58,263 nucleotides of DNA, taken from the NCBI GenBank assembly GCA_021797675.1, contig JAJZZH010000030.1:1-58263 (forward strand), in the 5' to 3' direction. Below the pieces are notes generated by a model that ran no database searches, was not told where the DNA came from, and was given only the letters and a program-made list of their open reading frames with translations. A program made the translations under genes and the position numbers. Below, piece by piece: positions 1 to 58,263 of this stretch (position 1 is the first letter of the stretch; every line of letters begins with the position of its first letter). The DNA is from Bacillota bacterium (lineage in GTDB: Bacteria > Bacillota > Sulfobacillia > Sulfobacillales > Sulfobacillaceae).

Positions 1-2
1 TG

Positions 3-1088
3 GGCCTGGGCATTTGGGATATTGTCCGAAGCCCGCGCATCAGCCTGGCCGAGGTCTTGGCACATCCCGCTTCGTTTGCCGCTGCAGCCTTGTGGCAAGG
101 CGGTGTCCATACATTCGATGAACCGGAGTTAATGAAAGAAACGGTCGTCCAAGAGATTGTGACGGTGAATCGTGAAACCATCGTGGAAAAGCGGGTCCCG
201 ATGACCAACCGTTCGGTCCTCATTGCCATTTGGGGCGCCGTCCCCGGCACCGGAGCCAGTACGCTTAGCGTCTCGATGGGGCGACTGCTCACCTCATACG
301 GTCCGACGGTGGTGCTGGATCATGCCCCGGTCGCTCGCCGCGGGGCGTGGGTAGCCGATGGTCCCACCGGATTGGCCACCTTGCAAATGGACCCTCGCTT
401 GCCTCCCGCCCTTACGATCCGGCCCACGACCTGGGAGGTCAATGCCACGCGGGATGGCCACCGTATCCAGGTGCCGAACTGGCGGACCACCTTGCAAGAA
501 CGGGCCTTTAGCTATGTGATGGTGGATGCGGGCCAACCGGGCCAAGACGCCGAGACCACCGAGTTGATGCGCACGGCGGACCTGAATCTGCTGCTTTTGC
601 CACCGATAACCCGGATGCAGGGCTGTTGGGCCTGGGTCGATGCCCAGGTGCAACGCGACCGCCGCATGACCACCGGGATTCTAGGTCCCCCCCAGGCCGA
701 GGCGATCCGCCAGATGCATCCTGAGTCCCAAGTCCTGGCCTTGCCTTGGCCTCAGGAATCGGGACATGAAGCCGCTATGGAACAATGGTTGGCCGCCGTG
801 CTGCCAGACCCCGTCAAATCCTCGTGGTGGGGGTTTCGATGGCGTCGAAGCCCTCCGTCACGACGCGTGTTTGGCGCCTTCCGGGCGTTGAGCGTTGGAG
901 GGCTCGGCATCGTCGGACTCGGCCTGCTGTTGTGGGGAGTCGGGACATTCGTCTTCCCGCACCCAGTAACCACCCACGTAATCCCGGATTGGCTGCATCA
1001 GGCGAGTCAGTGGGAACGCCGCGTGGGTGCAACATGGTGGGCGAAAGGCCGAGCGGCGCTAGCGCTCTTGCACGACGGTAGGAAATAG
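3..1088 (+). CDS. ParA/MinD-like (TadZ/CpaE-type) ATPase with C-terminal membrane segment, 5' truncated by window edge
   Basis: The reading frame is open to the left edge, so the true start lies outside the window; a TTG at 57 is only an internal candidate. A deviant Walker A motif (GAVPGTGAST) about 60 residues after that TTG is followed by a MinD-like region with VMVDAG in the Walker B position. One hydrophobic segment (about residues 280-303 counted from 57) precedes a basic, Trp-rich tail. The residues before the ATPase domain resemble the degenerate receiver-like N-terminus of TadZ/CpaE proteins. These ATPases position Tad pilus or conjugation machines at the membrane. A second ATPase of this class lies at 14481, so this one may serve a different complex further left. 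Family is fairly sure, role inferred. Confidence 0.7.
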   Translation, partial: GLGIWDIVRSPRISLAEVLAHPASFAAAALWQGGVHTFDEPELMKETVVQEIVTVNRETIVEKRVPMTNRSVLIAIWGAVPGTGASTLSVSMGRLLTSYGPTVVLDHAPVARRGAWVADGPTGLATLQMDPRLPPALTIRPTTWEVNATRDGHRIQVPNWRTTLQERAFSYVMVDAGQPGQDAETTELMRTADLNLLLLPPITRMQGCWAWVDAQVQRDRRMTTGILGPPQAEAIRQMHPESQVLALPWPQESGHEAAMEQWLAAVLPDPVKSSWWGFRWRRSPPSRRVFGAFRALSVGGLGIVGLGLLLWGVGTFVFPHPVTTHVIPDWLHQASQWERRVGATWWAKGRAALALLHDGRK

Positions 1089-1110
1089 GCCACTGAGGCG
1101 CTTGGCCCTG

Positions 1111-1140
1111 AAGGTCTCGCCATCTGGCGGGGCCTTGTTT
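1111..1140 (+). terminator. Hairpin terminator after the ATPase gene
   Basis: An 11-bp stem with two G-U pairs (AAGGTCTCGCC / GGCGGGGCCTT) and a 4-nt loop lies 23 bases after the stop of the upstream gene. Only a short GTTT follows, so it is a weak intrinsic terminator candidate. Confidence 0.45.
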
Positions 1141-1216
1141 GATTGGGGACAGTGCCGCGGATAGCACGTATAGCCTCGAAGATGCGTTTCGGTTTGGCGA
1201 AAGGAGAGAGCAACAA

Positions 1217-2272
1217 ATGTCGACCATTTCGAGCACCGACCCGTACACCACGATTCGCGCCGTCCCCCTGGAGACTATCATCGGAGCGATTGGCGGAGTG
1301 CGCGATGTCCACCACCATTCACTGGAATCGGCGTATTATCACACGGCCTTCGGCAAACTCCAGGTTACCACCACAGCCTCTGGCCTCCCACAACTCTGGC
1401 GCTTTTGGAGTGGGTCCCTTGCGGGAACGGGCGGACGAGGCGCGATCGATTTTGTCCTCCACACCGGATTGGTCACGGATCTCCACGGAGCACGGGACTA
1501 CCTGACGTCCTTTGTAGGGACTGTGGTCCCGGCAGCTTCCACCAGCCCGTCGGAAGCGACCTTGGACCAACCGTTTCGTCCGGTGCCTCGGGCCTTCGAC
1601 GCCGCGGCCAACTGGCAGGCGGTGAAAGCCTATCTGGTCGGGGAGCGCAAGTTGCCGGAATCGCTGATCCGGGCGATCGCAGGCCAGCCTCATCCCATCG
1701 TCTATGCTGGCTGGGGCACGAAGTTTGGCCACTATCTGATCTTCCCGATGCGTCACCCCAGCGACTCTCAGACCCACACGGGAGCCATTCTGCGATGGTG
1801 CGACGTCGGCGATCCGCCTGAACGGTGGTTCGGAGGGGCCAAAGCCGCGAAAGCGGTCGGAAGTCGTGACGTCAAGGGATGGTGGCAGGTCGGGCCTTAT
1901 GGGGCGGAGACCTTGATCGTCACCGAGTCGCCCATTGACGCCCTCTCCCTCTGGGCCGGTCTTTCTTCGGAAGACCGGGAGACGACGCGCATTGTGGCCA
2001 CCGGAGGGGCGAGCCGCCTCACGGCACCGGGCATCTTTGCCAACGCAACAAAGATTTTTTCGGCGCAAGACCGGGATGCTGCCGGGGAAGCGCAGGCCGA
2101 GCAGATGGCCACTGACGTCGTGGCTGCCGGACTCAGCATTTCCGTGCAACGCCTTCGCCCGCCCCAAGGTGCGAAAGACTGGAATGACGCGTGGCGGGCC
2201 GGTCCAAGCGTGGTTCGCCGGTGTCTGGCCCGACAGATGTATCCTGATCTTGACTACGGCCTCAGCCGATAG
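1217..2272 (+). CDS. TOPRIM-domain (primase-like) protein of mobile elements
   Basis: 351 residues. The C-terminal half contains a TOPRIM fold: the acidic motif VTESPIDALSLW (about residues 235-246) supplies the conserved Glu, and SAQDRDAAGEAQA supplies the Asp-x-Asp motif. The N-terminal part resembles the DUF3991-type region that precedes TOPRIM in plasmid and ICE proteins. Such proteins are thought to act as primase or accessory factors for element replication or transfer. The ATG at 1217 was chosen over a longer frame because AAGGAGAG lies at a good distance upstream. No helicase or relaxase gene is adjacent in the window. Family confidence is good; the exact biochemical role is inferred. 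Confidence 0.72.
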   Translation: MSTISSTDPYTTIRAVPLETIIGAIGGVRDVHHHSLESAYYHTAFGKLQVTTTASGLPQLWRFWSGSLAGTGGRGAIDFVLHTGLVTDLHGARDYLTSFVGTVVPAASTSPSEATLDQPFRPVPRAFDAAANWQAVKAYLVGERKLPESLIRAIAGQPHPIVYAGWGTKFGHYLIFPMRHPSDSQTHTGAILRWCDVGDPPERWFGGAKAAKAVGSRDVKGWWQVGPYGAETLIVTESPIDALSLWAGLSSEDRETTRIVATGGASRLTAPGIFANATKIFSAQDRDAAGEAQAEQMATDVVAAGLSISVQRLRPPQGAKDWNDAWRAGPSVVRRCLARQMYPDLDYGLSR

Positions 2273-2597
2273 ATGGATGTACGCGGTTGTTACTATAGTT
2301 GTCATCACCTCAGCTAACTCACGTAGCATCAGATTAGCAATCGACCCGTGACGGGCACGAAGTCGGAATCAGTCCGTCCGAGGGGCTGGGATTTTCGTTC
2401 TATCTACAGGAACCCCTCCAACGCGTGCAAGCGCTTTCCAACGGCAAAATGCCGCCTAACCGAGTGTACCCCCTCAACCCTCATCGGGAACGGTCCCCAA
2501 ATCCGGATGCCACGGTCCCTCGATCCGTGGGCAGACGTGTGTGCTCGGGGAGGTCTTCGGGGGTATCACCGCCAGCGCATGGGATGGCCGTCTCGTC

Positions 2598-2638
2598 AGC
2601 ATGCCGATCAGCATGGGCACCAGGCTGATCGGCATGCT
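2598..2638. repeat. Perfect 15-bp inverted repeat with 11-nt spacer
   Basis: AGCATGCCGATCAGC at 2598-2612 is exactly repeated in inverse orientation at 2624-2638. No T-run follows on either strand, so it is not a standard terminator. It could be a binding site for a dimeric protein, a nicking or transfer-origin hairpin, or the scar of a small element. Confidence 0.8.
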
Positions 2639-2703
2639 ACAGGAACCACATGCCAAAATAACGCAATATTTCCATAAAACATCAAGCCCTCACCAAAACC
2701 CTA

Positions 2704-2743
2704 AAAAAGTAGTCCTGGTCCGTAAAAAGTGGTCCTGGTCCAC
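2704..2743. repeat. Two tandem 20-bp units
   Basis: Two adjacent 20-bp units share AAAAAGT(A/G)GTCCTGGTCC and differ at three positions in all. The motif recalls repeated sub-terminal sequences of some insertion sequences, but no transposase gene is adjacent. A remnant IS end or a protein-binding array are both possible. Confidence 0.65.
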
Positions 2744-2809
2744 GCTCTACAAGGTGTAGTCTAATCCGCTGTTCGGTTGGCACTTAAGCCCTCGTGTCAA
2801 TAAGAGTTC

Positions 2810-3835
2810 CTACATCGGATGAATTCTGGATGATTTCTGCGGTTCATCGGGGGTGGTCAAGAATCCGATAAACTTATTTCTAATGGTAACAAGGAGTTTC
2901 AGTAAATCCGAAGGTAAAATATAAATGTTCACTAATCCGTCGCTGTCCCCGCGAATTCCCCCTACAGAAAGATTGGAGACCTTTGTCGTATGCCAATGAT
3001 AGCCTTCTTCTGGCTTGACCTGAGACGCCATTTGCGATAGTTCAACTATTGATTGATTCATCGGCATGGGCATCGACCAAAATTTATCTGGAGCTGCTTG
3101 AATGATCCGTTCAGCCGTCCAGCCTCCCGTCGGTTTGATGGTATATGCTGTTACGTAAGCTGTTACTGAACGCCATTGGGGGGCATTAGCCTGGTCTCCG
3201 TAACCAGAGAGCTCCTGGCGGGCGTGCAAAGCGAGATCCGGGCGACGAGTCGTATCGGCCCACTCCAAGACGTTCATGAGTGCTAGGCCCAAATCTTCTC
3301 GCGGATCAACCAACTGACCAAGGGCGGTGGTGTAGGCAATATGGCCGGATTGATTAACCGCTCTTAGAGCTAGCAGAGCAAGCTCTTGGGGAGTCGCCGA
3401 ACCGTTGCGAGATCCTCGCCTGATTAAAACTTGGCCTTCGCGAAGCTGAGCGATGTTCTTGACTATGACGTGAGCTCCGTCCCGATTCTCGTCGACAACA
3501 ACTACGCCGATGAGCTTTCCGTCAATTGTCTGTTCATAATACAGGAAGGTCACCGGGGGCTGGACGAAATTCTGTACGAGGGCTTGCAAGTCAGCGTCAT
3601 CATGGTGAACGGCCGAATCAATGCCAACAATGGCTCCTTCTTCTGTGACGCCATAGAAAATATAGGCCTTGCCGTCTTCCAAAGAGTTTCCAAAAGCAAC
3701 AATATCCTTCAGAAATTCTGCTTTCGAATTTTCTCCGCGAACTACGAGGCCATCTTGTTTAACGTCAACCTTTGTTTGTTCGGGTGCGTGGGTCGCTAGG
3801 AATCGAATTTCTTCGTTCGACAGTCGCATTATCAC
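2810..3835 (-). CDS. AlbA_2 (Schlafen-like) domain protein
   Basis: 341 residues. The N-terminal 160 residues show the AlbA_2 pattern: KAEFLKDIVAFGNS, then AYIFYGVTEEGAIVGID, then QVLIRRGSRNGSATPQEL. These match the fold first described as putative DNA-binding or ATP-binding and now linked to Schlafen-type nucleases. The C-terminal half is not recognised. The GTG start at 3835 is preceded by AGGAGG with a 7-nt gap. The gene stands alone at the border of a restriction island and diverges from the MerR-like gene. AlbA_2 proteins are common in defence islands and as regulators, and nothing in the sequence separates those roles. Confidence 0.75.
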   Translation of the reverse strand: MIMRLSNEEIRFLATHAPEQTKVDVKQDGLVVRGENSKAEFLKDIVAFGNSLEDGKAYIFYGVTEEGAIVGIDSAVHHDDADLQALVQNFVQPPVTFLYYEQTIDGKLIGVVVVDENRDGAHVIVKNIAQLREGQVLIRRGSRNGSATPQELALLALRAVNQSGHIAYTTALGQLVDPREDLGLALMNVLEWADTTRRPDLALHARQELSGYGDQANAPQWRSVTAYVTAYTIKPTGGWTAERIIQAAPDKFWSMPMPMNQSIVELSQMASQVKPEEGYHWHTTKVSNLSVGGIRGDSDGLVNIYILPSDLLKLLVTIRNKFIGFLTTPDEPQKSSRIHPM

Positions 3836-4174
3836 AATTGCCCCTCCTCTATTACTCGACGACCCTGATCAGTCTTGCCGATACAGGGAAAGCGGTGGCG
3901 ACGTAAGGACGTGTACTTTATACGTCGGGACACAAATTCGTATCGAGGAAATCAAAATTAAGGTTCCCATTTGAATACGATGATGGTATCATTTTCAACA
4001 GAATACAGCAAGTAAGAAACCAGCACAGAGTGCTTGTCAGAACAACTATGCGTACGAGAAAGCTATATACCGAAAGAACTATTGAATGCGGGATAGGAGA
4101 AGCCGGGGAGGTCTCGATGGGAACCGCTGCTGCGAGTTCGCCAAGAATCACGGTACGTGAGAGGATGAGATAGC
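3836..4174. other. Divergent intergenic region (promoter region of AlbA_2 and MerR-like genes)
   Basis: 339 bases between divergent genes, more AT-rich than its surroundings. It must hold promoters for both directions, but no unambiguous -35/-10 pair was found. No RNA gene or repeat was recognised. Confidence 0.4.
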
Positions 4175-4582
4175 ATGGGTTTCACAACCAAGCAAGTTGG
4201 CGCGTTAACGGGGTTAACGTCCCGCCAACTGAATTATTTTGATGGGACCGGTCTGCTTTCTCCGTCGGTGCAATTGGCCCAAGGAAGAGGCACCTCTCGG
4301 CTTTATGGATTCCATGATATTGTCGTGTTGCGCTTGGTCGCCAAATTGAGGGCTCAGGGGATTTCGTTGCAAGCGATTCGAAAGGCCGTCCGCTATTTGC
4401 AACGGCTGACCGTAGGTGATCTCGCTGCATGCGTCTTGGCCGTGAACGGGGACGATGTGGTTTGGGTGGATGGACAACAGTCGGTGGTCAGCGTTCTTCA
4501 ACAGCCTGGACAGTTGTGTTTTCTCGTTGACGTCGGTGGGATTACACGCGAAGTAGAAGACGCGATTCGCAAAATAGGCTAG
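4175..4582 (+). CDS. MerR-like HTH regulator, candidate controller of the restriction-modification genes
   Basis: 135 residues. Residues 1-70 form a MerR-type winged helix: TTKQVGALTGLTSRQLNYFD, a turn with GTGLLSPS, then SRLYGFHDIVVLRLVAKLRAQGISL. A short C-terminal part (about residues 80-135) replaces the usual effector domain and lacks the Cys pattern of metal sensors. It sits 48 bases upstream of the methyltransferase gene on the same strand, the position often held by C proteins in Type II systems, so a control role is a reasonable inference. SD-like GAGAGG lies upstream of the ATG. Confidence 0.75.
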   Translation: MGFTTKQVGALTGLTSRQLNYFDGTGLLSPSVQLAQGRGTSRLYGFHDIVVLRLVAKLRAQGISLQAIRKAVRYLQRLTVGDLAACVLAVNGDDVVWVDGQQSVVSVLQQPGQLCFLVDVGGITREVEDAIRKIG

Positions 4583-4630
4583 GATCTGGGTTAGGACCAA
4601 AGCGGTCAGGACGGCTAGGAGGGACGTATT

Positions 4631-5719
4631 ATGCAATTTCGACTAGGAGAACTATTTTGTGGCCCGGGCGGGATCGCCTGGGGCGCGAAGCAAGCCAAAG
4701 TGGTTACCGAAGAAGCGTCGTATGCAATTCAACATGTTTGGGCTAACGATTTCGATCGGGATACGTGCGAAACCTATCGGAAGAATATTTGTCCAGAACG
4801 GCCCCAATCTGTGATCTGTAAAGATGTTCGGAAGTTGAATCTTGAGCAACTCGATCCGATTGACGCCTTTGCGTTCGGGTTTCCGTGTAATGATTTTAGT
4901 GTGGTCGGAGAACAAAAGGGGATGGACGGCGTATATGGCCCTCTGTACGCATACGGAGTTGAGGTGCTAAAACGATACCGACCGCAGTGGTTTTTGGCCG
5001 AAAACGTCGGAGGCCTTAGGAACGCGAATGACGGAGCGGCACTGGCACAAATCTTAAGCGCGTTTAACCACGCGGGGTATCAGATCTATCCCCACTTGTA
5101 TAAATTTGAAGAGTACGGCATTCCTCAAGCACGACATCGCATCATTATTGTAGGGATTCGTAATGACTTGCCGATTCAGTTTCGGGTTCCCAAGGCATCC
5201 CGTGTTATGAAGACGTGTCGAGAGGCGATTGAAAATCCTCCGATTCCGCCCGACGCGGCTAATCATGAGTTGACTGCACAAGCTCCGCAGGTGGTGGAAC
5301 GCTTGCAATATATTGAACCTGGAGAAAACGCATTTACAGCGAATTTGCCAGAGCATCTTCGATTGAATGTGCGCGGAGCCAAAATCAGTCAGATTTATCG
5401 CAGGTTGGATCCGGACCGTCCATCATATACGGTAACAGGTAGCGGTGGAGGGGGCACCCATGTGTATCACTGGTCAGAGAATCGAGCTCTGACGAATCGA
5501 GAACGGTCAAGGCTTCAAACGTTTCCCGATGACTTTGTGTTCCAGGGGTCCAAGGAGAGCGTTCGCAAGCAAATTGGCATGGCTTTGCCGCCCGAAGGCG
5601 CTCGGATTATATTCGAAGCCGTTCTGAAAAGTTTTGCCGGAGTGGAGTACGCTTGGGAGCCCACAAATATTGCCCTGTCTGTGCAGGATTGTCCTATCGT
5701 AGCCGTGGAGGCTCGATAA
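4631..5719 (+). CDS. DNA (cytosine-5-)-methyltransferase of a Type II restriction-modification system
   Basis: 362 residues, typical length for the family. Motif I is LFCGPGGIAWG (residues 8-18), the catalytic Pro-Cys motif IV is FGFPCNDFSVVG, motif VI is AENVGG, motif VIII is QARHRIIIVG, and motifs IX and X appear as LTNRERSRLQTFPDDF and QIGMALPP. The enzyme transfers a methyl group from S-adenosylmethionine to C5 of cytosine in its target and protects host DNA. TAGGAGGG precedes the ATG. The next gene, a nuclease, begins one base after this stop codon, so the two are surely co-transcribed. The target sequence cannot be read from the protein by eye. Confidence 0.95.
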   Translation: MQFRLGELFCGPGGIAWGAKQAKVVTEEASYAIQHVWANDFDRDTCETYRKNICPERPQSVICKDVRKLNLEQLDPIDAFAFGFPCNDFSVVGEQKGMDGVYGPLYAYGVEVLKRYRPQWFLAENVGGLRNANDGAALAQILSAFNHAGYQIYPHLYKFEEYGIPQARHRIIIVGIRNDLPIQFRVPKASRVMKTCREAIENPPIPPDAANHELTAQAPQVVERLQYIEPGENAFTANLPEHLRLNVRGAKISQIYRRLDPDRPSYTVTGSGGGGTHVYHWSENRALTNRERSRLQTFPDDFVFQGSKESVRKQIGMALPPEGARIIFEAVLKSFAGVEYAWEPTNIALSVQDCPIVAVEAR

Positions 5720-5720
5720 T

Positions 5721-6677
5721 ATGCTAGAGGAGGGATTATTCGATACTGTTCTCATGGACCCGGTGCGCGAAGGCGCAGATCAGCTCTGTGTGGTTTCGGG
5801 ATACGCCACGCCTACCATGTCCTCACAACATCTTAACCACATACGAGATGAATTGAGTCGCCAGATCACCCTAAACCTGATCGTTGGAATGACTCGTGAA
5901 GGAGTGGCTCGGAAATATCATATGGGGTTTCAGGCACTGGAAAATAATCAACAACTGGGGTTCTTTTCGTGTAGTTATGTCCCTTCGAGCCGACCTCCGG
6001 TTCACGCTAAGGTTTATATATGGCTACGCGAACACGATCCGATAATGGCCTATGTGGGGTCGGCCAACTATACGCAAACCGCATTCTTTGGGGCTCAGAG
6101 GGAAATCATCCAACTCGTAGAACCCACACAGGCGTATGAATACTATGAACGATTGACTCATGAAACGATTTTCTGCCACCATTGGGAAGTCGAAGAAAGC
6201 GTTCTGATCACCGAGGAGGACAAGTGGGTTCGTAGTCTGGATGATACTCCGATCGACGAGAAACCAGAAATCTCGGGACTTGATTCAGTGATCTGTCCCT
6301 TGGTGCAAAGAAACGGGCGTGTTCATTCGCGGTCCGGCCTTAATTGGGGTCAAAGATTAGGGCGCAATCCTAATCAGGCATATATCCCGGTACCTTCTGA
6401 CATAGGCAACTCGGGGTTTTTTCCTGACCGTGGAACACATTTTACGATTATGACGGACGATGGGAAAATATTGATTGGACGACGCGCGCAAGATAATGGG
6501 AAAGCGATCGAAACGCCTACTAACAACAGTTTGCTCGGAGAATATTTTCGGCAACGATTAGGGTTGTCGAATGGAGCCGTAGTGACTGATGAAGACCTGA
6601 ACCGCTACGGAAGACGGAGTGTCCAATTTTTTAAAATTGATGAGGAAACGTATTATATGGACTTTTCTCAGTCGTGA
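5721..6677 (+). CDS. PLD-superfamily restriction endonuclease, NgoFVII-like
   Basis: 318 residues. An early domain carries a phospholipase-D-type catalytic motif: HAKVYIWL (His-x-Lys), then GSANYTQTAFFG about 20 residues later. Only one HKD motif is present, as in NgoFVII- and BfiI-type nucleases that work as dimers without metal ions. The C-terminal part (about residues 190-318) is likely the DNA-recognition domain. GGAGG lies 9 bases before the ATG, inside the end of the methyltransferase gene. Directly following a C5 methyltransferase, it is best read as its cognate nuclease. The family is clear; specificity is unknown. Confidence 0.85.
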   Translation: MLEEGLFDTVLMDPVREGADQLCVVSGYATPTMSSQHLNHIRDELSRQITLNLIVGMTREGVARKYHMGFQALENNQQLGFFSCSYVPSSRPPVHAKVYIWLREHDPIMAYVGSANYTQTAFFGAQREIIQLVEPTQAYEYYERLTHETIFCHHWEVEESVLITEEDKWVRSLDDTPIDEKPEISGLDSVICPLVQRNGRVHSRSGLNWGQRLGRNPNQAYIPVPSDIGNSGFFPDRGTHFTIMTDDGKILIGRRAQDNGKAIETPTNNSLLGEYFRQRLGLSNGAVVTDEDLNRYGRRSVQFFKIDEETYYMDFSQS

Positions 6678-6804
6678 GGATCGACGAATGCTTGTTTGCG
6701 ACATAGGGGAAACGATTTGTGGATGTGCGGCTAGGCACTCTTCTCATTGTTTTTAGAGCGGATGGGTGGACTTGGAGGCAAAGGTGACGGGAGGTGTTTT
6801 TGAC

Positions 6805-7430
6805 ATGCTTCTCGTGCCCGTAACAGTTAACGACAAGGACATTCGTCGTTGCTACACGTTTGCCGTTCAAGCGTGGGAATTCAGAGCCATAAACACTTCG
6901 GCGGCGAGCCTCGGCAACCCCGCGAATTAATTGCGGACCAGCTAGAAGGCAAACTAGCGGAGATAGCCTTGCAAAAATTCCTAGCGCAGTTCGGAATTCA
7001 AATCACTCTAGATTTTCATCACTACCAAGGAGAGAGACACACTGACAGCGGCGACTTGCAAACGAAGACACGTAGTCTGGCGCGAGTAGACGTCAAAGGG
7101 TCGTCGTTTAAAGCCCAATGGTTGTTAGTCGAAGATTATAAGTTTTTTCACATCGAGACGCACGCTCTCGTTGCAAACGCGTTCGTAATGGTTTGTTTCG
7201 ACAGGACCTTTCCGTCCAACAAGACGATCCGCGAGGAGCCCCGTATTCTTTTAGGCAAGCGTTTCACGGCGACCGTGCGCGGTTGGGTGTATGCGGCGGA
7301 TTTCTATGTTCCAGGTACATCAGAGTTTTGGTTTATCTGGCCTCAGGGAAGTCAACCCTGGCGAAGTCGAATGCTTCCCAAACATCGTCCGGATCGCAGA
7401 GAAGACTTAACACAGCATCTTGCTGAATAA
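6805..7430 (+). pseudogene. PD-(D/E)XK-like restriction nuclease gene, apparently frameshifted
   Basis: The frame ending at 7430 contains GKLAEIALQKFL followed by D-x(n)-RVDVKGSS, a typical PD-(D/E)XK nuclease core. Its longest frame begins at a TTG without a ribosome site. In another frame an ATG at 6805 follows GGAGGT by 9 bases and encodes VTVNDKDIRRCYTFAVQAW, the kind of N-terminus expected for this family; that frame stops near 6929. Joining the two needs one frame change around 6870-6890. Whether this is a real mutation, a sequencing error or programmed shifting cannot be decided here. It lies downstream of the methyltransferase/PLD pair and may be a second nuclease. Confidence 0.65.
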
Positions 7431-7575
7431 CTGCAATGGGCCAGCGACAACCATCGACCCGCCACTTTGTCTGTCACCCTAGACGCAAAGTTAAATTATG
7501 GTCTACCAATCCTTTGGCTAAGAAACGACTGGAATGAATTTATTGCCTTGTTAGATACGTGACGGAAACGATCCT

Positions 7576-8019
7576 TCAATTTCTGCAGTTCACGAACGGC
7601 TCGTAACCATTAACGACTTCATCCAGGAGTCTTCGACAGCACGTCTCGGGATCTTGTTTCAGTTCACATTCCCATACGACGATGACCCTCCAGCCCAGGT
7701 TTCGAAGCACACGGATATGGATGGTATCCCGATCTTCCGTAGCCTTGAGTTTGGGCAGCCAGTAGGCCTGGTTTGAGTGCGGCTCTCTCGCGTAACGGCA
7801 TCCGGGGTGGTGATGCCAAAAGCACCCATGCACGAAGATGACCAACCGATGCTTTGAAAGCACGACATCCGGACATCCGGGGAGAGTGCCGACATGCAGT
7901 CGATATCTAAACCCGTGTCGAAAAAGATACCGTCTCACCATCATCTCGGGTTTCGTGTTCTTGGACCGAATGTGCGACATCGTCCGCCTGCGTTGCGCTT
8001 CCGTCATGTTGTCCGCCAT
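7576..8019 (-). CDS. vsr: Very short patch repair endonuclease
   Basis: 147 residues, the usual Vsr length. It shows the family's signature order: MTEAQRRRTMSHIRSKNTKP, a central FRYRLHVGTLPGCPDVVL with the catalytic Asp, IFVHGCFWHHH with zinc-site His and Cys, then LGWRVIVVWECEL. Vsr nicks 5' of the T in T:G mismatches that arise when 5-methylcytosine deaminates, limiting C-to-T mutation at sites made by a C5 methyltransferase. The methyltransferase at 4631 is the obvious partner. The start has GGAGGA 9 bases upstream. The gene is convergent to the rest of the cassette. Confidence 0.95.
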   Translation of the reverse strand: MADNMTEAQRRRTMSHIRSKNTKPEMMVRRYLFRHGFRYRLHVGTLPGCPDVVLSKHRLVIFVHGCFWHHHPGCRYAREPHSNQAYWLPKLKATEDRDTIHIRVLRNLGWRVIVVWECELKQDPETCCRRLLDEVVNGYEPFVNCRN

Positions 8020-8410
8020 CTGAAAGATTCCTCCGCTGATATACTGTGCGGGTTAACTTTAGGTTTTTTACTATTCTATACCGCTCGATCCCGCACGCCA
8101 GTATTAGTTTCTAGTGGACATTCTGAGGCCTCTTCGCCAGCAGAAATTTCCAACTTAGTGATTGCACAACACGCGAAACCCAATCGGAAAAATGATTCGA
8201 GGATTTCGCGCGTATGGTACAACTTATGGCCGTTCATGGCGCAAAGGACGAGTGATTTAGAGGTCCGGGCACTATAGTGATTCGAAATACGGTTGTTTGT
8301 GCATCGCAAAAAACTGATAAAACTTCTATCAAATGGGGGAATTAAAGGCGCGAAGAATGGTAAAGCACGGATGCCCCTCTATCGGTGCCGAAGAGTTGAA
8401 TCCTGGTTTT
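8020..8410. other. Gene-free region upstream of vsr
   Basis: 391 bases with no supported gene, repeat or RNA. It should include the vsr promoter, which reads leftward; no clear boxes were identified. Confidence 0.4.
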
Positions 8411-8617
8411 TCAATACCCCGCCACCCGCACCGTCTTCCGCCGCCCATTGCCGTCAAACACCCGAAACTCGGTAAAGTCCACGCCTTCACGATCTTCCGT
8501 ATACCACACTTCGATCCGTTCGACCCAAGTCAAGTCATCGAGAGCCGGACCAAACGGCATCTTTTGGGCCGCCAACGTGTGGGCATCCGCCCCTTCCAGA
8601 ATGCGATCACAGACCAT
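8411..8617 (-). CDS. Small acidic hypothetical protein
   Basis: 68 residues, starting at an ATG with AAGGA about 13 bases upstream, a rather long distance. No family is recognised. Composition is protein-like, with an acidic centre (WVERIEVWYTEDREGVDF) and a basic end. It lies 77 bases downstream of another small same-strand frame, suggesting a short two-gene unit or remains of a mobile-element operon. Confidence 0.4.
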   Translation of the reverse strand: MVCDRILEGADAHTLAAQKMPFGPALDDLTWVERIEVWYTEDREGVDFTEFRVFDGNGRRKTVRVAGY

Positions 8618-8694
8618 GGTTCTTCACCATCCTTGGGAAGACTTCGTTCGACAAGACCAACCGGGCATCCTCTTGATGTCCGTTCCTCTACCGG

Positions 8695-8829
8695 CTAATC
8701 TTTGACTCGGGCCCGATACACGTTCAACCCAATCTTCTCGTCCCGACCTGGCCCTACCGACACATTGCCTTCGGTGCTGGCAATGATCGTGGTCTTACCC
8801 GATCTCGACGACCCGAAGGTTTCCGTCAA
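8695..8829 (-). CDS. Very small hypothetical protein with SGKTTIIASTEGN motif, possibly a gene remnant
   Basis: A 44-codon frame from a TTG at 8829 to TAG at 8695. It reads ETFGSSRSGKTTIIASTEGN and then EKIGLNVYRARVKD. The Gly/Ser-rich motif looks like a loop before a beta strand, but there is no full Walker A context. A stop sits two codons above the TTG and no ribosome site is visible, so this may be the 3' remnant of a longer gene. It was kept because the sequence is strikingly protein-like in an otherwise empty region. Confidence 0.35.
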   Translation of the reverse strand: MTETFGSSRSGKTTIIASTEGNVSVGPGRDEKIGLNVYRARVKD

Positions 8830-9102
8830 ATCGACCTAAAGATCTTGCCATCCGAGATCGGTCGACAGTTGTCAGGGAACCACCTCAAAGGCAGGATACT
8901 CCAATAGAGCAGCAAATGACAAGGGGCGGGTTCGACGATGCTTGGACTCTGTTTCGTGGCAGGCAGGACACCGCGCTACTCATGGTCGGGGATTGGTGGG
9001 ATATACCGCTCGCGGATAACAATTGAGGAATTGTAGAAGGTGTGCCTGACGCAAAATTAGCTGTTCCTGTTGGACAAATAACGGACCTGTTTGTACGCTT
9101 CT

Positions 9103-9819
9103 CTACCAAATTACTTCCCCCGCCAAATATTCGCCGATTACAATCCGTATCACAATCTGGTCTCCTACAGAAGTCACGTATCTATATCGACCTTGTTGAA
9201 CCGAAATCCAAATCGACGCCCCGGGAAACTGTTCAACCACCAACGACGCTCTACTACCGACCTCTGGCATTATGGAGCTCTCTGGGGGTGTCTCGAAGTG
9301 CTGACGCACCTCCGAAGTCAGTGAACTCAAAGGCGCCCAATAAACCCCTGATGGTTCGTCGAGCCTTGGCTCGTTCAAATCAAAGGCGGTGTGACCTTGG
9401 GCTAACTTCACCAACACCCGGTTTACGCGCTTAGCCTCTGCGTCAATTATAAGCTGACCATTCTGATCGTGAAATGCCATTTCTAGTCTACGGGAAAGGG
9501 CCGGACTATGCTGCAAGATTCGTCGTATTTTGTCACGATTTATGCTTTGAACCGAGCCCACGGCGGCGCATTCAATTAAGCACGCCACATACTCTTCATC
9601 CTCAGAGAAGCTTACGTTACATTCCCTACATGCAGGGACAGTGGATAAAGCTTCGGGCAACGGATCATCAAGAAATACTCGCGAAGGAACATGGTCACGT
9701 GAGTCAGGCTGATGAACGCCACAAAACACGCACCATCCTTGCTGCCGAACATCCCCATAGTTTGGGGTTCGTCGCAGAATAACACCATTTAAATCTTGCC
9801 CCGAACGTCTTTTGCTCAT
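9103..9819 (-). CDS. HNH-endonuclease-like protein with two CxxC knuckles
   Basis: 238 residues. The N-terminal part has CVFCG, then RDHVPSRVF, then CRECNVSFSEDEEY, which is the Cys4-type HNH pattern (two zinc knuckles around a DHxxP core). The rest (about residues 80-238) is unrecognised and ends in a beta-rich stretch. The start is very well marked by AAGGAGGT 9 bases before the ATG. Such proteins nick or cut DNA and are common in defence islands and phages. It stands between the vsr region and a small zinc-ribbon gene on the same strand. Nuclease activity is inferred from motifs only. Confidence 0.75.
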   Translation of the reverse strand: MSKRRSGQDLNGVILRRTPNYGDVRQQGWCVFCGVHQPDSRDHVPSRVFLDDPLPEALSTVPACRECNVSFSEDEEYVACLIECAAVGSVQSINRDKIRRILQHSPALSRRLEMAFHDQNGQLIIDAEAKRVNRVLVKLAQGHTAFDLNEPRLDEPSGVYWAPLSSLTSEVRQHFETPPESSIMPEVGSRASLVVEQFPGASIWISVQQGRYRYVTSVGDQIVIRIVIGEYLAGEVIW

Positions 9820-9920
9820 ATCCTACTACCTCCTTAAAGTAAATGCGAGCAAACGAGGATCTGGCATCGCATAAGCGCACGGCGTCGGATCTCCGAAAGC
9901 GGTGGTCAATTCCCGCAGGC

Positions 9921-10094
9921 TCATCGACCCTTTTGCCGCATGGCATCCCGACACGACGGACACCGGAACACCCGCTGCCGCGGACTAGCGGGATAGACTG
10001 TACCGCACTCTTGGCAGGTCGCGACCACCACCAACGTCAACCCGGCCATGTCGTTCAGCGGTTCGACCCATGCCGTCCAATTCTCTTGCTGCAT
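9921..10094 (-). CDS. Small zinc-ribbon protein
   Basis: 57 residues starting at the ATG at 10094, preceded by AAGGGGTG; a GTG at 10103 in frame sits inside that ribosome site and was rejected. The C-terminal half has CQECG and CPSC separated by about 17 residues, a rubredoxin-like zinc ribbon. Single-ribbon proteins of this size often accompany nucleases or transcription factors. No function can be assigned. Confidence 0.55.
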   Translation of the reverse strand: MQQENWTAWVEPLNDMAGLTLVVVATCQECGTVYPASPRQRVFRCPSCRDAMRQKGR

Positions 10095-10489
10095 AGCGAT
10101 CACCCCTTTTGGGGGAGCCTAGCAGAATTCCGATACAGAAATCCTGTTCACCTTGCATTGCGCCGACGTGACCCCTTGTCTATCACACGACCTGTTGAAG
10201 GAAAAGGGCCCTTCCTCGGCTTTCGGTGATTGTCCGATCGCGACCACGGCTTTACCTAAGATGTGTGCGCTCCCGGTCTCGTAGGGTACCTTCGGCTTCT
10301 GCCTAGAAAAAAGCTTTCGCCTACAACACGTGGGGGCAATTAGTGACGTCCTACCCCGGCGATTGACCGGGGATAAATCCGGCTCGTGCTCTGTTTTCAT
10401 CGCCGCGGGTGCCGGGCGTAGCGCGGCATGGGGAACTGTTCTGACAAATCCACGATGACGATGGTTGACCTTAGAAGATTCTGGTCGGA
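10095..10489. other. Gene-free region
   Basis: 395 bases between the zinc-ribbon gene and the end of the HEPN gene. A leftward 124-codon frame crosses it but is rich in Arg, Pro and Cys, has no ribosome site and matches nothing recognised. No terminator with a T-run was found for the HEPN operon. Confidence 0.4.
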
Positions 10490-11980
10490 TCATTGGGGAT
10501 TCCCGGCTGTGGCGCGAAGTAGTACAAGCCTTTCGATCGACTTGGCGATGCTGTCCGCGTGCGGCAGTTTGTCCTCGGCATGAAGAGCCATAATCTTTCT
10601 GATAAGGTGGGCAAAATGCACGACTGCCTTATCAACATCCCTTTCGATTGATGCACGTCTGCCGGCTCCGTGCACCCCTGCGCTTCTTTGGCGGTATAAG
10701 CCCTGTAATTGTTTATAAAGTTGAGTTCCATCGTCCGCAAGGCTATAAAGAAGAACAACACCATGCAGTCCGAAACGGTAAGTGGATTCACCAGCATTAG
10801 GTAGCAGTAAAGATTCCATGCCAACAACAGCCTCGACTAACTGGTCTTGCGGTAAATCCGTCGAACACGCGCGACCAAACCGCCACAGTGCTGATCGCAG
10901 CTCCTGGCTGTTTTCGACACTCTGTTCGATGGCTTCAACATGCCCACGCAATTGTTCCAGAACCTCATCATCAGCCTGAAATCCCGCCCACTGAGTCGTG
11001 CGCCGACGTAACATCCTTGACGTGTGCCGGTACGCTTTTGGCGATTGGATGCTCATGAGTACAATTCCCTCACCATTCTTCCATTGGTTGGGCTGGATGA
11101 GGGTAAGAGCCAATTTCAGGATATTCAGTTTTTCGGTTATTCTATCCGTGATGATGTCCATTTCAGATTCAGACTGTCGGACCCACATCTTAATCTCGCA
11201 TAATGTATCAGTCGGGGTTAACCCGAACATGTCATCCCATAATAGAGAGGAGGCACTTTGGGAAAGCAGAATGTTCCACTCGTCCCGAGGCAAATTTCGG
11301 AGCGTAATATCTCCCCCGAGCATTATACAGTCTTGGCTGGCAGGTAGCTGAAACGCCGGAATGAAGTAATAGGCGTTGACGGACACCTCGTCCTCAGCAA
11401 GAAGCCGGGCGTGCATTCTCGCCAGTTCGTTCAACATGCCATCACCCGGAACAGGCCACGTTGGGGACGGTTGCCCGCTACATGCCTCAATGATAAACAT
11501 GTCTTCCAGCCATTGGACCACTATCGGACGGATCACCGTATATACTGTCCATCGCGTCCACGCTTCTCTGTTCGGATCGGGGGCGGTTAGCGTAACGCGA
11601 GCCGCTCCGTGCTCCCACAAGTAATCCGTGACTTCATCTAGAACCCCCGCTTCCAACGCTTCCTTGAAAGGGTCGAAGATAGCCATCGCATTTGGTAACG
11701 CCATAGCGGACGCAGCCGCACCATTCTCCGTGGACCGCCAAATTGTATACAACCTTCGCTGTGGAATGAACTGATATACGAACGGAAGCACGTTCAGATA
11801 GGCATCTTTCAGAATTCTGTGTAATTGTGATAGGTCCATCACTTTCCTTTGACTCGGTGGAAGCTCTCTCTGTATCATCCTTTCATCCAACTCTACTCCT
11901 CCCATCACGCTTATTCTGAATAATAACGAGATCGGTTTTTGTTCTGTAATTGGGCCGCGCTCCAAAATGGCCCTCATCAC
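10490..11980 (-). CDS. Large protein with C-terminal Apea-like HEPN domain, candidate effector
   Basis: 496 residues. The first 330 are unrecognised. The C-terminal 150 fit Apea-type HEPN domains: an amphipathic LWRFGRACSTDLPQDQLVEA, then VVGMESLLLPNAGESTYRFG, then LYRQRSAGVHG with the R-x4-H ribonuclease motif, and a helix to the end. HEPN proteins with this motif are often RNases in abortive infection and toxin systems. Its GTG start overlaps the stop of the ImmA-like gene by 3 bases (GTGA), so it is translationally coupled as the third gene of an XRE-ImmA-HEPN operon. The domain call is good; effector function is inferred. Confidence 0.72.
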   Translation of the reverse strand: MMRAILERGPITEQKPISLLFRISVMGGVELDERMIQRELPPSQRKVMDLSQLHRILKDAYLNVLPFVYQFIPQRRLYTIWRSTENGAAASAMALPNAMAIFDPFKEALEAGVLDEVTDYLWEHGAARVTLTAPDPNREAWTRWTVYTVIRPIVVQWLEDMFIIEACSGQPSPTWPVPGDGMLNELARMHARLLAEDEVSVNAYYFIPAFQLPASQDCIMLGGDITLRNLPRDEWNILLSQSASSLLWDDMFGLTPTDTLCEIKMWVRQSESEMDIITDRITEKLNILKLALTLIQPNQWKNGEGIVLMSIQSPKAYRHTSRMLRRRTTQWAGFQADDEVLEQLRGHVEAIEQSVENSQELRSALWRFGRACSTDLPQDQLVEAVVGMESLLLPNAGESTYRFGLHGVVLLYSLADDGTQLYKQLQGLYRQRSAGVHGAGRRASIERDVDKAVVHFAHLIRKIMALHAEDKLPHADSIAKSIERLVLLRATAGNPQ

Positions 11981-12591
11981 CGCGGCCGTCCTTGGCGGTA
12001 GTAGTGCTCGTATTCCTCGTAGAGGCGGTCGCCGTGGCAGGCCGATGTCCAGGGAGCCACGTTTACCACCCAGCCATAGTCGGCCAGCGCCCGAATCATG
12101 GCGTTATATCCCACGCCGTATCGTCTGACTAAATGGGTAATCACACCGGTGCAGGTCTCATAGTAAGCCCACCTGGATAACGTGGCCGCTTGATTCAAGT
12201 GGCGGCGATCCAATTCCCGGTGCACATCCTCGGATGGGATCAGGATACTCCCGGCGAACGCATTACACTCCCATTCCTCAGCCGTAGGGCCTAACCATTG
12301 GTGGCCTAACTCGTGGGCTACGGTAAACCGTTGCACCCAGTGACGCCCATCCGTGTCGGGCACCACAATCGCCGTTTCCGTACAAAGCCCTTTATTGCCA
12401 TGTAGCAAGGTCTCGGGGGCACGGTGGACGTGGGAACCCAGGATGGAGGCGATGGCATCGATAGGGCGAGGGACTTGGCCCATGCTCTGCCCCCCACGCG
12501 CGATGGCCTCGTCAATCAATGCGTTGGTCGTATCGTGAATCTCCTGGAGCCTCTGTGTCATTCCCGGGATGTCTATGAGGTTACTTTTCAC
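11977..12591 (-). CDS. ImmA/IrrE-family metallopeptidase
   Basis: 204 residues. The zinc motif HELGHQWL (His-Glu-x-x-His) lies about 97 residues in, followed by EWECNAFAGSILIPSEDV, which is the third-ligand Glu region and the characteristic ImmA continuation. Family members cleave or destabilise XRE-type repressors (ImmA in ICEBs1, IrrE in Deinococcus). The GTG at 12591 is chosen because GGAG lies 7 bases upstream; a TTG at 12612 is the alternative. It overlaps the end of the XRE gene by 11 bases, the classic repressor/anti-repressor arrangement. Confidence in family is high. Confidence 0.9.
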   Translation of the reverse strand: MKSNLIDIPGMTQRLQEIHDTTNALIDEAIARGGQSMGQVPRPIDAIASILGSHVHRAPETLLHGNKGLCTETAIVVPDTDGRHWVQRFTVAHELGHQWLGPTAEEWECNAFAGSILIPSEDVHRELDRRHLNQAATLSRWAYYETCTGVITHLVRRYGVGYNAMIRALADYGWVVNVAPWTSACHGDRLYEEYEHYYRQGRPR

Positions 12592-12928
12592 GCTGATGCT
12601 CCAAGAATTCAATATATTCTAAGACCTTTTCCATTTTTTCGGCGCTGAGCCCATGCCCGCGAAACGCCATTTCCATAGACCGATCCGATGCACGCTCAGG
12701 ATCGACTCCCCGGACCAAATCTTCAATCGTGACCCCTAGCGCAGCCGCAATCGCCACCATGCGCGGGAAGGTGGTGCCCCCGAGCCCTGCTTCGAGCCGA
12801 ACAAGCTGCGTCCGAACCACTCCGACGTCCGCAGCCAGCTTGTCAACCGACATACCACGGCTCTTCCGCAGAGTTCGTACGCGCTGTCCGACGCGTTTCC
12901 AGATGACTTGCTTCTCATCACTGTCCAT
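12581..12928 (-). CDS. XRE-family HTH repressor
   Basis: 115 residues. Residues 10-70 are a Cro/CI helix-turn-helix: RVRTLRKSRGMSVDKLAADV, GVVRTQLVRLEAG, then the FPRMVAIAAALGVTIEDLV helix. The tail (ending EYIEFLEHQREK) likely forms the dimerisation helix. There is no ribosome site; the ATG lies 7 bases after a good -10 box, so translation is probably leaderless. As first gene of the XRE-ImmA-HEPN operon it probably represses its own promoter and is the likely target of the peptidase. Confidence 0.9.
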   Translation of the reverse strand: MDSDEKQVIWKRVGQRVRTLRKSRGMSVDKLAADVGVVRTQLVRLEAGLGGTTFPRMVAIAAALGVTIEDLVRGVDPERASDRSMEMAFRGHGLSAEKMEKVLEYIEFLEHQREK

Positions 12929-12935
12929 GCTACTT

Positions 12936-12963
12936 ATTATGGGAGATCCGGTGGTTTTGTCAT
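12936..12963 (-). promoter_or_regulatory. Promoter of the XRE-ImmA-HEPN operon, probably leaderless
   Basis: On the minus strand ATGACA (12963-12958), a 16-nt spacer and CATAAT (12941-12936) form a good sigma-A-type promoter. The XRE start codon follows the -10 box by only 7 bases, so the transcript should begin at or next to the ATG. Confidence 0.6.
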
Positions 12964-13014
12964 CTAGTTGTTTTTAACAGTCATGATTAGTAATAACAAT
13001 CGATGTGTTATATA

Positions 13015-13043
13015 TTGCAATGGTGCATAAAACAACCTATAAT
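13015..13043 (+). promoter_or_regulatory. Sigma-A-type promoter before the split gene
   Basis: TTGCAA (13015-13020), a 17-nt spacer and TATAAT (13038-13043) match the consensus closely. Transcription would start near 13050, about 210 bases before the next supported start codon at 13259. The leader contains no long gene with a ribosome site that I could support. Confidence 0.6.
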
Positions 13044-13258
13044 GTTCCTGTAGAGGTAAAGAACGCACGCGATCATGCGGCACCCCAGGACGAGAAAAAG
13101 CTATTCAATGAGAGTTTTTTGGGGAGCAGACACAGGAGGGATGAGCCGAAGCGTCATGGGGTTCCTTGGAACCCGTACCATTCCATCTCCGGGCGGGAGG
13201 TGGCCCATCCCCGGGCATCACTGTGCCCATCACTCAACTCATTCACGGAGGATAAAGC

Positions 13259-13949
13259 ATGCATCATTTGTCTTGGTCTAGCCCGCACCACGAGGTGGCT
13301 GAAGCCTTGGCTGCTCTGACTCCATCCAAAGGGATCATCGTGGGCCCCAGGTGGGTGGATATCGCGACGTCCGGCGAACTCGGAAGGCAACTCCGACGGG
13401 GACGCATCTCGGAATTGGTGACTGGGATCTATATTTCTCGGCAGGGAGATGTGGCAGAGACGATGCAAACCCTCGGCTTGCTCGCCGCCGTCGATGCGGC
13501 CCGCTTTGCCGCTGCGGACAAGGTATTCCGTGAACGGAATCCTGCCCCCCCCGTAGGGCACTTTGTTCCACGCCGGGCCAAACACACGAAGTTGGTGGCG
13601 CATGGGTGGGGTCGAAGCAGCGGGGGCCCGATGGGCTGTGCGCAAGTGCGTGGCCTGGATCGCACGCTGGCCGCATCCAGAGATTTCGTCCTATCCCAGC
13701 ATCAAGCCCGATAGGTGGCAGTGTTATCGCTGGGGCCTCATGATACCGTCAAGGAGGGGACTGGTTTTGGCTGACGTGACCATCGACACCGATTGTGCCC
13801 ACATTACAGTGACGGGAAAAGGCCACGACGGGCACGAGTTTTTGTTGGACCATGCCCTCCATCAGCTGCTGGCTGAATATCGGCTGACGTATGGTCGTCC
13901 TGCGACCGTGGCGGTCCTCAATGCCCTGGCCGGGTATCACGGACGATAA
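13259..13949 (+). pseudogene. Hypothetical gene split by an apparent frameshift
   Basis: An ATG with GGAGG 7 bases upstream opens a frame whose first 120 codons look coding (ALTPSKGIIVGPRWVDIATS, FRERNPAPPVGHFVP). This frame then becomes Gly/Arg-rich and stops at 13714. A second frame, from about 13610 to 13949, continues with ARWAVRKCVAWIARWPHPE and VTIDTDCAHITVTGKGHDGH. A single +1 change between 13600 and 13625, where two G-runs occur, would join them into about 230 residues. No family is recognised. It is followed at once by a strong terminator, which supports one gene. Confidence 0.5.
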
Positions 13950-13967
13950 TCACAGGAAAGTGATTCC

Positions 13968-14000
13968 GACCGGGTGGCCACCCGGTCTTTTTTTATTTTT
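13968..14000 (+). terminator. Strong intrinsic terminator
   Basis: A perfect GC-rich palindrome (GACCGGGTGG / CCACCCGGTC) at 13968-13987 is followed by TTTTTTATTTTT. It separates the split gene from the Tad operon. Confidence 0.85.
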
Positions 14001-14032
14001 GCGGGGCATTCCCGCGGAAGGAGGTGAGACCC

Positions 14033-14239
14033 ATGGGACTGTCATTGCAGCAGGCCCGTGACGAAGGACGCGAACTGTTCCGGCCCCGAGAAGTCGCGCA
14101 GATGGGCGGGTTTTCCGAAGCGTTCGTGCGTCGCCTGATTGCCTCGGGGAAGTTGGATTCCGTGCGCATCGGGGCGGCCGTGCGCGTGCGCTTTGACGCT
14201 GTCGAACGGCTCATTACGCAGGGGGTGTCGGATGGCTAA
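14033..14239 (+). CDS. Small HTH (excisionase-like) DNA-binding protein
   Basis: 68 residues. The pattern FRPREVAQMGGFSEAFVRRL, then SGKLDSVRIGAAVRVRFDAVERL, is that of excisionase/MerR-like helix-turn-helix_17 proteins. The ATG at 14033 is preceded by GGAGGTG at 6 bases. On an integrated element it could be the recombination directionality factor for the serine integrase, or a regulator of the Tad operon it heads. The serine integrase lies 20 kb away, so an Xis role is only a possibility. Confidence 0.7.
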   Translation: MGLSLQQARDEGRELFRPREVAQMGGFSEAFVRRLIASGKLDSVRIGAAVRVRFDAVERLITQGVSDG

Positions 14240-14411
14240 ACCTGATGGCCGCTATCGCCGAGCGGCTGCGGATTATACCGGATTACCGGTCGAGTCGCCC
14301 GTAGTCGGGCAGATGGCGTCACAGGCCGCGTCGATGGCCGATTGGGCGGCCTTGGAGTTTCTTCGCGACCAAGCCCAAAAACTTCATCAAGGATCTCCGT
14401 CGCAACGGTGA
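14232..14411 (+). CDS. Small hypothetical protein coupled to the HTH gene
   Basis: 59 residues, starting at an ATG that overlaps the HTH gene's stop by 8 bases. Ala-rich and partly helical (MASQAASMADWAALEFLRDQ). No family is recognised. The overlap argues for translation with the upstream gene, and the downstream TadZ gene follows with its own ribosome site. Confidence 0.5.
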   Translation: MAKPDGRYRRAAADYTGLPVESPVVGQMASQAASMADWAALEFLRDQAQKLHQGSPSQR

Positions 14412-14480
14412 CCGTGAGACTCGCGGCCATCGACGGATGGGATTCTATTATGCACGCAAACGAAGGAGGTGTTTCTCTTG

Positions 14481-15854
14481 ATGCCAGCCCAACCGAGGAC
14501 CCGATCGTCCACCGGGACGGTGACCCTGGTCGGTTTGCCGGAACCGCATGCCACGCGCCTGAGCGCGACCCTGCAAGACACGTTGGGGGTGACCTGCGTC
14601 GTGGTCGAGACCGTGGATGCTATCCTGCCGGAATCATGGATTCTTTGCACGCCCGACTGGGTCGATGGGATCGTCAATCACCTGTTTCAACCATCCGAAG
14701 GTGCTCTGGCCAGGATGGCCGTGCTCTGGGGCAATCGTCCACTCGATGCTCGGACCCAGCGTTGGACCGACCAGGGATTGACGGTGTTGACCGGCGCGTT
14801 GCCCCAGCCGGTCCTGGAGTGGGCCCAAGCGGCGATAGCTCGTCTCCCGGACAACGACCTCTGGGCATGGCAAGAGTCGCCGTCGGTCTCCAACAGGGAA
14901 GCCTGGACCTGGGGCACCCCAGAATCGGAGCCCGGGTTGATGCCAGTCACTGGACCGGGCTCTCGCTTCTCTGCCGGGTGGAGTCCCTTGAGAGACTCGC
15001 ATCCGGCCGCCCTACCAAGGATGGGGGAACGACGCCAGGAGGGTCGCATGGTGGCTCTGTATTCATCCGGCGGTGGGGTGGGCAAAACGACCACGGCGGT
15101 CTATTTAGCCACCCTGGCGGCTGGGCGACGTCATCCCGCCACCGTGCTCGAAATGGATGAAGACCGCCGAGGGATTCTGACCTATTGGAATCAACGGCCC
15201 CGCGGGGAAGGCCTCGATAGCATTCCGGCCGCCGACTGGACCGATCCAGGACGGTTGGCCGAACGGTTGGCGACTTTGGCGGTGACCGTGACGCCTCGGC
15301 TGATGGTGGTGCCCATGGCCGGCACGGTCACGGGACTGCAATATCCGGTGGACAATGGAGAGGCGGCCATCGCCCACCTCCTGGCTTGGGCGCGGCAGCA
15401 CGGGGGATGGACGTTTGTCGACCTCCCGGCTCGCTTGCGCGACCACACGATTTTGAGCGTCTTGAAAATCGTGGACCAGGTGCTTTGGGTGGTCGAACCC
15501 ACCGAATTGATGCTGGATTCGAGTCGCCTGTACCTCGACTTGCTGGAACAGTTGGGGCCGGATGGCGTGGCAGTGGTGCGCAAGGTGTCGTTGTTGGTCA
15601 ATAAGGTCGAAAAAGCCCGAGCGGCGCGTCTGGATTCGCGAGCCTTCGCGGAGGCCTTGGGATTGCCGCTCCTGGGGTCGATTGCCTCCAATCCGGTGAA
15701 ATACTTGAGCGGGATTAATCAGCATCGGATTGACCCGACGCCCGAATGGGACCACGTGGCGGATCGACTCGGCATTCCGAATGCAGAGGCCCCGGGTGGG
15801 CGCTCCAGAGGGTGGCTACGATCCCGGGGACGTCGAAAGGAGCACGAGCAATGA
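14481..15854 (+). CDS. TadZ/CpaE-like pilus assembly ATPase
   Basis: 457 residues from the ATG at 14481, 10 bases after AAGGAGGT. An N-terminal, probably degenerate receiver-like region (to about residue 150) precedes a ParA/MinD domain with SSGGGVGKTTTAVYLA as Walker A, LEMDEDRRG as switch I, and FVDLPARLRDH in the Walker B region. Such ATPases localise the Tad secretion apparatus. The stop overlaps the start of the TadA gene by ATGA, so the two are coupled. Position directly before TadA, TadB and TadC makes the assignment firm. Confidence 0.85.
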   Translation: MPAQPRTRSSTGTVTLVGLPEPHATRLSATLQDTLGVTCVVVETVDAILPESWILCTPDWVDGIVNHLFQPSEGALARMAVLWGNRPLDARTQRWTDQGLTVLTGALPQPVLEWAQAAIARLPDNDLWAWQESPSVSNREAWTWGTPESEPGLMPVTGPGSRFSAGWSPLRDSHPAALPRMGERRQEGRMVALYSSGGGVGKTTTAVYLATLAAGRRHPATVLEMDEDRRGILTYWNQRPRGEGLDSIPAADWTDPGRLAERLATLAVTVTPRLMVVPMAGTVTGLQYPVDNGEAAIAHLLAWARQHGGWTFVDLPARLRDHTILSVLKIVDQVLWVVEPTELMLDSSRLYLDLLEQLGPDGVAVVRKVSLLVNKVEKARAARLDSRAFAEALGLPLLGSIASNPVKYLSGINQHRIDPTPEWDHVADRLGIPNAEAPGGRSRGWLRSRGRRKEHEQ

Positions 15855-17194
15855 TGAACTCTCCATTTACCAATCATCGGATCAACCTGGCGGACCGGGC
15901 CGTGGAAGCCCAACGGGCGGCTGGCCTCAAGGTCGTGGAAGACGATCCGGTGGTCGATGCGATTCGCACGGTCCGGGAACGGTTAGCCGAAGCGGGCAGC
16001 GGAACGGCCATGACCGCCGAAGTGGCCATGGCATTCGCTAAGCGGGTGTTGGCCGAGTTGTCGCTGACCGAAGCGGAACGGGCGGATGCCCTGGAGGCGT
16101 TTCAACGCGACCAATTTGGCTACGGTCCCCTGGACCCCTATATGCGGGATCCGTCCGTGACGGAAATCCTGGTCGATGGGCCACAGCATGTGGATGTGGA
16201 ACGCCATGGGCAGTTGGAGACCGTGCCCGTGACCTGGCGATCCAACGCGCAGCTGCACGAATATCTGAAGGCGTTAATTCAGCATACCGGTCGGCCCTTA
16301 GATTTGGCGCATCCCATTGTCAATGCCGAAGTCCAAGGCCATCGGATCAACATCACTTCCGCGCCGGTCACCACGGTCGACACGCTGAACATTCGGAAAT
16401 CCGTCGCCCAAACCCAACGGTATACGCCGCAGGAGTATGTGGCCAGTGGGGCGATTGATGTGGTGGGCATGCGTCTGCTGTTGCTTCTGTATCGGGCCGG
16501 GGTGAACATGCTCCTGTGTGGACTCACGGGCAGTGGGAAAACCACGGTGGCCCGCATCCTGACGGAGTATGGCGCCCGCGATGATGTGCGCTTTATTGCC
16601 TTAGAGGACACGCGAGAGTTAGAACTGCAAGTCCCCCGTTTTATTGGCATGCAGACCGTGGAACGCAGTGAGCGACCCGTATCCATGGATGAGCTCTTTG
16701 CCACCGTGAAACGCAAGCGTCCGGATCGGATTCTGATTGGCGAGGTCCGGGAAGGGATTCAGGCCGTGCCGTATCTCATGGCCATTATGGCCGGTCATGA
16801 CGGGACCTTGGGCACGATGCACGCGGGGACGCCCGAGGACGCGTTTCACAACTTCGTCTTTTTCCTATCCTCGGCCGGAATGAACGTCAATGAGCAATTC
16901 CTGATGCAGGTGCTCTATCACGCGGTGCAGGTGATTGTGCTGGTGACCCGATTTGCTCGGGGACAGCGACGGATTACGCGCATTGTGGCGGTCGACCCGT
17001 CCGGGAGTTTCCATGACCTCTACCGATGGAATTATCGCGGCCGCCAATGGGAATGGCTGCAGCCCTTACCCACCGCGCTGGAAGAACGCTGCTTTGTGGC
17101 GGAAGTCCCCCTCCCGACTCCCGATGATCCGGTGACCCTCGACGATTTGGTCCCCGAGGCCTTGGATGCCTGGCGGGACGAGGAGCCGGGGTAA
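15851..17194 (+). CDS. TadA/CpaF-type secretion ATPase
   Basis: 447 residues from the ATG at 15851, within an ATGA overlap and after AAAGGAG. The N-terminal domain carries FGYGPLDPYMRDPSVTEILV, diagnostic for CpaF. The RecA-like domain has CGLTGSGKTTVARIL (Walker A), an Asp-box LEDTRELEL, RILIGEVREG (Walker B) and GTMHAGTPEDA (His box). It powers pilus extension and perhaps retraction from the cytoplasmic face. The next gene's ATG shares the last base of this stop codon. Family assignment is very secure. Confidence 0.95.
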   Translation: MMNSPFTNHRINLADRAVEAQRAAGLKVVEDDPVVDAIRTVRERLAEAGSGTAMTAEVAMAFAKRVLAELSLTEAERADALEAFQRDQFGYGPLDPYMRDPSVTEILVDGPQHVDVERHGQLETVPVTWRSNAQLHEYLKALIQHTGRPLDLAHPIVNAEVQGHRINITSAPVTTVDTLNIRKSVAQTQRYTPQEYVASGAIDVVGMRLLLLLYRAGVNMLLCGLTGSGKTTVARILTEYGARDDVRFIALEDTRELELQVPRFIGMQTVERSERPVSMDELFATVKRKRPDRILIGEVREGIQAVPYLMAIMAGHDGTLGTMHAGTPEDAFHNFVFFLSSAGMNVNEQFLMQVLYHAVQVIVLVTRFARGQRRITRIVAVDPSGSFHDLYRWNYRGRQWEWLQPLPTALEERCFVAEVPLPTPDDPVTLDDLVPEALDAWRDEEPG

Positions 17195-18063
17195 TGTTGG
17201 GCCTCATCGGCTCCATCCTGCTGGCGATCGCAGTGTACTGGAAGATCACGCAAGATCTGTTGCCGTCTCGGGTGTCTCTTGATTCTCGAAAGAGGCGGCC
17301 AAGGAAACCACGGGCCTGGTCGGTGACGCTCCGGGCTTGTGAAGTGATGGGCTGGTCCCCGGCACGGCTTCGCGTATGGTCTTGGGGCAGTGCCATCACC
17401 GCAGGGGCGGGTTGGGCGGTGTTGTTGCAAGATCCGTTGGCGGGCCTGCCGGTCGGGTGGATCGGGTATCAGGTGCCCGGGTTCTTCCTCGAACTCCGAG
17501 CTTCACAAACCTTGGGGTTGCTGCAACGCCAAATTGGAGTGTTTATTGGCACGGTGCATGACCATTTGCACGCTCGGGGGGCGACGGTCGAAGATGCCCT
17601 GTGGGCGGCGTCCCTCGCCATCTCCGATGGACCGTTGACCAAAGCCATGACGCAATATCGCCGGCAGGTGGAAACCAATGTGAGTTTGCCTGATCGGCTC
17701 GCCACGTTAGAACGGGGAATCAACTGGCCGACCGTGGCGTTTTTCTTTTCCTTGCTGCGTCTCCGCGATGAGACCGGCACCGAGGCGATGGCCCACGCGT
17801 TCGAATCCCTGACGGAAAAGTTGCAGGACGATGAGCGGATTCAACAGACGGTCCGGGGCGAACTGTCGATGTACCTGTCGGTGCTCCTGATTTCCTGGGC
17901 GGCCACGATTGCGATCTTTCCCTATGATCGCCTGACCAGTGCGACCTGGCCGGCATTTCACCACCATCTGGGGGTGTTGGTCACCTTGGCGGCCTTTGGT
18001 TCGGCCATCGTCTTTCATGGCGTGCGGAAATTCGCTCGGATGGAAGTGGCGGTAGCGGACTAA
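17194..18063 (+). CDS. TadB-like pilus platform membrane protein
   Basis: 289 residues with a hydrophobic N-terminal helix, a pair of helices near residues 65-100 and two C-terminal helices. Between them lies a cytoplasmic T2SSF-type helical domain (HDHLHARGATVEDALWAAS and LRLRDETGTEAMAHAFESL). These inner-membrane proteins form the platform on which TadA acts. Position between TadA and a second T2SSF protein fits tad operon order. Confidence 0.85.
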   Translation: MLGLIGSILLAIAVYWKITQDLLPSRVSLDSRKRRPRKPRAWSVTLRACEVMGWSPARLRVWSWGSAITAGAGWAVLLQDPLAGLPVGWIGYQVPGFFLELRASQTLGLLQRQIGVFIGTVHDHLHARGATVEDALWAASLAISDGPLTKAMTQYRRQVETNVSLPDRLATLERGINWPTVAFFFSLLRLRDETGTEAMAHAFESLTEKLQDDERIQQTVRGELSMYLSVLLISWAATIAIFPYDRLTSATWPAFHHHLGVLVTLAAFGSAIVFHGVRKFARMEVAVAD

Positions 18064-18107
18064 GCCGTCGTCGTGCGCACGGAGATTGGGGAAAGGAGGG
18101 CTAGGCG

Positions 18108-18932
18108 ATGCAGGCGATCGCGATTGTGGCGCTCATGGGTTTTCTGTTTTTCTGGCAGGGCTTTTCGGATGCGGAGTTGGCCTTAGCCGAAATGGACCGC
18201 CAGCGCCATCCGCCGGAGTCCTGGCGCATCCGGTGGCGACGATGGCTCGCCACGGCGACTCGCCACTGGCCAGGGTACGGGCCGGTGGTTCGGCACGAAT
18301 TGACGCAACTAGGTCGAGAGCCGGCCCACTATGCGATGCAAGCCATCGTGGCCGGCGGCCTGTTGGCGTTGGTGTTTGGGTTGGACTTTAGCCTAGTGCT
18401 GGCTCCCTTGGGACTGCTGATTGGCGTCGGTGGGGTGCGGTGGCTCTTGCATCAGCAGTATCAAGGCTGGCTGACGCAGGTCACGGCCCAAATGGGGGAC
18501 GTGGTCATTCTGTTAAAGGCCCGCCTGCAAGCGGGCGAAACGGTCCGGCAGGCCATGCGCGGCGTGACGCCTCAAGTGCCGAATCCCACCCGGGTCGAAT
18601 GGACGCGGATGATTGATCGTCTCAATGCCGGATTGCCCTTGAGTGAGGTGCTGGGACGATTGATGGACCGCGTGCCGGATCGCGATGTGGCTGCCGTGCT
18701 CCAACAATTGGCCGTCTATGATCGGGAGTCGGTGCCTCCGGACCCCTTTGGGTCGCTGTCGGGGCACTTGAGCCGCATGAAGCTCCTGAAGCGCGATTAC
18801 CTCGTTCGGCGATCGACCCAGTCGATTACGGCCTACACGGGCCTCGCGTTTTTCTTAGCTATGGTCAGCGTGCTGGCTCCGGTGCTCTATGGCATGTGGA
18901 CGACGACCTTGGGGAGCGGTGGATTTCTCTAA
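18108..18932 (+). CDS. TadC-like pilus platform membrane protein
   Basis: 274 residues, ATG at 18108 after GAAAGGAGG. An N-terminal helix (AIVALMGFLFFWQGF), a central pair (residues about 80-108) and a C-terminal helix flank a T2SSF-like domain with LLKARLQAGETVRQAMRGV and DRLNAGLPLSEVLGRLMDR. It is the usual second platform subunit after TadB. Confidence 0.85.
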   Translation: MQAIAIVALMGFLFFWQGFSDAELALAEMDRQRHPPESWRIRWRRWLATATRHWPGYGPVVRHELTQLGREPAHYAMQAIVAGGLLALVFGLDFSLVLAPLGLLIGVGGVRWLLHQQYQGWLTQVTAQMGDVVILLKARLQAGETVRQAMRGVTPQVPNPTRVEWTRMIDRLNAGLPLSEVLGRLMDRVPDRDVAAVLQQLAVYDRESVPPDPFGSLSGHLSRMKLLKRDYLVRRSTQSITAYTGLAFFLAMVSVLAPVLYGMWTTTLGSGGFL

Positions 18933-18969
18933 TCCGTCGCTCCAGGGCGACTTGAAGGGAGGTGAGTAT

Positions 18970-19113
18970 ATGGGATCCAATGATTGGGTGACCGCGGGGG
19001 TCGGCCTGCTGGCCACCGTGGTGCTGGGGGGAATCGTCTATCACTTTTTCCCCAACGCCGTCGGGAACTTTTTCTCGAACACGGTCGGCAACATTCTGGC
19101 CCAGTTCCCGTAA
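18970..19113 (+). CDS. 47-residue Flp-like pilin candidate
   Basis: An ATG at 18970 with AAGGGAGGTGAG just upstream encodes 47 residues with one hydrophobic segment (VTAGVGLLATVVLGGIVYHF) and a small Asn/Phe-rich tail. Size, position after TadC and single membrane segment are those of Flp-type pilins. It lacks the classical Gly-x4-Glu-Tyr prepilin cleavage motif, so processing may differ or be absent. A strong terminator follows, which would make it the last gene of the first transcript and the most abundant subunit. Family call rests on context as much as sequence. Confidence 0.65.
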   Translation: MGSNDWVTAGVGLLATVVLGGIVYHFFPNAVGNFFSNTVGNILAQFP

Positions 19114-19137
19114 TCGACGGGCATCGTGGCGATGCAG

Positions 19138-19175
19138 GCCCCGCGCGCCAGCGTCATGGCGCGCGGGGCTTTTTT
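19138..19175 (+). terminator. Strong intrinsic terminator after the pilin gene
   Basis: A perfect 13-bp stem (GCCCCGCGCGCCA and its complement) with a 6-nt loop is followed by six T. It may also attenuate transcription into the adhesin gene. Confidence 0.9.
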
Positions 19176-19201
19176 GCCCTATTGCGAAGGAGGCGTTCCC
19201 G

Positions 19202-22200
19202 CTGAACGATTATGTATCCCTCGCCATTGCGACCCCCTTAGCCCTGATGATGTTTGTGGGCGGCTCGGCGGTCTTGGAAGCGACCTCGGCCCAAGCGGCC
19301 TTGCATACGGCCGCCGGGATTGCGGATCGGTCGATGGTCGCGAATGGGTGTTTGACGACCAACGCGGTGACCGCCCTGGATGCGACGGTCTCGGCTGCCC
19401 ACATGAATCCCAAGTACTTGCAATTTACCGGGACGACCGCTGGTCGCTCGTATGGCACGACGGGGATTAACGTCGGATTGACCTACAATTTGGGGCTCAC
19501 CTTTCCCGGCACCCAGTGGCGGCTCCTCAACACTCGGATTCATGCTCAGGTGTCGGGCGACCAAAGCCAATATGTGCCCTATGCTGGGGCCCCGTCCGCC
19601 TGTGCGTCCTCCGCGCAGGTCAGCGCCGTGTTTGCTGGGGATTCCGTGACCGGGGGATCCCTGGGATCCACGGTGTCCTTGCCCTCGGAGCCGACTGGCA
19701 TTACCGAATCCGTGACGCCCACCACGGACCAAGTGGGCAGTCCGGTGACGATTTCTGGGGTGGTCTCGGGCGCGTCCGGACCCATGTCGGGCATGAGTGT
19801 GGCCATCAATCTCGGGTCCGAAGGGGAAACTCACGCGACCACGAACGGCCAAGGGCAATACGCGGTCACCATGACGCCCACCGCGACGGGTTCGGTGCCC
19901 GTTGGGGTGACAGCAGGCCCGATGACTGCGAGTAAGACGTTGACCGTCGTCGCCGCGCAACCTTCGGCGATGACCTTGACGGTGCCCCCGTCGGTGACCG
20001 TCGATCAAGCCTTTACGATAACCGGCATGGTGACGACCGCCAATGGCAGCGCGGTGGCCGATGGGACCTCGGTGACGGTGAGTGCGTCAGGTCACGGGTT
20101 TTCAAATCAAACCGCCGACACCGTCGGCGGACAGTTTACGGTCGATATTCCCGGAGGAGTTGCCCAAGCCGGGACGTATACCATCACCGCGTCCGCTGGA
20201 AGTGCGTCGACCACGGTTTCGCTGATCGTGAATCCCGGAGCGCCTCAGAGTGTCACCTTGTCGGCATCGCCGACCAGCGTGGCCGCGGGATCATCGGTGA
20301 CCTTAAGCGGCGTGGTCGAAGGACCGGGGGGGACTCCGCCCGCCAAGGGAACGTCCGTGGCCATCGGCTCTTCGACCGATCACCAGGACAGTTTTCCCAC
20401 GCTGTCGACGAATTCGAGTGGAGACTTTGCCGGTTCCACCACGCTAACGTTGGCAGGAACGCAAAGCTTGACCGCTACCGCAGGAACGGCGCAAAGTAGC
20501 CCTATAGCTATCACGGTCACTTCGGGATCACCCTACACCTTGTCCAATTTATCCGCGAACCCTAGTGCGGTGAACCAAGGGGCCACCACCATCATTGAAG
20601 GGCAGGTGCTGGATGCCTACGGCAACCCGGAACCGGCCAATACGGTGGTCACCTTGACCTCGTCCGCTTGGCCCTCGGCAGTGACGGCAGAGACCAGCAG
20701 TGATGGAATGTTCTCCGCGCCCGTCACCTTTGCCCATGCTGGCGATCAAACGGTGACGGTGAATTCTGGCGCGGCATCCGGAACCGTGTCGGTTTTGGTG
20801 AACCCGCAAGGAGCCTACGTGATTCAAGCGGCCCAATCTGGCACCACGTTGACGGCAGGTCAAAGCACCACCGTGACGTGGACGATGACCGACAGTCAGG
20901 GACAGCCGGTAGAGGGGAAAATCCTGCACTTCGCGGCGTCTCCGACTTCGGGCGTGACGTTATCGGCGACCTCAGTGACCACGAATCGCCAAGGTCAAGC
21001 CACCCTCACGATCACCGATACCCAGGCCGGAACCCTGGAAGTGACCGCCAGCGCCAACGGGGTGACCGGGACGGCAGTGTGGACCGTGCAAGCCGGATCT
21101 CCAGCGATCTTAGCCGACCCCACTATTGCGCCGTCTGTGGCCCAATCGACGAGTGATGGGGGGACCGTGTATCCTGTGTTTACCGCGTTGGTGGAAGACG
21201 CCTATGGGAATCCGATTCCGGGCGCCTCCTTGTCGGTGACCGGGGGGTGGGATACCGGTGCCACGGTGACGGGCACGACCGCGGGCAACGGCACCTTTTC
21301 TTTGGCGCTCACGCCTCAGACGGTTGGAGGGCCCTATACGCCCACGCTGCAGGTCTCGGATGCGAGCGGGAGCCATACGTTCACGCCCGGCCAAGCCACG
21401 TTAACGGTGGTCCAGCAACTGTACACGCTGGTGCTGAGTCCCACTGATGGATCGGCGACGACGCCGGCGGGGACCCCGTATGGCATTACCGCCACCCTGA
21501 CGTCCGCGGGGAACGCGCCGGTCGCCAACGCGACGATTACCTTCACGGTCCCGTCGGGGGATACGGCCACGACCTGGTCGACGGATACGAGCACCCCGAC
21601 GCCGAACGGGCCCACCCGCATCACGGCGACTACGAATGCCCAGGGTCAGGCGACCGTGGAGGCCGCGTTCGAGCCGAATACCGGGAACCAAACCGTCCAA
21701 GCGACCTTTACCCAAGACGATACGGTGGCGACCTTGGCGGTAGACGTGGGGCCCAATCAGCCATCGACCGTCACGTGGACCGCTCCGTCGCCGGATCCGG
21801 TCGCCGCCGGCAGCAGTTTCGTGACCCAGGGCACTCTGATCGACCGCTACGGGTTTCCCGTGGCAGCCGGGGAACCGGTGACGGTCGCATTTGAGAGCGA
21901 TCCAGAGCAAACTTGGACGACCCGAGCCAGCGGACTGATTGGATATGCGAACGGTTTGAATGCGCAGCAATGGTTTACGCCTACCCAAGCGGGTACGTGG
22001 CAAGTGGTCATTTTCAACGTCGATGGCACCGCCTATAACCAAAGCGGAGACCCTACGCTCCCTGACGTCAATGAAACCGTAAATCCGGGACCGATGGCGT
22101 ATTTTTACCCCGCTTTTGGCCTCGCGAATAATACGTCGGGGGCGTGGTTGAGCCCCTATTCTTGGACCAATCCGAACAGTTTGGCTCAAGGTCCTGTGAA

Positions 22201-23485
22201 CTACATCAACAACCAAGGCCAGTTTTTATCGAATCCTCCCACCAACGGCAGTACGTATAGTGTGGCGGGATTCGGCGTCGATGCCTATGGGAATCCCATT
22301 TACGCCGGGACGTCCGCGATGGTATCCTGTAACGCCTGGAACGGAGGAAGTTGTCCGAGTCTGCCGAGTACGGCGAACGGTAGCTGGCAAAACGTAGGCC
22401 CCTTTAGAAGTGGAAGCTACAATCTGATCTATACGCCGCAAAGTGGACCCGATGGCGTCACAGGCAGCCCGACAACCACCTACGACCAGTTTAATATTCC
22501 CGGCCTCCGTGGCTGGAATGTAACAGTGGGCGATGGATCGACCATCGTAGGTTCTGGAGGACCCGGCAGCACGATTGCGCTGGGCACGTTGCCCAGTGGG
22601 GTCAACACGCTCAATTTTTCCATCGAAGGTCTCAATCAAAACAATGCCGTGTTTACCGGGTACACGAATAACGGGACGGATCAAGAAGGCGTCTTCTGTA
22701 TCAGCGCCGCCAACGGTGGCGTGTGTCCCAACGGCATCGACAATCCGCTGACCAATACGATTCCCCTCGGATCATCGGGCACGCCCAATGGCTCGACCGG
22801 ATGGAGTCCGCTGACGACCTTCCAACCGGGCACGTACACCCTATCGATTAAAGCCGGGCAATACGGGGATGCCGGGGGACAAAACTGGGTTCCGACTTGG
22901 CAGAACACTCACGTGACGTTTACGGTGCTGGGGCCGCCTACGATTAACAGCGTAGAAGTGACCTCCATGACGGAGACCACGTACGCCTGTACTGGCTATC
23001 CCTATTTCGCCACCGGGGGTGTCCAGATTGAGGAGTTTGTCATCAACGGCAGCAACTTCGGCGATGAAATGAGTGCGCCGGGCAACTACGACACGTTGGT
23101 GACGACCCCGTACCCGTCCTACAACACGGGAACCTGCGACGGTAGCGCCACCTATAGCTATAGTCAGTCTTCAAACAACCCGGGCGTGAGCAACACTTAC
23201 TATACGTCCACCAATCCGTACGTGTTTGTCAACGGCGAGTACTCGCCGTGGGTTTACGTGACGAGTCCGAACGGTTATGCATGGGGCAACGTGTCGGATC
23301 TGAGTGCTGGGCCGATCTTTTTAGTCAGTGCGAGCTCGACGAAGATCGTCATCGGGTTTCCCGCGCCTGAGGTCTCCGCCGGGCCGACGGAGACGATCTA
23401 TGTGACTAACCCGCAAACGGGCCAATCGACCACGTGTACGATTGCCGCGCCATCGACTTGGTCTGGAACGGAAACGTGTCAATAG
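19202..23485 (+). CDS. Giant secreted adhesin with tandem Ig-like (Big) domains
   Basis: About 1,427 residues. GAAGGAGG at 19186-19193 is followed 8 bases later by CTG, the only suitably placed codon; the first ATG (19247) has no ribosome site and would cut a hydrophobic N-terminus (AIATPLALMMFVGGSAVLEA). That N-terminus resembles a TadE-like or signal-anchor segment. Residues from about 160 to 950 are a run of bacterial Ig-like repeats, with recurrent DAYGNP and NxQGQATV motifs as in Big_1/invasin domains. The C-terminal 200 residues look like an IPT/TIG module (VINGSNFG, NPQTGQST) with several Cys. It is Thr/Ser/Gly-rich, typical of surface proteins. Likely cargo or tip of the Tad apparatus; binding partner unknown. 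Confidence 0.8.
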   Translation: MNDYVSLAIATPLALMMFVGGSAVLEATSAQAALHTAAGIADRSMVANGCLTTNAVTALDATVSAAHMNPKYLQFTGTTAGRSYGTTGINVGLTYNLGLTFPGTQWRLLNTRIHAQVSGDQSQYVPYAGAPSACASSAQVSAVFAGDSVTGGSLGSTVSLPSEPTGITESVTPTTDQVGSPVTISGVVSGASGPMSGMSVAINLGSEGETHATTNGQGQYAVTMTPTATGSVPVGVTAGPMTASKTLTVVAAQPSAMTLTVPPSVTVDQAFTITGMVTTANGSAVADGTSVTVSASGHGFSNQTADTVGGQFTVDIPGGVAQAGTYTITASAGSASTTVSLIVNPGAPQSVTLSASPTSVAAGSSVTLSGVVEGPGGTPPAKGTSVAIGSSTDHQDSFPTLSTNSSGDFAGSTTLTLAGTQSLTATAGTAQSSPIAITVTSGSPYTLSNLSANPSAVNQGATTIIEGQVLDAYGNPEPANTVVTLTSSAWPSAVTAETSSDGMFSAPVTFAHAGDQTVTVNSGAASGTVSVLVNPQGAYVIQAAQSGTTLTAGQSTTVTWTMTDSQGQPVEGKILHFAASPTSGVTLSATSVTTNRQGQATLTITDTQAGTLEVTASANGVTGTAVWTVQAGSPAILADPTIAPSVAQSTSDGGTVYPVFTALVEDAYGNPIPGASLSVTGGWDTGATVTGTTAGNGTFSLALTPQTVGGPYTPTLQVSDASGSHTFTPGQATLTVVQQLYTLVLSPTDGSATTPAGTPYGITATLTSAGNAPVANATITFTVPSGDTATTWSTDTSTPTPNGPTRITATTNAQGQATVEAAFEPNTGNQTVQATFTQDDTVATLAVDVGPNQPSTVTWTAPSPDPVAAGSSFVTQGTLIDRYGFPVAAGEPVTVAFESDPEQTWTTRASGLIGYANGLNAQQWFTPTQAGTWQVVIFNVDGTAYNQSGDPTLPDVNETVNPGPMAYFYPAFGLANNTSGAWLSPYSWTNPNSLAQGPVNYINNQGQFLSNPPTNGSTYSVAGFGVDAYGNPIYAGTSAMVSCNAWNGGSCPSLPSTANGSWQNVGPFRSGSYNLIYTPQSGPDGVTGSPTTTYDQFNIPGLRGWNVTVGDGSTIVGSGGPGSTIALGTLPSGVNTLNFSIEGLNQNNAVFTGYTNNGTDQEGVFCISAANGGVCPNGIDNPLTNTIPLGSSGTPNGSTGWSPLTTFQPGTYTLSIKAGQYGDAGGQNWVPTWQNTHVTFTVLGPPTINSVEVTSMTETTYACTGYPYFATGGVQIEEFVINGSNFGDEMSAPGNYDTLVTTPYPSYNTGTCDGSATYSYSQSSNNPGVSNTYYTSTNPYVFVNGEYSPWVYVTSPNGYAWGNVSDLSAGPIFLVSASSTKIVIGFPAPEVSAGPTETIYVTNPQTGQSTTCTIAAPSTWSGTETCQ

Positions 23486-23562
23486 GCTAACCATTTCACA
23501 GTTCCAATCCAACCACGTGGCCCCGCACGAGAAGGGTGCGGCGTTTCGCCGCTCTATCTACC

Positions 23563-23601
23563 AGCCAGCCCGGCGTACCGCGTCGGCTGGCTTTTCGTCT
23601 T
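23563..23601 (+). terminator. Intrinsic terminator after the adhesin gene
   Basis: AGCCAGCC pairs with GGCTGGCT across a 14-nt loop that can form further G-C pairs, followed by TTTCGTCTTT. It ends 19 bases before the next start codon. Confidence 0.65.
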
Positions 23602-23620
23602 TCGATGAGGAGGTTTCGCA

Positions 23621-24289
23621 ATGACCGTTCTTACTCGGTATCGGTACCGATGGTGGGCCGCGCTGGGCGTGAGCGCGGCACTGGCAGTGGCTGGCACCCT
23701 TGCTGGCCCCTTCTTTGCCCGCACTTTTGCGAAGGGACCGGACCGGCTGCTGGCTGCCTCTCCCGTTACCGGCTGGACCTGGCCGGCGAATCCCGCGCTC
23801 ATCCCGGGATTGCTGTCGAGTGACCAGGAAATCGCCTTAAATGCCGACGTGTACCCGGTGGCATTCGTGCCCGTCACGGATACGGCCGGCCTTCAGCAGT
23901 TACAGCGTCTAGCAACCACGAAAAGCAACACGCCGCACCGTATCGGCTTTCTTGCGTTGGTGGTGTCTCATCCGAAATCGGACCGGGCAGCGGTCACCAC
24001 CGCCTCGCAGCGGATGCATCGTGATCGCATTACGATACCCTGGGTGGTCGTGCTGGATCCCCCCGCGACCTGGCAGATCTCCGCGATTCAAGTCTATTGG
24101 CCCAAAGCGAACGGGATCGGCCATGCAGTAGGGCCAGCGGCGCTGAGAGCTTGGCAGCAGGCCACGGCGCCAATCGTTGTGACGTCCACTCAAGTGGTGC
24201 CTCATCACCGCACGGTTCCCATCCAGCCGGCGACTGGAACGAAAACCTCCCCCAAAACGGTCTCGAAACCCTTAAGGAGGAAATCCTAA
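23621..24289 (+). CDS. Membrane-anchored extracytoplasmic protein of the Tad locus
   Basis: 222 residues, ATG after GAGGAGGT. One N-terminal hydrophobic segment (WWAALGVSAALAVAGTLAGPF) anchors a soluble domain facing outward. The domain has beta-alpha features and a Pro-containing IPWVVVLDPPATW stretch reminiscent of thioredoxin-like folds, but there is no CxxC. The basic, Thr/Pro-rich tail is flexible. Its stop codon overlaps the start of the CpaB gene by one base, placing it in the Tad operon. No family is recognised. Confidence 0.55.
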   Translation: MTVLTRYRYRWWAALGVSAALAVAGTLAGPFFARTFAKGPDRLLAASPVTGWTWPANPALIPGLLSSDQEIALNADVYPVAFVPVTDTAGLQQLQRLATTKSNTPHRIGFLALVVSHPKSDRAAVTTASQRMHRDRITIPWVVVLDPPATWQISAIQVYWPKANGIGHAVGPAALRAWQQATAPIVVTSTQVVPHHRTVPIQPATGTKTSPKTVSKPLRRKS

Positions 24290-25248
24290 TGCGTCCGATG
24301 GGGTCTTTAACTCGCCGGACTCGGCGACGGGGGATGATTTTGGCCGGACTGGTCGGATTCACGGCCATCACCCTAAGCATGGTCAGCCATCCTCGGTCGA
24401 AATCGGCCGTGCTGGTCGTCGTGACGCGAAAGGCCATGGCGGCGGGCACCGTGCTGACCGCGGCCGATGTCACCACCGAGTCGATGACCGCGCCGGGGTT
24501 GCGGGATAGCGTGTCCACCACGAACGCTGCGATTGGCCATAGCCTCGCGTTTGGCGTCGCGGCTAATCAAGCGCTGGTGACCGGGGATCTGGTGCGCACC
24601 CCGGAATTAGCCGGGCTCAAGTCCAACGAAGTGGCGGTGATGCTGCCCGTGTCCCTGGCGTCCTCGGATGATGCGCAACCGAATGATCGGGTGAATGTCA
24701 TCTGGTTGGGGGGCACCTCCACGACGTCCAGCGCTACCGCTGCCGGTACCGTCATTGCTACCGGCTTACGCGTGCTCTCGGTCCTCAACCAAAACGGCTC
24801 CCCGGTCACTCCCGAAGCGGCCGCGAATGGCCTCAATGCCTCGACGCCGGCCGTCGTGGAAGTGGCGGTCCCCCAAGCCGAAGCCGGCACGATTGCCGTG
24901 GCCGCGTCTTCCGGGCGATTTTGGTTAGCCTTGAATCCCTGGGCGGGGCCGCAGGATGCGACCACGGGAGTTGCGAACGTTTCGGCTCCGATATCGGCTA
25001 TCTTACCGTCCGGTGGAGGGCGGAGCGTAAGTAACCATGGCCTTTCTCCGACAGGAACATCGTTAACATCGACGAAAGGGTCGATCCATGCATCGATTCC
25101 TTCTGGAGGGTCTTTGAAGCCGTCTGGGACCCCTTCGGGAGCGTCGTCCCCTCCCGCTTCTTCAAATGGGACCCATGCCTCCAAGACCCGGTTGGCTTCC
25201 CCAACGAAGACCTCATCGTCCACGACCTCGGCCAGTCATCATGGGTAA
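24289..25248 (+). CDS. CpaB/RcpC-like pilus assembly protein with SAF domain
   Basis: 319 residues from the ATG at 24289, preceded by TAAGGAGG. After one membrane segment (residues 15-33) comes a SAF domain, VVVTRKAMAAGTVLTAADVT, followed by the GHSLAFGVAANQALVTGDLV and MLPVSLASSDDAQPNDRVNV repeats of CpaB. The last 80 residues are a Ser/Thr/Pro/Gly-rich tail. CpaB acts in the envelope in pilus assembly. The stop overlaps the next gene by 8 bases. The family call is secure. Confidence 0.88.
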   Translation: MRPMGSLTRRTRRRGMILAGLVGFTAITLSMVSHPRSKSAVLVVVTRKAMAAGTVLTAADVTTESMTAPGLRDSVSTTNAAIGHSLAFGVAANQALVTGDLVRTPELAGLKSNEVAVMLPVSLASSDDAQPNDRVNVIWLGGTSTTSSATAAGTVIATGLRVLSVLNQNGSPVTPEAAANGLNASTPAVVEVAVPQAEAGTIAVAASSGRFWLALNPWAGPQDATTGVANVSAPISAILPSGGGRSVSNHGLSPTGTSLTSTKGSIHASIPSGGSLKPSGTPSGASSPPASSNGTHASKTRLASPTKTSSSTTSASHHG

Positions 25249-26635
25249 CGCACGGCGGTGGGCGCTCACGCTCGTGGTTGTTTCGATTGGATGGGCAGCC
25301 TTAGCACTCCATGGTTGGCGCGGTGATGTCCGCATGGACCAAGCGATTGGGCTCTGGACCCTGCATCACGGGCGATTGCCGTCTCGCAATCACTGGACCG
25401 TGGCCGCCCTCAATCATTCCTTTTCGGATACCGAATGGCTGTATGCGGTGATGGTGGCGCTGGTTGGTCGATGGGGCATTTATATTCTTAGCGGACTGGT
25501 ATGGACGGCGCTGACCATCTGGGTTGTGCAGTGGTTGGAGCGATGGCCGTGGCCATGGTCCGGCCTGGCGGCGGTGGGCTGGGCACTGCTCATGGTACCC
25601 CTGATTCCTCCACGCCCTGAACTCTGGAGTTATCTCGGGTGGTGGGGCACCTTGATGTCCCTCGTGGCCTATCGCGCACACCGGCGGACTTCAGGGCTAT
25701 GGATGATGGCTGGGATGACGCTGGTGTGGGCGCAGATGCACCGGAGCGCCTGGCTTGTGGTGGCGGTGTTCACGTGGGAACTCCTCCTGGGCGATCCGAC
25801 CCGGCGGAAGGGCTTATGGGGGCCTGCCCTGCTGAGTTTGGTGGCCCTGATGTTGCCACCGGCTGGAGGGCTCAGCGGTCTCACGTTTTTGGCGCACGTC
25901 GGGCATTTCGGATCGGATGGCGTGCTGAATACCGTCGCCGAATGGTTGCCTCCGAATGTGCGCACGGCCTGGGGCCTGACGTTCCTCGGCATCGTGTGTG
26001 GCATCTGGGGCAGTCTCGCAGGATGGCTGTGGCATCGCCAGGATCGGGTGGGGCTGGGTTGGCTCGTCTTGGGCACCATGGCCGCCATGGAAGCCACGCG
26101 CCTCGCTCCGTATGCGTTGTTAGGCTGGATCGTCTTAGCCACGCCTCGGATGCAGGTCGTCCGAGCAGCCAGGTTGCCGCACTGGTGGACCGGAGTAGCC
26201 GTTGGAGCGGGGCTCTGGATTGCGACCGCACCCTGGCTCATGGTGATGAAGGCGGGGATTTTTCAGCCCTCCTGGCCACCGGCAGCGTTAATGGCACTAC
26301 GTCGGGCCGGAGCCACTACCAATATCCTCGCCTATCAAGGCGATACCTTGGTCGGCACCGGGATGCGGCCTTGGGTCGATGGCCAAGTGCAAATGGTGGA
26401 TACGGCCCCGTGGTGGCCTGCGTGGATCGACACCGAGCAAGGTCGGTGGTCACCTGCGGCGTTCGTCGCCCGATGGGACCCGAGTGCTCAGGCGATTGTC
26501 TGGCCAACTCCACGACCTGGCCTCCCTGCGTTGACGCTACCGAAGCCATGGCGTCCTATCTGGCACGGACCGATTCGCTGGGTTGGCACCCAGCCGACTC
26601 TCACGACGATTTGGGTGCGGTCCCAGGGTCGTTAG
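25241..26635 (+). CDS. Polytopic membrane protein, GT-C glycosyltransferase-like
   Basis: 464 residues with about 10 predicted membrane helices. After the first helix comes RMDQAIGLWTLHHGRLPSRN and then FSDTEWLYAVMVALVG, the Asp-containing outer loop pattern of GT-C-like proteins. A C-terminal outward domain contains GTGMRPWVDGQVQM, which matches the fold usually found at the end of these proteins. A role in glycosylating pilin or the secreted adhesins is an inference from operon position. The start overlaps cpaB, so co-translation is likely. Confidence 0.55.
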   Translation: MGNARRWALTLVVVSIGWAALALHGWRGDVRMDQAIGLWTLHHGRLPSRNHWTVAALNHSFSDTEWLYAVMVALVGRWGIYILSGLVWTALTIWVVQWLERWPWPWSGLAAVGWALLMVPLIPPRPELWSYLGWWGTLMSLVAYRAHRRTSGLWMMAGMTLVWAQMHRSAWLVVAVFTWELLLGDPTRRKGLWGPALLSLVALMLPPAGGLSGLTFLAHVGHFGSDGVLNTVAEWLPPNVRTAWGLTFLGIVCGIWGSLAGWLWHRQDRVGLGWLVLGTMAAMEATRLAPYALLGWIVLATPRMQVVRAARLPHWWTGVAVGAGLWIATAPWLMVMKAGIFQPSWPPAALMALRRAGATTNILAYQGDTLVGTGMRPWVDGQVQMVDTAPWWPAWIDTEQGRWSPAAFVARWDPSAQAIVWPTPRPGLPALTLPKPWRPIWHGPIRWVGTQPTLTTIWVRSQGR

Positions 26636-26702
26636 GCAGAGAATCACCCACCTACAGGATAGCCGACTCTTAGCGAGAGACTGAGATCAGGGAGGAATAG
26701 GC

Positions 26703-26978
26703 GTGCTATGGACCTTGGTATGGGCTGTGAGCATTAGCGTAGGGTTTGCCATCGAGCCCGTCGTCCTATGGCATGCGTTGCCCAAGGAAGGCGAGCAGAC
26801 CGGCGGCCCTGGGCGACTACGCAACAGCCAGTGGCTGGTAGTTTTCCTGATGGCTGGGCTGGTCTTGGCAGGCTGTTTGGCATGGCCTCCCTTAAAGTGG
26901 GTGCTGTTCACGGTCATGGTGGGGTATGGGTCCCTGTGGTTGCGGTGGCTCTATCCTGGGTCTATGTTGGATGGATAG
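26703..26978 (+). CDS. Small membrane protein
   Basis: 91 residues from a GTG start with GGGAGG 8 bases upstream. About three hydrophobic stretches make it an integral membrane protein. No family recognised. Its 3' end overlaps the convergent CPBP protease gene by 17 bases. Confidence 0.5.
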   Translation: MLWTLVWAVSISVGFAIEPVVLWHALPKEGEQTGGPGRLRNSQWLVVFLMAGLVLAGCLAWPPLKWVLFTVMVGYGSLWLRWLYPGSMLDG

Positions 26979-27660
26979 CATCCGTCGCACGATCAGATGC
27001 CTCGTTTGTCCACGGACAGGACCACTGACGGATACGCCGCAATATCTCGCGGCGATCCGTTCGCAAGACCAAAGTGTTCCATCCAACATGGAGGATTCCC
27101 GTGGCGACCGTGGCGAGAATTACAGGAACCCATGGGATTTTTGCCATGCCGTGGGTTAGAGCAGGATACCATTCCGCCCAGATTACCCACCATACGGCAG
27201 ACAAGACCAAGCTGTGCCAACTCAACCGTCGTAAAGAAACCACCATTGCGCCCGCCGGCATGACCGGCAGTTCGGGGTAGCGGCGAGCGATCTGGGCGGC
27301 TTCTCCTACATGGGCATACACCCACAGTACTTGACCCAGAACATACAGACTGATTCGCGTCAATGCGGGCCACAGGCCTGGTTGGATCGGAATCTCCAGC
27401 ACCAACAGACCAGGGATGCCGCGAAAGACGATTTCTTCGGCGATCGGACCCAATACGGTGCGGGTTAGCAATCGGAGCCAGGGATCTTGGGCCTCGCAGT
27501 GGCTGACGGCTTGAAACCAACGCGTGACATGCTCCTGCCAGGCAGGCACGCTTCGGAACTGACGTTTCCAGGTCCATCGCGTAGCCCCCAGTAATGCCAA
27601 GCCCCCTACGAGCAACACCCCGAGCGTTTCCACTATTGCGGTAAGGATGTGCATGTTCAT
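26962..27660 (-). CDS. CPBP-family (CAAX/Abi-type) intramembrane protease
   Basis: 232 residues with several membrane helices. The three CPBP motifs are present: EEIVFRGIP (Glu-Glu-x3-Arg), WVYAHVGEA with His, and ILHVGWN with His-x3-Asn. The family cuts membrane-associated substrates and serves roles from prenyl processing to bacteriocin immunity. It is the only gene in the Tad block on the minus strand apart from 32386. The locus has no visible TadV/PilD-type prepilin peptidase, so this protease could process pilins, though that is speculative. The start is uncertain because two ATGs stand close together. Confidence 0.8.
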   Translation of the reverse strand: MNMHILTAIVETLGVLLVGGLALLGATRWTWKRQFRSVPAWQEHVTRWFQAVSHCEAQDPWLRLLTRTVLGPIAEEIVFRGIPGLLVLEIPIQPGLWPALTRISLYVLGQVLWVYAHVGEAAQIARRYPELPVMPAGAMVVSLRRLSWHSLVLSAVWWVIWAEWYPALTHGMAKIPWVPVILATVATGILHVGWNTLVLRTDRREILRRIRQWSCPWTNEASDRATDAIHPT

Positions 27661-27934
27661 GAAGACCCTTCTTCGTCGAATAGATGGAAAAGTCCTTCCG
27701 ATGGGGTTCGCCAGACCCCATCCTGGGGCGTGGCATATGGATCTTTGGATGGTCTTTGCGGTGGGTTACAGCATTTGTGTGCTGTTCGGATGGCATTTGA
27801 TCGTGGGGCGATGGATTTGGCCGAAACAGTGGGCGACCGTGCTGAGACGGACCATGGTCGCGGGAGGATTGTGGATCTTGTGGGGCGGGGCCATTTTGAT
27901 GCTGTGGGCGATTAGCCTAATGGGCCGTGGTTGA
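27653..27934 (+). CDS. Small two-helix membrane protein
   Basis: 93 residues. ATGs at 27647, 27653 and 27659 compete; 27653 gives the best distance from AAGG. Two hydrophobic helices (MVFAVGYSICVLFGWHLIV and VAGGLWILWGGAILMLWAI) indicate a membrane protein. Its start overlaps the divergent CPBP gene by a few bases. No family recognised. Confidence 0.5.
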   Translation: MFMKTLLRRIDGKVLPMGFARPHPGAWHMDLWMVFAVGYSICVLFGWHLIVGRWIWPKQWATVLRRTMVAGGLWILWGGAILMLWAISLMGRG

Positions 27935-28082
27935 TCTCGATCTATGAGCCATGGCCACCGCCACGCTCGTTCCGAGGTCATGATTTTCCGGGCAAACACA
28001 CCGATTCCTTGGGGTTGTAGGAGATCCTGCGCCTATTTACGACGTTGGCGGCTTATGTCCTGCATAGATAGGGAGGTTGACC

Positions 28083-28496
28083 GTGACGCTGACAGAACTG
28101 TGGCGCGGTTGGTGGAAAACACATCCGAACGCCCGGCCAATTGCAGAAATCGTTTCGACAGATCGAGACCTTGCGTTCTTATCGTCGTTGATTCATCAAT
28201 TTCCGACTAGTAACGGCGGTGATCAATCGAAGGCTCTGTGTCCGATGGATTCGCCATCGGGCGATAGGCACCCAACCGACGTCCAAGACGAGCCGATAGA
28301 AATGAAAGAGCCGAGACCATGGAGAAAGGACCGAGACGATGCATTGGCGTTGGACGTGGAGGAAACGCGGTCTGGTGCTGGGCCTGGTGCTGATGGCCCT
28401 GGGGGCGTCAGCATTCACCGACCCGACCCTTCCGGTGCCACCGGGAGTGCAGGCAGAAAGCAGTCGGACTCATTACCAACGGATTATTCAGAGTGA
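28083..28496 (+). CDS. Hypothetical protein, 3' part overlapped by the next gene
   Basis: A GTG at 28083 with GGGAGG 6 bases upstream opens a 137-codon frame. The first 50 residues look coding (TELWRGWWKTHPNARPIAEI, DRDLAFLSSLIHQFP). The rest is low-complexity and overlaps the next, better supported gene by 158 bases. A frameshift or an earlier end is possible. No family recognised. Confidence 0.35.
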   Translation: MTLTELWRGWWKTHPNARPIAEIVSTDRDLAFLSSLIHQFPTSNGGDQSKALCPMDSPSGDRHPTDVQDEPIEMKEPRPWRKDRDDALALDVEETRSGAGPGADGPGGVSIHRPDPSGATGSAGRKQSDSLPTDYSE

Positions 28497-28716
28497 CCAG
28501 CGGACCGTGGCCCATGTCCGAAATATGCGACATCAGACTCCATCTCATGGGTCTCCAGGATCTCCTAGGACGCTCGATCACCGAACTTCCCTGCCGAAAT
28601 GGTTAGCCGTGGCGCTGATTGGACTGGTGATCGTCCTCATAACCGGGATGATTCTCACAGCCAAACGTCGACGCCAAAAACAGGAAAATACTATAAACCG
28701 TCGAAGTTTTCGTTAA
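28339..28716 (+). CDS. Secreted, C-terminally membrane-anchored small protein
   Basis: 125 residues, ATG after AAAGGA at 8 bases. An N-terminal signal sequence (RGLVLGLVLMALGASAFT) is followed by a soluble stretch, a C-terminal helix (WLAVALIGLVIVLITGMIL) and a basic tail (AKRRRQKQ). This topology, without an LPXTG motif, is that of a surface-displayed protein held in the membrane. It precedes two larger secreted proteins on the same strand. Confidence 0.55.
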   Translation: MHWRWTWRKRGLVLGLVLMALGASAFTDPTLPVPPGVQAESSRTHYQRIIQSDQRTVAHVRNMRHQTPSHGSPGSPRTLDHRTSLPKWLAVALIGLVIVLITGMILTAKRRRQKQENTINRRSFR

Positions 28717-28735
28717 TAGGAAGGAGCGCACCAGT

Positions 28736-29716
28736 ATGCAACGACGATTCCGATGGATGCTGAGCGGGCTGACGAGCGTGGTGCTTTTGGGGGCAGGGGT
28801 ACCGGTGTTTGCTGCGAGTGGGTTGGCCCCGAACGGATTGCTGAAAGCAAAATACAATCCGTATGCGGGAGACCCGCCGATGACCGCGTGGGCTTGGTTT
28901 TCTAGTGCCGGTGGTCCGACATTTCTGTTTGGCACCAACGCCGAAGCTTTTCCGTTTCCGATCGTACCGCAGCGTTTAGCTCAGGCCTGGCAGGCCCATC
29001 CGATCGATAATCCGGCGCCGTTGATTTGGTATTACCAGCATGTTTCGAAGACCGACTTTGGCAATAGTGTCTTCGGCAACGGGGTCAAGTATTCGCTCAA
29101 ACTGATTCGCATCATGAAGTCGGATCACTTTGCGCCCGCGCTAGTCGGGGGCGTAAATCCACCGAATTGGAACGCGGTGCCCGCGCCATCAAAGCCCATA
29201 TCGCCCATTTCTGTGAATCCCGCGAACCCGAATGCGTATCCGCAGAACACCACCGTGCTCGGTTGGAAATGGCTAATCGGTACGGGATCCCATCAAGCGA
29301 CCTTCCAGTTTTCGTTCCATGAACCCTCGGGATCAGTAGGGGCCATTACCGGCACTCAGACGGTTCACGGCTCCTGGATCCAATTTCCACAGGCCTGGGC
29401 GCGGGTGGATTCGGTGACCGTGCTCAAGGACTTCGCTGCACATGCGCCGAGGGTCTTTGAGCAGACCGGATTGGCTCCAAAAAACCTCGGTCTACACTAT
29501 AGTGCTGACCTGGCGGCGGCCATGACGGTACAGAACTTCAATCCGGGATCGCTGGGGATGCAGCCACTAGCTCCTTCGCCGAAGGCGTTGACACCGGCGA
29601 CGGAAACCTGGCTTATCAAGCATGGCTGGGGCGATGTTCTGGCCAAGTATGCCACGAGTCACCATCTAACGTTGCCAAGTAGCACCAAGAAGGCGTCCAA
29701 GGCCAAGCATTTGTAA
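28736..29716 (+). CDS. Secreted protein of unknown function
   Basis: 326 residues with a clear signal peptide (LTSVVLLGAGVPVFAASG) and an expected cut after AxA. The mature part is rich in Trp, Pro and Asn (AWAWFSSAGGPTFLFG, WKWLIGTGSHQATFQF) with a beta-rich character and ends in a Lys-rich tail. GGAAGGAG precedes the ATG. It is followed 33 bases later by another large secreted protein, so both are probably cargo or surface parts of the element-encoded apparatus. Confidence 0.6.
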   Translation: MQRRFRWMLSGLTSVVLLGAGVPVFAASGLAPNGLLKAKYNPYAGDPPMTAWAWFSSAGGPTFLFGTNAEAFPFPIVPQRLAQAWQAHPIDNPAPLIWYYQHVSKTDFGNSVFGNGVKYSLKLIRIMKSDHFAPALVGGVNPPNWNAVPAPSKPISPISVNPANPNAYPQNTTVLGWKWLIGTGSHQATFQFSFHEPSGSVGAITGTQTVHGSWIQFPQAWARVDSVTVLKDFAAHAPRVFEQTGLAPKNLGLHYSADLAAAMTVQNFNPGSLGMQPLAPSPKALTPATETWLIKHGWGDVLAKYATSHHLTLPSSTKKASKAKHL

Positions 29717-29749
29717 CCCGCCCAGCATCCACCACAGGAGGAACTTGAT

Positions 29750-32320
29750 ATGTCTCGCGCACCGCGGGCCACGTTGGCAGCGGCGCTGGCAGGCCTCATG
29801 GGCCTGATCGGCGCCGTTCCCGTGTTTGCGGCCCTGATTCCGCAGTACGATATGACGTTGCAACGCACCCGCGATATTACCGGCAGCGGGAGCCACGCGA
29901 ACCAATTTTATGATGTGCATCCGGTCTATTTGCAGATTCCCGGGGGGACCGCCTCCAATTCCACGCCAACCGTCATCGGAAACACGGCTTATCAGTACAC
30001 CTTCAGCGCTGGCGGGATAGGATATCTCTCAGCCATCACGATTCCCTCGATGACGCCCGCGCAGGTGAAGGCGCATCTGGCCAGCGGGGGGTACTGGGTT
30101 CGGACCGCGCGGTATGCCGCGCCGCCCATCCAGTTTGACGTGGGCCAGTCTCCCAGTGGCCAGAACGAAGCCAATGGTCAGGACTCTCTCACCACCGGAC
30201 CCTATACGACCACGACGGGAACGGGGACCTTGGCTGGGAATACCGCTTATCAGGCGATTGCAGTGGGCCACAACTTGTACACTTGGCCACAGGCGGCCTA
30301 TCCCACGAGTGGTGGGCCGACAGGGCAAAAGACTCAAATTAAAGGCAACACCGGCAATACCGATTACCAAGTCGACGTCAGTCCTCTGATTACGCCGCCG
30401 GTGCCGGTGACCGGAACCTTGATTGCTACAGGAAAATCGTATTCTTGGAGTTCCCCAGTGGCCGTGGCGGAATCGTGGGATGGCGGCGCCGTCGCATCGC
30501 CAGTGGACGTGCCGAGTGGGGTAATCCCTCCGACCTATCGCTACACCACGTCCCAAACTAGCCCTGGCGGGATTGGCGCAGCACAGTACCCCAGCGCCAC
30601 CGCTCCACTCACCTCCGACCCGGTATGGATCGGATCGGCCGACGGCATGGGCAATGCCGTGGTGGCGTTTGGAGTGGCCAGCTTGCACCATCCTCGGGTG
30701 ATTTTGTGGAACGTCGTCACCGGAGAGTACAAAGCGATTGGCGTGGGCCAGATTGGGACGAAGATTTGGGATGCCCCCTTGTATGACGCGACCAACGGCA
30801 CGCTCTACGTGCAAGACGCCTATGGCGGGCTCTACGCCTTTAGCGTGGCCACCGGGGCATTAACCGGCGTCTATGCGCCGAGTGGCTGGACGAATACGCA
30901 CCAGCTGACCATCGCGAAGGATCTGGCGCTCGATGGCAACGTGCTGTACGCGGTCGGGGAAGGCAACACCGCCATCGGGGCGTTCAAGCTGAACTTGCAA
31001 CCCCTGTGCGACACCGGCACGGGCGTGACCCTCAACGGCTGCACCGATGTGACCGCGGCCTATGGGCCCAACGTGAATTCACCGACCGTGCTGACCGACA
31101 GCAACGGGAACACGACGCTGGTCATCAACAACGCGCAAGGCGACCTCTGGCTGGAATCGTCGCAGGATTTGTTCGCCGTGCACGGAGGAACCTATAACCA
31201 GACCCGGGTGGTGCCGCTGGGCAGTTCCTACATTGGATTTCTGCCCGATGCCGGCAGCTCGGGCGATCTGATCGGCTGGACGAATACCGATCCGAATGGC
31301 CAACCCGCGTTGGTGGTGTTCGTGCCAGAACCCTACCACGTATCGATGGCCGTGTCTTCGGCCACGGTCGCGTCGGGTGGCACGGTCACTCTCAGCGCCA
31401 CCCCGTCGCCCTCAGGCGTGACCTGGGATGGCGGGAACAACCCCTATTCCGCGGATGGGACCATTGCTCCGGTAGCCTATCGCATCGTAGGCCCCACGGG
31501 CTATCTCTATCAACCCGGGGCGCCGTATCAACGCGTGAATGGCGGCTGGGCCGCGACGTGGAGTCCGCCGCCGAACACCACCGCATCACCCGAGACGTAT
31601 ACCATCACGACCACCGCCATCGACGAGCTCGGGCAGGCCGCGACGTCCGCAACCACCACGGTGACCGTGGAGCCGGTGCAGCCCGCGACGCAGAATTCGA
31701 CGGTCGGCGATTTGACGCTCACCTGCGGATATGGCGGTGGAGGTCTTCCAATTACGGTTCCGCACACCTGCACCATTCCCAGCAGTGTGTCGGGGAATAC
31801 GGCGGCCTGGTTCGTGCAGAACCCGCAATATGGGGCCAAATTTGGCGATACGATTCGGCTGACCCTGCAGATTCCGCCACCGTCGTTGCCAGCGCAGGAC
31901 ACGGTGGACAGCGTTGCTCTGACGGCACAGATGCCCTATACCCAAGGCGTGGCCAATGCACCCGGCAATCGCGGGTACGTGCTAGGCACCGGAAATTTGT
32001 ACAATGATTTTCCGGCGACCTTGCATCTGACCCAGACGGGGACCTATACGGCCACGGGCCATGTGATCGAGTCGTGGGACGGCTATCCGCCGGATTTGGC
32101 GAACGCCAACATCGGGGATACCTACACCCTCACCGTGGACTGGAAAGCGATGGTGCATTACAGCTATCCGTCGGAGGTGGCGTGTCCGACCACCAAGGAC
32201 CTCCAGAAACAGTGCCCGACCACCGATTATGGAACCGATACGTATACGGGCAGTGCGGATGCGCCAGTGACGGTCAATGGGACCGATTACTATGTCATTG
32301 CCACCCCGATTGGGTATTAG
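29750..32320 (+). CDS. Large secreted protein with beta-propeller-like and Ig-like regions
   Basis: 856 residues, ATG after AGGAGG. Signal peptide: ALAGLMGLIGAVPVFAAL. The middle (about residues 270-520) has PQQ-like propeller blades (VQDAYGGLYAFSVATGALTG, LALDGNVLYAVGEGNTAIGA). A downstream Ig-like part starts at SSATVASGGTVTLSATPSPS, and a Cys-containing C-terminal domain follows. Surface or extracellular role is likely. It ends the plus-strand gene run before a strong terminator. Host-region genes at 49597 and 55226 also encode propellers, but of a clearly different subtype. Confidence 0.7.
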   Translation: MSRAPRATLAAALAGLMGLIGAVPVFAALIPQYDMTLQRTRDITGSGSHANQFYDVHPVYLQIPGGTASNSTPTVIGNTAYQYTFSAGGIGYLSAITIPSMTPAQVKAHLASGGYWVRTARYAAPPIQFDVGQSPSGQNEANGQDSLTTGPYTTTTGTGTLAGNTAYQAIAVGHNLYTWPQAAYPTSGGPTGQKTQIKGNTGNTDYQVDVSPLITPPVPVTGTLIATGKSYSWSSPVAVAESWDGGAVASPVDVPSGVIPPTYRYTTSQTSPGGIGAAQYPSATAPLTSDPVWIGSADGMGNAVVAFGVASLHHPRVILWNVVTGEYKAIGVGQIGTKIWDAPLYDATNGTLYVQDAYGGLYAFSVATGALTGVYAPSGWTNTHQLTIAKDLALDGNVLYAVGEGNTAIGAFKLNLQPLCDTGTGVTLNGCTDVTAAYGPNVNSPTVLTDSNGNTTLVINNAQGDLWLESSQDLFAVHGGTYNQTRVVPLGSSYIGFLPDAGSSGDLIGWTNTDPNGQPALVVFVPEPYHVSMAVSSATVASGGTVTLSATPSPSGVTWDGGNNPYSADGTIAPVAYRIVGPTGYLYQPGAPYQRVNGGWAATWSPPPNTTASPETYTITTTAIDELGQAATSATTTVTVEPVQPATQNSTVGDLTLTCGYGGGGLPITVPHTCTIPSSVSGNTAAWFVQNPQYGAKFGDTIRLTLQIPPPSLPAQDTVDSVALTAQMPYTQGVANAPGNRGYVLGTGNLYNDFPATLHLTQTGTYTATGHVIESWDGYPPDLANANIGDTYTLTVDWKAMVHYSYPSEVACPTTKDLQKQCPTTDYGTDTYTGSADAPVTVNGTDYYVIATPIGY

Positions 32321-32333
32321 GAGCGTGGGGATG

Positions 32334-32373
32334 CCGTCGGCTCTCGCGACCCAGCGAGGGCCGACGGTTTTTT
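32334..32373 (+). terminator. Strong intrinsic terminator
   Basis: CCGTCGGC plus an inner CTCGC pairs with GCGAG and GCCGACGG around a short loop, followed by six T. It ends the secreted-protein operon. Confidence 0.9.
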
Positions 32374-32385
32374 CTTCAGGCCACG

Positions 32386-33135
32386 TTAGCGAGCCTGAGG
32401 CAATCTCGGGATAAAGTCGATGTGGGCGTTCTGCAACACTTCCCGACACTGCGGAGTATCCCGCCATAGAACTTGTCGGCTTTTCCAGGCCATGCCGATA
32501 GCTGGAGCAATGACCACGTCGCTATCACCAAGTAGGCGCCTGAGGCACGGTGACATCCAAGCTTGATGCAGCGTGCGGGGAAGCAGCTTTTGTGCGACCC
32601 ATAGATAACTGAGTGCAACGTACTGCCACGACCACTTGGACGGGACCTCTCTGACGCTTAATGGAGCCCACTGCGTGGGAAGGATTGTGAGGTAAACGAT
32701 AGTGGCAGGATGCTTGGCTGCAGCTTGAGCGCAGTCTTGAATGCTTGCCCAGGTGTAAAATCCGTTACCTAAGAAAATTGAAGTTGCAAGATCGAATCGA
32801 ATGCCACCCTCGAATTTATGGCTAAGGTCGGGGGAAATGTGCCAAAACGAAAGACGGCAAGTTTCTGTTGGAGGCAAGGCCATTCGGTGGATCTTTGGAT
32901 GATAGATTCCTGCCACGATGTCCCAGACCCACTGCCAGGGAAATACCGTAACGAACAGGACCATCACGGCCAAATACCATCCATTGCTTGTTTTAAACAA
33001 AAGCCACGCAGCCCAGAAAAACGGGAGGACTACAACACTAAAGGCGGCTAGCAACCATGTGCGCTTAGCGATAGCCGTCCATTCGTTCGTACGAAAGGAG
33101 GTGCCGATTCCTTTGTTCCTCGCAGTATTGCTCAT
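32386..33135 (-). CDS. Hypothetical membrane-associated protein
   Basis: About 249 residues if started at the ATG at 33135; an upstream in-frame extension is low quality, and no ribosome site was found for any start. Two hydrophobic helices (LLAAFSVVVLPFFWAAWLLF and WYLAVMVLFVTVFPWQWVW) are followed by a soluble domain with a Cys/Trp pattern. No family recognised. Its 5' end overlaps the TTG start region of the plus-strand gene at 33113, so the real start may lie further in. Confidence 0.5.
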   Translation of the reverse strand: MSNTARNKGIGTSFRTNEWTAIAKRTWLLAAFSVVVLPFFWAAWLLFKTSNGWYLAVMVLFVTVFPWQWVWDIVAGIYHPKIHRMALPPTETCRLSFWHISPDLSHKFEGGIRFDLATSIFLGNGFYTWASIQDCAQAAAKHPATIVYLTILPTQWAPLSVREVPSKWSWQYVALSYLWVAQKLLPRTLHQAWMSPCLRRLLGDSDVVIAPAIGMAWKSRQVLWRDTPQCREVLQNAHIDFIPRLPQAR

Positions 33136-33433
33136 GGGGTTCATTGTACTATTTCCGCATTGGTTTCCGCACCTTCCACTAGAGACCGTGGTATCCCTCG
33201 CCGGAATCGCCGTCGTGATTGTCATCGTGATTTGGAACAGCGGTCTGTTTGTGGTAAACCGTGTCCGACGCATGCGGCACCAAGGTCCTTGGGGACACCA
33301 GTCTGGCGACTATAATGCGGAATTCCTCGGTTTGGTGAACCGTTATCTGCCGATGTACACCGCGGTCTGGTTGGTATTGATGGCTTGGGTCGGACACGCC
33401 GGAGGATTCGCGCAAGCCATTCAGGGACTCTGA
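33113..33433 (+). CDS. Membrane protein preceding the TadE-like pseudopilin
   Basis: 106 residues from a TTG at 33113, 11 bases after AAGGAGG; a later ATG at 33134 is an alternative. Helices: FLAVLLMGFIVLFPHWF, VVSLAGIAVVIVIVIW and a C-terminal MYTAVWLVLMAWVGH. Followed 34 bases later by the TadE-like gene. No family recognised; co-expression with the pseudopilin is likely. Confidence 0.5.
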   Translation: MFLAVLLMGFIVLFPHWFPHLPLETVVSLAGIAVVIVIVIWNSGLFVVNRVRRMRHQGPWGHQSGDYNAEFLGLVNRYLPMYTAVWLVLMAWVGHAGGFAQAIQGL

Positions 33434-33467
33434 CGATGAGGAGAACGGTCACGAGAGGAGGTAGGGC

Positions 33468-33974
33468 ATGGCCACCCAATATGTAATGCTGATGATTCTC
33501 ATGTTTCTTGGCATCGGAACGACTGGGTACTTTGCCGCCATTCACTCGGTTGCCATCGCCCGCGCCACCATGAGTCGGGACATGCAGATTGCGTTGCAAC
33601 AGACGGCCGATACCGCCGTGACCCTCAATCCCACGACGGGAAGTCAATGGACCAAAACCACCGACCCAGGGTCATCCGTGGAAGACACCTTTCAAACAGC
33701 GCTATCCCAAGTGCTCACCGGGACGCCCTGGGCGTCCATGTCGATTGATGTCAAAGCGTTTCAGGTGTATACGCTGGCGGACATCGGCCAGCCTGCGCCG
33801 TGGGGCTATCCGGGCACCACGATTAGCGGTCCCGGGTACTATGCCGAAGTCACGTTTCCCTGGAAAGTACTGTCGTTTCTGCCGTCCGTAACGGTGACCG
33901 TGCCGGAGGTGATGCAGGCGAACAGCTTGGTGGAACCGGGGAATGTCTCCCCAACCTGGAACCCGCATGGATAA
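33468..33974 (+). CDS. TadE/TadG-like pseudopilin
   Basis: 168 residues, ATG after GAGAGGAGG. The N-terminal hydrophobic segment (YVMLMILMFLGIGTTGYFAA) is followed by a helical HSVAIARATMSRDMQIALQQ spine and a beta-rich C-terminal part (VKAFQVYTLADIGQPAPWGY). This is the layout of TadE-type minor pilins. It lies at the end of the Tad block. Confidence is limited because no invariant motif defines the family. Confidence 0.6.
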   Translation: MATQYVMLMILMFLGIGTTGYFAAIHSVAIARATMSRDMQIALQQTADTAVTLNPTTGSQWTKTTDPGSSVEDTFQTALSQVLTGTPWASMSIDVKAFQVYTLADIGQPAPWGYPGTTISGPGYYAEVTFPWKVLSFLPSVTVTVPEVMQANSLVEPGNVSPTWNPHG

Positions 33975-34057
33975 TCGTGCTGATGAGTCCACCGGTCTTT
34001 TTCCTGGGTGGCCACATAGGTTCAAATGAAACCGTTTTGGAAGGGAGCGCCAACCCG

Positions 34058-34237
34058 ATGCACGTTACCATTCGATTTGTGGACGCTCATGGTCAGCCTA
34101 TTGATGATCCTACCCCTCAACAATTAGAACGTCTAGCCAACGCCTACGCAGCAGTCGTGCTGGCCGCAACCTTTCCCGGCGCGACGTTTCAGAACCGCGA
34201 GACGGCTGCTCCGGCAGCCACCGCGCAAAGCCTCTGA
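34058..34237 (+). CDS. Small hypothetical protein upstream of the integrase
   Basis: 59 residues from the ATG at 34058 with GAAGGGAG upstream. Sequence such as TIRFVDAHGQPIDDPTPQQL and an Ala-rich helix look coding. No family recognised. It ends 42 bases before the integrase start. Confidence 0.5.
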   Translation: MHVTIRFVDAHGQPIDDPTPQQLERLANAYAAVVLAATFPGATFQNRETAAPAATAQSL

Positions 34238-34267
34238 TGAGCGCAGGGAGGCCGCTGTACTCTGGGT

Positions 34268-34273
34268 TATACT
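34268..34273 (+). promoter_or_regulatory. -10 box of the integrase gene
   Basis: TATACT ends 6 bases before the integrase ATG, and no ribosome site separates them. The transcript would start at about the ATG, so the integrase mRNA is probably leaderless. A convincing -35 box was not found. Confidence 0.5.
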
Positions 34274-34279
34274 AACGAT

Positions 34280-35809
34280 ATGAAAACGAAGACGATCCCG
34301 TCGACTGCTGAAGAGCCAAAGCGAGCCGCTCTATATATCCGTGTATCCACGGATGAACAGGCAGAAGAGGGCATGTCGTTGGATGCCCAACGGAAAGCGC
34401 TGGAGTTGTTTTGTCAGCAGCAAGAGTATGTGGCAATCGAATGTTTTACCGATGCAGGAGAGTCAGCGCGGTCCGATAAGCGACCGGCGTTCCAGCAGAT
34501 GATTGCGACGGCCAAACAATCCCCCAAACCGTTTGACGTGATCTTGGTGCATAAAATGGACCGCTTCGCCCGCAATCGCGAAGATAGTGCCGTCTATAAG
34601 GCCCTCCTCCGGAAGGAGCTAGGCATCGATGTGGTCTCTATCACCGAGCGTTTCGACGACAGTCCTACCGGCAAACTGACCGAAGGCATCATGGAAGTCA
34701 TCGCGGAGTTCTATTCCGCAAACCTGGCCCATGAGGTCCTGAAAGGAATGCGGGAGAAGGCGTCTCGGGGACAGGCCCTAGGATTAGCTCCCTTGGGGTA
34801 CCGGATTGGAGCAGACGGCCGGTACGAAGTCGTGGAGGAGGATGCCGCGATTGTTCGGTGGATCTTTACCGAATACGTTGATCATCAACGCGGAATGAAT
34901 GGCATTGCCGTATGGCTTAAAGATCACGGGGCCACGCAGTTTGGAGGTCGGGCCGGGGCGATCAAATGGTCCTTGCCGGGCGTAAAACTAATTTTGCAAA
35001 ACCGTGCCTATCTTGGAGAGTTTCATTGGTCCACGCGGCGTGGGGAATCGGTGTTTGCCATCCCCGACGCGCATCCGGCCATTATTACGCCTGCACTCTT
35101 TGAGCAGGCGGAGCAACGGATTGCAAACCGCGGACGAATGCCGCGGACCCCATACGGGGATTATCTCCTACGGGGTCTAGGGCGCTGCGCCTTCTGTGGG
35201 GGAGGGCTTATTTTCAACCGCCAGTACAATGGGTGGACCAAAGGTCAGGGACGTTCCAATCAGCCCTCGACCTACAAGGATATCTTGGTTTGCGAACGAT
35301 ACTATCGATACCGATGTGAAAAAGGTGTCCGCAATTGGATCGCCGTCGACGAGGCAGAGGCCGCGATTTTGGGAGCGATTCAGCGTGTGGTTGACGGTAG
35401 TCTTACGCTGGAAGCTGACCAGATTGTCTGGGCGGGCCGAGAACGCATCGCCCGGCAGATCGCGGCATTGCAACGCAAGCTAGCGACTGTTCAAGAAGGC
35501 TTTGATCGCCAACTTATTGCCTTCGAACAGGGGGTGTTGGACCTCGACGACTTGCGTACGGCGAAGGCGCGTCTGCTTCACACCCGAGAAGAGATTGAGG
35601 AGCAACTGCGAGGTCTCCAACAGCAGCGCGAGAGTCAAGTCGTGCCAACGGATCTGCTGAAGCGATCTCTAAAGTCGTTGTTACAGGAGTGGCAAGACGG
35701 GCAGCCGTTAGAGGTGCGACGCCGCGCCATCGGCGGAGTGCTAGATCACTTCACGTATGATCGCCGGGCGGACGCCCTGGAACTCGTGTTTCGTATTCCG
35801 GACGCCTAG
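34280..35809 (+). CDS. Large serine recombinase (site-specific integrase)
   Basis: 509 residues. The N-terminal resolvase domain has AALYIRVSTDEQ with the catalytic Ser, then KMDRFARNRED and VIAEFYSANLAHEVLKGMREKA. A recombinase domain follows (APLGYRIGADG, AYLGEFHW), then a zinc ribbon (CAFCGGGL ... CERYYRYRC), a coiled coil (about residues 390-455) and a C-terminal strand. This is the full layout of large serine integrases that join attP and attB without supercoiling. The gene ends about 15 bases before a chromosomal ylbJ-like reading frame resumes, so it is almost surely the integrase of the element. Some relatives excise elements from sporulation genes. Confidence 0.95.
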   Translation: MKTKTIPSTAEEPKRAALYIRVSTDEQAEEGMSLDAQRKALELFCQQQEYVAIECFTDAGESARSDKRPAFQQMIATAKQSPKPFDVILVHKMDRFARNREDSAVYKALLRKELGIDVVSITERFDDSPTGKLTEGIMEVIAEFYSANLAHEVLKGMREKASRGQALGLAPLGYRIGADGRYEVVEEDAAIVRWIFTEYVDHQRGMNGIAVWLKDHGATQFGGRAGAIKWSLPGVKLILQNRAYLGEFHWSTRRGESVFAIPDAHPAIITPALFEQAEQRIANRGRMPRTPYGDYLLRGLGRCAFCGGGLIFNRQYNGWTKGQGRSNQPSTYKDILVCERYYRYRCEKGVRNWIAVDEAEAAILGAIQRVVDGSLTLEADQIVWAGRERIARQIAALQRKLATVQEGFDRQLIAFEQGVLDLDDLRTAKARLLHTREEIEEQLRGLQQQRESQVVPTDLLKRSLKSLLQEWQDGQPLEVRRRAIGGVLDHFTYDRRADALELVFRIPDA

Positions 35810-35835
35810 CCTTTGCTAAATAAATTCAGGTGATC
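35810..35835. other. Probable attachment-site region (right junction)
   Basis: Homology to the YlbJ family begins in frame at about 35823 (Asn-Ser-Gly-Asp-Pro-Leu-Phe), just after a TAA in the same frame at 35817-35819. The crossover core should lie in or near this stretch, which includes TTCAGGTGATCC. The exact core cannot be set without the left junction. Confidence 0.6.
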
Positions 35836-36701
35836 CCCTCTTCATTTTTGGGGCAGTCGCTGTCGGCATGTTTGGTCAGCCGGCGCTCGGCGTGGTGCTT
35901 GCCGCCGCGCATTATGTGGGCGCGTTACTGGTGGGTCTCACTTACCGGTTTTACGGCAGTCGTCGTGGGCATCGCCACCACGGGCAGGGAGTGGTTGTGC
36001 ATGGAATCTTTCGCCGGGCCACCGATGCGATGATTCGCGCTCGGATGGAAGATGGTCGTTCAATGGGCCGCGTGCTGAATGAGGCGATTTCAGAATCCAT
36101 CGCCACGTTGTTTATGATTATGAGTTTCATTGTCCTGTTTGCCGTGATGCTACAGGTCTTGAGCCGAACAGGAATTCTGGTAGGATTGGAGCTTCCCCTG
36201 GCGGCAGGTTTTCATGCTCTCGGGCTGTCACCTCAATTGGTTCCGGGAGCCGTGAAAGGGGTGTTTGAAATCGATCTGGGCACGGCCGGAGTAGCCAAAG
36301 CCAACGCTCCTTTGATGGATCAGATGGTCGTGGTTTCCGCCATCATCGCCTGGTCGGGCTTGGCAGTTCATGGTCAGGTGGCGTCGGTCCTCGCCGACAC
36401 GGACATTTCCATGAAGCCGTATTTCTTGGCCCGATTTCTGCACGCCGTATATGCAGGCATTCTGACCGTGGTGCTATTTCGGCCGGTCGAGGCGCTTTGG
36501 GGAGGCGTGGCTTTGCCCGTGTTTGCCGGCCGAGATTTTGTGGTGAGCCATCCGACGGCACCGAGCCTGCTGGACGCATTGCACTTGAGCTCGGTTCTGC
36601 TGGCGGGATCTTTGATCGCGCTCTTGGTCGGAGCGAGCAGCGTCGGAGTGCTGACCATGCTGCGCGTGCGTTGGTTAGCGTCTCGCCGTCACCCAAGCTA
36701 G
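35820..36701 (+). pseudogene. ylbJ: 3' part of a YlbJ-like sporulation membrane protein gene, interrupted by the element
   Basis: 293 codons open from just after an in-frame stop. The protein starts inside the conserved NSGDPLFIFGAVAVGMF region and runs through YlbJ/nucleoside-recognition segments (KGVFEIDLGTAGVAKANAPL, SGLAVHGQVASVLADTDISM) to a natural C-terminus. The N-terminal roughly 100-130 residues expected for YlbJ (about 400 residues) are missing and no start codon with a ribosome site is present before the ATG at 35868. YlbJ is needed for heat-resistant spores in Bacillus and is made in the mother cell. The 5' part should lie at the other end of the element, left of this window. Confidence 0.8.
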
Positions 36702-36752
36702 AGACGCAATCGTCCCCCCTCCGGCATACGCTATCAGGGGGAGGGAGGACGA

Positions 36753-37061
36753 TTGGGGATCACGGCCATGGGCAGGTTTTTCTCGTTGGTAGCCTTTGTG
36801 GTGGCGGGAGGAAGTCTGTGGGCTGCTGTGGACCGATGGGCAGGGCTGTACAGCCGATTGGTCGCGGCCGGGGGGGAATTGGTATTCTTCTGGACACCGT
36901 GGTCGCGGCTGGGGGCGGGACTTTTCGTTGCCGGCGCGGGCTTGACTGTGTACCATATGTACAACGGTAAGTACTGGCGGACCCATTCGTCAAGCCGACA
37001 AGATGCGATAGAATTGATCGAATTGATAGCGTGGTTGTGGATGTTGGCAGCATTGCGATGA
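36753..37061 (+). CDS. Small membrane protein coupled to pfkA
   Basis: 102 residues from a TTG at 36753 with GGGAGG close upstream; an ATG at 36768 is the alternative. Two hydrophobic stretches (FFSLVAFVVAGGSLWAAV, LGAGLFVAGAGLTVYHMY). No family recognised. Its stop overlaps the pfkA start by ATGA, so the two are co-translated. Confidence 0.55.
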   Translation: MGITAMGRFFSLVAFVVAGGSLWAAVDRWAGLYSRLVAAGGELVFFWTPWSRLGAGLFVAGAGLTVYHMYNGKYWRTHSSSRQDAIELIELIAWLWMLAALR

Positions 37062-38035
37062 GCATCGGGGGGACAACTTTGCAGTTTGCAGTTTTAACGT
37101 CTGGCGGGGATGCGCCGGGAATGAATGCCTGTATTCGTGCAATCGTCCGGCAGTCGATCTATATGCATCATGAGGTATGGGGGATCGTACGGGGCTATTT
37201 GGGACTGATCGAAGGCCATCGGCGGCGACTCGGACTCGGTTCGGTGGCTGATTTGATCAAAACCGGGGGCACCTTTTTACGGACAGCGCGATGCTTGCCA
37301 TTTCTTAATGAGGACGGGCAGGAGATGGGTCGCGACCGCCTGCGGGCGTGGGGCCTGGACGGTTTGATTGTGGTTGGCGGCGACGGTTCCTTGCGAGGAG
37401 CGCTTGCGCTCCATGGCCTGGGCGTGCCGGTGATCGGGATACCCGCCAGCATCGACAACGACATTTTTGGGACTGATCACGCAATCGGTTTTGATACCGC
37501 CATCAACAACGTAACTCATTCCATGGACCAAATCCGCGACACCGCCAGTAGCCACGAGCGTGTCTTTGTCATCGAGGTCATGGGGCATACCAGTGGGGCG
37601 ATCGCGGTGGCGGCGGGGGTGGCCGGCGGAGCGGAGACGATCCTCATCCCTGAAGTGCCGTTGAATTATGAAGCCATGTTGACCAGACTGAAACATTCTC
37701 GGGCACGGGGAAAGCGCCATAGTTTAATCGTTGTCGCCGAGGGCGCCGCCAAGGGCGACGACGTCGCCAACTTCATCAAGAGCAAGACCGGGTATGAGGT
37801 CCGACTTTCTGTGCTTGGCCACACGCAGCGCGGCGGCCCGCCCACGGCTTTTGATCGGATCTTGGCGTCGCAACTGGGAACGTTTGCCGTACAGTTGCTG
37901 GCTGAAGGTAGATCGGGCGTGATGGTGGGGAGACAACGCGGGGAACTCACGACGACCTCACTAGATATCGCGGTGAACACCCATAAGGGTCCGGATCTTG
38001 AGCTTGCCCAATTGGCGGCCATCTTAGCCATCTAG
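37058..38035 (+). CDS. pfkA: ATP-dependent 6-phosphofructokinase
   Basis: 325 residues, close to the usual 320. VLTSGGDAPGMNA, VVGGDGSLRG, PASIDNDIFGTD with the catalytic Asp, SHERVFVIEVMG and LGHTQRGGPPTAFDR follow in family order. It phosphorylates fructose 6-phosphate at C1 in glycolysis in the cytosol. GGDG points to ATP rather than pyrophosphate as donor. The position equivalent to E. coli Arg162 (EVMGR) is His here (EVMGH), an unusual change in a substrate-binding residue. The ATG at 37058 is chosen for the ATGA overlap; a TTG at 37079 would also fit the family N-terminus. Confidence 0.95.
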   Translation: MSIGGTTLQFAVLTSGGDAPGMNACIRAIVRQSIYMHHEVWGIVRGYLGLIEGHRRRLGLGSVADLIKTGGTFLRTARCLPFLNEDGQEMGRDRLRAWGLDGLIVVGGDGSLRGALALHGLGVPVIGIPASIDNDIFGTDHAIGFDTAINNVTHSMDQIRDTASSHERVFVIEVMGHTSGAIAVAAGVAGGAETILIPEVPLNYEAMLTRLKHSRARGKRHSLIVVAEGAAKGDDVANFIKSKTGYEVRLSVLGHTQRGGPPTAFDRILASQLGTFAVQLLAEGRSGVMVGRQRGELTTTSLDIAVNTHKGPDLELAQLAAILAI

Positions 38036-38171
38036 TCATCCGGAGGTTGCGGGATGTGCATTGGCAAAGCGGCCGACATGCTCGGGATGTATATCGTAGG
38101 ATAACGCAAATCGGGTAGAGCGACAACGCCACCAAGAATTTAACCTTTTCAGGATGGGTACGACGTGCGCC

Positions 38172-38621
38172 TCAAGCGTCAAAGCGCGGGAACGACGGTC
38201 GGCCGGAAGAAGCGATGGTCGTCCGATGCCGCAGGGGATATGGGGGCGTGCCGCGAGGTTTGGATTCGGCCCGCGGACCGTCAATGCATAGCAGACACCA
38301 CCCCTGGCTTAGGCCATCGGCATAGGTGGTGGCCGTCCAGGGGTCGAGCCCCAGTTGGCGCAACTGGCGTGGCAGGTCCAAAAATGGGTAGACGCTAAGC
38401 GGGCGAGTCAGCGCGCCCAGCACGACGACCTGCGTCGCTGGCGTGGGACTGGGAAGAAAGACGGTGATGCGAGAGTCTTTGGCATATTCCACGACGCAGG
38501 CCAAGATGGTATTGCGCTGCCGGAGCATTCCCCATAGTTGAGCGATTGGAAACCACCTCATCAACGAAGTTTGTAGCTTAAGCCTCGTTACCCAGCCTGC
38601 CACGGTGGGACCCTGAACCAC
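38172..38621 (-). CDS. Hypothetical protein, resembling general-stress-type small proteins
   Basis: 149 codons from a GTG without a good ribosome site. The middle (ATQVVVLGALTRPLSVYPFL, TYADGLSQGWCLLCIDG) looks like a folded alpha/beta domain with an ending seen in stress-protein-17M-like families. The last 30 residues are Pro/Arg-rich and of low quality, so the gene may be decayed near its 3' end. An overlapping leftward frame down to 38036 has coding-like sequence as well, which could mean a frameshift. Confidence 0.4.
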   Translation of the reverse strand: MVQGPTVAGWVTRLKLQTSLMRWFPIAQLWGMLRQRNTILACVVEYAKDSRITVFLPSPTPATQVVVLGALTRPLSVYPFLDLPRQLRQLGLDPWTATTYADGLSQGWCLLCIDGPRAESKPRGTPPYPLRHRTTIASSGRPSFPRFDA

Positions 38622-38674
38622 CGATCAGCGGGAGGCCTTGCCCTTTGGAGACAACCCAGCACTAGGCCGTTGGG

Positions 38675-39454
38675 CTACGGGTCGGATCCGGGATTGTGCC
38701 ACAAGGCTTTGAGCGGAAGCACTCCGAGCACCATGCCCTGCGGCGAAAGAACGGCTAACACGGGAGTATTCGGGGCTAAGCGCGTGAGATGCTCCGCTAA
38801 CTCGGGCGGCAAGCTGGCGACGGGAAAGGCCGCCTCGGTTCCATTGGCTAATCGCAAAGCCACCTGTGCTTTCTTCACCTCGGTTACCCAGGCGCGCTCA
38901 ACATGGGGCCGGCCAGCAATATACTCGGTCTGAATGCCCTCTGTCGACTGCCGACCGAACACCTCCACCCCTTCCCCGGGTTGAAGACGGGCGCCCCCCA
39001 GCAGCACCGGGCGAGAAAACGTCAATTGCAGGGTTTGGTGGTGCGTGGCAAGCGCCCAGCCCTGGGCGTGCCGGGTCAGGGTGCCGTGTGCTGCGGGCAA
39101 CAGCATGATGATGGGATGCGCGGATTGTGCGCCCAGCACGGCGACGTGCTGGTCTCGTCGCACGGTAAGCCGTGGCACCGGATAGAATCCAACTCGGAAA
39201 TAGGCGCCACGGAGGGGGACCCGGGCGGTAGGAGTCCGGGTGCTCGAGGGATAGCGGACGGTAATGCTCTTGGCGTCCACGGCGATGACCCGGCCCGCAT
39301 AGGGATGCCGTAACGGATACGTTCTGGTGATCTGTTCCGAGGGGATGTTCCGGCCTGTCTCCGGCGGGACGGCTGTCGCCCGTGCCGGCGACGCGATACC
39401 CAAGATCCCCACCATGACGAAAACGGTGATCGCTAATTGGTTCTTTGCGGTCAT
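38675..39454 (-). CDS. Secreted beta-rich protein
   Basis: 259 residues; AAGGAGG precedes the ATG. Signal peptide: LAITVFVMVGILGIASPARA. The mature part consists of short beta-rich repeats (GRVIAVDAKSITVRYPSS, QHVAVLGAQSAHPIIMLL), as in OB- or DUF5666-like extracellular domains. No catalytic motif is seen. It is a monocistronic gene in host-like DNA. Confidence 0.6.
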   Translation of the reverse strand: MTAKNQLAITVFVMVGILGIASPARATAVPPETGRNIPSEQITRTYPLRHPYAGRVIAVDAKSITVRYPSSTRTPTARVPLRGAYFRVGFYPVPRLTVRRDQHVAVLGAQSAHPIIMLLPAAHGTLTRHAQGWALATHHQTLQLTFSRPVLLGGARLQPGEGVEVFGRQSTEGIQTEYIAGRPHVERAWVTEVKKAQVALRLANGTEAAFPVASLPPELAEHLTRLAPNTPVLAVLSPQGMVLGVLPLKALWHNPGSDP

Positions 39455-40129
39455 GTGGGTATTTTCCTCCTTCGTTCGCCTTCAGCGGCGACCACGTGCT
39501 GGTCGGTCGGCGGCAAACATCCCTGACTGCGCGCCCTACCCTAAGCGGGAATTTTCGCTTGAGCCAAGATCATTGCGTAGGTTAGCCTGTACCCGCAAGG
39601 GAAAAATATTCAGGTCGGCCGCCCGGAAAAGGGATGGGGACGACATGGGCTGGCGGGCTCAAGCTTGGCCAGGCCGGTTCACCGGAGTAACCACAATGGC
39701 CATTTCCAGGCAAAGACGGGAGGCGCCAAGCGGGCGGGCCCTCGGGCGTACGGATGTCCGATCGCTCAAGACGGCTACCAAGCTGGAAGCGTTGGAGCTT
39801 CTTGGCAGCTTTCGAATGTTGAGGCGGTCACCCCAACGCAAATTTGCCGCGTATTCGGCAGGACCCGCGCTCTTCATTGGCGAACACCTGCTTATAGCGC
39901 CTGGGGTATTCACCGCATCTCGTGCGTTTTCGCTCGCCTGGCCTCGGGGCGCCGGCGCTGGTTACGAACATTCGTCAAGACGCCGCACGCGTCCCCCCCC
40001 CGCAGCTCCCATCGGCCGCTCGCTGCACCGCATCCGCTTCCGCCGTGGCTGACGATCTTCGGGTCGGCTGCTTCACCAAACGCGCAAAAACGGCGATAAT
40101 AATGACAGATTCGAGGCATGGAGGCCCCA
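39455..40129. other. Gene-free region, possibly with decayed coding sequence
   Basis: About 675 bases. Several long frames cross it, but none has a ribosome site or recognisable domain. One plus-strand stretch around 39830-39980 (VTPTQICRVFGRTRALHW and following) could be a decayed gene. No RNA gene or terminator was identified. Confidence 0.35.
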
Positions 40130-40738
40130 ATGAACGTACGCGAGCAGGTCTGGCGCTGGTTGTTGATGACGCGACCAACGGACCGTTGGACATTAGGTAT
40201 GGTGGCCCAAGCGGTGAACCGATCGGGAGCTGTGGTGCGCCGGGCTTTGGCAATTCCGCTCAAGTCCGGAGCGATTGCCCGATCGGATCACGGGTGGCGA
40301 GTCATCCATCGGCAGAAGCTCTTGATGATTTGGGCGGTGTTTCACGAAGGGGATGTGGTCGGCACTTTAACGTTGCGGGCGCCGGTACGGGAGATTGAAG
40401 GCTATATGCTGCCTGAGGCGTTATGGACGGGACCGTCCGCACTGCGATTTCGAGGGGAGACCCTGCCCGCCGATTACGACCAAGTGTGGGTGTATCTATC
40501 GGAAGCGCAATGGCCGCTGTTGGTGGAGCGCTTTCGTCCGCTCCTAGCTCCCGAACCGGTGCAACGGCGTAGCACCGCGAATCTTTGGGTGTTACGCCTG
40601 GACGCCGCGCTCACGAACCCCGTGCCGTGGCCACAAGTGTTTGTCGATCTGTGGCAAAGTTCTCGCTGGTGGTCAGCCTTATTTTCGGGTGGCGGAGGGA
40701 TACGTCGATGGGGCCTGAGTTTTATCGGGAAGATGTGA
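40130..40738 (+). CDS. AbiEi-like antitoxin (winged-helix) candidate
   Basis: 202 residues from the ATG at 40130; GGAGG lies just upstream, inside a competing start at 40118. The N-terminal 60 residues form a winged helix (VREQVWRWLLMTRPTDRWTL, VNRSGAVVRRALAIPLKSGA). The rest may be the toxin-regulating part. It overlaps the nucleotidyltransferase gene by 31 bases. That pairing, DNA-binding protein followed by MNT-fold protein, is the layout of AbiE Type IV toxin-antitoxin and phage-defence modules. Sequence match to AbiEi is only general. Confidence 0.5.
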   Translation: MNVREQVWRWLLMTRPTDRWTLGMVAQAVNRSGAVVRRALAIPLKSGAIARSDHGWRVIHRQKLLMIWAVFHEGDVVGTLTLRAPVREIEGYMLPEALWTGPSALRFRGETLPADYDQVWVYLSEAQWPLLVERFRPLLAPEPVQRRSTANLWVLRLDAALTNPVPWPQVFVDLWQSSRWWSALFSGGGGIRRWGLSFIGKM

Positions 40739-41325
40739 CCGAAAAGCGTTGGCAGTTGTTGCAGCAATTGCATCGTCAGTATGATTTCGTCCTGATTGGC
40801 GGTTGGGCAGTCTGGGCGTATACGCATCAAGACAAATCGCGGGATATTGATATCGTGGTCGATTATGATACGTTGGGTGTTTTGCGCCAAGCCTTTCCCA
40901 ATTTGCACAAAAACCACCGCCTGAAAGAATACGAGATTCCGCAAGGCGTGTTCGATGTCGATGTGTATGTGCCGCATTATTCCACGACCCTAACCGTTCC
41001 GCCGGACTATCTTCTGACGCAGCATTTAACGCAGGAAGGGTTTCGGGTTCCTCCGCCAGAGGCCTTGTTAGGGCTCAAACTCGGAGCTTGGTGGGAACGA
41101 CGGGACTCCATCCACGGCCAACAGGATTTGCGCGACATTAGAGGCTGGTTGCCGTGGTGTACCTTACCTGCCGTGCGGCAGTTAGGTCTGGAGGCCCACC
41201 TAACGACGGCTCAGGTCGAACGGATTGCTGCCGCATGGCAGGCTGCCAAACCGCAAATTCCTAAGCGACTTCGAGAGGCATTCGAGCGGCCGAAGGCCGC
41301 ACGCCCTCGGGGGGCGATCCGATGA
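40708..41325 (+). CDS. AbiEii-like nucleotidyltransferase
   Basis: 205 residues from the ATG at 40708 with GGAGGG at 8 bases. FVLIGGWAVWAYTHQDKSRD followed by IDIVVD gives the Gly-Gly and Asp-x-Asp catalytic motif of MNT-fold nucleotidyltransferases. The C-terminal part is helical. AbiEii toxins transfer nucleotides, probably to tRNA, and stop growth. A simple nucleotidyltransferase domain protein of another role remains possible. Translation is probably coupled to the upstream gene by overlap. Confidence 0.72.
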   Translation: MGPEFYREDVTEKRWQLLQQLHRQYDFVLIGGWAVWAYTHQDKSRDIDIVVDYDTLGVLRQAFPNLHKNHRLKEYEIPQGVFDVDVYVPHYSTTLTVPPDYLLTQHLTQEGFRVPPPEALLGLKLGAWWERRDSIHGQQDLRDIRGWLPWCTLPAVRQLGLEAHLTTAQVERIAAAWQAAKPQIPKRLREAFERPKAARPRGAIR

Positions 41326-41337
41326 GGTTAAAACCAG

Positions 41338-41520
41338 TTAGACCTGTATCACCAAAGACTACAGAATGTCGTGGCGCGGCAGGTTGCCCGCCCAAGCGTT
41401 CGTTTGGCCTTGGAACACGGGGCTAAAGTCATGGTGTTCGTCTCTTTGCAACTACCGGGTCTCATCGTAAGGGGAGTTCTTCGAAAACGGAGGATGAACC
41501 AAAGCCTGCGTAGGGCATAG
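41338..41520 (+). pseudogene. Decayed fragment of a TnpB (IS200/IS605 or IS607) gene
   Basis: 61 in-frame codons without start: LYHQRLQNVVARQVARPSVR, then LALEHGAKVMVFVSLQL and RKRRMNQSLRR. This matches the TnpB region before and around the second catalytic acidic motif, where the usual FExL has become FVSL. Neither the first catalytic region nor the zinc finger is present. It lies 13 bases after the AbiE-like gene. Confidence 0.55.
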
Positions 41521-41784
41521 ACGAATATGGCGCAGATCTCATGCTACCATTCTGAGGTTATTTTCGACGACCGCGCCCCCCTTATCGGCCATGTGTAGAG
41601 GGCCCGAACGCTCCCACCTGGCTTAACCGATCATCGATCCGCTTCTCTCCATCCCCTGCTTTCAACCGGTCTTATCTGGGAATGTCGCCTTCACGCGTAA
41701 CCTGTTTTCCGCAATGGGGTACGAAGAAGGTTCTCCCTTGGATAATGATGCCAGCGCAGAGGTCAACAACAGGCTTGGACCATC

Positions 41785-42912
41785 TCAGAGCGCACGCCAG
41801 GCGCGGGACGCCACCCGGTCAACGGCAATCAGCCAACCATGGATCCGATGCCACCAACCTGATCCTGGGGCGGCATGGGTTGTGGTAGGCGGCGTTGCAA
41901 CCCGTAGCACGGGCAGGGGTTTCATGGAGGGCAAGGTGGATAGGGGATGCTGTTCGGAGACGAACCGGTAGCGGGTCGACGCCGAAAGATCCGTCCGCTC
42001 AAATTGGGAGACGTAATACGTGACCGTTACCTCGGGAACGATTCCACCGTACAAGGGGACGTGCCAGTTATCCTGCAACCGGCCAAAATAACCAAATCGT
42101 CCCCAGGTGGGATCGGCGACCACCCATCCCACGCCGGGAATGAAAAATTCGTCCCACTCATGGAAGCCGCCGTGGTTGCCCCCGTTATTGACCACGTAGC
42201 CACCGACCAGGCGGGCGGGGATGCCGTCGGTACGCAGGAGGGCGGCGTACAGTTCCGCGAAATCGCTACAAATGCCACGGCCGTGTTTCAGTGTGGCAAC
42301 GGCTCCGCCAGATGCTTTGAGTGCGTGACTGTAGCGGATGTGGCCAACCTCCCAGGCAAATAAGGCCCTTGCCCGGGCGACGGGATTGGTCAGGCGGCCG
42401 GTTACCTGACGCACCACCGCGGTGACTTGAGGAGCGTCGGTGTTGACACCTTGGGAATATTCGTAGTGCGGGTTGGTAAACTGTTGATACATGGCAGAAT
42501 GGATCTGGTAGGGGGCGATGTGCTGCGGGAAGTGGTATGCGATGGCTCGCGAGACGTCGACATAGTGCAGGACCAGAACCTTGGTCTGATGAGCCCCGAG
42601 CTTGGCAAACCGAAACACGCCGATGATATTGCCGCTCCGGTCGCGCTGGGTTGCTGCCGGGCGAGCGCTGAGGCTGGTAAGCTGCACCCGGCTATATAGC
42701 GTGGGCGGGGGCAATAGGATGACGCGGGCCACCACATTTAATGCCGGTCGTGAACTGGAATTGGTGACGCGCACCGTTTCCTGAAAGCTGTAGCGTCCCG
42801 GCAGGCTGGTAAATTCGCTGGTAATGGGCGCCGCTTGGGCAGAACCAGCCAGCCCAAAGCAACCCATTGAGCCCACGATTGCGGCGATGGCGACACCGCT
42901 TCCTCGGCGCAT
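41785..42912 (-). CDS. Secreted transglutaminase-like cysteine protease-fold protein
   Basis: 375 residues. Signal peptide: AIAAIVGSMGCFGLAGSAQA. The transglutaminase core has GRGICSDFAELYAALLR with the nucleophile Cys, GGFHEWDEFFI with His, and VVADPTWGRFG with Asp, all in the right order and spacing. An N-terminal beta-sandwich precedes the core. Extracellular members often act as proteases or protein cross-linkers. No clear ribosome site is seen beyond a CGGGAGGG stretch just before the ATG, which is well placed. The gene is downstream of, and separated by a terminator from, the NYN gene. Confidence 0.88.
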   Translation of the reverse strand: MRRGSGVAIAAIVGSMGCFGLAGSAQAAPITSEFTSLPGRYSFQETVRVTNSSSRPALNVVARVILLPPPTLYSRVQLTSLSARPAATQRDRSGNIIGVFRFAKLGAHQTKVLVLHYVDVSRAIAYHFPQHIAPYQIHSAMYQQFTNPHYEYSQGVNTDAPQVTAVVRQVTGRLTNPVARARALFAWEVGHIRYSHALKASGGAVATLKHGRGICSDFAELYAALLRTDGIPARLVGGYVVNNGGNHGGFHEWDEFFIPGVGWVVADPTWGRFGYFGRLQDNWHVPLYGGIVPEVTVTYYVSQFERTDLSASTRYRFVSEQHPLSTLPSMKPLPVLRVATPPTTTHAAPGSGWWHRIHGWLIAVDRVASRAWRAL

Positions 42913-42927
42913 CGCGCATCCCTCCCG

Positions 42928-42955
42928 AAAAAAAGGCGGCCACGCAGGCCGCCTT
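42928..42955 (-). terminator. Intrinsic terminator of the NYN-domain gene
   Basis: On the minus strand a 9-bp stem (AAGGCGGCC / GGCCGCCTT) with a 5-nt loop runs into a row of T. It lies 20 bases after the stop of the NYN gene. Confidence 0.9.
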
Positions 42956-42974
42956 GCCTGGTCAGCGGCTCGTG

Positions 42975-43490
42975 TCAGCGAATTTTTTCTACTTCATTAC
43001 GGATGTCTTCTAGTTTAACATAGCGATCACACGCATTCTCCAACTCGGAAGAAATCATCCCCCGCGTACCTACCCCCACAATTTCCTTGCCCTTCGAGCG
43101 CAATAGCTCAACCGCTCGCTCGAAGTCGCCATCTCCACTCATCAATATGGCGATGTCGTAGCGGTCGGCGGTGTTGAACATGTCAATCACGATCTCGATA
43201 TCCAGGTTTGCGCGGCGAATGACCGCGTTCGAATTTTGGTCTAAGGTCTCCTTGATAGACTTCTCGCGAATTGTAAAGCCAAGGTGCCGCAGCGCAGTCA
43301 AGAAATCCCGCTGGCTGTTATCGGGAGGCACCTGCACTCCCGTGTAGTAAAACGCGTTATACATCTCACGCCCGCGGGTGAAAAACTCAATCACCCGAGC
43401 AAAGTCAAGGTGCCAGCCGAGGAGTCGCTGGGCGTAAAACATGTTGGCTCCATCGACAAAAATGGCAACTCGTTCATTTTGGTAGCTCAC
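42975..43490 (-). CDS. NYN-domain (LabA/DUF88) PIN-like protein
   Basis: 171 residues from the GTG at 43490, 5 bases after GGGAGG. RVAIFVDGANMFY with the first Asp, IVIDMFNTADRYD, and ILMSGDGDFERAVELLRSKG with the second acidic cluster define the NYN/LabA family, a PIN-like nuclease fold. Known relatives act as RNases or in regulation. The substrate is unknown. A longer frame starting at 43529 would include the ribosome site in coding sequence. Confidence 0.88.
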   Translation of the reverse strand: MSYQNERVAIFVDGANMFYAQRLLGWHLDFARVIEFFTRGREMYNAFYYTGVQVPPDNSQRDFLTALRHLGFTIREKSIKETLDQNSNAVIRRANLDIEIVIDMFNTADRYDIAILMSGDGDFERAVELLRSKGKEIVGVGTRGMISSELENACDRYVKLEDIRNEVEKIR

Positions 43491-43765
43491 GCTGTCCTCC
43501 CAATTGAACATGGCATTAATTCGTACCACATCTACCTCAATCTATGCTGCCCCCTGCTCAAGAAGTCTGGTTTACACTTCTCACACGCGCGAAGCACCGA
43601 ACGTCGGCAGCCGGCGCTCAAAAACCTCAAGTCTTAGCCCCGCGCAGCATACCTCGTTCCTTATGGTACACAAAATCAGCGCCCCATGCCACAGTTTTTG
43701 TTTTCCAATCTGGTTTACCCGGAAAGCGATTTCCATATTCCTGTTCGGATTCAGGCAGGGATTTT

Positions 43766-44551
43766 GTGGGGGTATGCCGTAATTCTCCATGGTGGACGGT
43801 AACAGGGAGGGGTGAAGATACGGCTATCCGACAGCAAAAGGGGTTGCCGCTGTACCTGCAGCTCAAGCAGATGATCCAGGCACAAATTGCCTCCGGGGCT
43901 ATGCATCCTGGGGACCGCGTCCCGTCGGAGCGGGAGCTCTCGGACCGATTTGGAATGAGCCGCATGACGGCACGGCAAGCGCTATTGGAACTGGTCCAGG
44001 AGGGCCTGTTGTATCGCGAACAGGGCAGGGGAACCTTTGTTGCCCACTACAAGATCAACCAGGGCCTACTCGGGGTAACCTCGTTCACCGAGGACATGTT
44101 AGCGCGCGGCATAGCGCCAGCATCGGTCGGGCTGGAGCAAACGCTGGAATTGGCCTCGGCAGAAGCCCGGGAACGTCTGCAACTCGATCTGGGGGCGACG
44201 GTGGTGCGGCTGTTGCGGCTCAGGCTGGGCGACAGCCGACCGATGGCCCTTGAGCAAGCGATCTTGCCGGCGGATCTGGTTCCAGGCCTGGAAAGTGTGT
44301 CGCTGAACGGAACCTTTTCGCTTTACGCCTATTTGAGGGAACGCGGCATTTTGTTCAAACACGCGCATCAAACCCTTGAAGCGGTGCTGGCTGACACCCC
44401 TCAGGCGGACCCGCTGGGCGTAAAGCCGGGATCCCCTCTGCTCTTGTTAGAACGCATTTCTTTCGACGGCGACGGTCGGCCGCTCGAATTCGTGCAGGCC
44501 CACTATCGTGCTGACCGCTTCAAGTTTTTTGTTGACCTGAGCCAGTTGTAG
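43766..44551 (+). CDS. nagR: GntR/HutC-family regulator (NagR/YvoA-like)
   Basis: About 240 residues of real domain. KGLPLYLQLKQMIQAQI, SERELSDRFGMSRMTARQAL and EGLLYREQGRGTFV form the GntR winged helix; the second half is a UTRA ligand-binding domain (LLRLRLGDSRPMALEQAILP, LEFVQAHYRADRF). The family controls N-acetylglucosamine genes and binds amino-sugar phosphates. Location 70 bases upstream of nagB supports this. The start is unclear: GGGAGGGG at 43806 is not followed by a usual start codon in frame, and the GTG at 43766 given here has no ribosome site. Confidence 0.85.
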   Translation: MGVCRNSPWWTVTGRGEDTAIRQQKGLPLYLQLKQMIQAQIASGAMHPGDRVPSERELSDRFGMSRMTARQALLELVQEGLLYREQGRGTFVAHYKINQGLLGVTSFTEDMLARGIAPASVGLEQTLELASAEARERLQLDLGATVVRLLRLRLGDSRPMALEQAILPADLVPGLESVSLNGTFSLYAYLRERGILFKHAHQTLEAVLADTPQADPLGVKPGSPLLLLERISFDGDGRPLEFVQAHYRADRFKFFVDLSQL

Positions 44552-44621
44552 CCGGTGGGTGCCTGACGCCGCGGACAAGAGGCCAGAGATTTCGAGATGA
44601 GAGACAGAGGTGGCATTGAAC

Positions 44622-45407
44622 ATGCAGGTATACATCGCGGGTGACAACCTAGGTGCCGCAGAACTTTCCGCGCGGCTGATCATCGAGTCCATCGTCGAGG
44701 ACCGCGCGCGCAATTTAGGATTCGCCACGGGACAAACCATGGTGCCGATCTATGCGAAGGTGGTCAAACAGGTTGCCAACGGCAATTTGGACTTGTCCTG
44801 CGAGGCATGGCGGACGTTCAACTTGGATGAGTACGTAGGCCTCTCAGGCGTACACCCGAGCAGCTTTCGCTACTTCATGGAGCAGCATCTCTTTCGGTGG
44901 TTGAAATTGGAGCCCGAGCAGATCCATTTTTTGAACGGGTTGGCTCCTGATCTGGAAAGGGAATGTTTACGTTACGAGGACATCCTGCATACCCATCCGC
45001 TTGACCTGCAAGTCTTGGGGCTGGGCGTGAACGGACATATCGGCTTCAACGAGCCCGGGACGGCGTGGGACAGCCGAACCCATCGCGTGCACCTCTCGGC
45101 CGAAACCCAGGCGCACAACCGAGACAGCTTTCCTGGAACGATGCCGCAGGAGGCGCTCACCATGGGCATCCGGTCTATCTTGGATGCAGCCCGCATTGTG
45201 TTGGTGGCGACGGGTGCGCATAAAGCGGAGGCGGTCTACCGGGCGACCCGCGGTGCGAAGACGATCGATTGTCCGGCGTCGGCCCTGCAAGAGCATTCCA
45301 ACGTCCGCATCGTCGCCGATCGCGCGGCGGCCCAACTGCTGTTGGACGACGGGCAAAGTGGCGCCAATGTTGAGGTGATTCACGTGCAACCGTCTGTTGG
45401 GGGGTGA
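44622..45407 (+). CDS. nagB: Glucosamine-6-phosphate deaminase
   Basis: 261 residues, near the 240-265 usual length. FNLDEYVGLSGVHPSSFRYF contains the catalytic Asp, and LGLGVNGHIGFNEPGTAW the catalytic His and Glu; FATGQTMVPIY is the phosphate loop. It converts glucosamine 6-phosphate to fructose 6-phosphate and ammonia, feeding glycolysis. The ATG at 44622 after AGAGGTG is preferred to the GTG at 44610. Its end overlaps the kinase gene by 4 bases. Confidence 0.95.
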   Translation: MQVYIAGDNLGAAELSARLIIESIVEDRARNLGFATGQTMVPIYAKVVKQVANGNLDLSCEAWRTFNLDEYVGLSGVHPSSFRYFMEQHLFRWLKLEPEQIHFLNGLAPDLERECLRYEDILHTHPLDLQVLGLGVNGHIGFNEPGTAWDSRTHRVHLSAETQAHNRDSFPGTMPQEALTMGIRSILDAARIVLVATGAHKAEAVYRATRGAKTIDCPASALQEHSNVRIVADRAAAQLLLDDGQSGANVEVIHVQPSVGG

Positions 45408-46411
45408 GCGAGACGAATTCGACCATCGTGATGGGAGTCGATGCCGGCGGCAGCAAAACCAAGGCAGTTCTGGCGAGTGTCGACGGGGTATTGAGCGAAG
45501 GCTTGGCCGGACCCGGCAATCATCAAGGACCGGGGGGGTTTGAGGCGGCACTGACGGAAATTCAGCGTTCGATGGAGGCTTGCTTGACGGCCGGCAGCTT
45601 CCACCTGGAGGACGTTGCTTATACGATTCTCGGCGTGGCGGGGGCGGATTTTCCGGAAGACTATGTGCGCATCAATCACGCGCTGTCGTCGTGGTTTGGC
45701 GATCGCCCCTTCACGGTGGTCAACGACGCAGAGATTGCACTCATGGCCGGCAGCCGGACCGGGGTTGGCATCGTCACCGTGTTGGGGACGGCGACCAATG
45801 TGTTCGGCATCAATTCGGCGGGAAAGCGCCTGGGAGTTGGCGGCTTGGGATTTCCCTTCGGTGACTTGGGAGGAGCCATCGACCTGGTTCCCCGGGTCCT
45901 CCACTGCGCTTTTCGCAGCGCCGAGGGTCGGGGGCCAAAAACCCGGTTGGAGTCGGCGATCTTGGAAGCGCTGGACTTGCCCGATGTCCATGCACTCCGG
46001 CGCACAATGTATTTCTCCGAACATCCTGAAGAGTATCAGCGGCTGGCGCCCTTGGTGTTTTTGGTGGCGCAAGCGGGCGATCGGGTGGCTCAGGACGTCC
46101 TGATTGAGATGGGTACCAAGGCGGGAGAGAGCGCGGGAGCGTGCGCGCGCGGTTTGGAAATGGTCGACGGCCCCGTGGAGATGGTGCTCTCGGGATCGCT
46201 ATGGACGGGGCCGGGGCCGTATTTGGTCGACGCGTTTACCCTCAACGTGCACCGATATGCGCCGGCCGCGGTGGTGCGCCCATCTCCGCTCGAGCCGGTG
46301 GCGGGGGCGATTCGCTTGGCCTGGGAGCGCCTCGATGCCGCCGTCAACTGGGAACGCATGCTGCCCACCCTGAAACTGTTGGCCGTAGGCTCGCCTGAGG
46401 GAACCGGATAA
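45404..46411 (+). CDS. nagK: BadF/BcrA-type N-acetylglucosamine kinase
   Basis: 335 residues with the ASKHA ATPase signatures: MGVDAGGSKTKAVLA (phosphate 1), VVNDAEIALMAG, TVLGTATNVFGI, then GLGFPFGDLGGA and MVLSGSLWTG (adenosine). This subfamily phosphorylates N-acetylglucosamine or glucosamine. GTG start overlapping nagB stop. With NagR and NagB it forms an amino-sugar catabolic operon. No nagA deacetylase is adjacent, though the PIG-L-family gene that converges from downstream might supply a deacetylase function. Confidence 0.85.
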   Translation: MSETNSTIVMGVDAGGSKTKAVLASVDGVLSEGLAGPGNHQGPGGFEAALTEIQRSMEACLTAGSFHLEDVAYTILGVAGADFPEDYVRINHALSSWFGDRPFTVVNDAEIALMAGSRTGVGIVTVLGTATNVFGINSAGKRLGVGGLGFPFGDLGGAIDLVPRVLHCAFRSAEGRGPKTRLESAILEALDLPDVHALRRTMYFSEHPEEYQRLAPLVFLVAQAGDRVAQDVLIEMGTKAGESAGACARGLEMVDGPVEMVLSGSLWTGPGPYLVDAFTLNVHRYAPAAVVRPSPLEPVAGAIRLAWERLDAAVNWERMLPTLKLLAVGSPEGTG

Positions 46412-46520
46412 TCACGGTGCGCATAGCGTTCAGGTGGTGGCCGCCCTCGCCGCGGGGAACGCCACCACCGGAGTACGGCTGGTCCTGTCCCCTTGCTCGG
46501 TTAACCAAAACCAGCCAAAA

Positions 46521-47210
46521 CTAAAGCGGGAGTTTGCCCCGTTGGCGTCCCCACCCGGGGGGGCGCATGAGTGCTACCGCGCGGTCGGCCCGGCCCAGGC
46601 ACCCGCGGAGAACGCCCAGCGCCTGGTAATAGTCCTTGTACCGAAAGCTGGAAATCCCTCCCCGGAATAGCTCGTACTGCGAAGTGATATGCAACCAGTC
46701 CTCGAAGACGTCGCTGACGTCAACATAGGTGTCGGGCTCGAAGTCTTCCATGTCTTCCCAGTTCTCGGCAAAATAGATCCGGTTGACCCCGTGGGCCGGC
46801 CATGGGCGACGGATGCCGTCGAGTTCGGCCAAGAAGATGGCCCGCATCGTGTTGGTGTGCGTATTGGCGTGGTCGTCGTGCATTGAGCGGCGGGGATGGG
46901 TGATGAGGATGTCCGGCTTTTCCTGGCGAATGACGTCGGCGATGGCCAGCGCGACTTCCTCGGCGGCCAGTAGTTCGGCGTCTTTATAGGGCAAGAACCG
47001 CGCCTTGGCACCGAGTCCGGCTGCCACGATCTTGGCCTCGGTGAGTTTTTGCTGAGCATAGGGTTCCGGATCGAGCCGGGGATGACCTTTTTCGCCGGGG
47101 GTGCAATGCAGGAAGGTGGCGCTGTGGCCAGCTCGAGTATAGGCCAGGATGACGGCGCCGCAAGTGAATTCCATGTCGGCGGCGTGTGCCCCGACTGCTA
47201 AAATGTGCAT
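46521..47210 (-). CDS. PIG-L/LmbE-family deacetylase with altered AHPDD motif
   Basis: 229 residues. Family order is clear: ILAVGAHAADMEFTCGAVI, LHCTPGEKGHPR, ILITHPRRSMHDDHANTH. These zinc enzymes remove N-acetyl groups from sugars or related compounds. The usual AHPDD is AHAAD here, so the Asp that acts as general base in MshB-type enzymes is Ala, while the zinc-binding His, second Asp and HxxDH-type His remain. The gap to the GNAT gene is 3 bases, so both form one operon. The amino-sugar neighbourhood suggests a sugar substrate. Confidence 0.85.
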   Translation of the reverse strand: MHILAVGAHAADMEFTCGAVILAYTRAGHSATFLHCTPGEKGHPRLDPEPYAQQKLTEAKIVAAGLGAKARFLPYKDAELLAAEEVALAIADVIRQEKPDILITHPRRSMHDDHANTHTNTMRAIFLAELDGIRRPWPAHGVNRIYFAENWEDMEDFEPDTYVDVSDVFEDWLHITSQYELFRGGISSFRYKDYYQALGVLRGCLGRADRAVALMRPPGWGRQRGKLPL

Positions 47211-47213
47211 GGC

Positions 47214-48164
47214 TCACCTCAAGACTTTCGTGACGATGGTAAACCGCCGAAAAACGGTGAAACCCGCCGCGCGGTAGAGATGACCCGCGGCGGATTTCTC
47301 ACCCGTCCACAAGAACCACGACGCATGGCAATGTTGCCGCTGCTGTTCTTGCAGCGTCAGATGCAAAAGAGCCTTGCCCAATCCCCGGCCGCGCTGGCTT
47401 TCGGCTACGCCGAAGGGACCGAAGCGGTCAAAGCTCCGGTCGTATGCGCCGAAGACGGTGAAGCCCAAGATGGTGGTGGCTTCCCGGCAGATGCGGATTT
47501 GACTGGGCGGCACGTTACGGATCAGCGCTTCCCGGATTGCCCGCGTCCAGTCGCCGTAGAATTCCCGTTCGCAAAATTGCAGTAAAGGCACGTAATATGG
47601 CGGCGTGATGGCTTCGAACGTCACCCCTTCGCGTTCCCGCCGGGTGATCAACTGGCGCACGTCATCCGGCATGACGTAATCGACCAAACTGCGATCCATT
47701 GCCACGCAGGGGTACAGTGTGCGGTAGCCTTGGGCGGCGAAGAATGCCGTGGCACCGGGATACCCCGCTTCATCAATTCCCGGCACCACATACGACGGGG
47801 CGTATGACGAGAATTCTACGTGATGATGCCCATTTTCCTTCAACCAGTCTTCGGCCCGTCCCAAGAGTTGGCTGGCGACTCCCCGACGACGATAGGCAGG
47901 GTCCACGGCCAGTGCGGTAATCCAACCCGAATCCGGTTCCAGGTCGGAGCCGAGGGGAACCTTACGCAACATGGCCTGAATAAAACCGACCACATACTCG
48001 TGGTCGGTAGCGACCAGCGTGCCGTTGGCATCAAAGTTCGGGTCGAGGAGAAATTTGTGATAAAATGTGGGCTCGTCCAATAAGTCATGGATCAAGACGC
48101 GATTCCACAAGGAAACCATATTCGCTTCGTCACCGCCGCGGTATGGGCGGATGGTAATCTTCAT
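47214..48164 (-). CDS. Tandem-GNAT N-acetyltransferase
   Basis: 316 residues with two GNAT domains. The first has ITALAVDPAYRRRGVASQLL (motif A), the second FGPFGVAESQRGRGLGKALL. Only catalytic pockets would tell which is active. GNATs move acetyl from acetyl-CoA to amines. As upstream partner of a PIG-L-family gene it could reverse or prepare the deacetylation step on an amino sugar. No canonical ribosome site was noted before the ATG. Confidence 0.82.
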   Translation of the reverse strand: MKITIRPYRGGDEANMVSLWNRVLIHDLLDEPTFYHKFLLDPNFDANGTLVATDHEYVVGFIQAMLRKVPLGSDLEPDSGWITALAVDPAYRRRGVASQLLGRAEDWLKENGHHHVEFSSYAPSYVVPGIDEAGYPGATAFFAAQGYRTLYPCVAMDRSLVDYVMPDDVRQLITRREREGVTFEAITPPYYVPLLQFCEREFYGDWTRAIREALIRNVPPSQIRICREATTILGFTVFGAYDRSFDRFGPFGVAESQRGRGLGKALLHLTLQEQQRQHCHASWFLWTGEKSAAGHLYRAAGFTVFRRFTIVTKVLR

Positions 48165-48410
48165 CCCATTGCGCGGGAAACCACGGCCTGGTTAGCCGGG
48201 GAAGGACAATGCCTCTCCCGCTCCTCCTTTGGTTGATACGATCAGTTGGTTTACGGCGCATCTGATAAATGAATCAAATAATCCCAGGCATGCTGGGCTG
48301 GATTGCCCCGTTCCCCGCATTACGCGGCTGGCAACCGCGGACCCCTTCCGATCGCCGGAAACTCGGTACCGCAGCTTGTCGTCGGGCGGGGAACACAGTA
48401 CCATAGTACC

Positions 48411-49517
48411 ATGAAGAAGCATATTCCGTTTGCGGCACGCCATATTCCACTTGGGATCGTCGTGAGTTTCCTCGGAGCGGCGGCGGTCGGCTGCGGCACG
48501 CAGGCGGGGATTCATTCGGCGCCGGAGGCACACGGCAAGAAGCTCCGGGCTGAGCTGATGAAGGCCATGTCGTCTTGGCAAGCCACGTCCGCCCAAGTGG
48601 TCGACGTGGTGCGGCAAGCGGGCCATCCTGTCCGTCACCTCACGCTCAACCTGATCACGGCCTCCCATCCCCAGCGTTATATGCTGACCGTCGGCCAAAA
48701 CGGCCATCAGACGCTGACCATCGTTGACGACGGGCACAGCACGGTATCGTATACGGCGGGCAATCGCCATTACCAGGTGCTGAGTGCCCTCCCGCCTTCG
48801 TCCAAAGGGTTGCGGCTGATGGGGGTCGAGCTGCCCACGGTCTTGGCTGCCAGCACCCTGCATTCGGTGAGGGTCATCAACGACAACCAAGCGGTCATGT
48901 CCATGACGACCCCGCTGCCCAACGGTACGGTTGCCCATGTCGAATTTCGGTACAATCCTGCCCAGAACCTGCCCCTGGCATTTTTGGCTCACTGGCAAGG
49001 CGGGAGCATCCAAGAGACGGTTAAACGCTTTGTGGTCAATCCGACTTTGAGTTCCCGGATCTTCCGCTTCCGCCCGCCGTCCAGGGTGACCCCGGAAGTG
49101 GTCCTGTCTCAAACGCAAACGGATTTGAAACTTGCTCAGCACAGTGTGCAATTTCCGATTGTCCTTCCCCCGGCGGCCGCCAATGTGACGCTGGACAACG
49201 TTTCCGTGGGGAAGGCCCAACGCGCTGCCGGAAATTCCGGCACGGTGGTGGTCCTCACCTATACTGCCCCCGACGGATCCTACCTCCTGGTGACCGAACG
49301 CAGCGTGCAAAAAAAGGCTCAGGCCCCTCCGGGGGTGAGCGTAGCCACCGAAACGTTCGGGGACCTGACCGTCGCTATCGGCGTCATGCCGCCATTTTCC
49401 GAAGATTTTGCCAGTTTTAAGGTGAACGCTACTGAGATTTGGGTGCAAGGGAAGGCCAGCACGGTGCAAAACTTACTCAACGCCTGGGGCAGCAATGTGT
49501 CCCCTTCGGGTACCTAA
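48411..49517 (+). CDS. Lipoprotein, LolA/MucB-like fold
   Basis: 368 residues from the ATG at 48411. The N-terminus carries a lipobox (FLGAAAVGC) about 28 residues in, so it is probably a lipid-anchored exported protein. The first 200 residues (HPQRYMLTVGQNGHQTLTIV, VEFRYNPAQNLPLAFLAHWQ, FRFRPPSRV) match outer-membrane lipoprotein carrier-like domains used by sporulation and sigma-factor regulatory proteins in Gram-positives. No ribosome site is visible; the start codon follows a repeated AGTACC motif. Function unknown. Confidence 0.65.
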   Translation: MKKHIPFAARHIPLGIVVSFLGAAAVGCGTQAGIHSAPEAHGKKLRAELMKAMSSWQATSAQVVDVVRQAGHPVRHLTLNLITASHPQRYMLTVGQNGHQTLTIVDDGHSTVSYTAGNRHYQVLSALPPSSKGLRLMGVELPTVLAASTLHSVRVINDNQAVMSMTTPLPNGTVAHVEFRYNPAQNLPLAFLAHWQGGSIQETVKRFVVNPTLSSRIFRFRPPSRVTPEVVLSQTQTDLKLAQHSVQFPIVLPPAAANVTLDNVSVGKAQRAAGNSGTVVVLTYTAPDGSYLLVTERSVQKKAQAPPGVSVATETFGDLTVAIGVMPPFSEDFASFKVNATEIWVQGKASTVQNLLNAWGSNVSPSGT

Positions 49518-49596
49518 CCCCGGTTTTGCAAGCAAGGTACCCTCCGCGCATCGCATACCCGCGAGAATTTCCCTGTTCGGGCATGGATTGATGATG

Positions 49597-50979
49597 CTAA
49601 CGCAACACGGTTTTGAGAGGAAGGGCCGCTAAATATCCCGAGTTGGCCGCATTGCCCGTGGCGAACACGGTGTGGTTGATGACGACCGGCCCATAGGCGT
49701 TGACCCACGGCGCAATTTTTGTCCGCTTGACGACCGCCCCCGTTTTGGCCGAGATGCTGTAGAGCATGCCGTGGGAGTTGATGGCCAATACGTGTCCGTC
49801 AAGCCAAACCGGAGGCCGAGTGACCGGTTCATGCAAATTATCTTGCCACAGCAGTCGGCCGGTTTTGGCCGAGAGCGCGACAAAGTTTCCGTTCAGCGCG
49901 TTGCCAACATAAAGGCGATTCCCGTGCAACATGGGCGTTCCGGTTTCTTTGAAGGGCGGGTTGGCCCCTTTGGCCAGGGTGTGGCTCCACACAATCTTTC
50001 CGGTCTTTGCTGAAAGGCCGAAAATCTTGGCAAAGTGCCGCGGATTGAAACGCGAAATGCCGGGACGGCCGGTGAGTGCCGCGGTGAACAGCATGCCATG
50101 GTCGAAGACCAATGGGGTATCGTCCACCCCTCCCGTGGCCTTGGGAATCAGGGTTTTCCATATGATGCGCCGGGAAATCCGGTTAATGGCCACCACTTTA
50201 AGCGGCCCCGCGCCGCCCAGGAAAATTCGGTGGCCGATCAGGCGCGGGCTTGAGCGACTGACATAGATGCCGATGGCGATCCGCCACAGCAGGTGGCCGG
50301 TTTTCGCGTCGAGCACGTCAAGATGTCGGCCGCCGGTAGCTAGAAAAACGTGCCCATTGGCTACCGTGACCGGAGCTTGGTCAGCAAACGCGGTGGAATA
50401 ATGCCATAGTAACTGGCCGTTGGTGGCGTTGTAGGCGAAAAGGCCAGAGGGGCCGGTTCCGCGTTTGGTCCCCGGTGTCGTCGCTGGAGAAGCGTTAAAC
50501 GATGCGAACTTGGCGTTGCCTTCACAAATAAATACCCGATTGTGGGCCACAATCGGTTCGGAGAAGGTGGAATTGGAGATGGTGTCCGTCCAAAGTACGT
50601 GCCCATTTTCGGGATCGATGGCCCACAAAGAACCGGGGTGGCCGGCAGAACCCAGGCCTCCGGCGACGTACATTACGTTGTTGACCACCGGCGCGTCACT
50701 GTTGGCCAGACTTGGCAATTGAACCAAATAATTGGGCCCTTGATATCCGGTGGGAACGATAAAGCTGTCGTTGTTCACCATACTGCGATGATCTTGCGGC
50801 CACGCTGTGGGCGTGCGGCCGATCGGGCCGGTAGCCGTTTCGTAAACTCCGACCGCCGGGCCCTGGCTGCGTATCAGTAAATAACCGAGTCCCGACAAAG
50901 CTACCAGCGCCGCCACGATGCTGGCCCAGGTGCGGCGGTGCGAGGTCTTGCTCGGCAATTGACGACCTGGAATCGCCAT
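49597..50979 (-). CDS. Membrane-anchored PQQ-like beta-propeller protein
   Basis: 460 residues from the ATG at 50979, after GAGGGGG. One N-terminal membrane helix (ASIVAALVALSGLGYLLI) then blades such as LWAIDPENGHVLWTDTISNS, FAYNATNGQLLWHYST and FGLSAKTGKIVWSHTLAKG that follow the PQQ/BamB tryptophan-docking pattern. It is clearly paralogous to the gene at 55226 (shared GPNYLV, YVSRSSPR, GGAGPL and VDDTPL). No dehydrogenase active-site motif was seen. Extracytoplasmic scaffold or sensor role possible. It faces away from the sulfation genes. Confidence 0.8.
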   Translation of the reverse strand: MAIPGRQLPSKTSHRRTWASIVAALVALSGLGYLLIRSQGPAVGVYETATGPIGRTPTAWPQDHRSMVNNDSFIVPTGYQGPNYLVQLPSLANSDAPVVNNVMYVAGGLGSAGHPGSLWAIDPENGHVLWTDTISNSTFSEPIVAHNRVFICEGNAKFASFNASPATTPGTKRGTGPSGLFAYNATNGQLLWHYSTAFADQAPVTVANGHVFLATGGRHLDVLDAKTGHLLWRIAIGIYVSRSSPRLIGHRIFLGGAGPLKVVAINRISRRIIWKTLIPKATGGVDDTPLVFDHGMLFTAALTGRPGISRFNPRHFAKIFGLSAKTGKIVWSHTLAKGANPPFKETGTPMLHGNRLYVGNALNGNFVALSAKTGRLLWQDNLHEPVTRPPVWLDGHVLAINSHGMLYSISAKTGAVVKRTKIAPWVNAYGPVVINHTVFATGNAANSGYLAALPLKTVLR

Positions 50980-51941
50980 AGTTTTCCCCCTCAGCCCTTC
51001 AATTTCGGTAGCGTATCTGCCAAACCATCTTGATCCGGGCAACCGGTAATGTGTTGAAGCTATGCTTAATATATTTTACCGAGGTGGTTTCGAAGCCGCG
51101 TGATCCAGACAACCTAGGCTAATATATCCGATAACGAGGTCATCCCGCTACTCGGTGTGCCGGTGGCCCAATACAATATCATTCCCGTTTTGGCGTAATT
51201 GCTGAAGCATGCTTGCAATTTGGCGGCGTTAGCCCTATTTTCTCCGCAATTCACAAGATAGGCCGACGGCCGAGCTTGGCCGGTGAGGGATAGGGCGTAG
51301 AATACGGCGCATTCCCCAAGCACGCGCACGCGTGCTAAAAAGAACGTGGGGTGGGACCCAGAGCCGATCCACAGGCCAAGGCGTGACCGGCATGCGCGGT
51401 GCCGCTGGCCGTTGATGCCCGCACCCGTGCTAAGACTCGGGGTGACGGCGGGATGGTCGCGGGGATGCGCTGAAGATTGCCTGAACTTGGGCCTTGGCGC
51501 GACGATTCATCGGGGCCCCGGGAGACTCGGGGCGGGGCTGATAAATGTTGGCTGCCCCATTTCGGCGTGGTTAGGTGTACAATGTCCGAGTTGGATAATT
51601 GGATAAAAATCAGGGCGGCAGGAGCGACGGTGAAGGAACGAGCAAGGCTGTCGAACGATCCGCGCTGACCGCGAGCGGGACCGCCCCAGGGTCCGCACGG
51701 AGGCATCAGGTGCTGGAGCACATTGTGCCGAGCAATGCAGGGAGATACAGCGGCTGCGCACGGTACCAATAAGTGCGATCAATCGGTACCAATAAGTGCG
51801 ATCAATGATATATTGCGATTGGATCAGGACGGTGCGTTGCGCCGCGACGCGGCGCACGACGAATTCCCCTGGGTGATGAGTGGCAGGGAATTTTCGGGAG
51901 TTCAGCCTCTTGGCAGGAAGATTTTGGAGGGACGCTAATCG
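50980..51941. other. Long gene-free regulatory region between propeller gene and cysC
   Basis: About 960 bases without a supported gene. Contents: leftward promoter region for the propeller gene, a small AGCACGCG/CGCGTGCT palindrome at 51319-51336, and near the right end the 23-bp tandem repeat with a -10 box TATATT at 51809-51814 before cysC. The GC-rich middle (51480-51720) might encode a structured RNA or leader, but it matches no riboswitch or RNA I recognise. Confidence 0.45.
51761..51806 (+). promoter_or_regulatory. Perfect 23-bp tandem repeat in the cysC-sat promoter region
   Basis: Two identical units (CGGTACCAATAAGTGCGATCAAT) occur head to tail at 51761-51783 and 51784-51806. A plausible promoter (TACCAA at 51787, 16-nt spacer, TATATT at 51809) overlaps the second copy, so the repeat is well placed to be an operator for a repressor or activator of the sulfation operon. 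Confidence 0.65.
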
Positions 51942-52697
51942 ATGGCAAGAAAGTATCCAGTGTTGTGGTTCATGGGTTTGTCGGCGGCGGGCAAATCGAC
52001 GCTAAGTTCCCGGCTGGAAGAGCGTCTGGATGGCTTGGGCTGGCCGGTCACTCGGCTGGATGCCGATGATTTGCGGCAAGGGCTCAACCACGGCCTGGGC
52101 TACAGCGAAAGTGACCGGGAAGAAAACATTCGCCGGGCGGCGCACGTCGCCGGATTGCTTTCCGCCCATACCACCGTGTTGGCCGCGTTTATCACTCCCT
52201 ATGCGGATATGCGCGCCATTGTGCGGCGCATTTTGCCTGAGGCGATGGTCATCTACGTCAAATGTCCGGTCGAGGAGTGCGTGCGGCGAGACCCCAAAGG
52301 TCTTTATCGGCGCGCACTATCGGGGGCCATTGAAACCTTCACGGGGATCTCGGACACGTTCGAAGAGCCTGAAGACGCCGACGTGGTCGTGGACACGAGC
52401 CAGATGAGCGTGGACCAGGCTTTGGAACCGGTCATCGATTATTGCCAGCAAAAGGGATTTTGGGAGCGGCCGCTCCGACCTGAACTGCACCTTCGGCTCG
52501 ATGCCGACGTCTTCCGGCGGCTGACCGAGACGGCGGCGCAAGCGGGGCTGAAGGGGCCGGCGGAGTTCCTTACCATGGTCGCGGACGAAGTCGCCCATGC
52601 GAGCGCGGCACACCCCGTCAAGGCCGAAGCGACCCAAGACGAGGAGGCGGGCGAACCTATCCTATCCCGGCTCCGCCAGTTGGGGTACATCGACTAG
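51942..52697 (+). CDS. cysC: Adenylylsulfate (APS) kinase with C-terminal extension
   Basis: 251 residues. Walker A is MGLSAAGKSTLSSRL (Ala replaces the more common Gly), and LDADDLRQGLNHGLGYSESD with REENIRRAAHVAGLLS matches APS kinase; IYVKCPVEECVRRDPKGLYR is the lid region. It makes PAPS from APS and ATP in the cytosol. The last 75 residues are an extra domain (LHLRLDADVFRRLTETAAQA) that looks ribbon-helix-helix-like. TTGGAGGG precedes the ATG. Next come ATP sulfurylase and, four genes on, a PAPS-dependent sulfotransferase. Confidence 0.9.
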   Translation: MARKYPVLWFMGLSAAGKSTLSSRLEERLDGLGWPVTRLDADDLRQGLNHGLGYSESDREENIRRAAHVAGLLSAHTTVLAAFITPYADMRAIVRRILPEAMVIYVKCPVEECVRRDPKGLYRRALSGAIETFTGISDTFEEPEDADVVVDTSQMSVDQALEPVIDYCQQKGFWERPLRPELHLRLDADVFRRLTETAAQAGLKGPAEFLTMVADEVAHASAAHPVKAEATQDEEAGEPILSRLRQLGYID

Positions 52698-52722
52698 ACC
52701 GAAAAAAAGAGGAGAAGACGCG

Positions 52723-53874
52723 ATGACCAATCCCCCCCATGGAGGAATCTTGGTGCACCGTATGGGGAAGCCGTCGGACATCGAGAACGCATGGCCCGTG
52801 GTACGCTTGTCGTCGATGGCCGCTTCCGATCTGGAGAATATATCCCTGGGCGTTTTGAGCCCGTTGACGGGATTCATGGGCAAAGCGGAGGCGCTCTCGG
52901 TGTTGGGGCGCGGTCGCCTATTGTCCGGATTGCCGTGGACGGTGCCGATTTTGTTGGACGTAGAGCCTGAGGCGCGCGGCAGTTATGCCGCAGGGCAGCG
53001 GGTGGCCTTGGCGTGGCGTGGCCAAACCGTCGGCTGGATGCTGGTCGAAGAAGTGTTCCACCTCGACTGGGCTCGGGTGAGCCGTGCGCTGTACGGAACC
53101 GATTCCCCCGGCCACCCGGGGGTGTCCATGATGCGCCGGCAGAGCGGCGAATATTTGGCAGGCCCGGTTTACGCGTTGAGCACCCGACCGATGCCGCTCA
53201 GGATTACTCCCGAAGGAGCCCGCGAGGAATTTACCCGGCGCGGTTGGAAGACCGTGGCGGCCTTTCAGACGCGCAATGTCCCCCACATAGGGCACGAATT
53301 TGCGCAGCGGACGGCGCTTAATTTGGTTGACGGCTTGTTCATCAATCCGGTTCTGGGCAAGAAAAAGCCGGGTGACTTTCGCGACGAAGTGATTGTGGAC
53401 AGTTACCGAACGCTGATGCGGCACTATTATTCCCCCGAGATGGTCGCGCTGGGCACGATTTGGTACGAGATGCGCTATGGCGGACCGAAAGAAGCGATCC
53501 ATCACGCCATTATGCGCAAGAATATGGGTTGCACCCACTTTATCGTCGGCCGGGATCATGCGGGTGTTGGGGACTACTACGATCCTTACGCGGCCCACCG
53601 GATTTTTGACCACTATCCCGATTTAGGCATCGAACCTATCCGCCTCGGTGCCTTCGTATATTGCCGGCGCTGCGGGTCGGTGGTCGGTGACCGGACCTGC
53701 CCCCATGAGTCGGAAAAGATCCGGTTCAGTGGGACGCTGATGCGCCACTCCCTGCAAAATGAGCCCGAACGGCTTGCCCATCTCTTGCGGCCGGAAGTTC
53801 TGCGTCAATTGCACGACCACGACCATCTCTATCACGAAGACGAGGCGGACCTGGAAGCCCCCGGCGAAGGCTGA
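52723..53874 (+). CDS. sat: ATP sulfurylase
   Basis: 383 residues, single-domain bacterial/archaeal type. AFQTRNVPHIGHEFAQR holds the QxRN and HxxH motifs, FIVGRDHAGVGDYYDPYAAH the GRDHAG motif, and YCRRCGSVVGDRTCPH looks like a zinc site in the C-terminal part. It makes APS from sulfate and ATP, the step before CysC. AGAGGAG lies just ahead of the ATG; 25 bases separate it from cysC, so they form one operon. The pathway direction in a sulfur-oxidising host could also be the reverse, APS to sulfate and ATP. Confidence 0.95.
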   Translation: MTNPPHGGILVHRMGKPSDIENAWPVVRLSSMAASDLENISLGVLSPLTGFMGKAEALSVLGRGRLLSGLPWTVPILLDVEPEARGSYAAGQRVALAWRGQTVGWMLVEEVFHLDWARVSRALYGTDSPGHPGVSMMRRQSGEYLAGPVYALSTRPMPLRITPEGAREEFTRRGWKTVAAFQTRNVPHIGHEFAQRTALNLVDGLFINPVLGKKKPGDFRDEVIVDSYRTLMRHYYSPEMVALGTIWYEMRYGGPKEAIHHAIMRKNMGCTHFIVGRDHAGVGDYYDPYAAHRIFDHYPDLGIEPIRLGAFVYCRRCGSVVGDRTCPHESEKIRFSGTLMRHSLQNEPERLAHLLRPEVLRQLHDHDHLYHEDEADLEAPGEG

Positions 53875-54116
53875 AATTAGGCACCCGCCGGGGCGCGGTC
53901 ACGAGCCCGAGTTGGCGAGATGGGGCGCACCGGTTGGCGGGTTCCGCCAGGCCCGTCCTCCAAGGGAACCGTGGGCCGCGGCTTTCACCTAGACTCGGCG
54001 ACGAGGGCCGCCCGCGTCTGGGCTAGGGCCCTTGAGCGGGCGAGCTATCAACCCCAAGACGCGGGGTGAACGATGCCATCCGCCATGCGCCAAGCGCGGA
54101 GAAAGGAGAGGAGATC

Positions 54117-55100
54117 ATGCCGGCGGTAACTCCCGCACGGTGGGTCGATCTGCCGCGGATCACCGATCCCCCCGGCAGTCTGTTGAGTCGTCCCGTAGCC
54201 CGGATCGCCACGGCCCCGGCTTTGCTGGAGGGAGCCGGATTTCCGGTCCGGCGTCCGTGGCCCAGCCGGGAGATCGGTTTCCGCGAGGCGGACCCATTTT
54301 TGCTGCTCGATCACCTGGGGGCCGTGGAATATGCTCCCGGGGAAGCCAAGGGCGCTCCTTGGCACCCGCACCGTGGCTTTGAAACGGTGACCTATATGAT
54401 GGATGGGGCCATGGAACACCGCGACTCACAAGGTGGTGGAGGCGTCATCCGAGACGGAGACACCCAGTGGATGACGGCCGGAGCCGGAATTTTGCACGAT
54501 GAAATGCCCACGGGGGAATTGGTGCAAACCGGCGGCCGGTTTCATGGCATTCAGTTGTGGGTAAACCTGCCCAAACAATTGAAATTCGCGCCGCCGCGAT
54601 ACCAAGGGCTCGCCGGCGACCGAATCACCCTGTTGGCATCGGCCGCCGCCGACTCGCTGGTGCGGCTCATTGCCGGCGAAATTGGCGGATATCGGGGGCC
54701 GGGCCTTACTTGGACGCCGATTACGGTGATTCACGCCAGCCTTGAGGCAGGGGCACGACTTCGCCTTGCGTGGCCCGAAGCGTTCAATGCGCTGGCCTAC
54801 ATCCTTTCCGGAGCGGGCGCCGTGGGGGCCGGAAATGCGTTGGTGATTGAAGGGCAGGGGGTACTGTTCGGACCCGGTCAAGTGCTGACGATATCGGCCG
54901 CCACGCAACTCGGCGGGCCGACTCATCGCCTGGAAATCCTGATCTTAGGGGGTCAGCCAATTCGGGAACCGATTGCCAGTTACGGACCGTTCGTCATGAA
55001 TACCCACGCCGATATTGTTCAGGCCTTCGACGATTATCAGGCGGGACGGATGGGAATCATTCCCGCCACCGAGGTGTCGCCCGGCGCGGGTGAAGCGTGA
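54117..55100 (+). CDS. Pirin-family cupin protein
   Basis: 327 residues from the ATG at 54117 after AAAGGAGAGGAG. The metal motif HPHRGFETVTYMMDG and a later MTAGAGILHDEMP define pirins: His-x-His and the following His/Glu bind a metal. Known relatives act as quercetinases or redox-dependent regulators. Why it sits between sat and a beta-propeller gene is not clear. The 240-base gap upstream allows its own promoter. Confidence 0.9.
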   Translation: MPAVTPARWVDLPRITDPPGSLLSRPVARIATAPALLEGAGFPVRRPWPSREIGFREADPFLLLDHLGAVEYAPGEAKGAPWHPHRGFETVTYMMDGAMEHRDSQGGGGVIRDGDTQWMTAGAGILHDEMPTGELVQTGGRFHGIQLWVNLPKQLKFAPPRYQGLAGDRITLLASAAADSLVRLIAGEIGGYRGPGLTWTPITVIHASLEAGARLRLAWPEAFNALAYILSGAGAVGAGNALVIEGQGVLFGPGQVLTISAATQLGGPTHRLEILILGGQPIREPIASYGPFVMNTHADIVQAFDDYQAGRMGIIPATEVSPGAGEA

Positions 55101-55225
55101 AGGTGGACTGGCGGCGTTCCGTGGCTGGGCCGCAAATGCTTTCGGAAAGCTTCAGCCATGATTCAGTGAGGAAGGCGAGAGAATTCGTTAGAATATGGCC
55201 CAGGCAGTTGTTGTGAAGGGAGCTC

Positions 55226-56596
55226 TTGGAGTCAGTGCGGAAATGGGTCGAGATCGTGGCGGGGATGATTGCCACGACCATGGTTCTGAGTGGGGCCACG
55301 GATGCAGCCAATCCTTCGGTGCAAAGCCCGGCGACGTACATTAAGCGCGCGGAATCGCCGGGGCCAGCTCCAACCGCTTGGCTCATCGATCACGATAGCC
55401 TGACCAATAACCCGGTTTTCGGAACTCCGAGCACCCACGACGGCCCCAATTATTTGGTGATGTTGCCGGCGCTGGCCAATAGCGCTCCGGTATACGTTAA
55501 CCATTTCGTCTATGTGGTTGGCGGCTACGTTGACGGACCGCGCAACGCGCCGCATCCGGGATTTGTCTGGGCGCTTAATCCGGCCACCGGGGCGATTGAG
55601 TGGACGATCCAAACCCCCAACAGCGTGTTTGCCCAGCCGATTGTCGCTGGCAATCTATTGCTGATCGGGGTGGGCAATGCCGCTTTTGCCCATCCGACGC
55701 AAAGCCCCGCCACGACGCCGGGGATGGTGCGGGGGGTGGGTCCCAGCGGACTCTATGCATTCGATGCCACCAATGGCCGCGTGGTGTGGATGTTTGGCAC
55801 CGCGGGGGCCGATCAAGCTCCCCCGACCGTGGTGGGCAATACCGTGTACCTGGCCAGCGGTGACCGGCACCTATACGCGTTGAGGCTGAGGACGGGCAAG
55901 GAATTGTGGGCGACCAATATCGGTCACTACGTCAGCCGCTCCAGTCCGCGAATCATCGGTCATTACGCCTATTTGGGAGGGGCGGGCCCGCTCGGGGTGG
56001 TGGCGGTGAACCTGCGAACGCATCGTGTGGCTTGGCAACGTCTTATTCCAGGAGCCTTAGAAGGCGTGGATGACACGCCGCTGGCCACCACGCCGAACCG
56101 CCTGATTACCGCGGCGCTGACGGGACCGAAGGGAATCTTGCCCGATTCTAAGCGGCACGCGGCTCGACTCTTCGCGTTGAACCCGAGAAACGGGAACATT
56201 GTATGGGCGAAAACGCTCGCGATCGGTCGGGCCCCCATGTTCAAGTCGACGGGCACGCCCACCGTGATGGGCGGGACGGTATACGCGGGCAATGCTATCA
56301 ACGGGCGCATCGCGGCCCTTTCCGTGAGGACGGGGAAGATTTTATGGTCGGTGGCGGTCGGCTCTCCAGTGACTCGTCCCCCGGCGGTGATTGGCCGGGA
56401 TATCGAAGTGTTGACCAAGAGCGGCGACTTGGTTGCCCTATCCCGGCGCGGAAAGATCCTCGCCCGGCGCCCACTAGCCAATTGGGTCAACGCTTATGGT
56501 CCGGTCATCTACAATGACTCGGTGGCGGTAGCGGGCAACACGTCCTTTAACGGTTACGCGGGAATGATTCCCTTGCTGACGGGATCAACGCGATAA
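55226..56596 (+). CDS. Secreted PQQ-like beta-propeller protein
   Basis: 456 residues from a TTG at 55226 with GAAGGGAG upstream; a GTG at 55235 is also possible. Signal sequence: VEIVAGMIATTMVLSGATDA. Blades such as VWALNPATGAIEWTIQTPNS, YAFDATNGRVVWMFGTAGAD and AALSVRTGKILWSVAVGSP repeat the PQQ/BamB pattern. It is a paralogue of the membrane-anchored protein at 49597. Followed 30 bases later by the sulfotransferase gene, so likely co-transcribed. Ligand unknown. Confidence 0.8.
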   Translation: MESVRKWVEIVAGMIATTMVLSGATDAANPSVQSPATYIKRAESPGPAPTAWLIDHDSLTNNPVFGTPSTHDGPNYLVMLPALANSAPVYVNHFVYVVGGYVDGPRNAPHPGFVWALNPATGAIEWTIQTPNSVFAQPIVAGNLLLIGVGNAAFAHPTQSPATTPGMVRGVGPSGLYAFDATNGRVVWMFGTAGADQAPPTVVGNTVYLASGDRHLYALRLRTGKELWATNIGHYVSRSSPRIIGHYAYLGGAGPLGVVAVNLRTHRVAWQRLIPGALEGVDDTPLATTPNRLITAALTGPKGILPDSKRHAARLFALNPRNGNIVWAKTLAIGRAPMFKSTGTPTVMGGTVYAGNAINGRIAALSVRTGKILWSVAVGSPVTRPPAVIGRDIEVLTKSGDLVALSRRGKILARRPLANWVNAYGPVIYNDSVAVAGNTSFNGYAGMIPLLTGSTR

Positions 56597-56626
56597 ACGG
56601 CATAGACGGAAACGGAGGCGTTCGGT

Positions 56627-57592
56627 ATGTTAACAAGCGATAAGCAGATCTTGCCTACGTTTTTGATTGTGGGCGCCGCAAAATCCGGTACTACCGCTTT
56701 ATACCATTGGCTGAACCAACATCCTCGGGTGTTCATGTCGCCGGTCAAGGAGCCTCACTTTTTTTCTGGACTGCAACCAACGTTTCGGGGACCCGGCGAC
56801 GATCGGTTCAACCAGCCGATTGTCACCGAGTGGGAAGCGTATCTTGCGTTGTTTGCCGAGGCAGGGCGATGGGCCGTGCGCGGAGAAGCTTCCCCTTCGT
56901 ATCTGGACTTGTATTCCACGGCGGTGCCGAGAATTCGCGCGCGGATTCCCGGGGCAAAAATTGTAATTCTTTTGCGCCATCCCACGGACCGCGCCTTTTC
57001 CGAATATGTGCATTTGGTCCGCGACGGGCGGGAAACCATGACGTTCCGGCAGTCGCTGGACGCCGAGGCAGTGCGCATGCGAGCCGGCTGGCGGAGGATT
57101 TGGGCGCACAAGGAACGCGGACTCTACTACGAGGCGGTCAAAGCATACATCGATACATTTGGACGGCAAAACCTCGGCGTTTGGTTGTATGAGAGCATGC
57201 GCGACCGTCCCGCCGCGACCTTTCGTGAGATTTGCGAATTCATCGGCATTGACGAAGACTTCGTCCCTCAGTTTAGCCAAGTGAACGTGGGTGGGGTGCC
57301 ACGCTTCAAGTTGCTTCACCAGTGGTTGAACGGACAGGGCGCGACCGTTCGCTTCGTGCGCTGGTTGCTGCCGAACCGGATTCGAACCAGATTGCGCCAA
57401 TCCGTGGATCGCGTAAACCTCAATAAACTGAGGATCTCTCCGGAAGATCGGGAGTATCTTGATGCCTATTATCGGGAGGATATCGCGCGTCTTCGCCGCT
57501 TGTTGCCGGACATCAACTTTTCGCCGTGGGATCGCCGATTTGCCAATGGTCAGCAGTCTTTCTCGCAGGCCCGGGCGGCGACCGCGCGTTGA
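56627..57592 (+). CDS. PAPS-dependent sulfotransferase
   Basis: 321 residues. LIVGAAKSGTTALYHWLNQH is the 5'-phosphosulfate loop and KIVILLRHPTDRAFSEYVHL the 3'-phosphate loop of PAPS sulfotransferases; KEPHFFS follows the first loop as in heparan-type NDST and Stf enzymes. It moves sulfate from PAPS to a hydroxyl or amine on a sugar, lipid or peptide. With cysC and sat upstream on the same strand the locus makes and uses its own PAPS. The acceptor is unknown; envelope glycans or lipids are plausible. GGAGG precedes the ATG. Confidence 0.9.
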   Translation: MLTSDKQILPTFLIVGAAKSGTTALYHWLNQHPRVFMSPVKEPHFFSGLQPTFRGPGDDRFNQPIVTEWEAYLALFAEAGRWAVRGEASPSYLDLYSTAVPRIRARIPGAKIVILLRHPTDRAFSEYVHLVRDGRETMTFRQSLDAEAVRMRAGWRRIWAHKERGLYYEAVKAYIDTFGRQNLGVWLYESMRDRPAATFREICEFIGIDEDFVPQFSQVNVGGVPRFKLLHQWLNGQGATVRFVRWLLPNRIRTRLRQSVDRVNLNKLRISPEDREYLDAYYREDIARLRRLLPDINFSPWDRRFANGQQSFSQARAATAR

Positions 57593-57622
57593 CGGTGGAT
57601 AGCGTGGCCGTCTCGCTTTTTT
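57591..57622 (+). terminator. Weak terminator after the sulfotransferase gene
   Basis: GACGG and CCGTC pair around a 12-nt loop and are followed after four bases by six T. It begins within the stop codon, so the stem is short but well placed. Confidence 0.4.
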
Positions 57623-57844
57623 AGCCTGGAAGCTGCTTGGACAGGTTCAAACGGGTAATGGATCACGATGGAGAATCGTGTCTCCTGAGGTGCACGCACA
57701 ACCCGGCTGGTGGTCGCCGTGGCTTGATCGATGCCGGGTATCCGCGTCCAAGGAGTTGCCGCCGTAAGCAGGACGGGCTCGATGTGCGGAAGATGGGTGG
57801 CGTCCGCACCATGGTTCAGCGTTAAACCTTGTTCGCCATGCGGA

Positions 57845-58111
57845 TCAAGGAGGAACGGCTGATGCGCACGCGGTCAATCGTCCAGGAACAGGGGTTGGGG
57901 GGATGGCCGCCGCGCCGCCCGACGACGGCACGTCGGGCGCTTGTATCGGGAGGGTGGTCAGATCGGCGGGATCATAGGCCACCGTCAGGGTTTGCCCAAT
58001 CCATGCCGTCCCCACTTCGTGTTTGCGGCCATGAAACGCGATACACCCCACTTTATCCACCTTGCGCGTCTCGGCATGGAGGAAGGCTTGCGTTACCAGC
58101 GCCGGTTCCGC
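57845..58111 (-). pseudogene. C-terminal remnant of a DDE (Mu-type/integrase-core) transposase
   Basis: The minus-strand frame contains AFLHAETRKVDKVGCIAFHG and then RKHEVGTAWIGQTLTVAYDP, the beta-barrel region found after the integrase core in Mu-like and IS-type DDE transposases. It is stopped upstream by TGA at 58112-58114 and the catalytic core is missing. No terminal repeats were found. It is a relic beside an incoming IS607-type gene. Confidence 0.6.
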
Positions 58112-58196
58112 TCAGTGCACCGGGCGACCCCCGGGCTGGGGTAAATAACTGCTAAAACAAATCACATGATATCTATGTACATCGCATCATAAGGTG

Positions 58197-58202
58197 TATA
58201 AT
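58197..58202 (+). promoter_or_regulatory. -10 box of the IS607-type tnpA gene
   Basis: A consensus TATAAT ends 6 bases before the ATG at 58209. The region before it is unusually AT-rich for the window, as at an IS end. Translation may be leaderless. Confidence 0.5.
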
Positions 58203-58208
58203 ATGGGT

Positions 58209-58263
58209 ATGCTAGTGAATATTGGCAAGGCTGCGAAAGCACTGGGTGTCCATCCGGAAACGC
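58209..58263 (+). CDS. N-terminus of an IS607-type serine recombinase (TnpA), cut by the window edge
   Basis: Only 18 codons are visible: VNIGKAAKALGVHPET, the start of a MerR-like helix-turn-helix typical of IS607 TnpA proteins, which have this HTH before a serine-resolvase domain. The ATG at 58203 overlaps the -10 box, so the ATG at 58209 is preferred. A MerR-type regulator or another HTH protein cannot be excluded from so few residues. Confidence 0.55.
   Translation, partial: MLVNIGKAAKALGVHPET

Follow-up and report, generated by a model that had tools for sequence, protein, structure and literature searches.

The locus studied here raises the question of whether a mobile element has split a sporulation gene, and whether that gene could be restored when the element leaves. 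The window, i.e., the whole stretch of 58,263 nucleotides that was analysed, is the entire contig C92 of a draft genome (G000; 4.06 Mb in 242 contigs, 96.6% complete, 3.1% contamination). A sequence-only reading had placed a full-length large serine recombinase just before a ylbJ frame, and both were found as described, the recombinase at 34280-35809 and the frame open from 35820. In a profile search this frame (35820-36701) matched TIGR02871 (YlbJ) at positions 118-327 only (E 2.3e-52). The missing N-terminal half, predicted to lie beyond the left edge of the window, was present on contig C188 of the same genome (3189-3637), where it ended in a matching attL; TIGR02871 positions 4-126 matched at C188:3282-3650 (E 2.9e-37). 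These two pieces, which lie on separate, unlinked draft contigs and meet at profile positions 118-126, were the only ones in the assembly in a search at E up to 10, and the same search of the 4.06-Mb, 96.6% complete assembly found no second intact ylbJ.

About 25 relatives had, as anticipated, an intact ylbJ whose product reads straight across the split site. Neither of the outcomes named beforehand as contrary was encountered, i.e., an intact second ylbJ elsewhere with no 5' fragment or homologues naturally starting at ATG 35868: only a 5' half was found, and a natural short protein from ATG 35868 was ruled out because every intact homologue continues through the site. The frame had also been thought to open within the YlbJ motif NSGDPLF. 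The DPLF part of that claim stood, but the codons resembling N-S-G (35820-35831) are element sequence similar to attB, namely the attR arm; genuine ylbJ sequence begins at the Asp codon at 35832, and the restored product reads FTNSA-DPLF. The phosphofructokinase-like gene in the chromosomal flank (Table 1) had homologues 83-96% identical downstream of ylbJ in G001, G006, G010 and G014.

Table 1 Features of the window and extra ylbJ 5' halves in related genomes. Positions are those of the window unless a locus and contig are named.
Feature	Position	Strand	Evidence or remark
Right part of ylbJ-intervening element	1..35833	.	attR/attL dyad 22/24; contig starts inside element
Schlafen AlbA_2 / AbiTii protein	2810..3835	-	Pfam PF04326, PF18864; PADLOC AbiTii
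Cytosine methylase	4631-5719	+	Pfam, PADLOC
NgoFVII-type restriction enzyme	5721-6677	+	Pfam, PADLOC
Vsr endonuclease	7576-8019	-	Pfam, PADLOC
TadA/VirB11-like ATPase and two T2SSF (TadB/TadC-like) proteins	15746..18932	+	Pfam PF00437, PF00482
1412-aa protein with Big_1/invasin D3 bacterial Ig-like and CarboxypepD_reg domains	19247..23485	+	Pfam
59-aa ORF directly upstream of recombinase	34058..34237	+	Conserved position in relatives
Large serine recombinase, 509 aa	34280..35809	+	Pfam Resolvase 6.9e-33, Recombinase 4.9e-17; phrog_95 integrase 4e-106
attR, element-side arm (P half-site), AGCCTTTGCTAAATAAATTCAGGT	35808..35831	+	Inverted-repeat match 22/24 to C188 attL arm
Crossover dinucleotide GA, first two bases of Asp codon in NSA-D-PLF	35832..35833	+	Junction comparison
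3' half of ylbJ (spoVV)	35832..36701	+	TIGR02871 118-327; own start codon absent
Phosphofructokinase-like gene, chromosomal flank	37031..38035	+	Named by sequence pattern; conserved downstream of ylbJ in relatives
Extra 5' halves	L028 (G014 C22) 879-1319 and 10968-11414
Extra 5' halves	L059 (G040 C123) 2668-3093 and 8950-9381
Extra 5' halves	L057 (G042 C60) 6559 and 9516
Extra 5' halves	L183 (G441 C6); L034 (G006 C180)

Comparison of the two junctions located the crossover at the dinucleotide GA. On C188 the sequence reads ...TTC ACC AAT TCG GCC / GA ACC GAA ATT TAT TTA GCA AAG G, and the 5' half runs to FTNSA and then into an out-of-family tail and a stop (...NSAEPKFI-stop). In the window it reads ...AG CCT TTG CTA AAT AAA TTC AGG T / GA TCC CCT CTT CAT TTT, where the Asp codon at GA opens DPLFIFG; here attR leads from the recombinase end straight into the ylbJ 3' half, which has a stop codon ahead of it and lacks any 5' half. 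A shared core had been expected near 35810-35835; the GA dinucleotide and a partial similarity were there, a long direct repeat was not, and the signature is instead an inverted repeat between the element ends. The repeat pairs the window arm that precedes GA with the C188 arm that follows GA (ACCGAAATTTATTTAGCAAAGGCT), and the two match at 22/24. In the joined state they form an attP that is dyad-symmetric about GA (22/24 matches), and a dyad around the crossover dinucleotide is the layout expected for the attP of a large serine recombinase. None of 200,000 random pairs drawn from the element reached >=18/24, and the own-element attL/attR pairs scored 22 (G000), 18 (G033), 18 (G391) and 15 (G026) out of 24. 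That the window attR and the C188 attL are the ends of one element is strongly supported by this match. The left end corresponds to C188:3636-6295, at least 2,660 bp, which with the first 35,833 bp of the window gives a lower bound of at least 38.5 kb for the element.

Joining the two halves in silico at GA gave FTNSA-DPLFIFG in frame and a 421-aa protein that scored 315.7 bits against the TIGR02871 cut-off of 304.65, compared with 178 and 129 bits for the separate halves; the proposal that excision would restore the gene was upheld to the extent that precise rejoining at GA works in silico. The crossover point was also well conserved. Among all attL copies compared, every one but one (AA) left ylbJ after GA; at the order level 10 of 11 5' copies did so right after GA, the AA being that of G006, and in a leftover copy of G042 GA was kept and the resemblance to ylbJ lasted a few codons longer. 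The attR copies of G000, G002, G033, G026 and G391 all rejoined ylbJ at GA.

C188 also carries relaxase-primase and MobC/NikA-like genes (L023, 342-2872) directly upstream of the ylbJ 5' half and outside the element, which probably belong to an older mobile element next to the same site. The possibility that C188 is a small circular plasmid with a piece of ylbJ was discarded, as the contig ends have no terminal overlap.

The split was found in other genomes as well. A survey of 42 genomes of the order showed ylbJ intact through the site in most, and both halves with no intact copy in G000, G033 and G026; G002 had an attR plus an attB-type contig, and partial forms occurred in G001 (3' half only found), G011 (5' half only found) and G014. 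Several of the comparison genomes are metagenome bins, in which coexisting attB and attR sites may reflect a mixture of strains. Among 398 genomes scanned across the phylum was a closed one, G391, by its length probably Symbiobacterium thermophilum IAM 14863. In this single contig of 3,566,135 bp, ylbJ is split by 73,942 bp (GA at 300,336 and 374,278), a recombinase of up to 532 aa adjoins attR, and the att arms match at 18/24. Its congeners G443 and G444 have ylbJ intact, and the joined G391 product was identical to the intact YlbJ of G443 at 367 of 416 positions. In the bin MAS3.bin161 (L095, 2237-4178) a ylbJ 5' half ended in an attL reading GCC/GA-ACC, with a recombinase (43% identical) at the opposite element end, convergent with ylbJ. 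The split state spans several genera, two families and one closed genome and, judged from these sequences, ylbJ is a new and recurrent site for element insertion, at the same two bases.

In B. subtilis YlbJ is SpoVV, a sigma-E-controlled dipicolinic acid transporter of the mother cell in the outer forespore membrane, and its loss lowers the number of heat-resistant spores more than a million-fold (PMC5629000). The host genome of the window has a full-length spoIVA, and most 5' halves in the window's family are preceded by a sigma-E-like promoter, e.g., TCATACT-N14-CATAGTAT. The 3' half of G000 compared with that of G001 gave a dN/dS of 0.07, equal to intact pairs (0.02-0.25), and 7 vs 8 unique amino-acid changes; the split halves of G391 gave 0.06-0.18, and for G391 vs G443 the unique changes numbered 3 vs 3 (5' half) and 10 vs 7 (3' half). 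The evolution of the split halves resembles that of intact genes, with purifying selection and no rate acceleration, a pattern also compatible with a very recent insertion. In contrast, the leftover 5' copy in G002 (G002a) gave a dN/dS of 0.80 and 6 vs 0 unique changes. This extra half was tried as a partner of the G002 attR and rejected, with 11/24 matches only; it is a decaying leftover.

The 509-aa recombinase is proposed to be both integrase and excisionase of the element. Homologues adjoin ylbJ halves in G002, G391 and L095, and in G026 one sits 3 kb from attR. Its best NCBIfam relatives were CcrB (119 bits) and CcrC (113 bits; cut-off 900) and XisF (109 bits; cut-off 375), i.e., it falls far below the cut-offs of the Ccr (SCC) and XisF families and the relationship is distant. 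The small ORF directly upstream of it had no NCBIfam match; ORFs of 50-60 aa occupy the same place in G000, G002, G026 and G042 (32-54% identity), and G391 has one of 68 aa in the equivalent position. We regard the 59-aa ORF as a candidate recombination directionality factor because it is conserved beside the recombinase, in the manner of the factors known from gin, SPbeta and the skin element of C. difficile (PMC5595907). Of all tetramers, only CATA, which forms the -10 core of promoters read by the mother-cell sigma factors (sigma-E, sigma-K), occurred 25-65 nt ahead of each of the five small ORFs; any tetramer was present in 5/5 in 1% of shuffles, and the test, picked after inspection of the sequences, is graded only as a hint. 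A search for two-block sigma-E promoters ahead of the recombinase and the small ORF exceeded shuffled sequence in G042 and in none of the other four genomes.

Related recombinases were also seen away from ylbJ. In G042 (C5; L058, 10460-12040) a 46% homologous recombinase with the same small ORF sits in a sugar-nucleotide/glycosyltransferase-like cluster, adjoining a dTDP-glucose 4,6-dehydratase-like gene. Others adjoin a truncated start of what we take to be cotJC, downstream of a presumed cotJB, in Anaerosolibacter carboniphilus DSM 103526 (L102, ~10420-10560) and in a Cellulosilyticum bin (L099, ~11465-11650); both are cut at the same point (...QLGGP and ...QFGGP), and cotJC appears to be a further interrupted spore-coat gene, in both of these genera.

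The element carries restriction and defence genes (Table 1), a TadA/VirB11-like ATPase region that matched TIGR03819 of NCBIfam at 1e-47, below the cut-off, and a 1412-aa Ig-domain protein that is likely a surface protein. Its part on C188 encodes a replication initiator/DnaD-like protein and an IstB/DnaC-like ATPase. Adjoining the restriction-modification cargo (window 10490-12928), an IrrE-like peptidase and an HTH regulator resembling a CapP/CapH pair stand beside a 496-aa uncharacterised protein. No phage structural, terminase or lysis genes were detected with Pfam and PHROGs among the proteins scanned, which took in part of the small ORFs, and by its gene content the element is not phage-like. 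A phage origin was considered and set aside: there were no structural genes, the nearest phage and plasmid recombinases were <36% identical, and viral contigs yielded one 35% relative. Relaxase and MobC genes were found only outside attL on C188, the TadA/VirB11-like ATPase and T2SSF proteins lie inside, and the middle of the element is possibly absent from the assembly.

Some assemblies hint at excision. One contig of G002 carries a 5' half, an intact attB and the 3' half in continuous order; its final 124 bases recur unchanged behind attR on the contig with the recombinase. In G014 the 3'-half contig begins at GA and has exactly 141 bases in common with the attB contig. Contigs of G001 and, in another family, of G070 end exactly at GA as well. 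Such breaks may reflect the presence of both attB and attR, because assembly graphs break there when both occur. G002 is a metagenome bin, so that mixed strains are an alternative explanation for the coexisting sites.

Extra ylbJ 5' halves ending in attL stand upstream of intact ylbJ in G014, G042 and G441, and further ones lie on other contigs of G040 and G006 (Table 1). In the tandem pair of G040 the element arms are identical and the 5' halves different. Homology between loci does not reach further than the region immediately ahead of the ylbJ promoter; the neighbourhood beyond usually differs, congeners included. Within one genus, G006 and G014 are 97% identical over the 3' half and ~84% over the 5' half, the switch falling exactly at the GA crossover. 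Because of the tandem 5' halves and this switch of ancestry, the sequences suggest, as the best explanation, that some insertions deliver a replacement promoter and 5' half, rebuilding ylbJ.

The element could have entered ylbJ by a chance choice of att site and inactivated it, in a host whose sporulation is lost or declining, with excision serving for transfer only. Any integrase element could in principle excise for transfer, developmental excision is a step that we infer, and the two-block sigma-E search was negative in four of five cases, all of which accords with this account. It sits poorly with the lack of relaxed selection or rate acceleration in the split halves of G000, G033 and G391, when the leftover G002a shows what decay looks like (dN/dS 0.80), with an intact SpoIVA, and with a split repeated in several genera, two families and a closed genome; we consider it unlikely.

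An assembly or binning artefact, in which contigs of different organisms or replicons were brought together and the split is an assembly break, would be in keeping with a draft of 242 contigs and 3.1% contamination. However, the contigs extend 2.7 kb and 35.8 kb into non-ylbJ DNA past the junctions, which lie at one and the same codon and have the 22/24 dyad in common, and the same architecture lies inside the closed chromosome of G391. An assembly break was rejected as the cause because element DNA with matching arms follows on either contig, and an artefact of any kind is extremely improbable. Just as improbable is that the window element repairs its target with a replacement ylbJ 5' half that it brings along, which would make excision unnecessary. 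Tandem 5' halves in G014, G040, G042, G006 and G441 and the ancestry switch in G006/G014 show the basis for such an account, but at the window attR the recombinase end lies directly on the 3' half, preceded by a stop and with no 5' half; the genome has a single 5' half, and the sequence at 35800-35840 contradicts this account for the window locus.

The whole is best explained, with high probability in our judgement, by an excisable insertion in ylbJ that is a probable developmental switch. The interruption of ylbJ was confirmed, and its reading as a switch is strongly supported save for excision during sporulation, which is a predicted step. An element of at least 38.5 kb would have integrated at attB inside ylbJ (spoVV), leaving, in the integrated state, a 5' half ending in ...NSAEPKFI-stop and a 3' half with no start. 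The recombinase, probably with the small upstream-encoded protein as directionality factor, would recombine attL and attR at GA, and the predicted products are an excised circle whose attP is a near-perfect dyad, and a ylbJ that is full-length and in frame. Excision would most likely take place in the mother cell during sporulation, because ylbJ is needed there and DNA lost there is not inherited, and because there is precedent in skin, SPbeta/spsM, vfbin/spoVFB, gin/gerE and yin/yabG. A non-phage element with restriction and defence genes would then persist by making sporulation dependent on its recombinase.

With somewhat better than even confidence, we propose that ylbJ is a recurrent docking site for diverse, mostly non-phage serine-recombinase elements of Sulfobacillus- and Symbiobacterium-like hosts, with two life styles, excising and 5'-half-delivering. 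If so, dipicolinate loading would depend on mother-cell excision of the interrupting elements. The others would bring their own promoter and 5' half and form a chimeric ylbJ on insertion, with tandem 5' halves as the remnant; site-specific recombination would in this way reassemble a core sporulation gene from foreign halves time after time. Judging from the 5'-half replacement in relatives, integrase elements may reshape a core developmental gene by this route, and the closed genome provides a directly testable case of insertion at the same two bases.

The sporulation genes already known as interrupted include sigK, spsM, spoVFB, gerE and yabG. The statement that no case had been described in ylbJ agreed with our search of the open literature (subscription papers lay outside it), which returned no interruption of ylbJ/spoVV. 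With ylbJ/spoVV added to this short list of sporulation genes split by mobile DNA, the phenomenon would extend to deep-branching spore formers known mostly from metagenomes. The element lies in a mother-cell sporulation gene of which it splits the only copy found, carries its own recombinase and has attL and attR sites whose recombination would restore the frame, all of them structural features of sporulation gene-intervening elements. By structure the locus can be classed with them, and developmental excision is proposed by analogy.

The likeness to skin and SPbeta noted in the sequence-only reading is well supported as a way of working, with excision in sporulating cells as its predicted step. 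Skin in sigK (Bacillus subtilis, Clostridioides difficile) likewise has an internal large serine recombinase in a mother-cell sporulation gene whose frame can be restored, whereas the ylbJ element targets ylbJ/spoVV, is not phage-like and has its recombinase at the attR end, its excision being predicted here from sequence. SPbeta in spsM (B. subtilis) shares a recombinase with a separate small directionality factor (a candidate here), dyad-type att sites and a mother-cell target gene, but is an active phage, and the ylbJ element had no phage structural genes among the scanned proteins. This absence places the ylbJ element nearer to gin in gerE (Bacillus cereus ATCC10987, PMC5595907), which is also non-phage, measures 28.6 kb, encodes a large serine recombinase and interrupts a sporulation gene. 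Gin requires a small extra factor, GirX (PMC5595907), for which the ylbJ element has a candidate small ORF; it differs in having three recombinase genes, another target and a 9-bp att consensus (PMC5595907). The SCC elements (CcrA/B/C) and the fdxN element with XisF, the best NCBIfam relatives of the recombinase, have other targets and hosts; SCC elements accrete in tandem and return the end of their target gene, as some ylbJ-site elements seem to do. Finally, vfbin in spoVFB (B. weihenstephanensis) and yin in yabG (C. botulinum, PMC10747680) are likewise intervening elements in sporulation genes, and spoVFB shares the dipicolinate pathway with ylbJ. Both are prophage-like and have other target genes, and yin was reported as unique to one strain (PMC10747680), whereas the ylbJ site is used across many genera.
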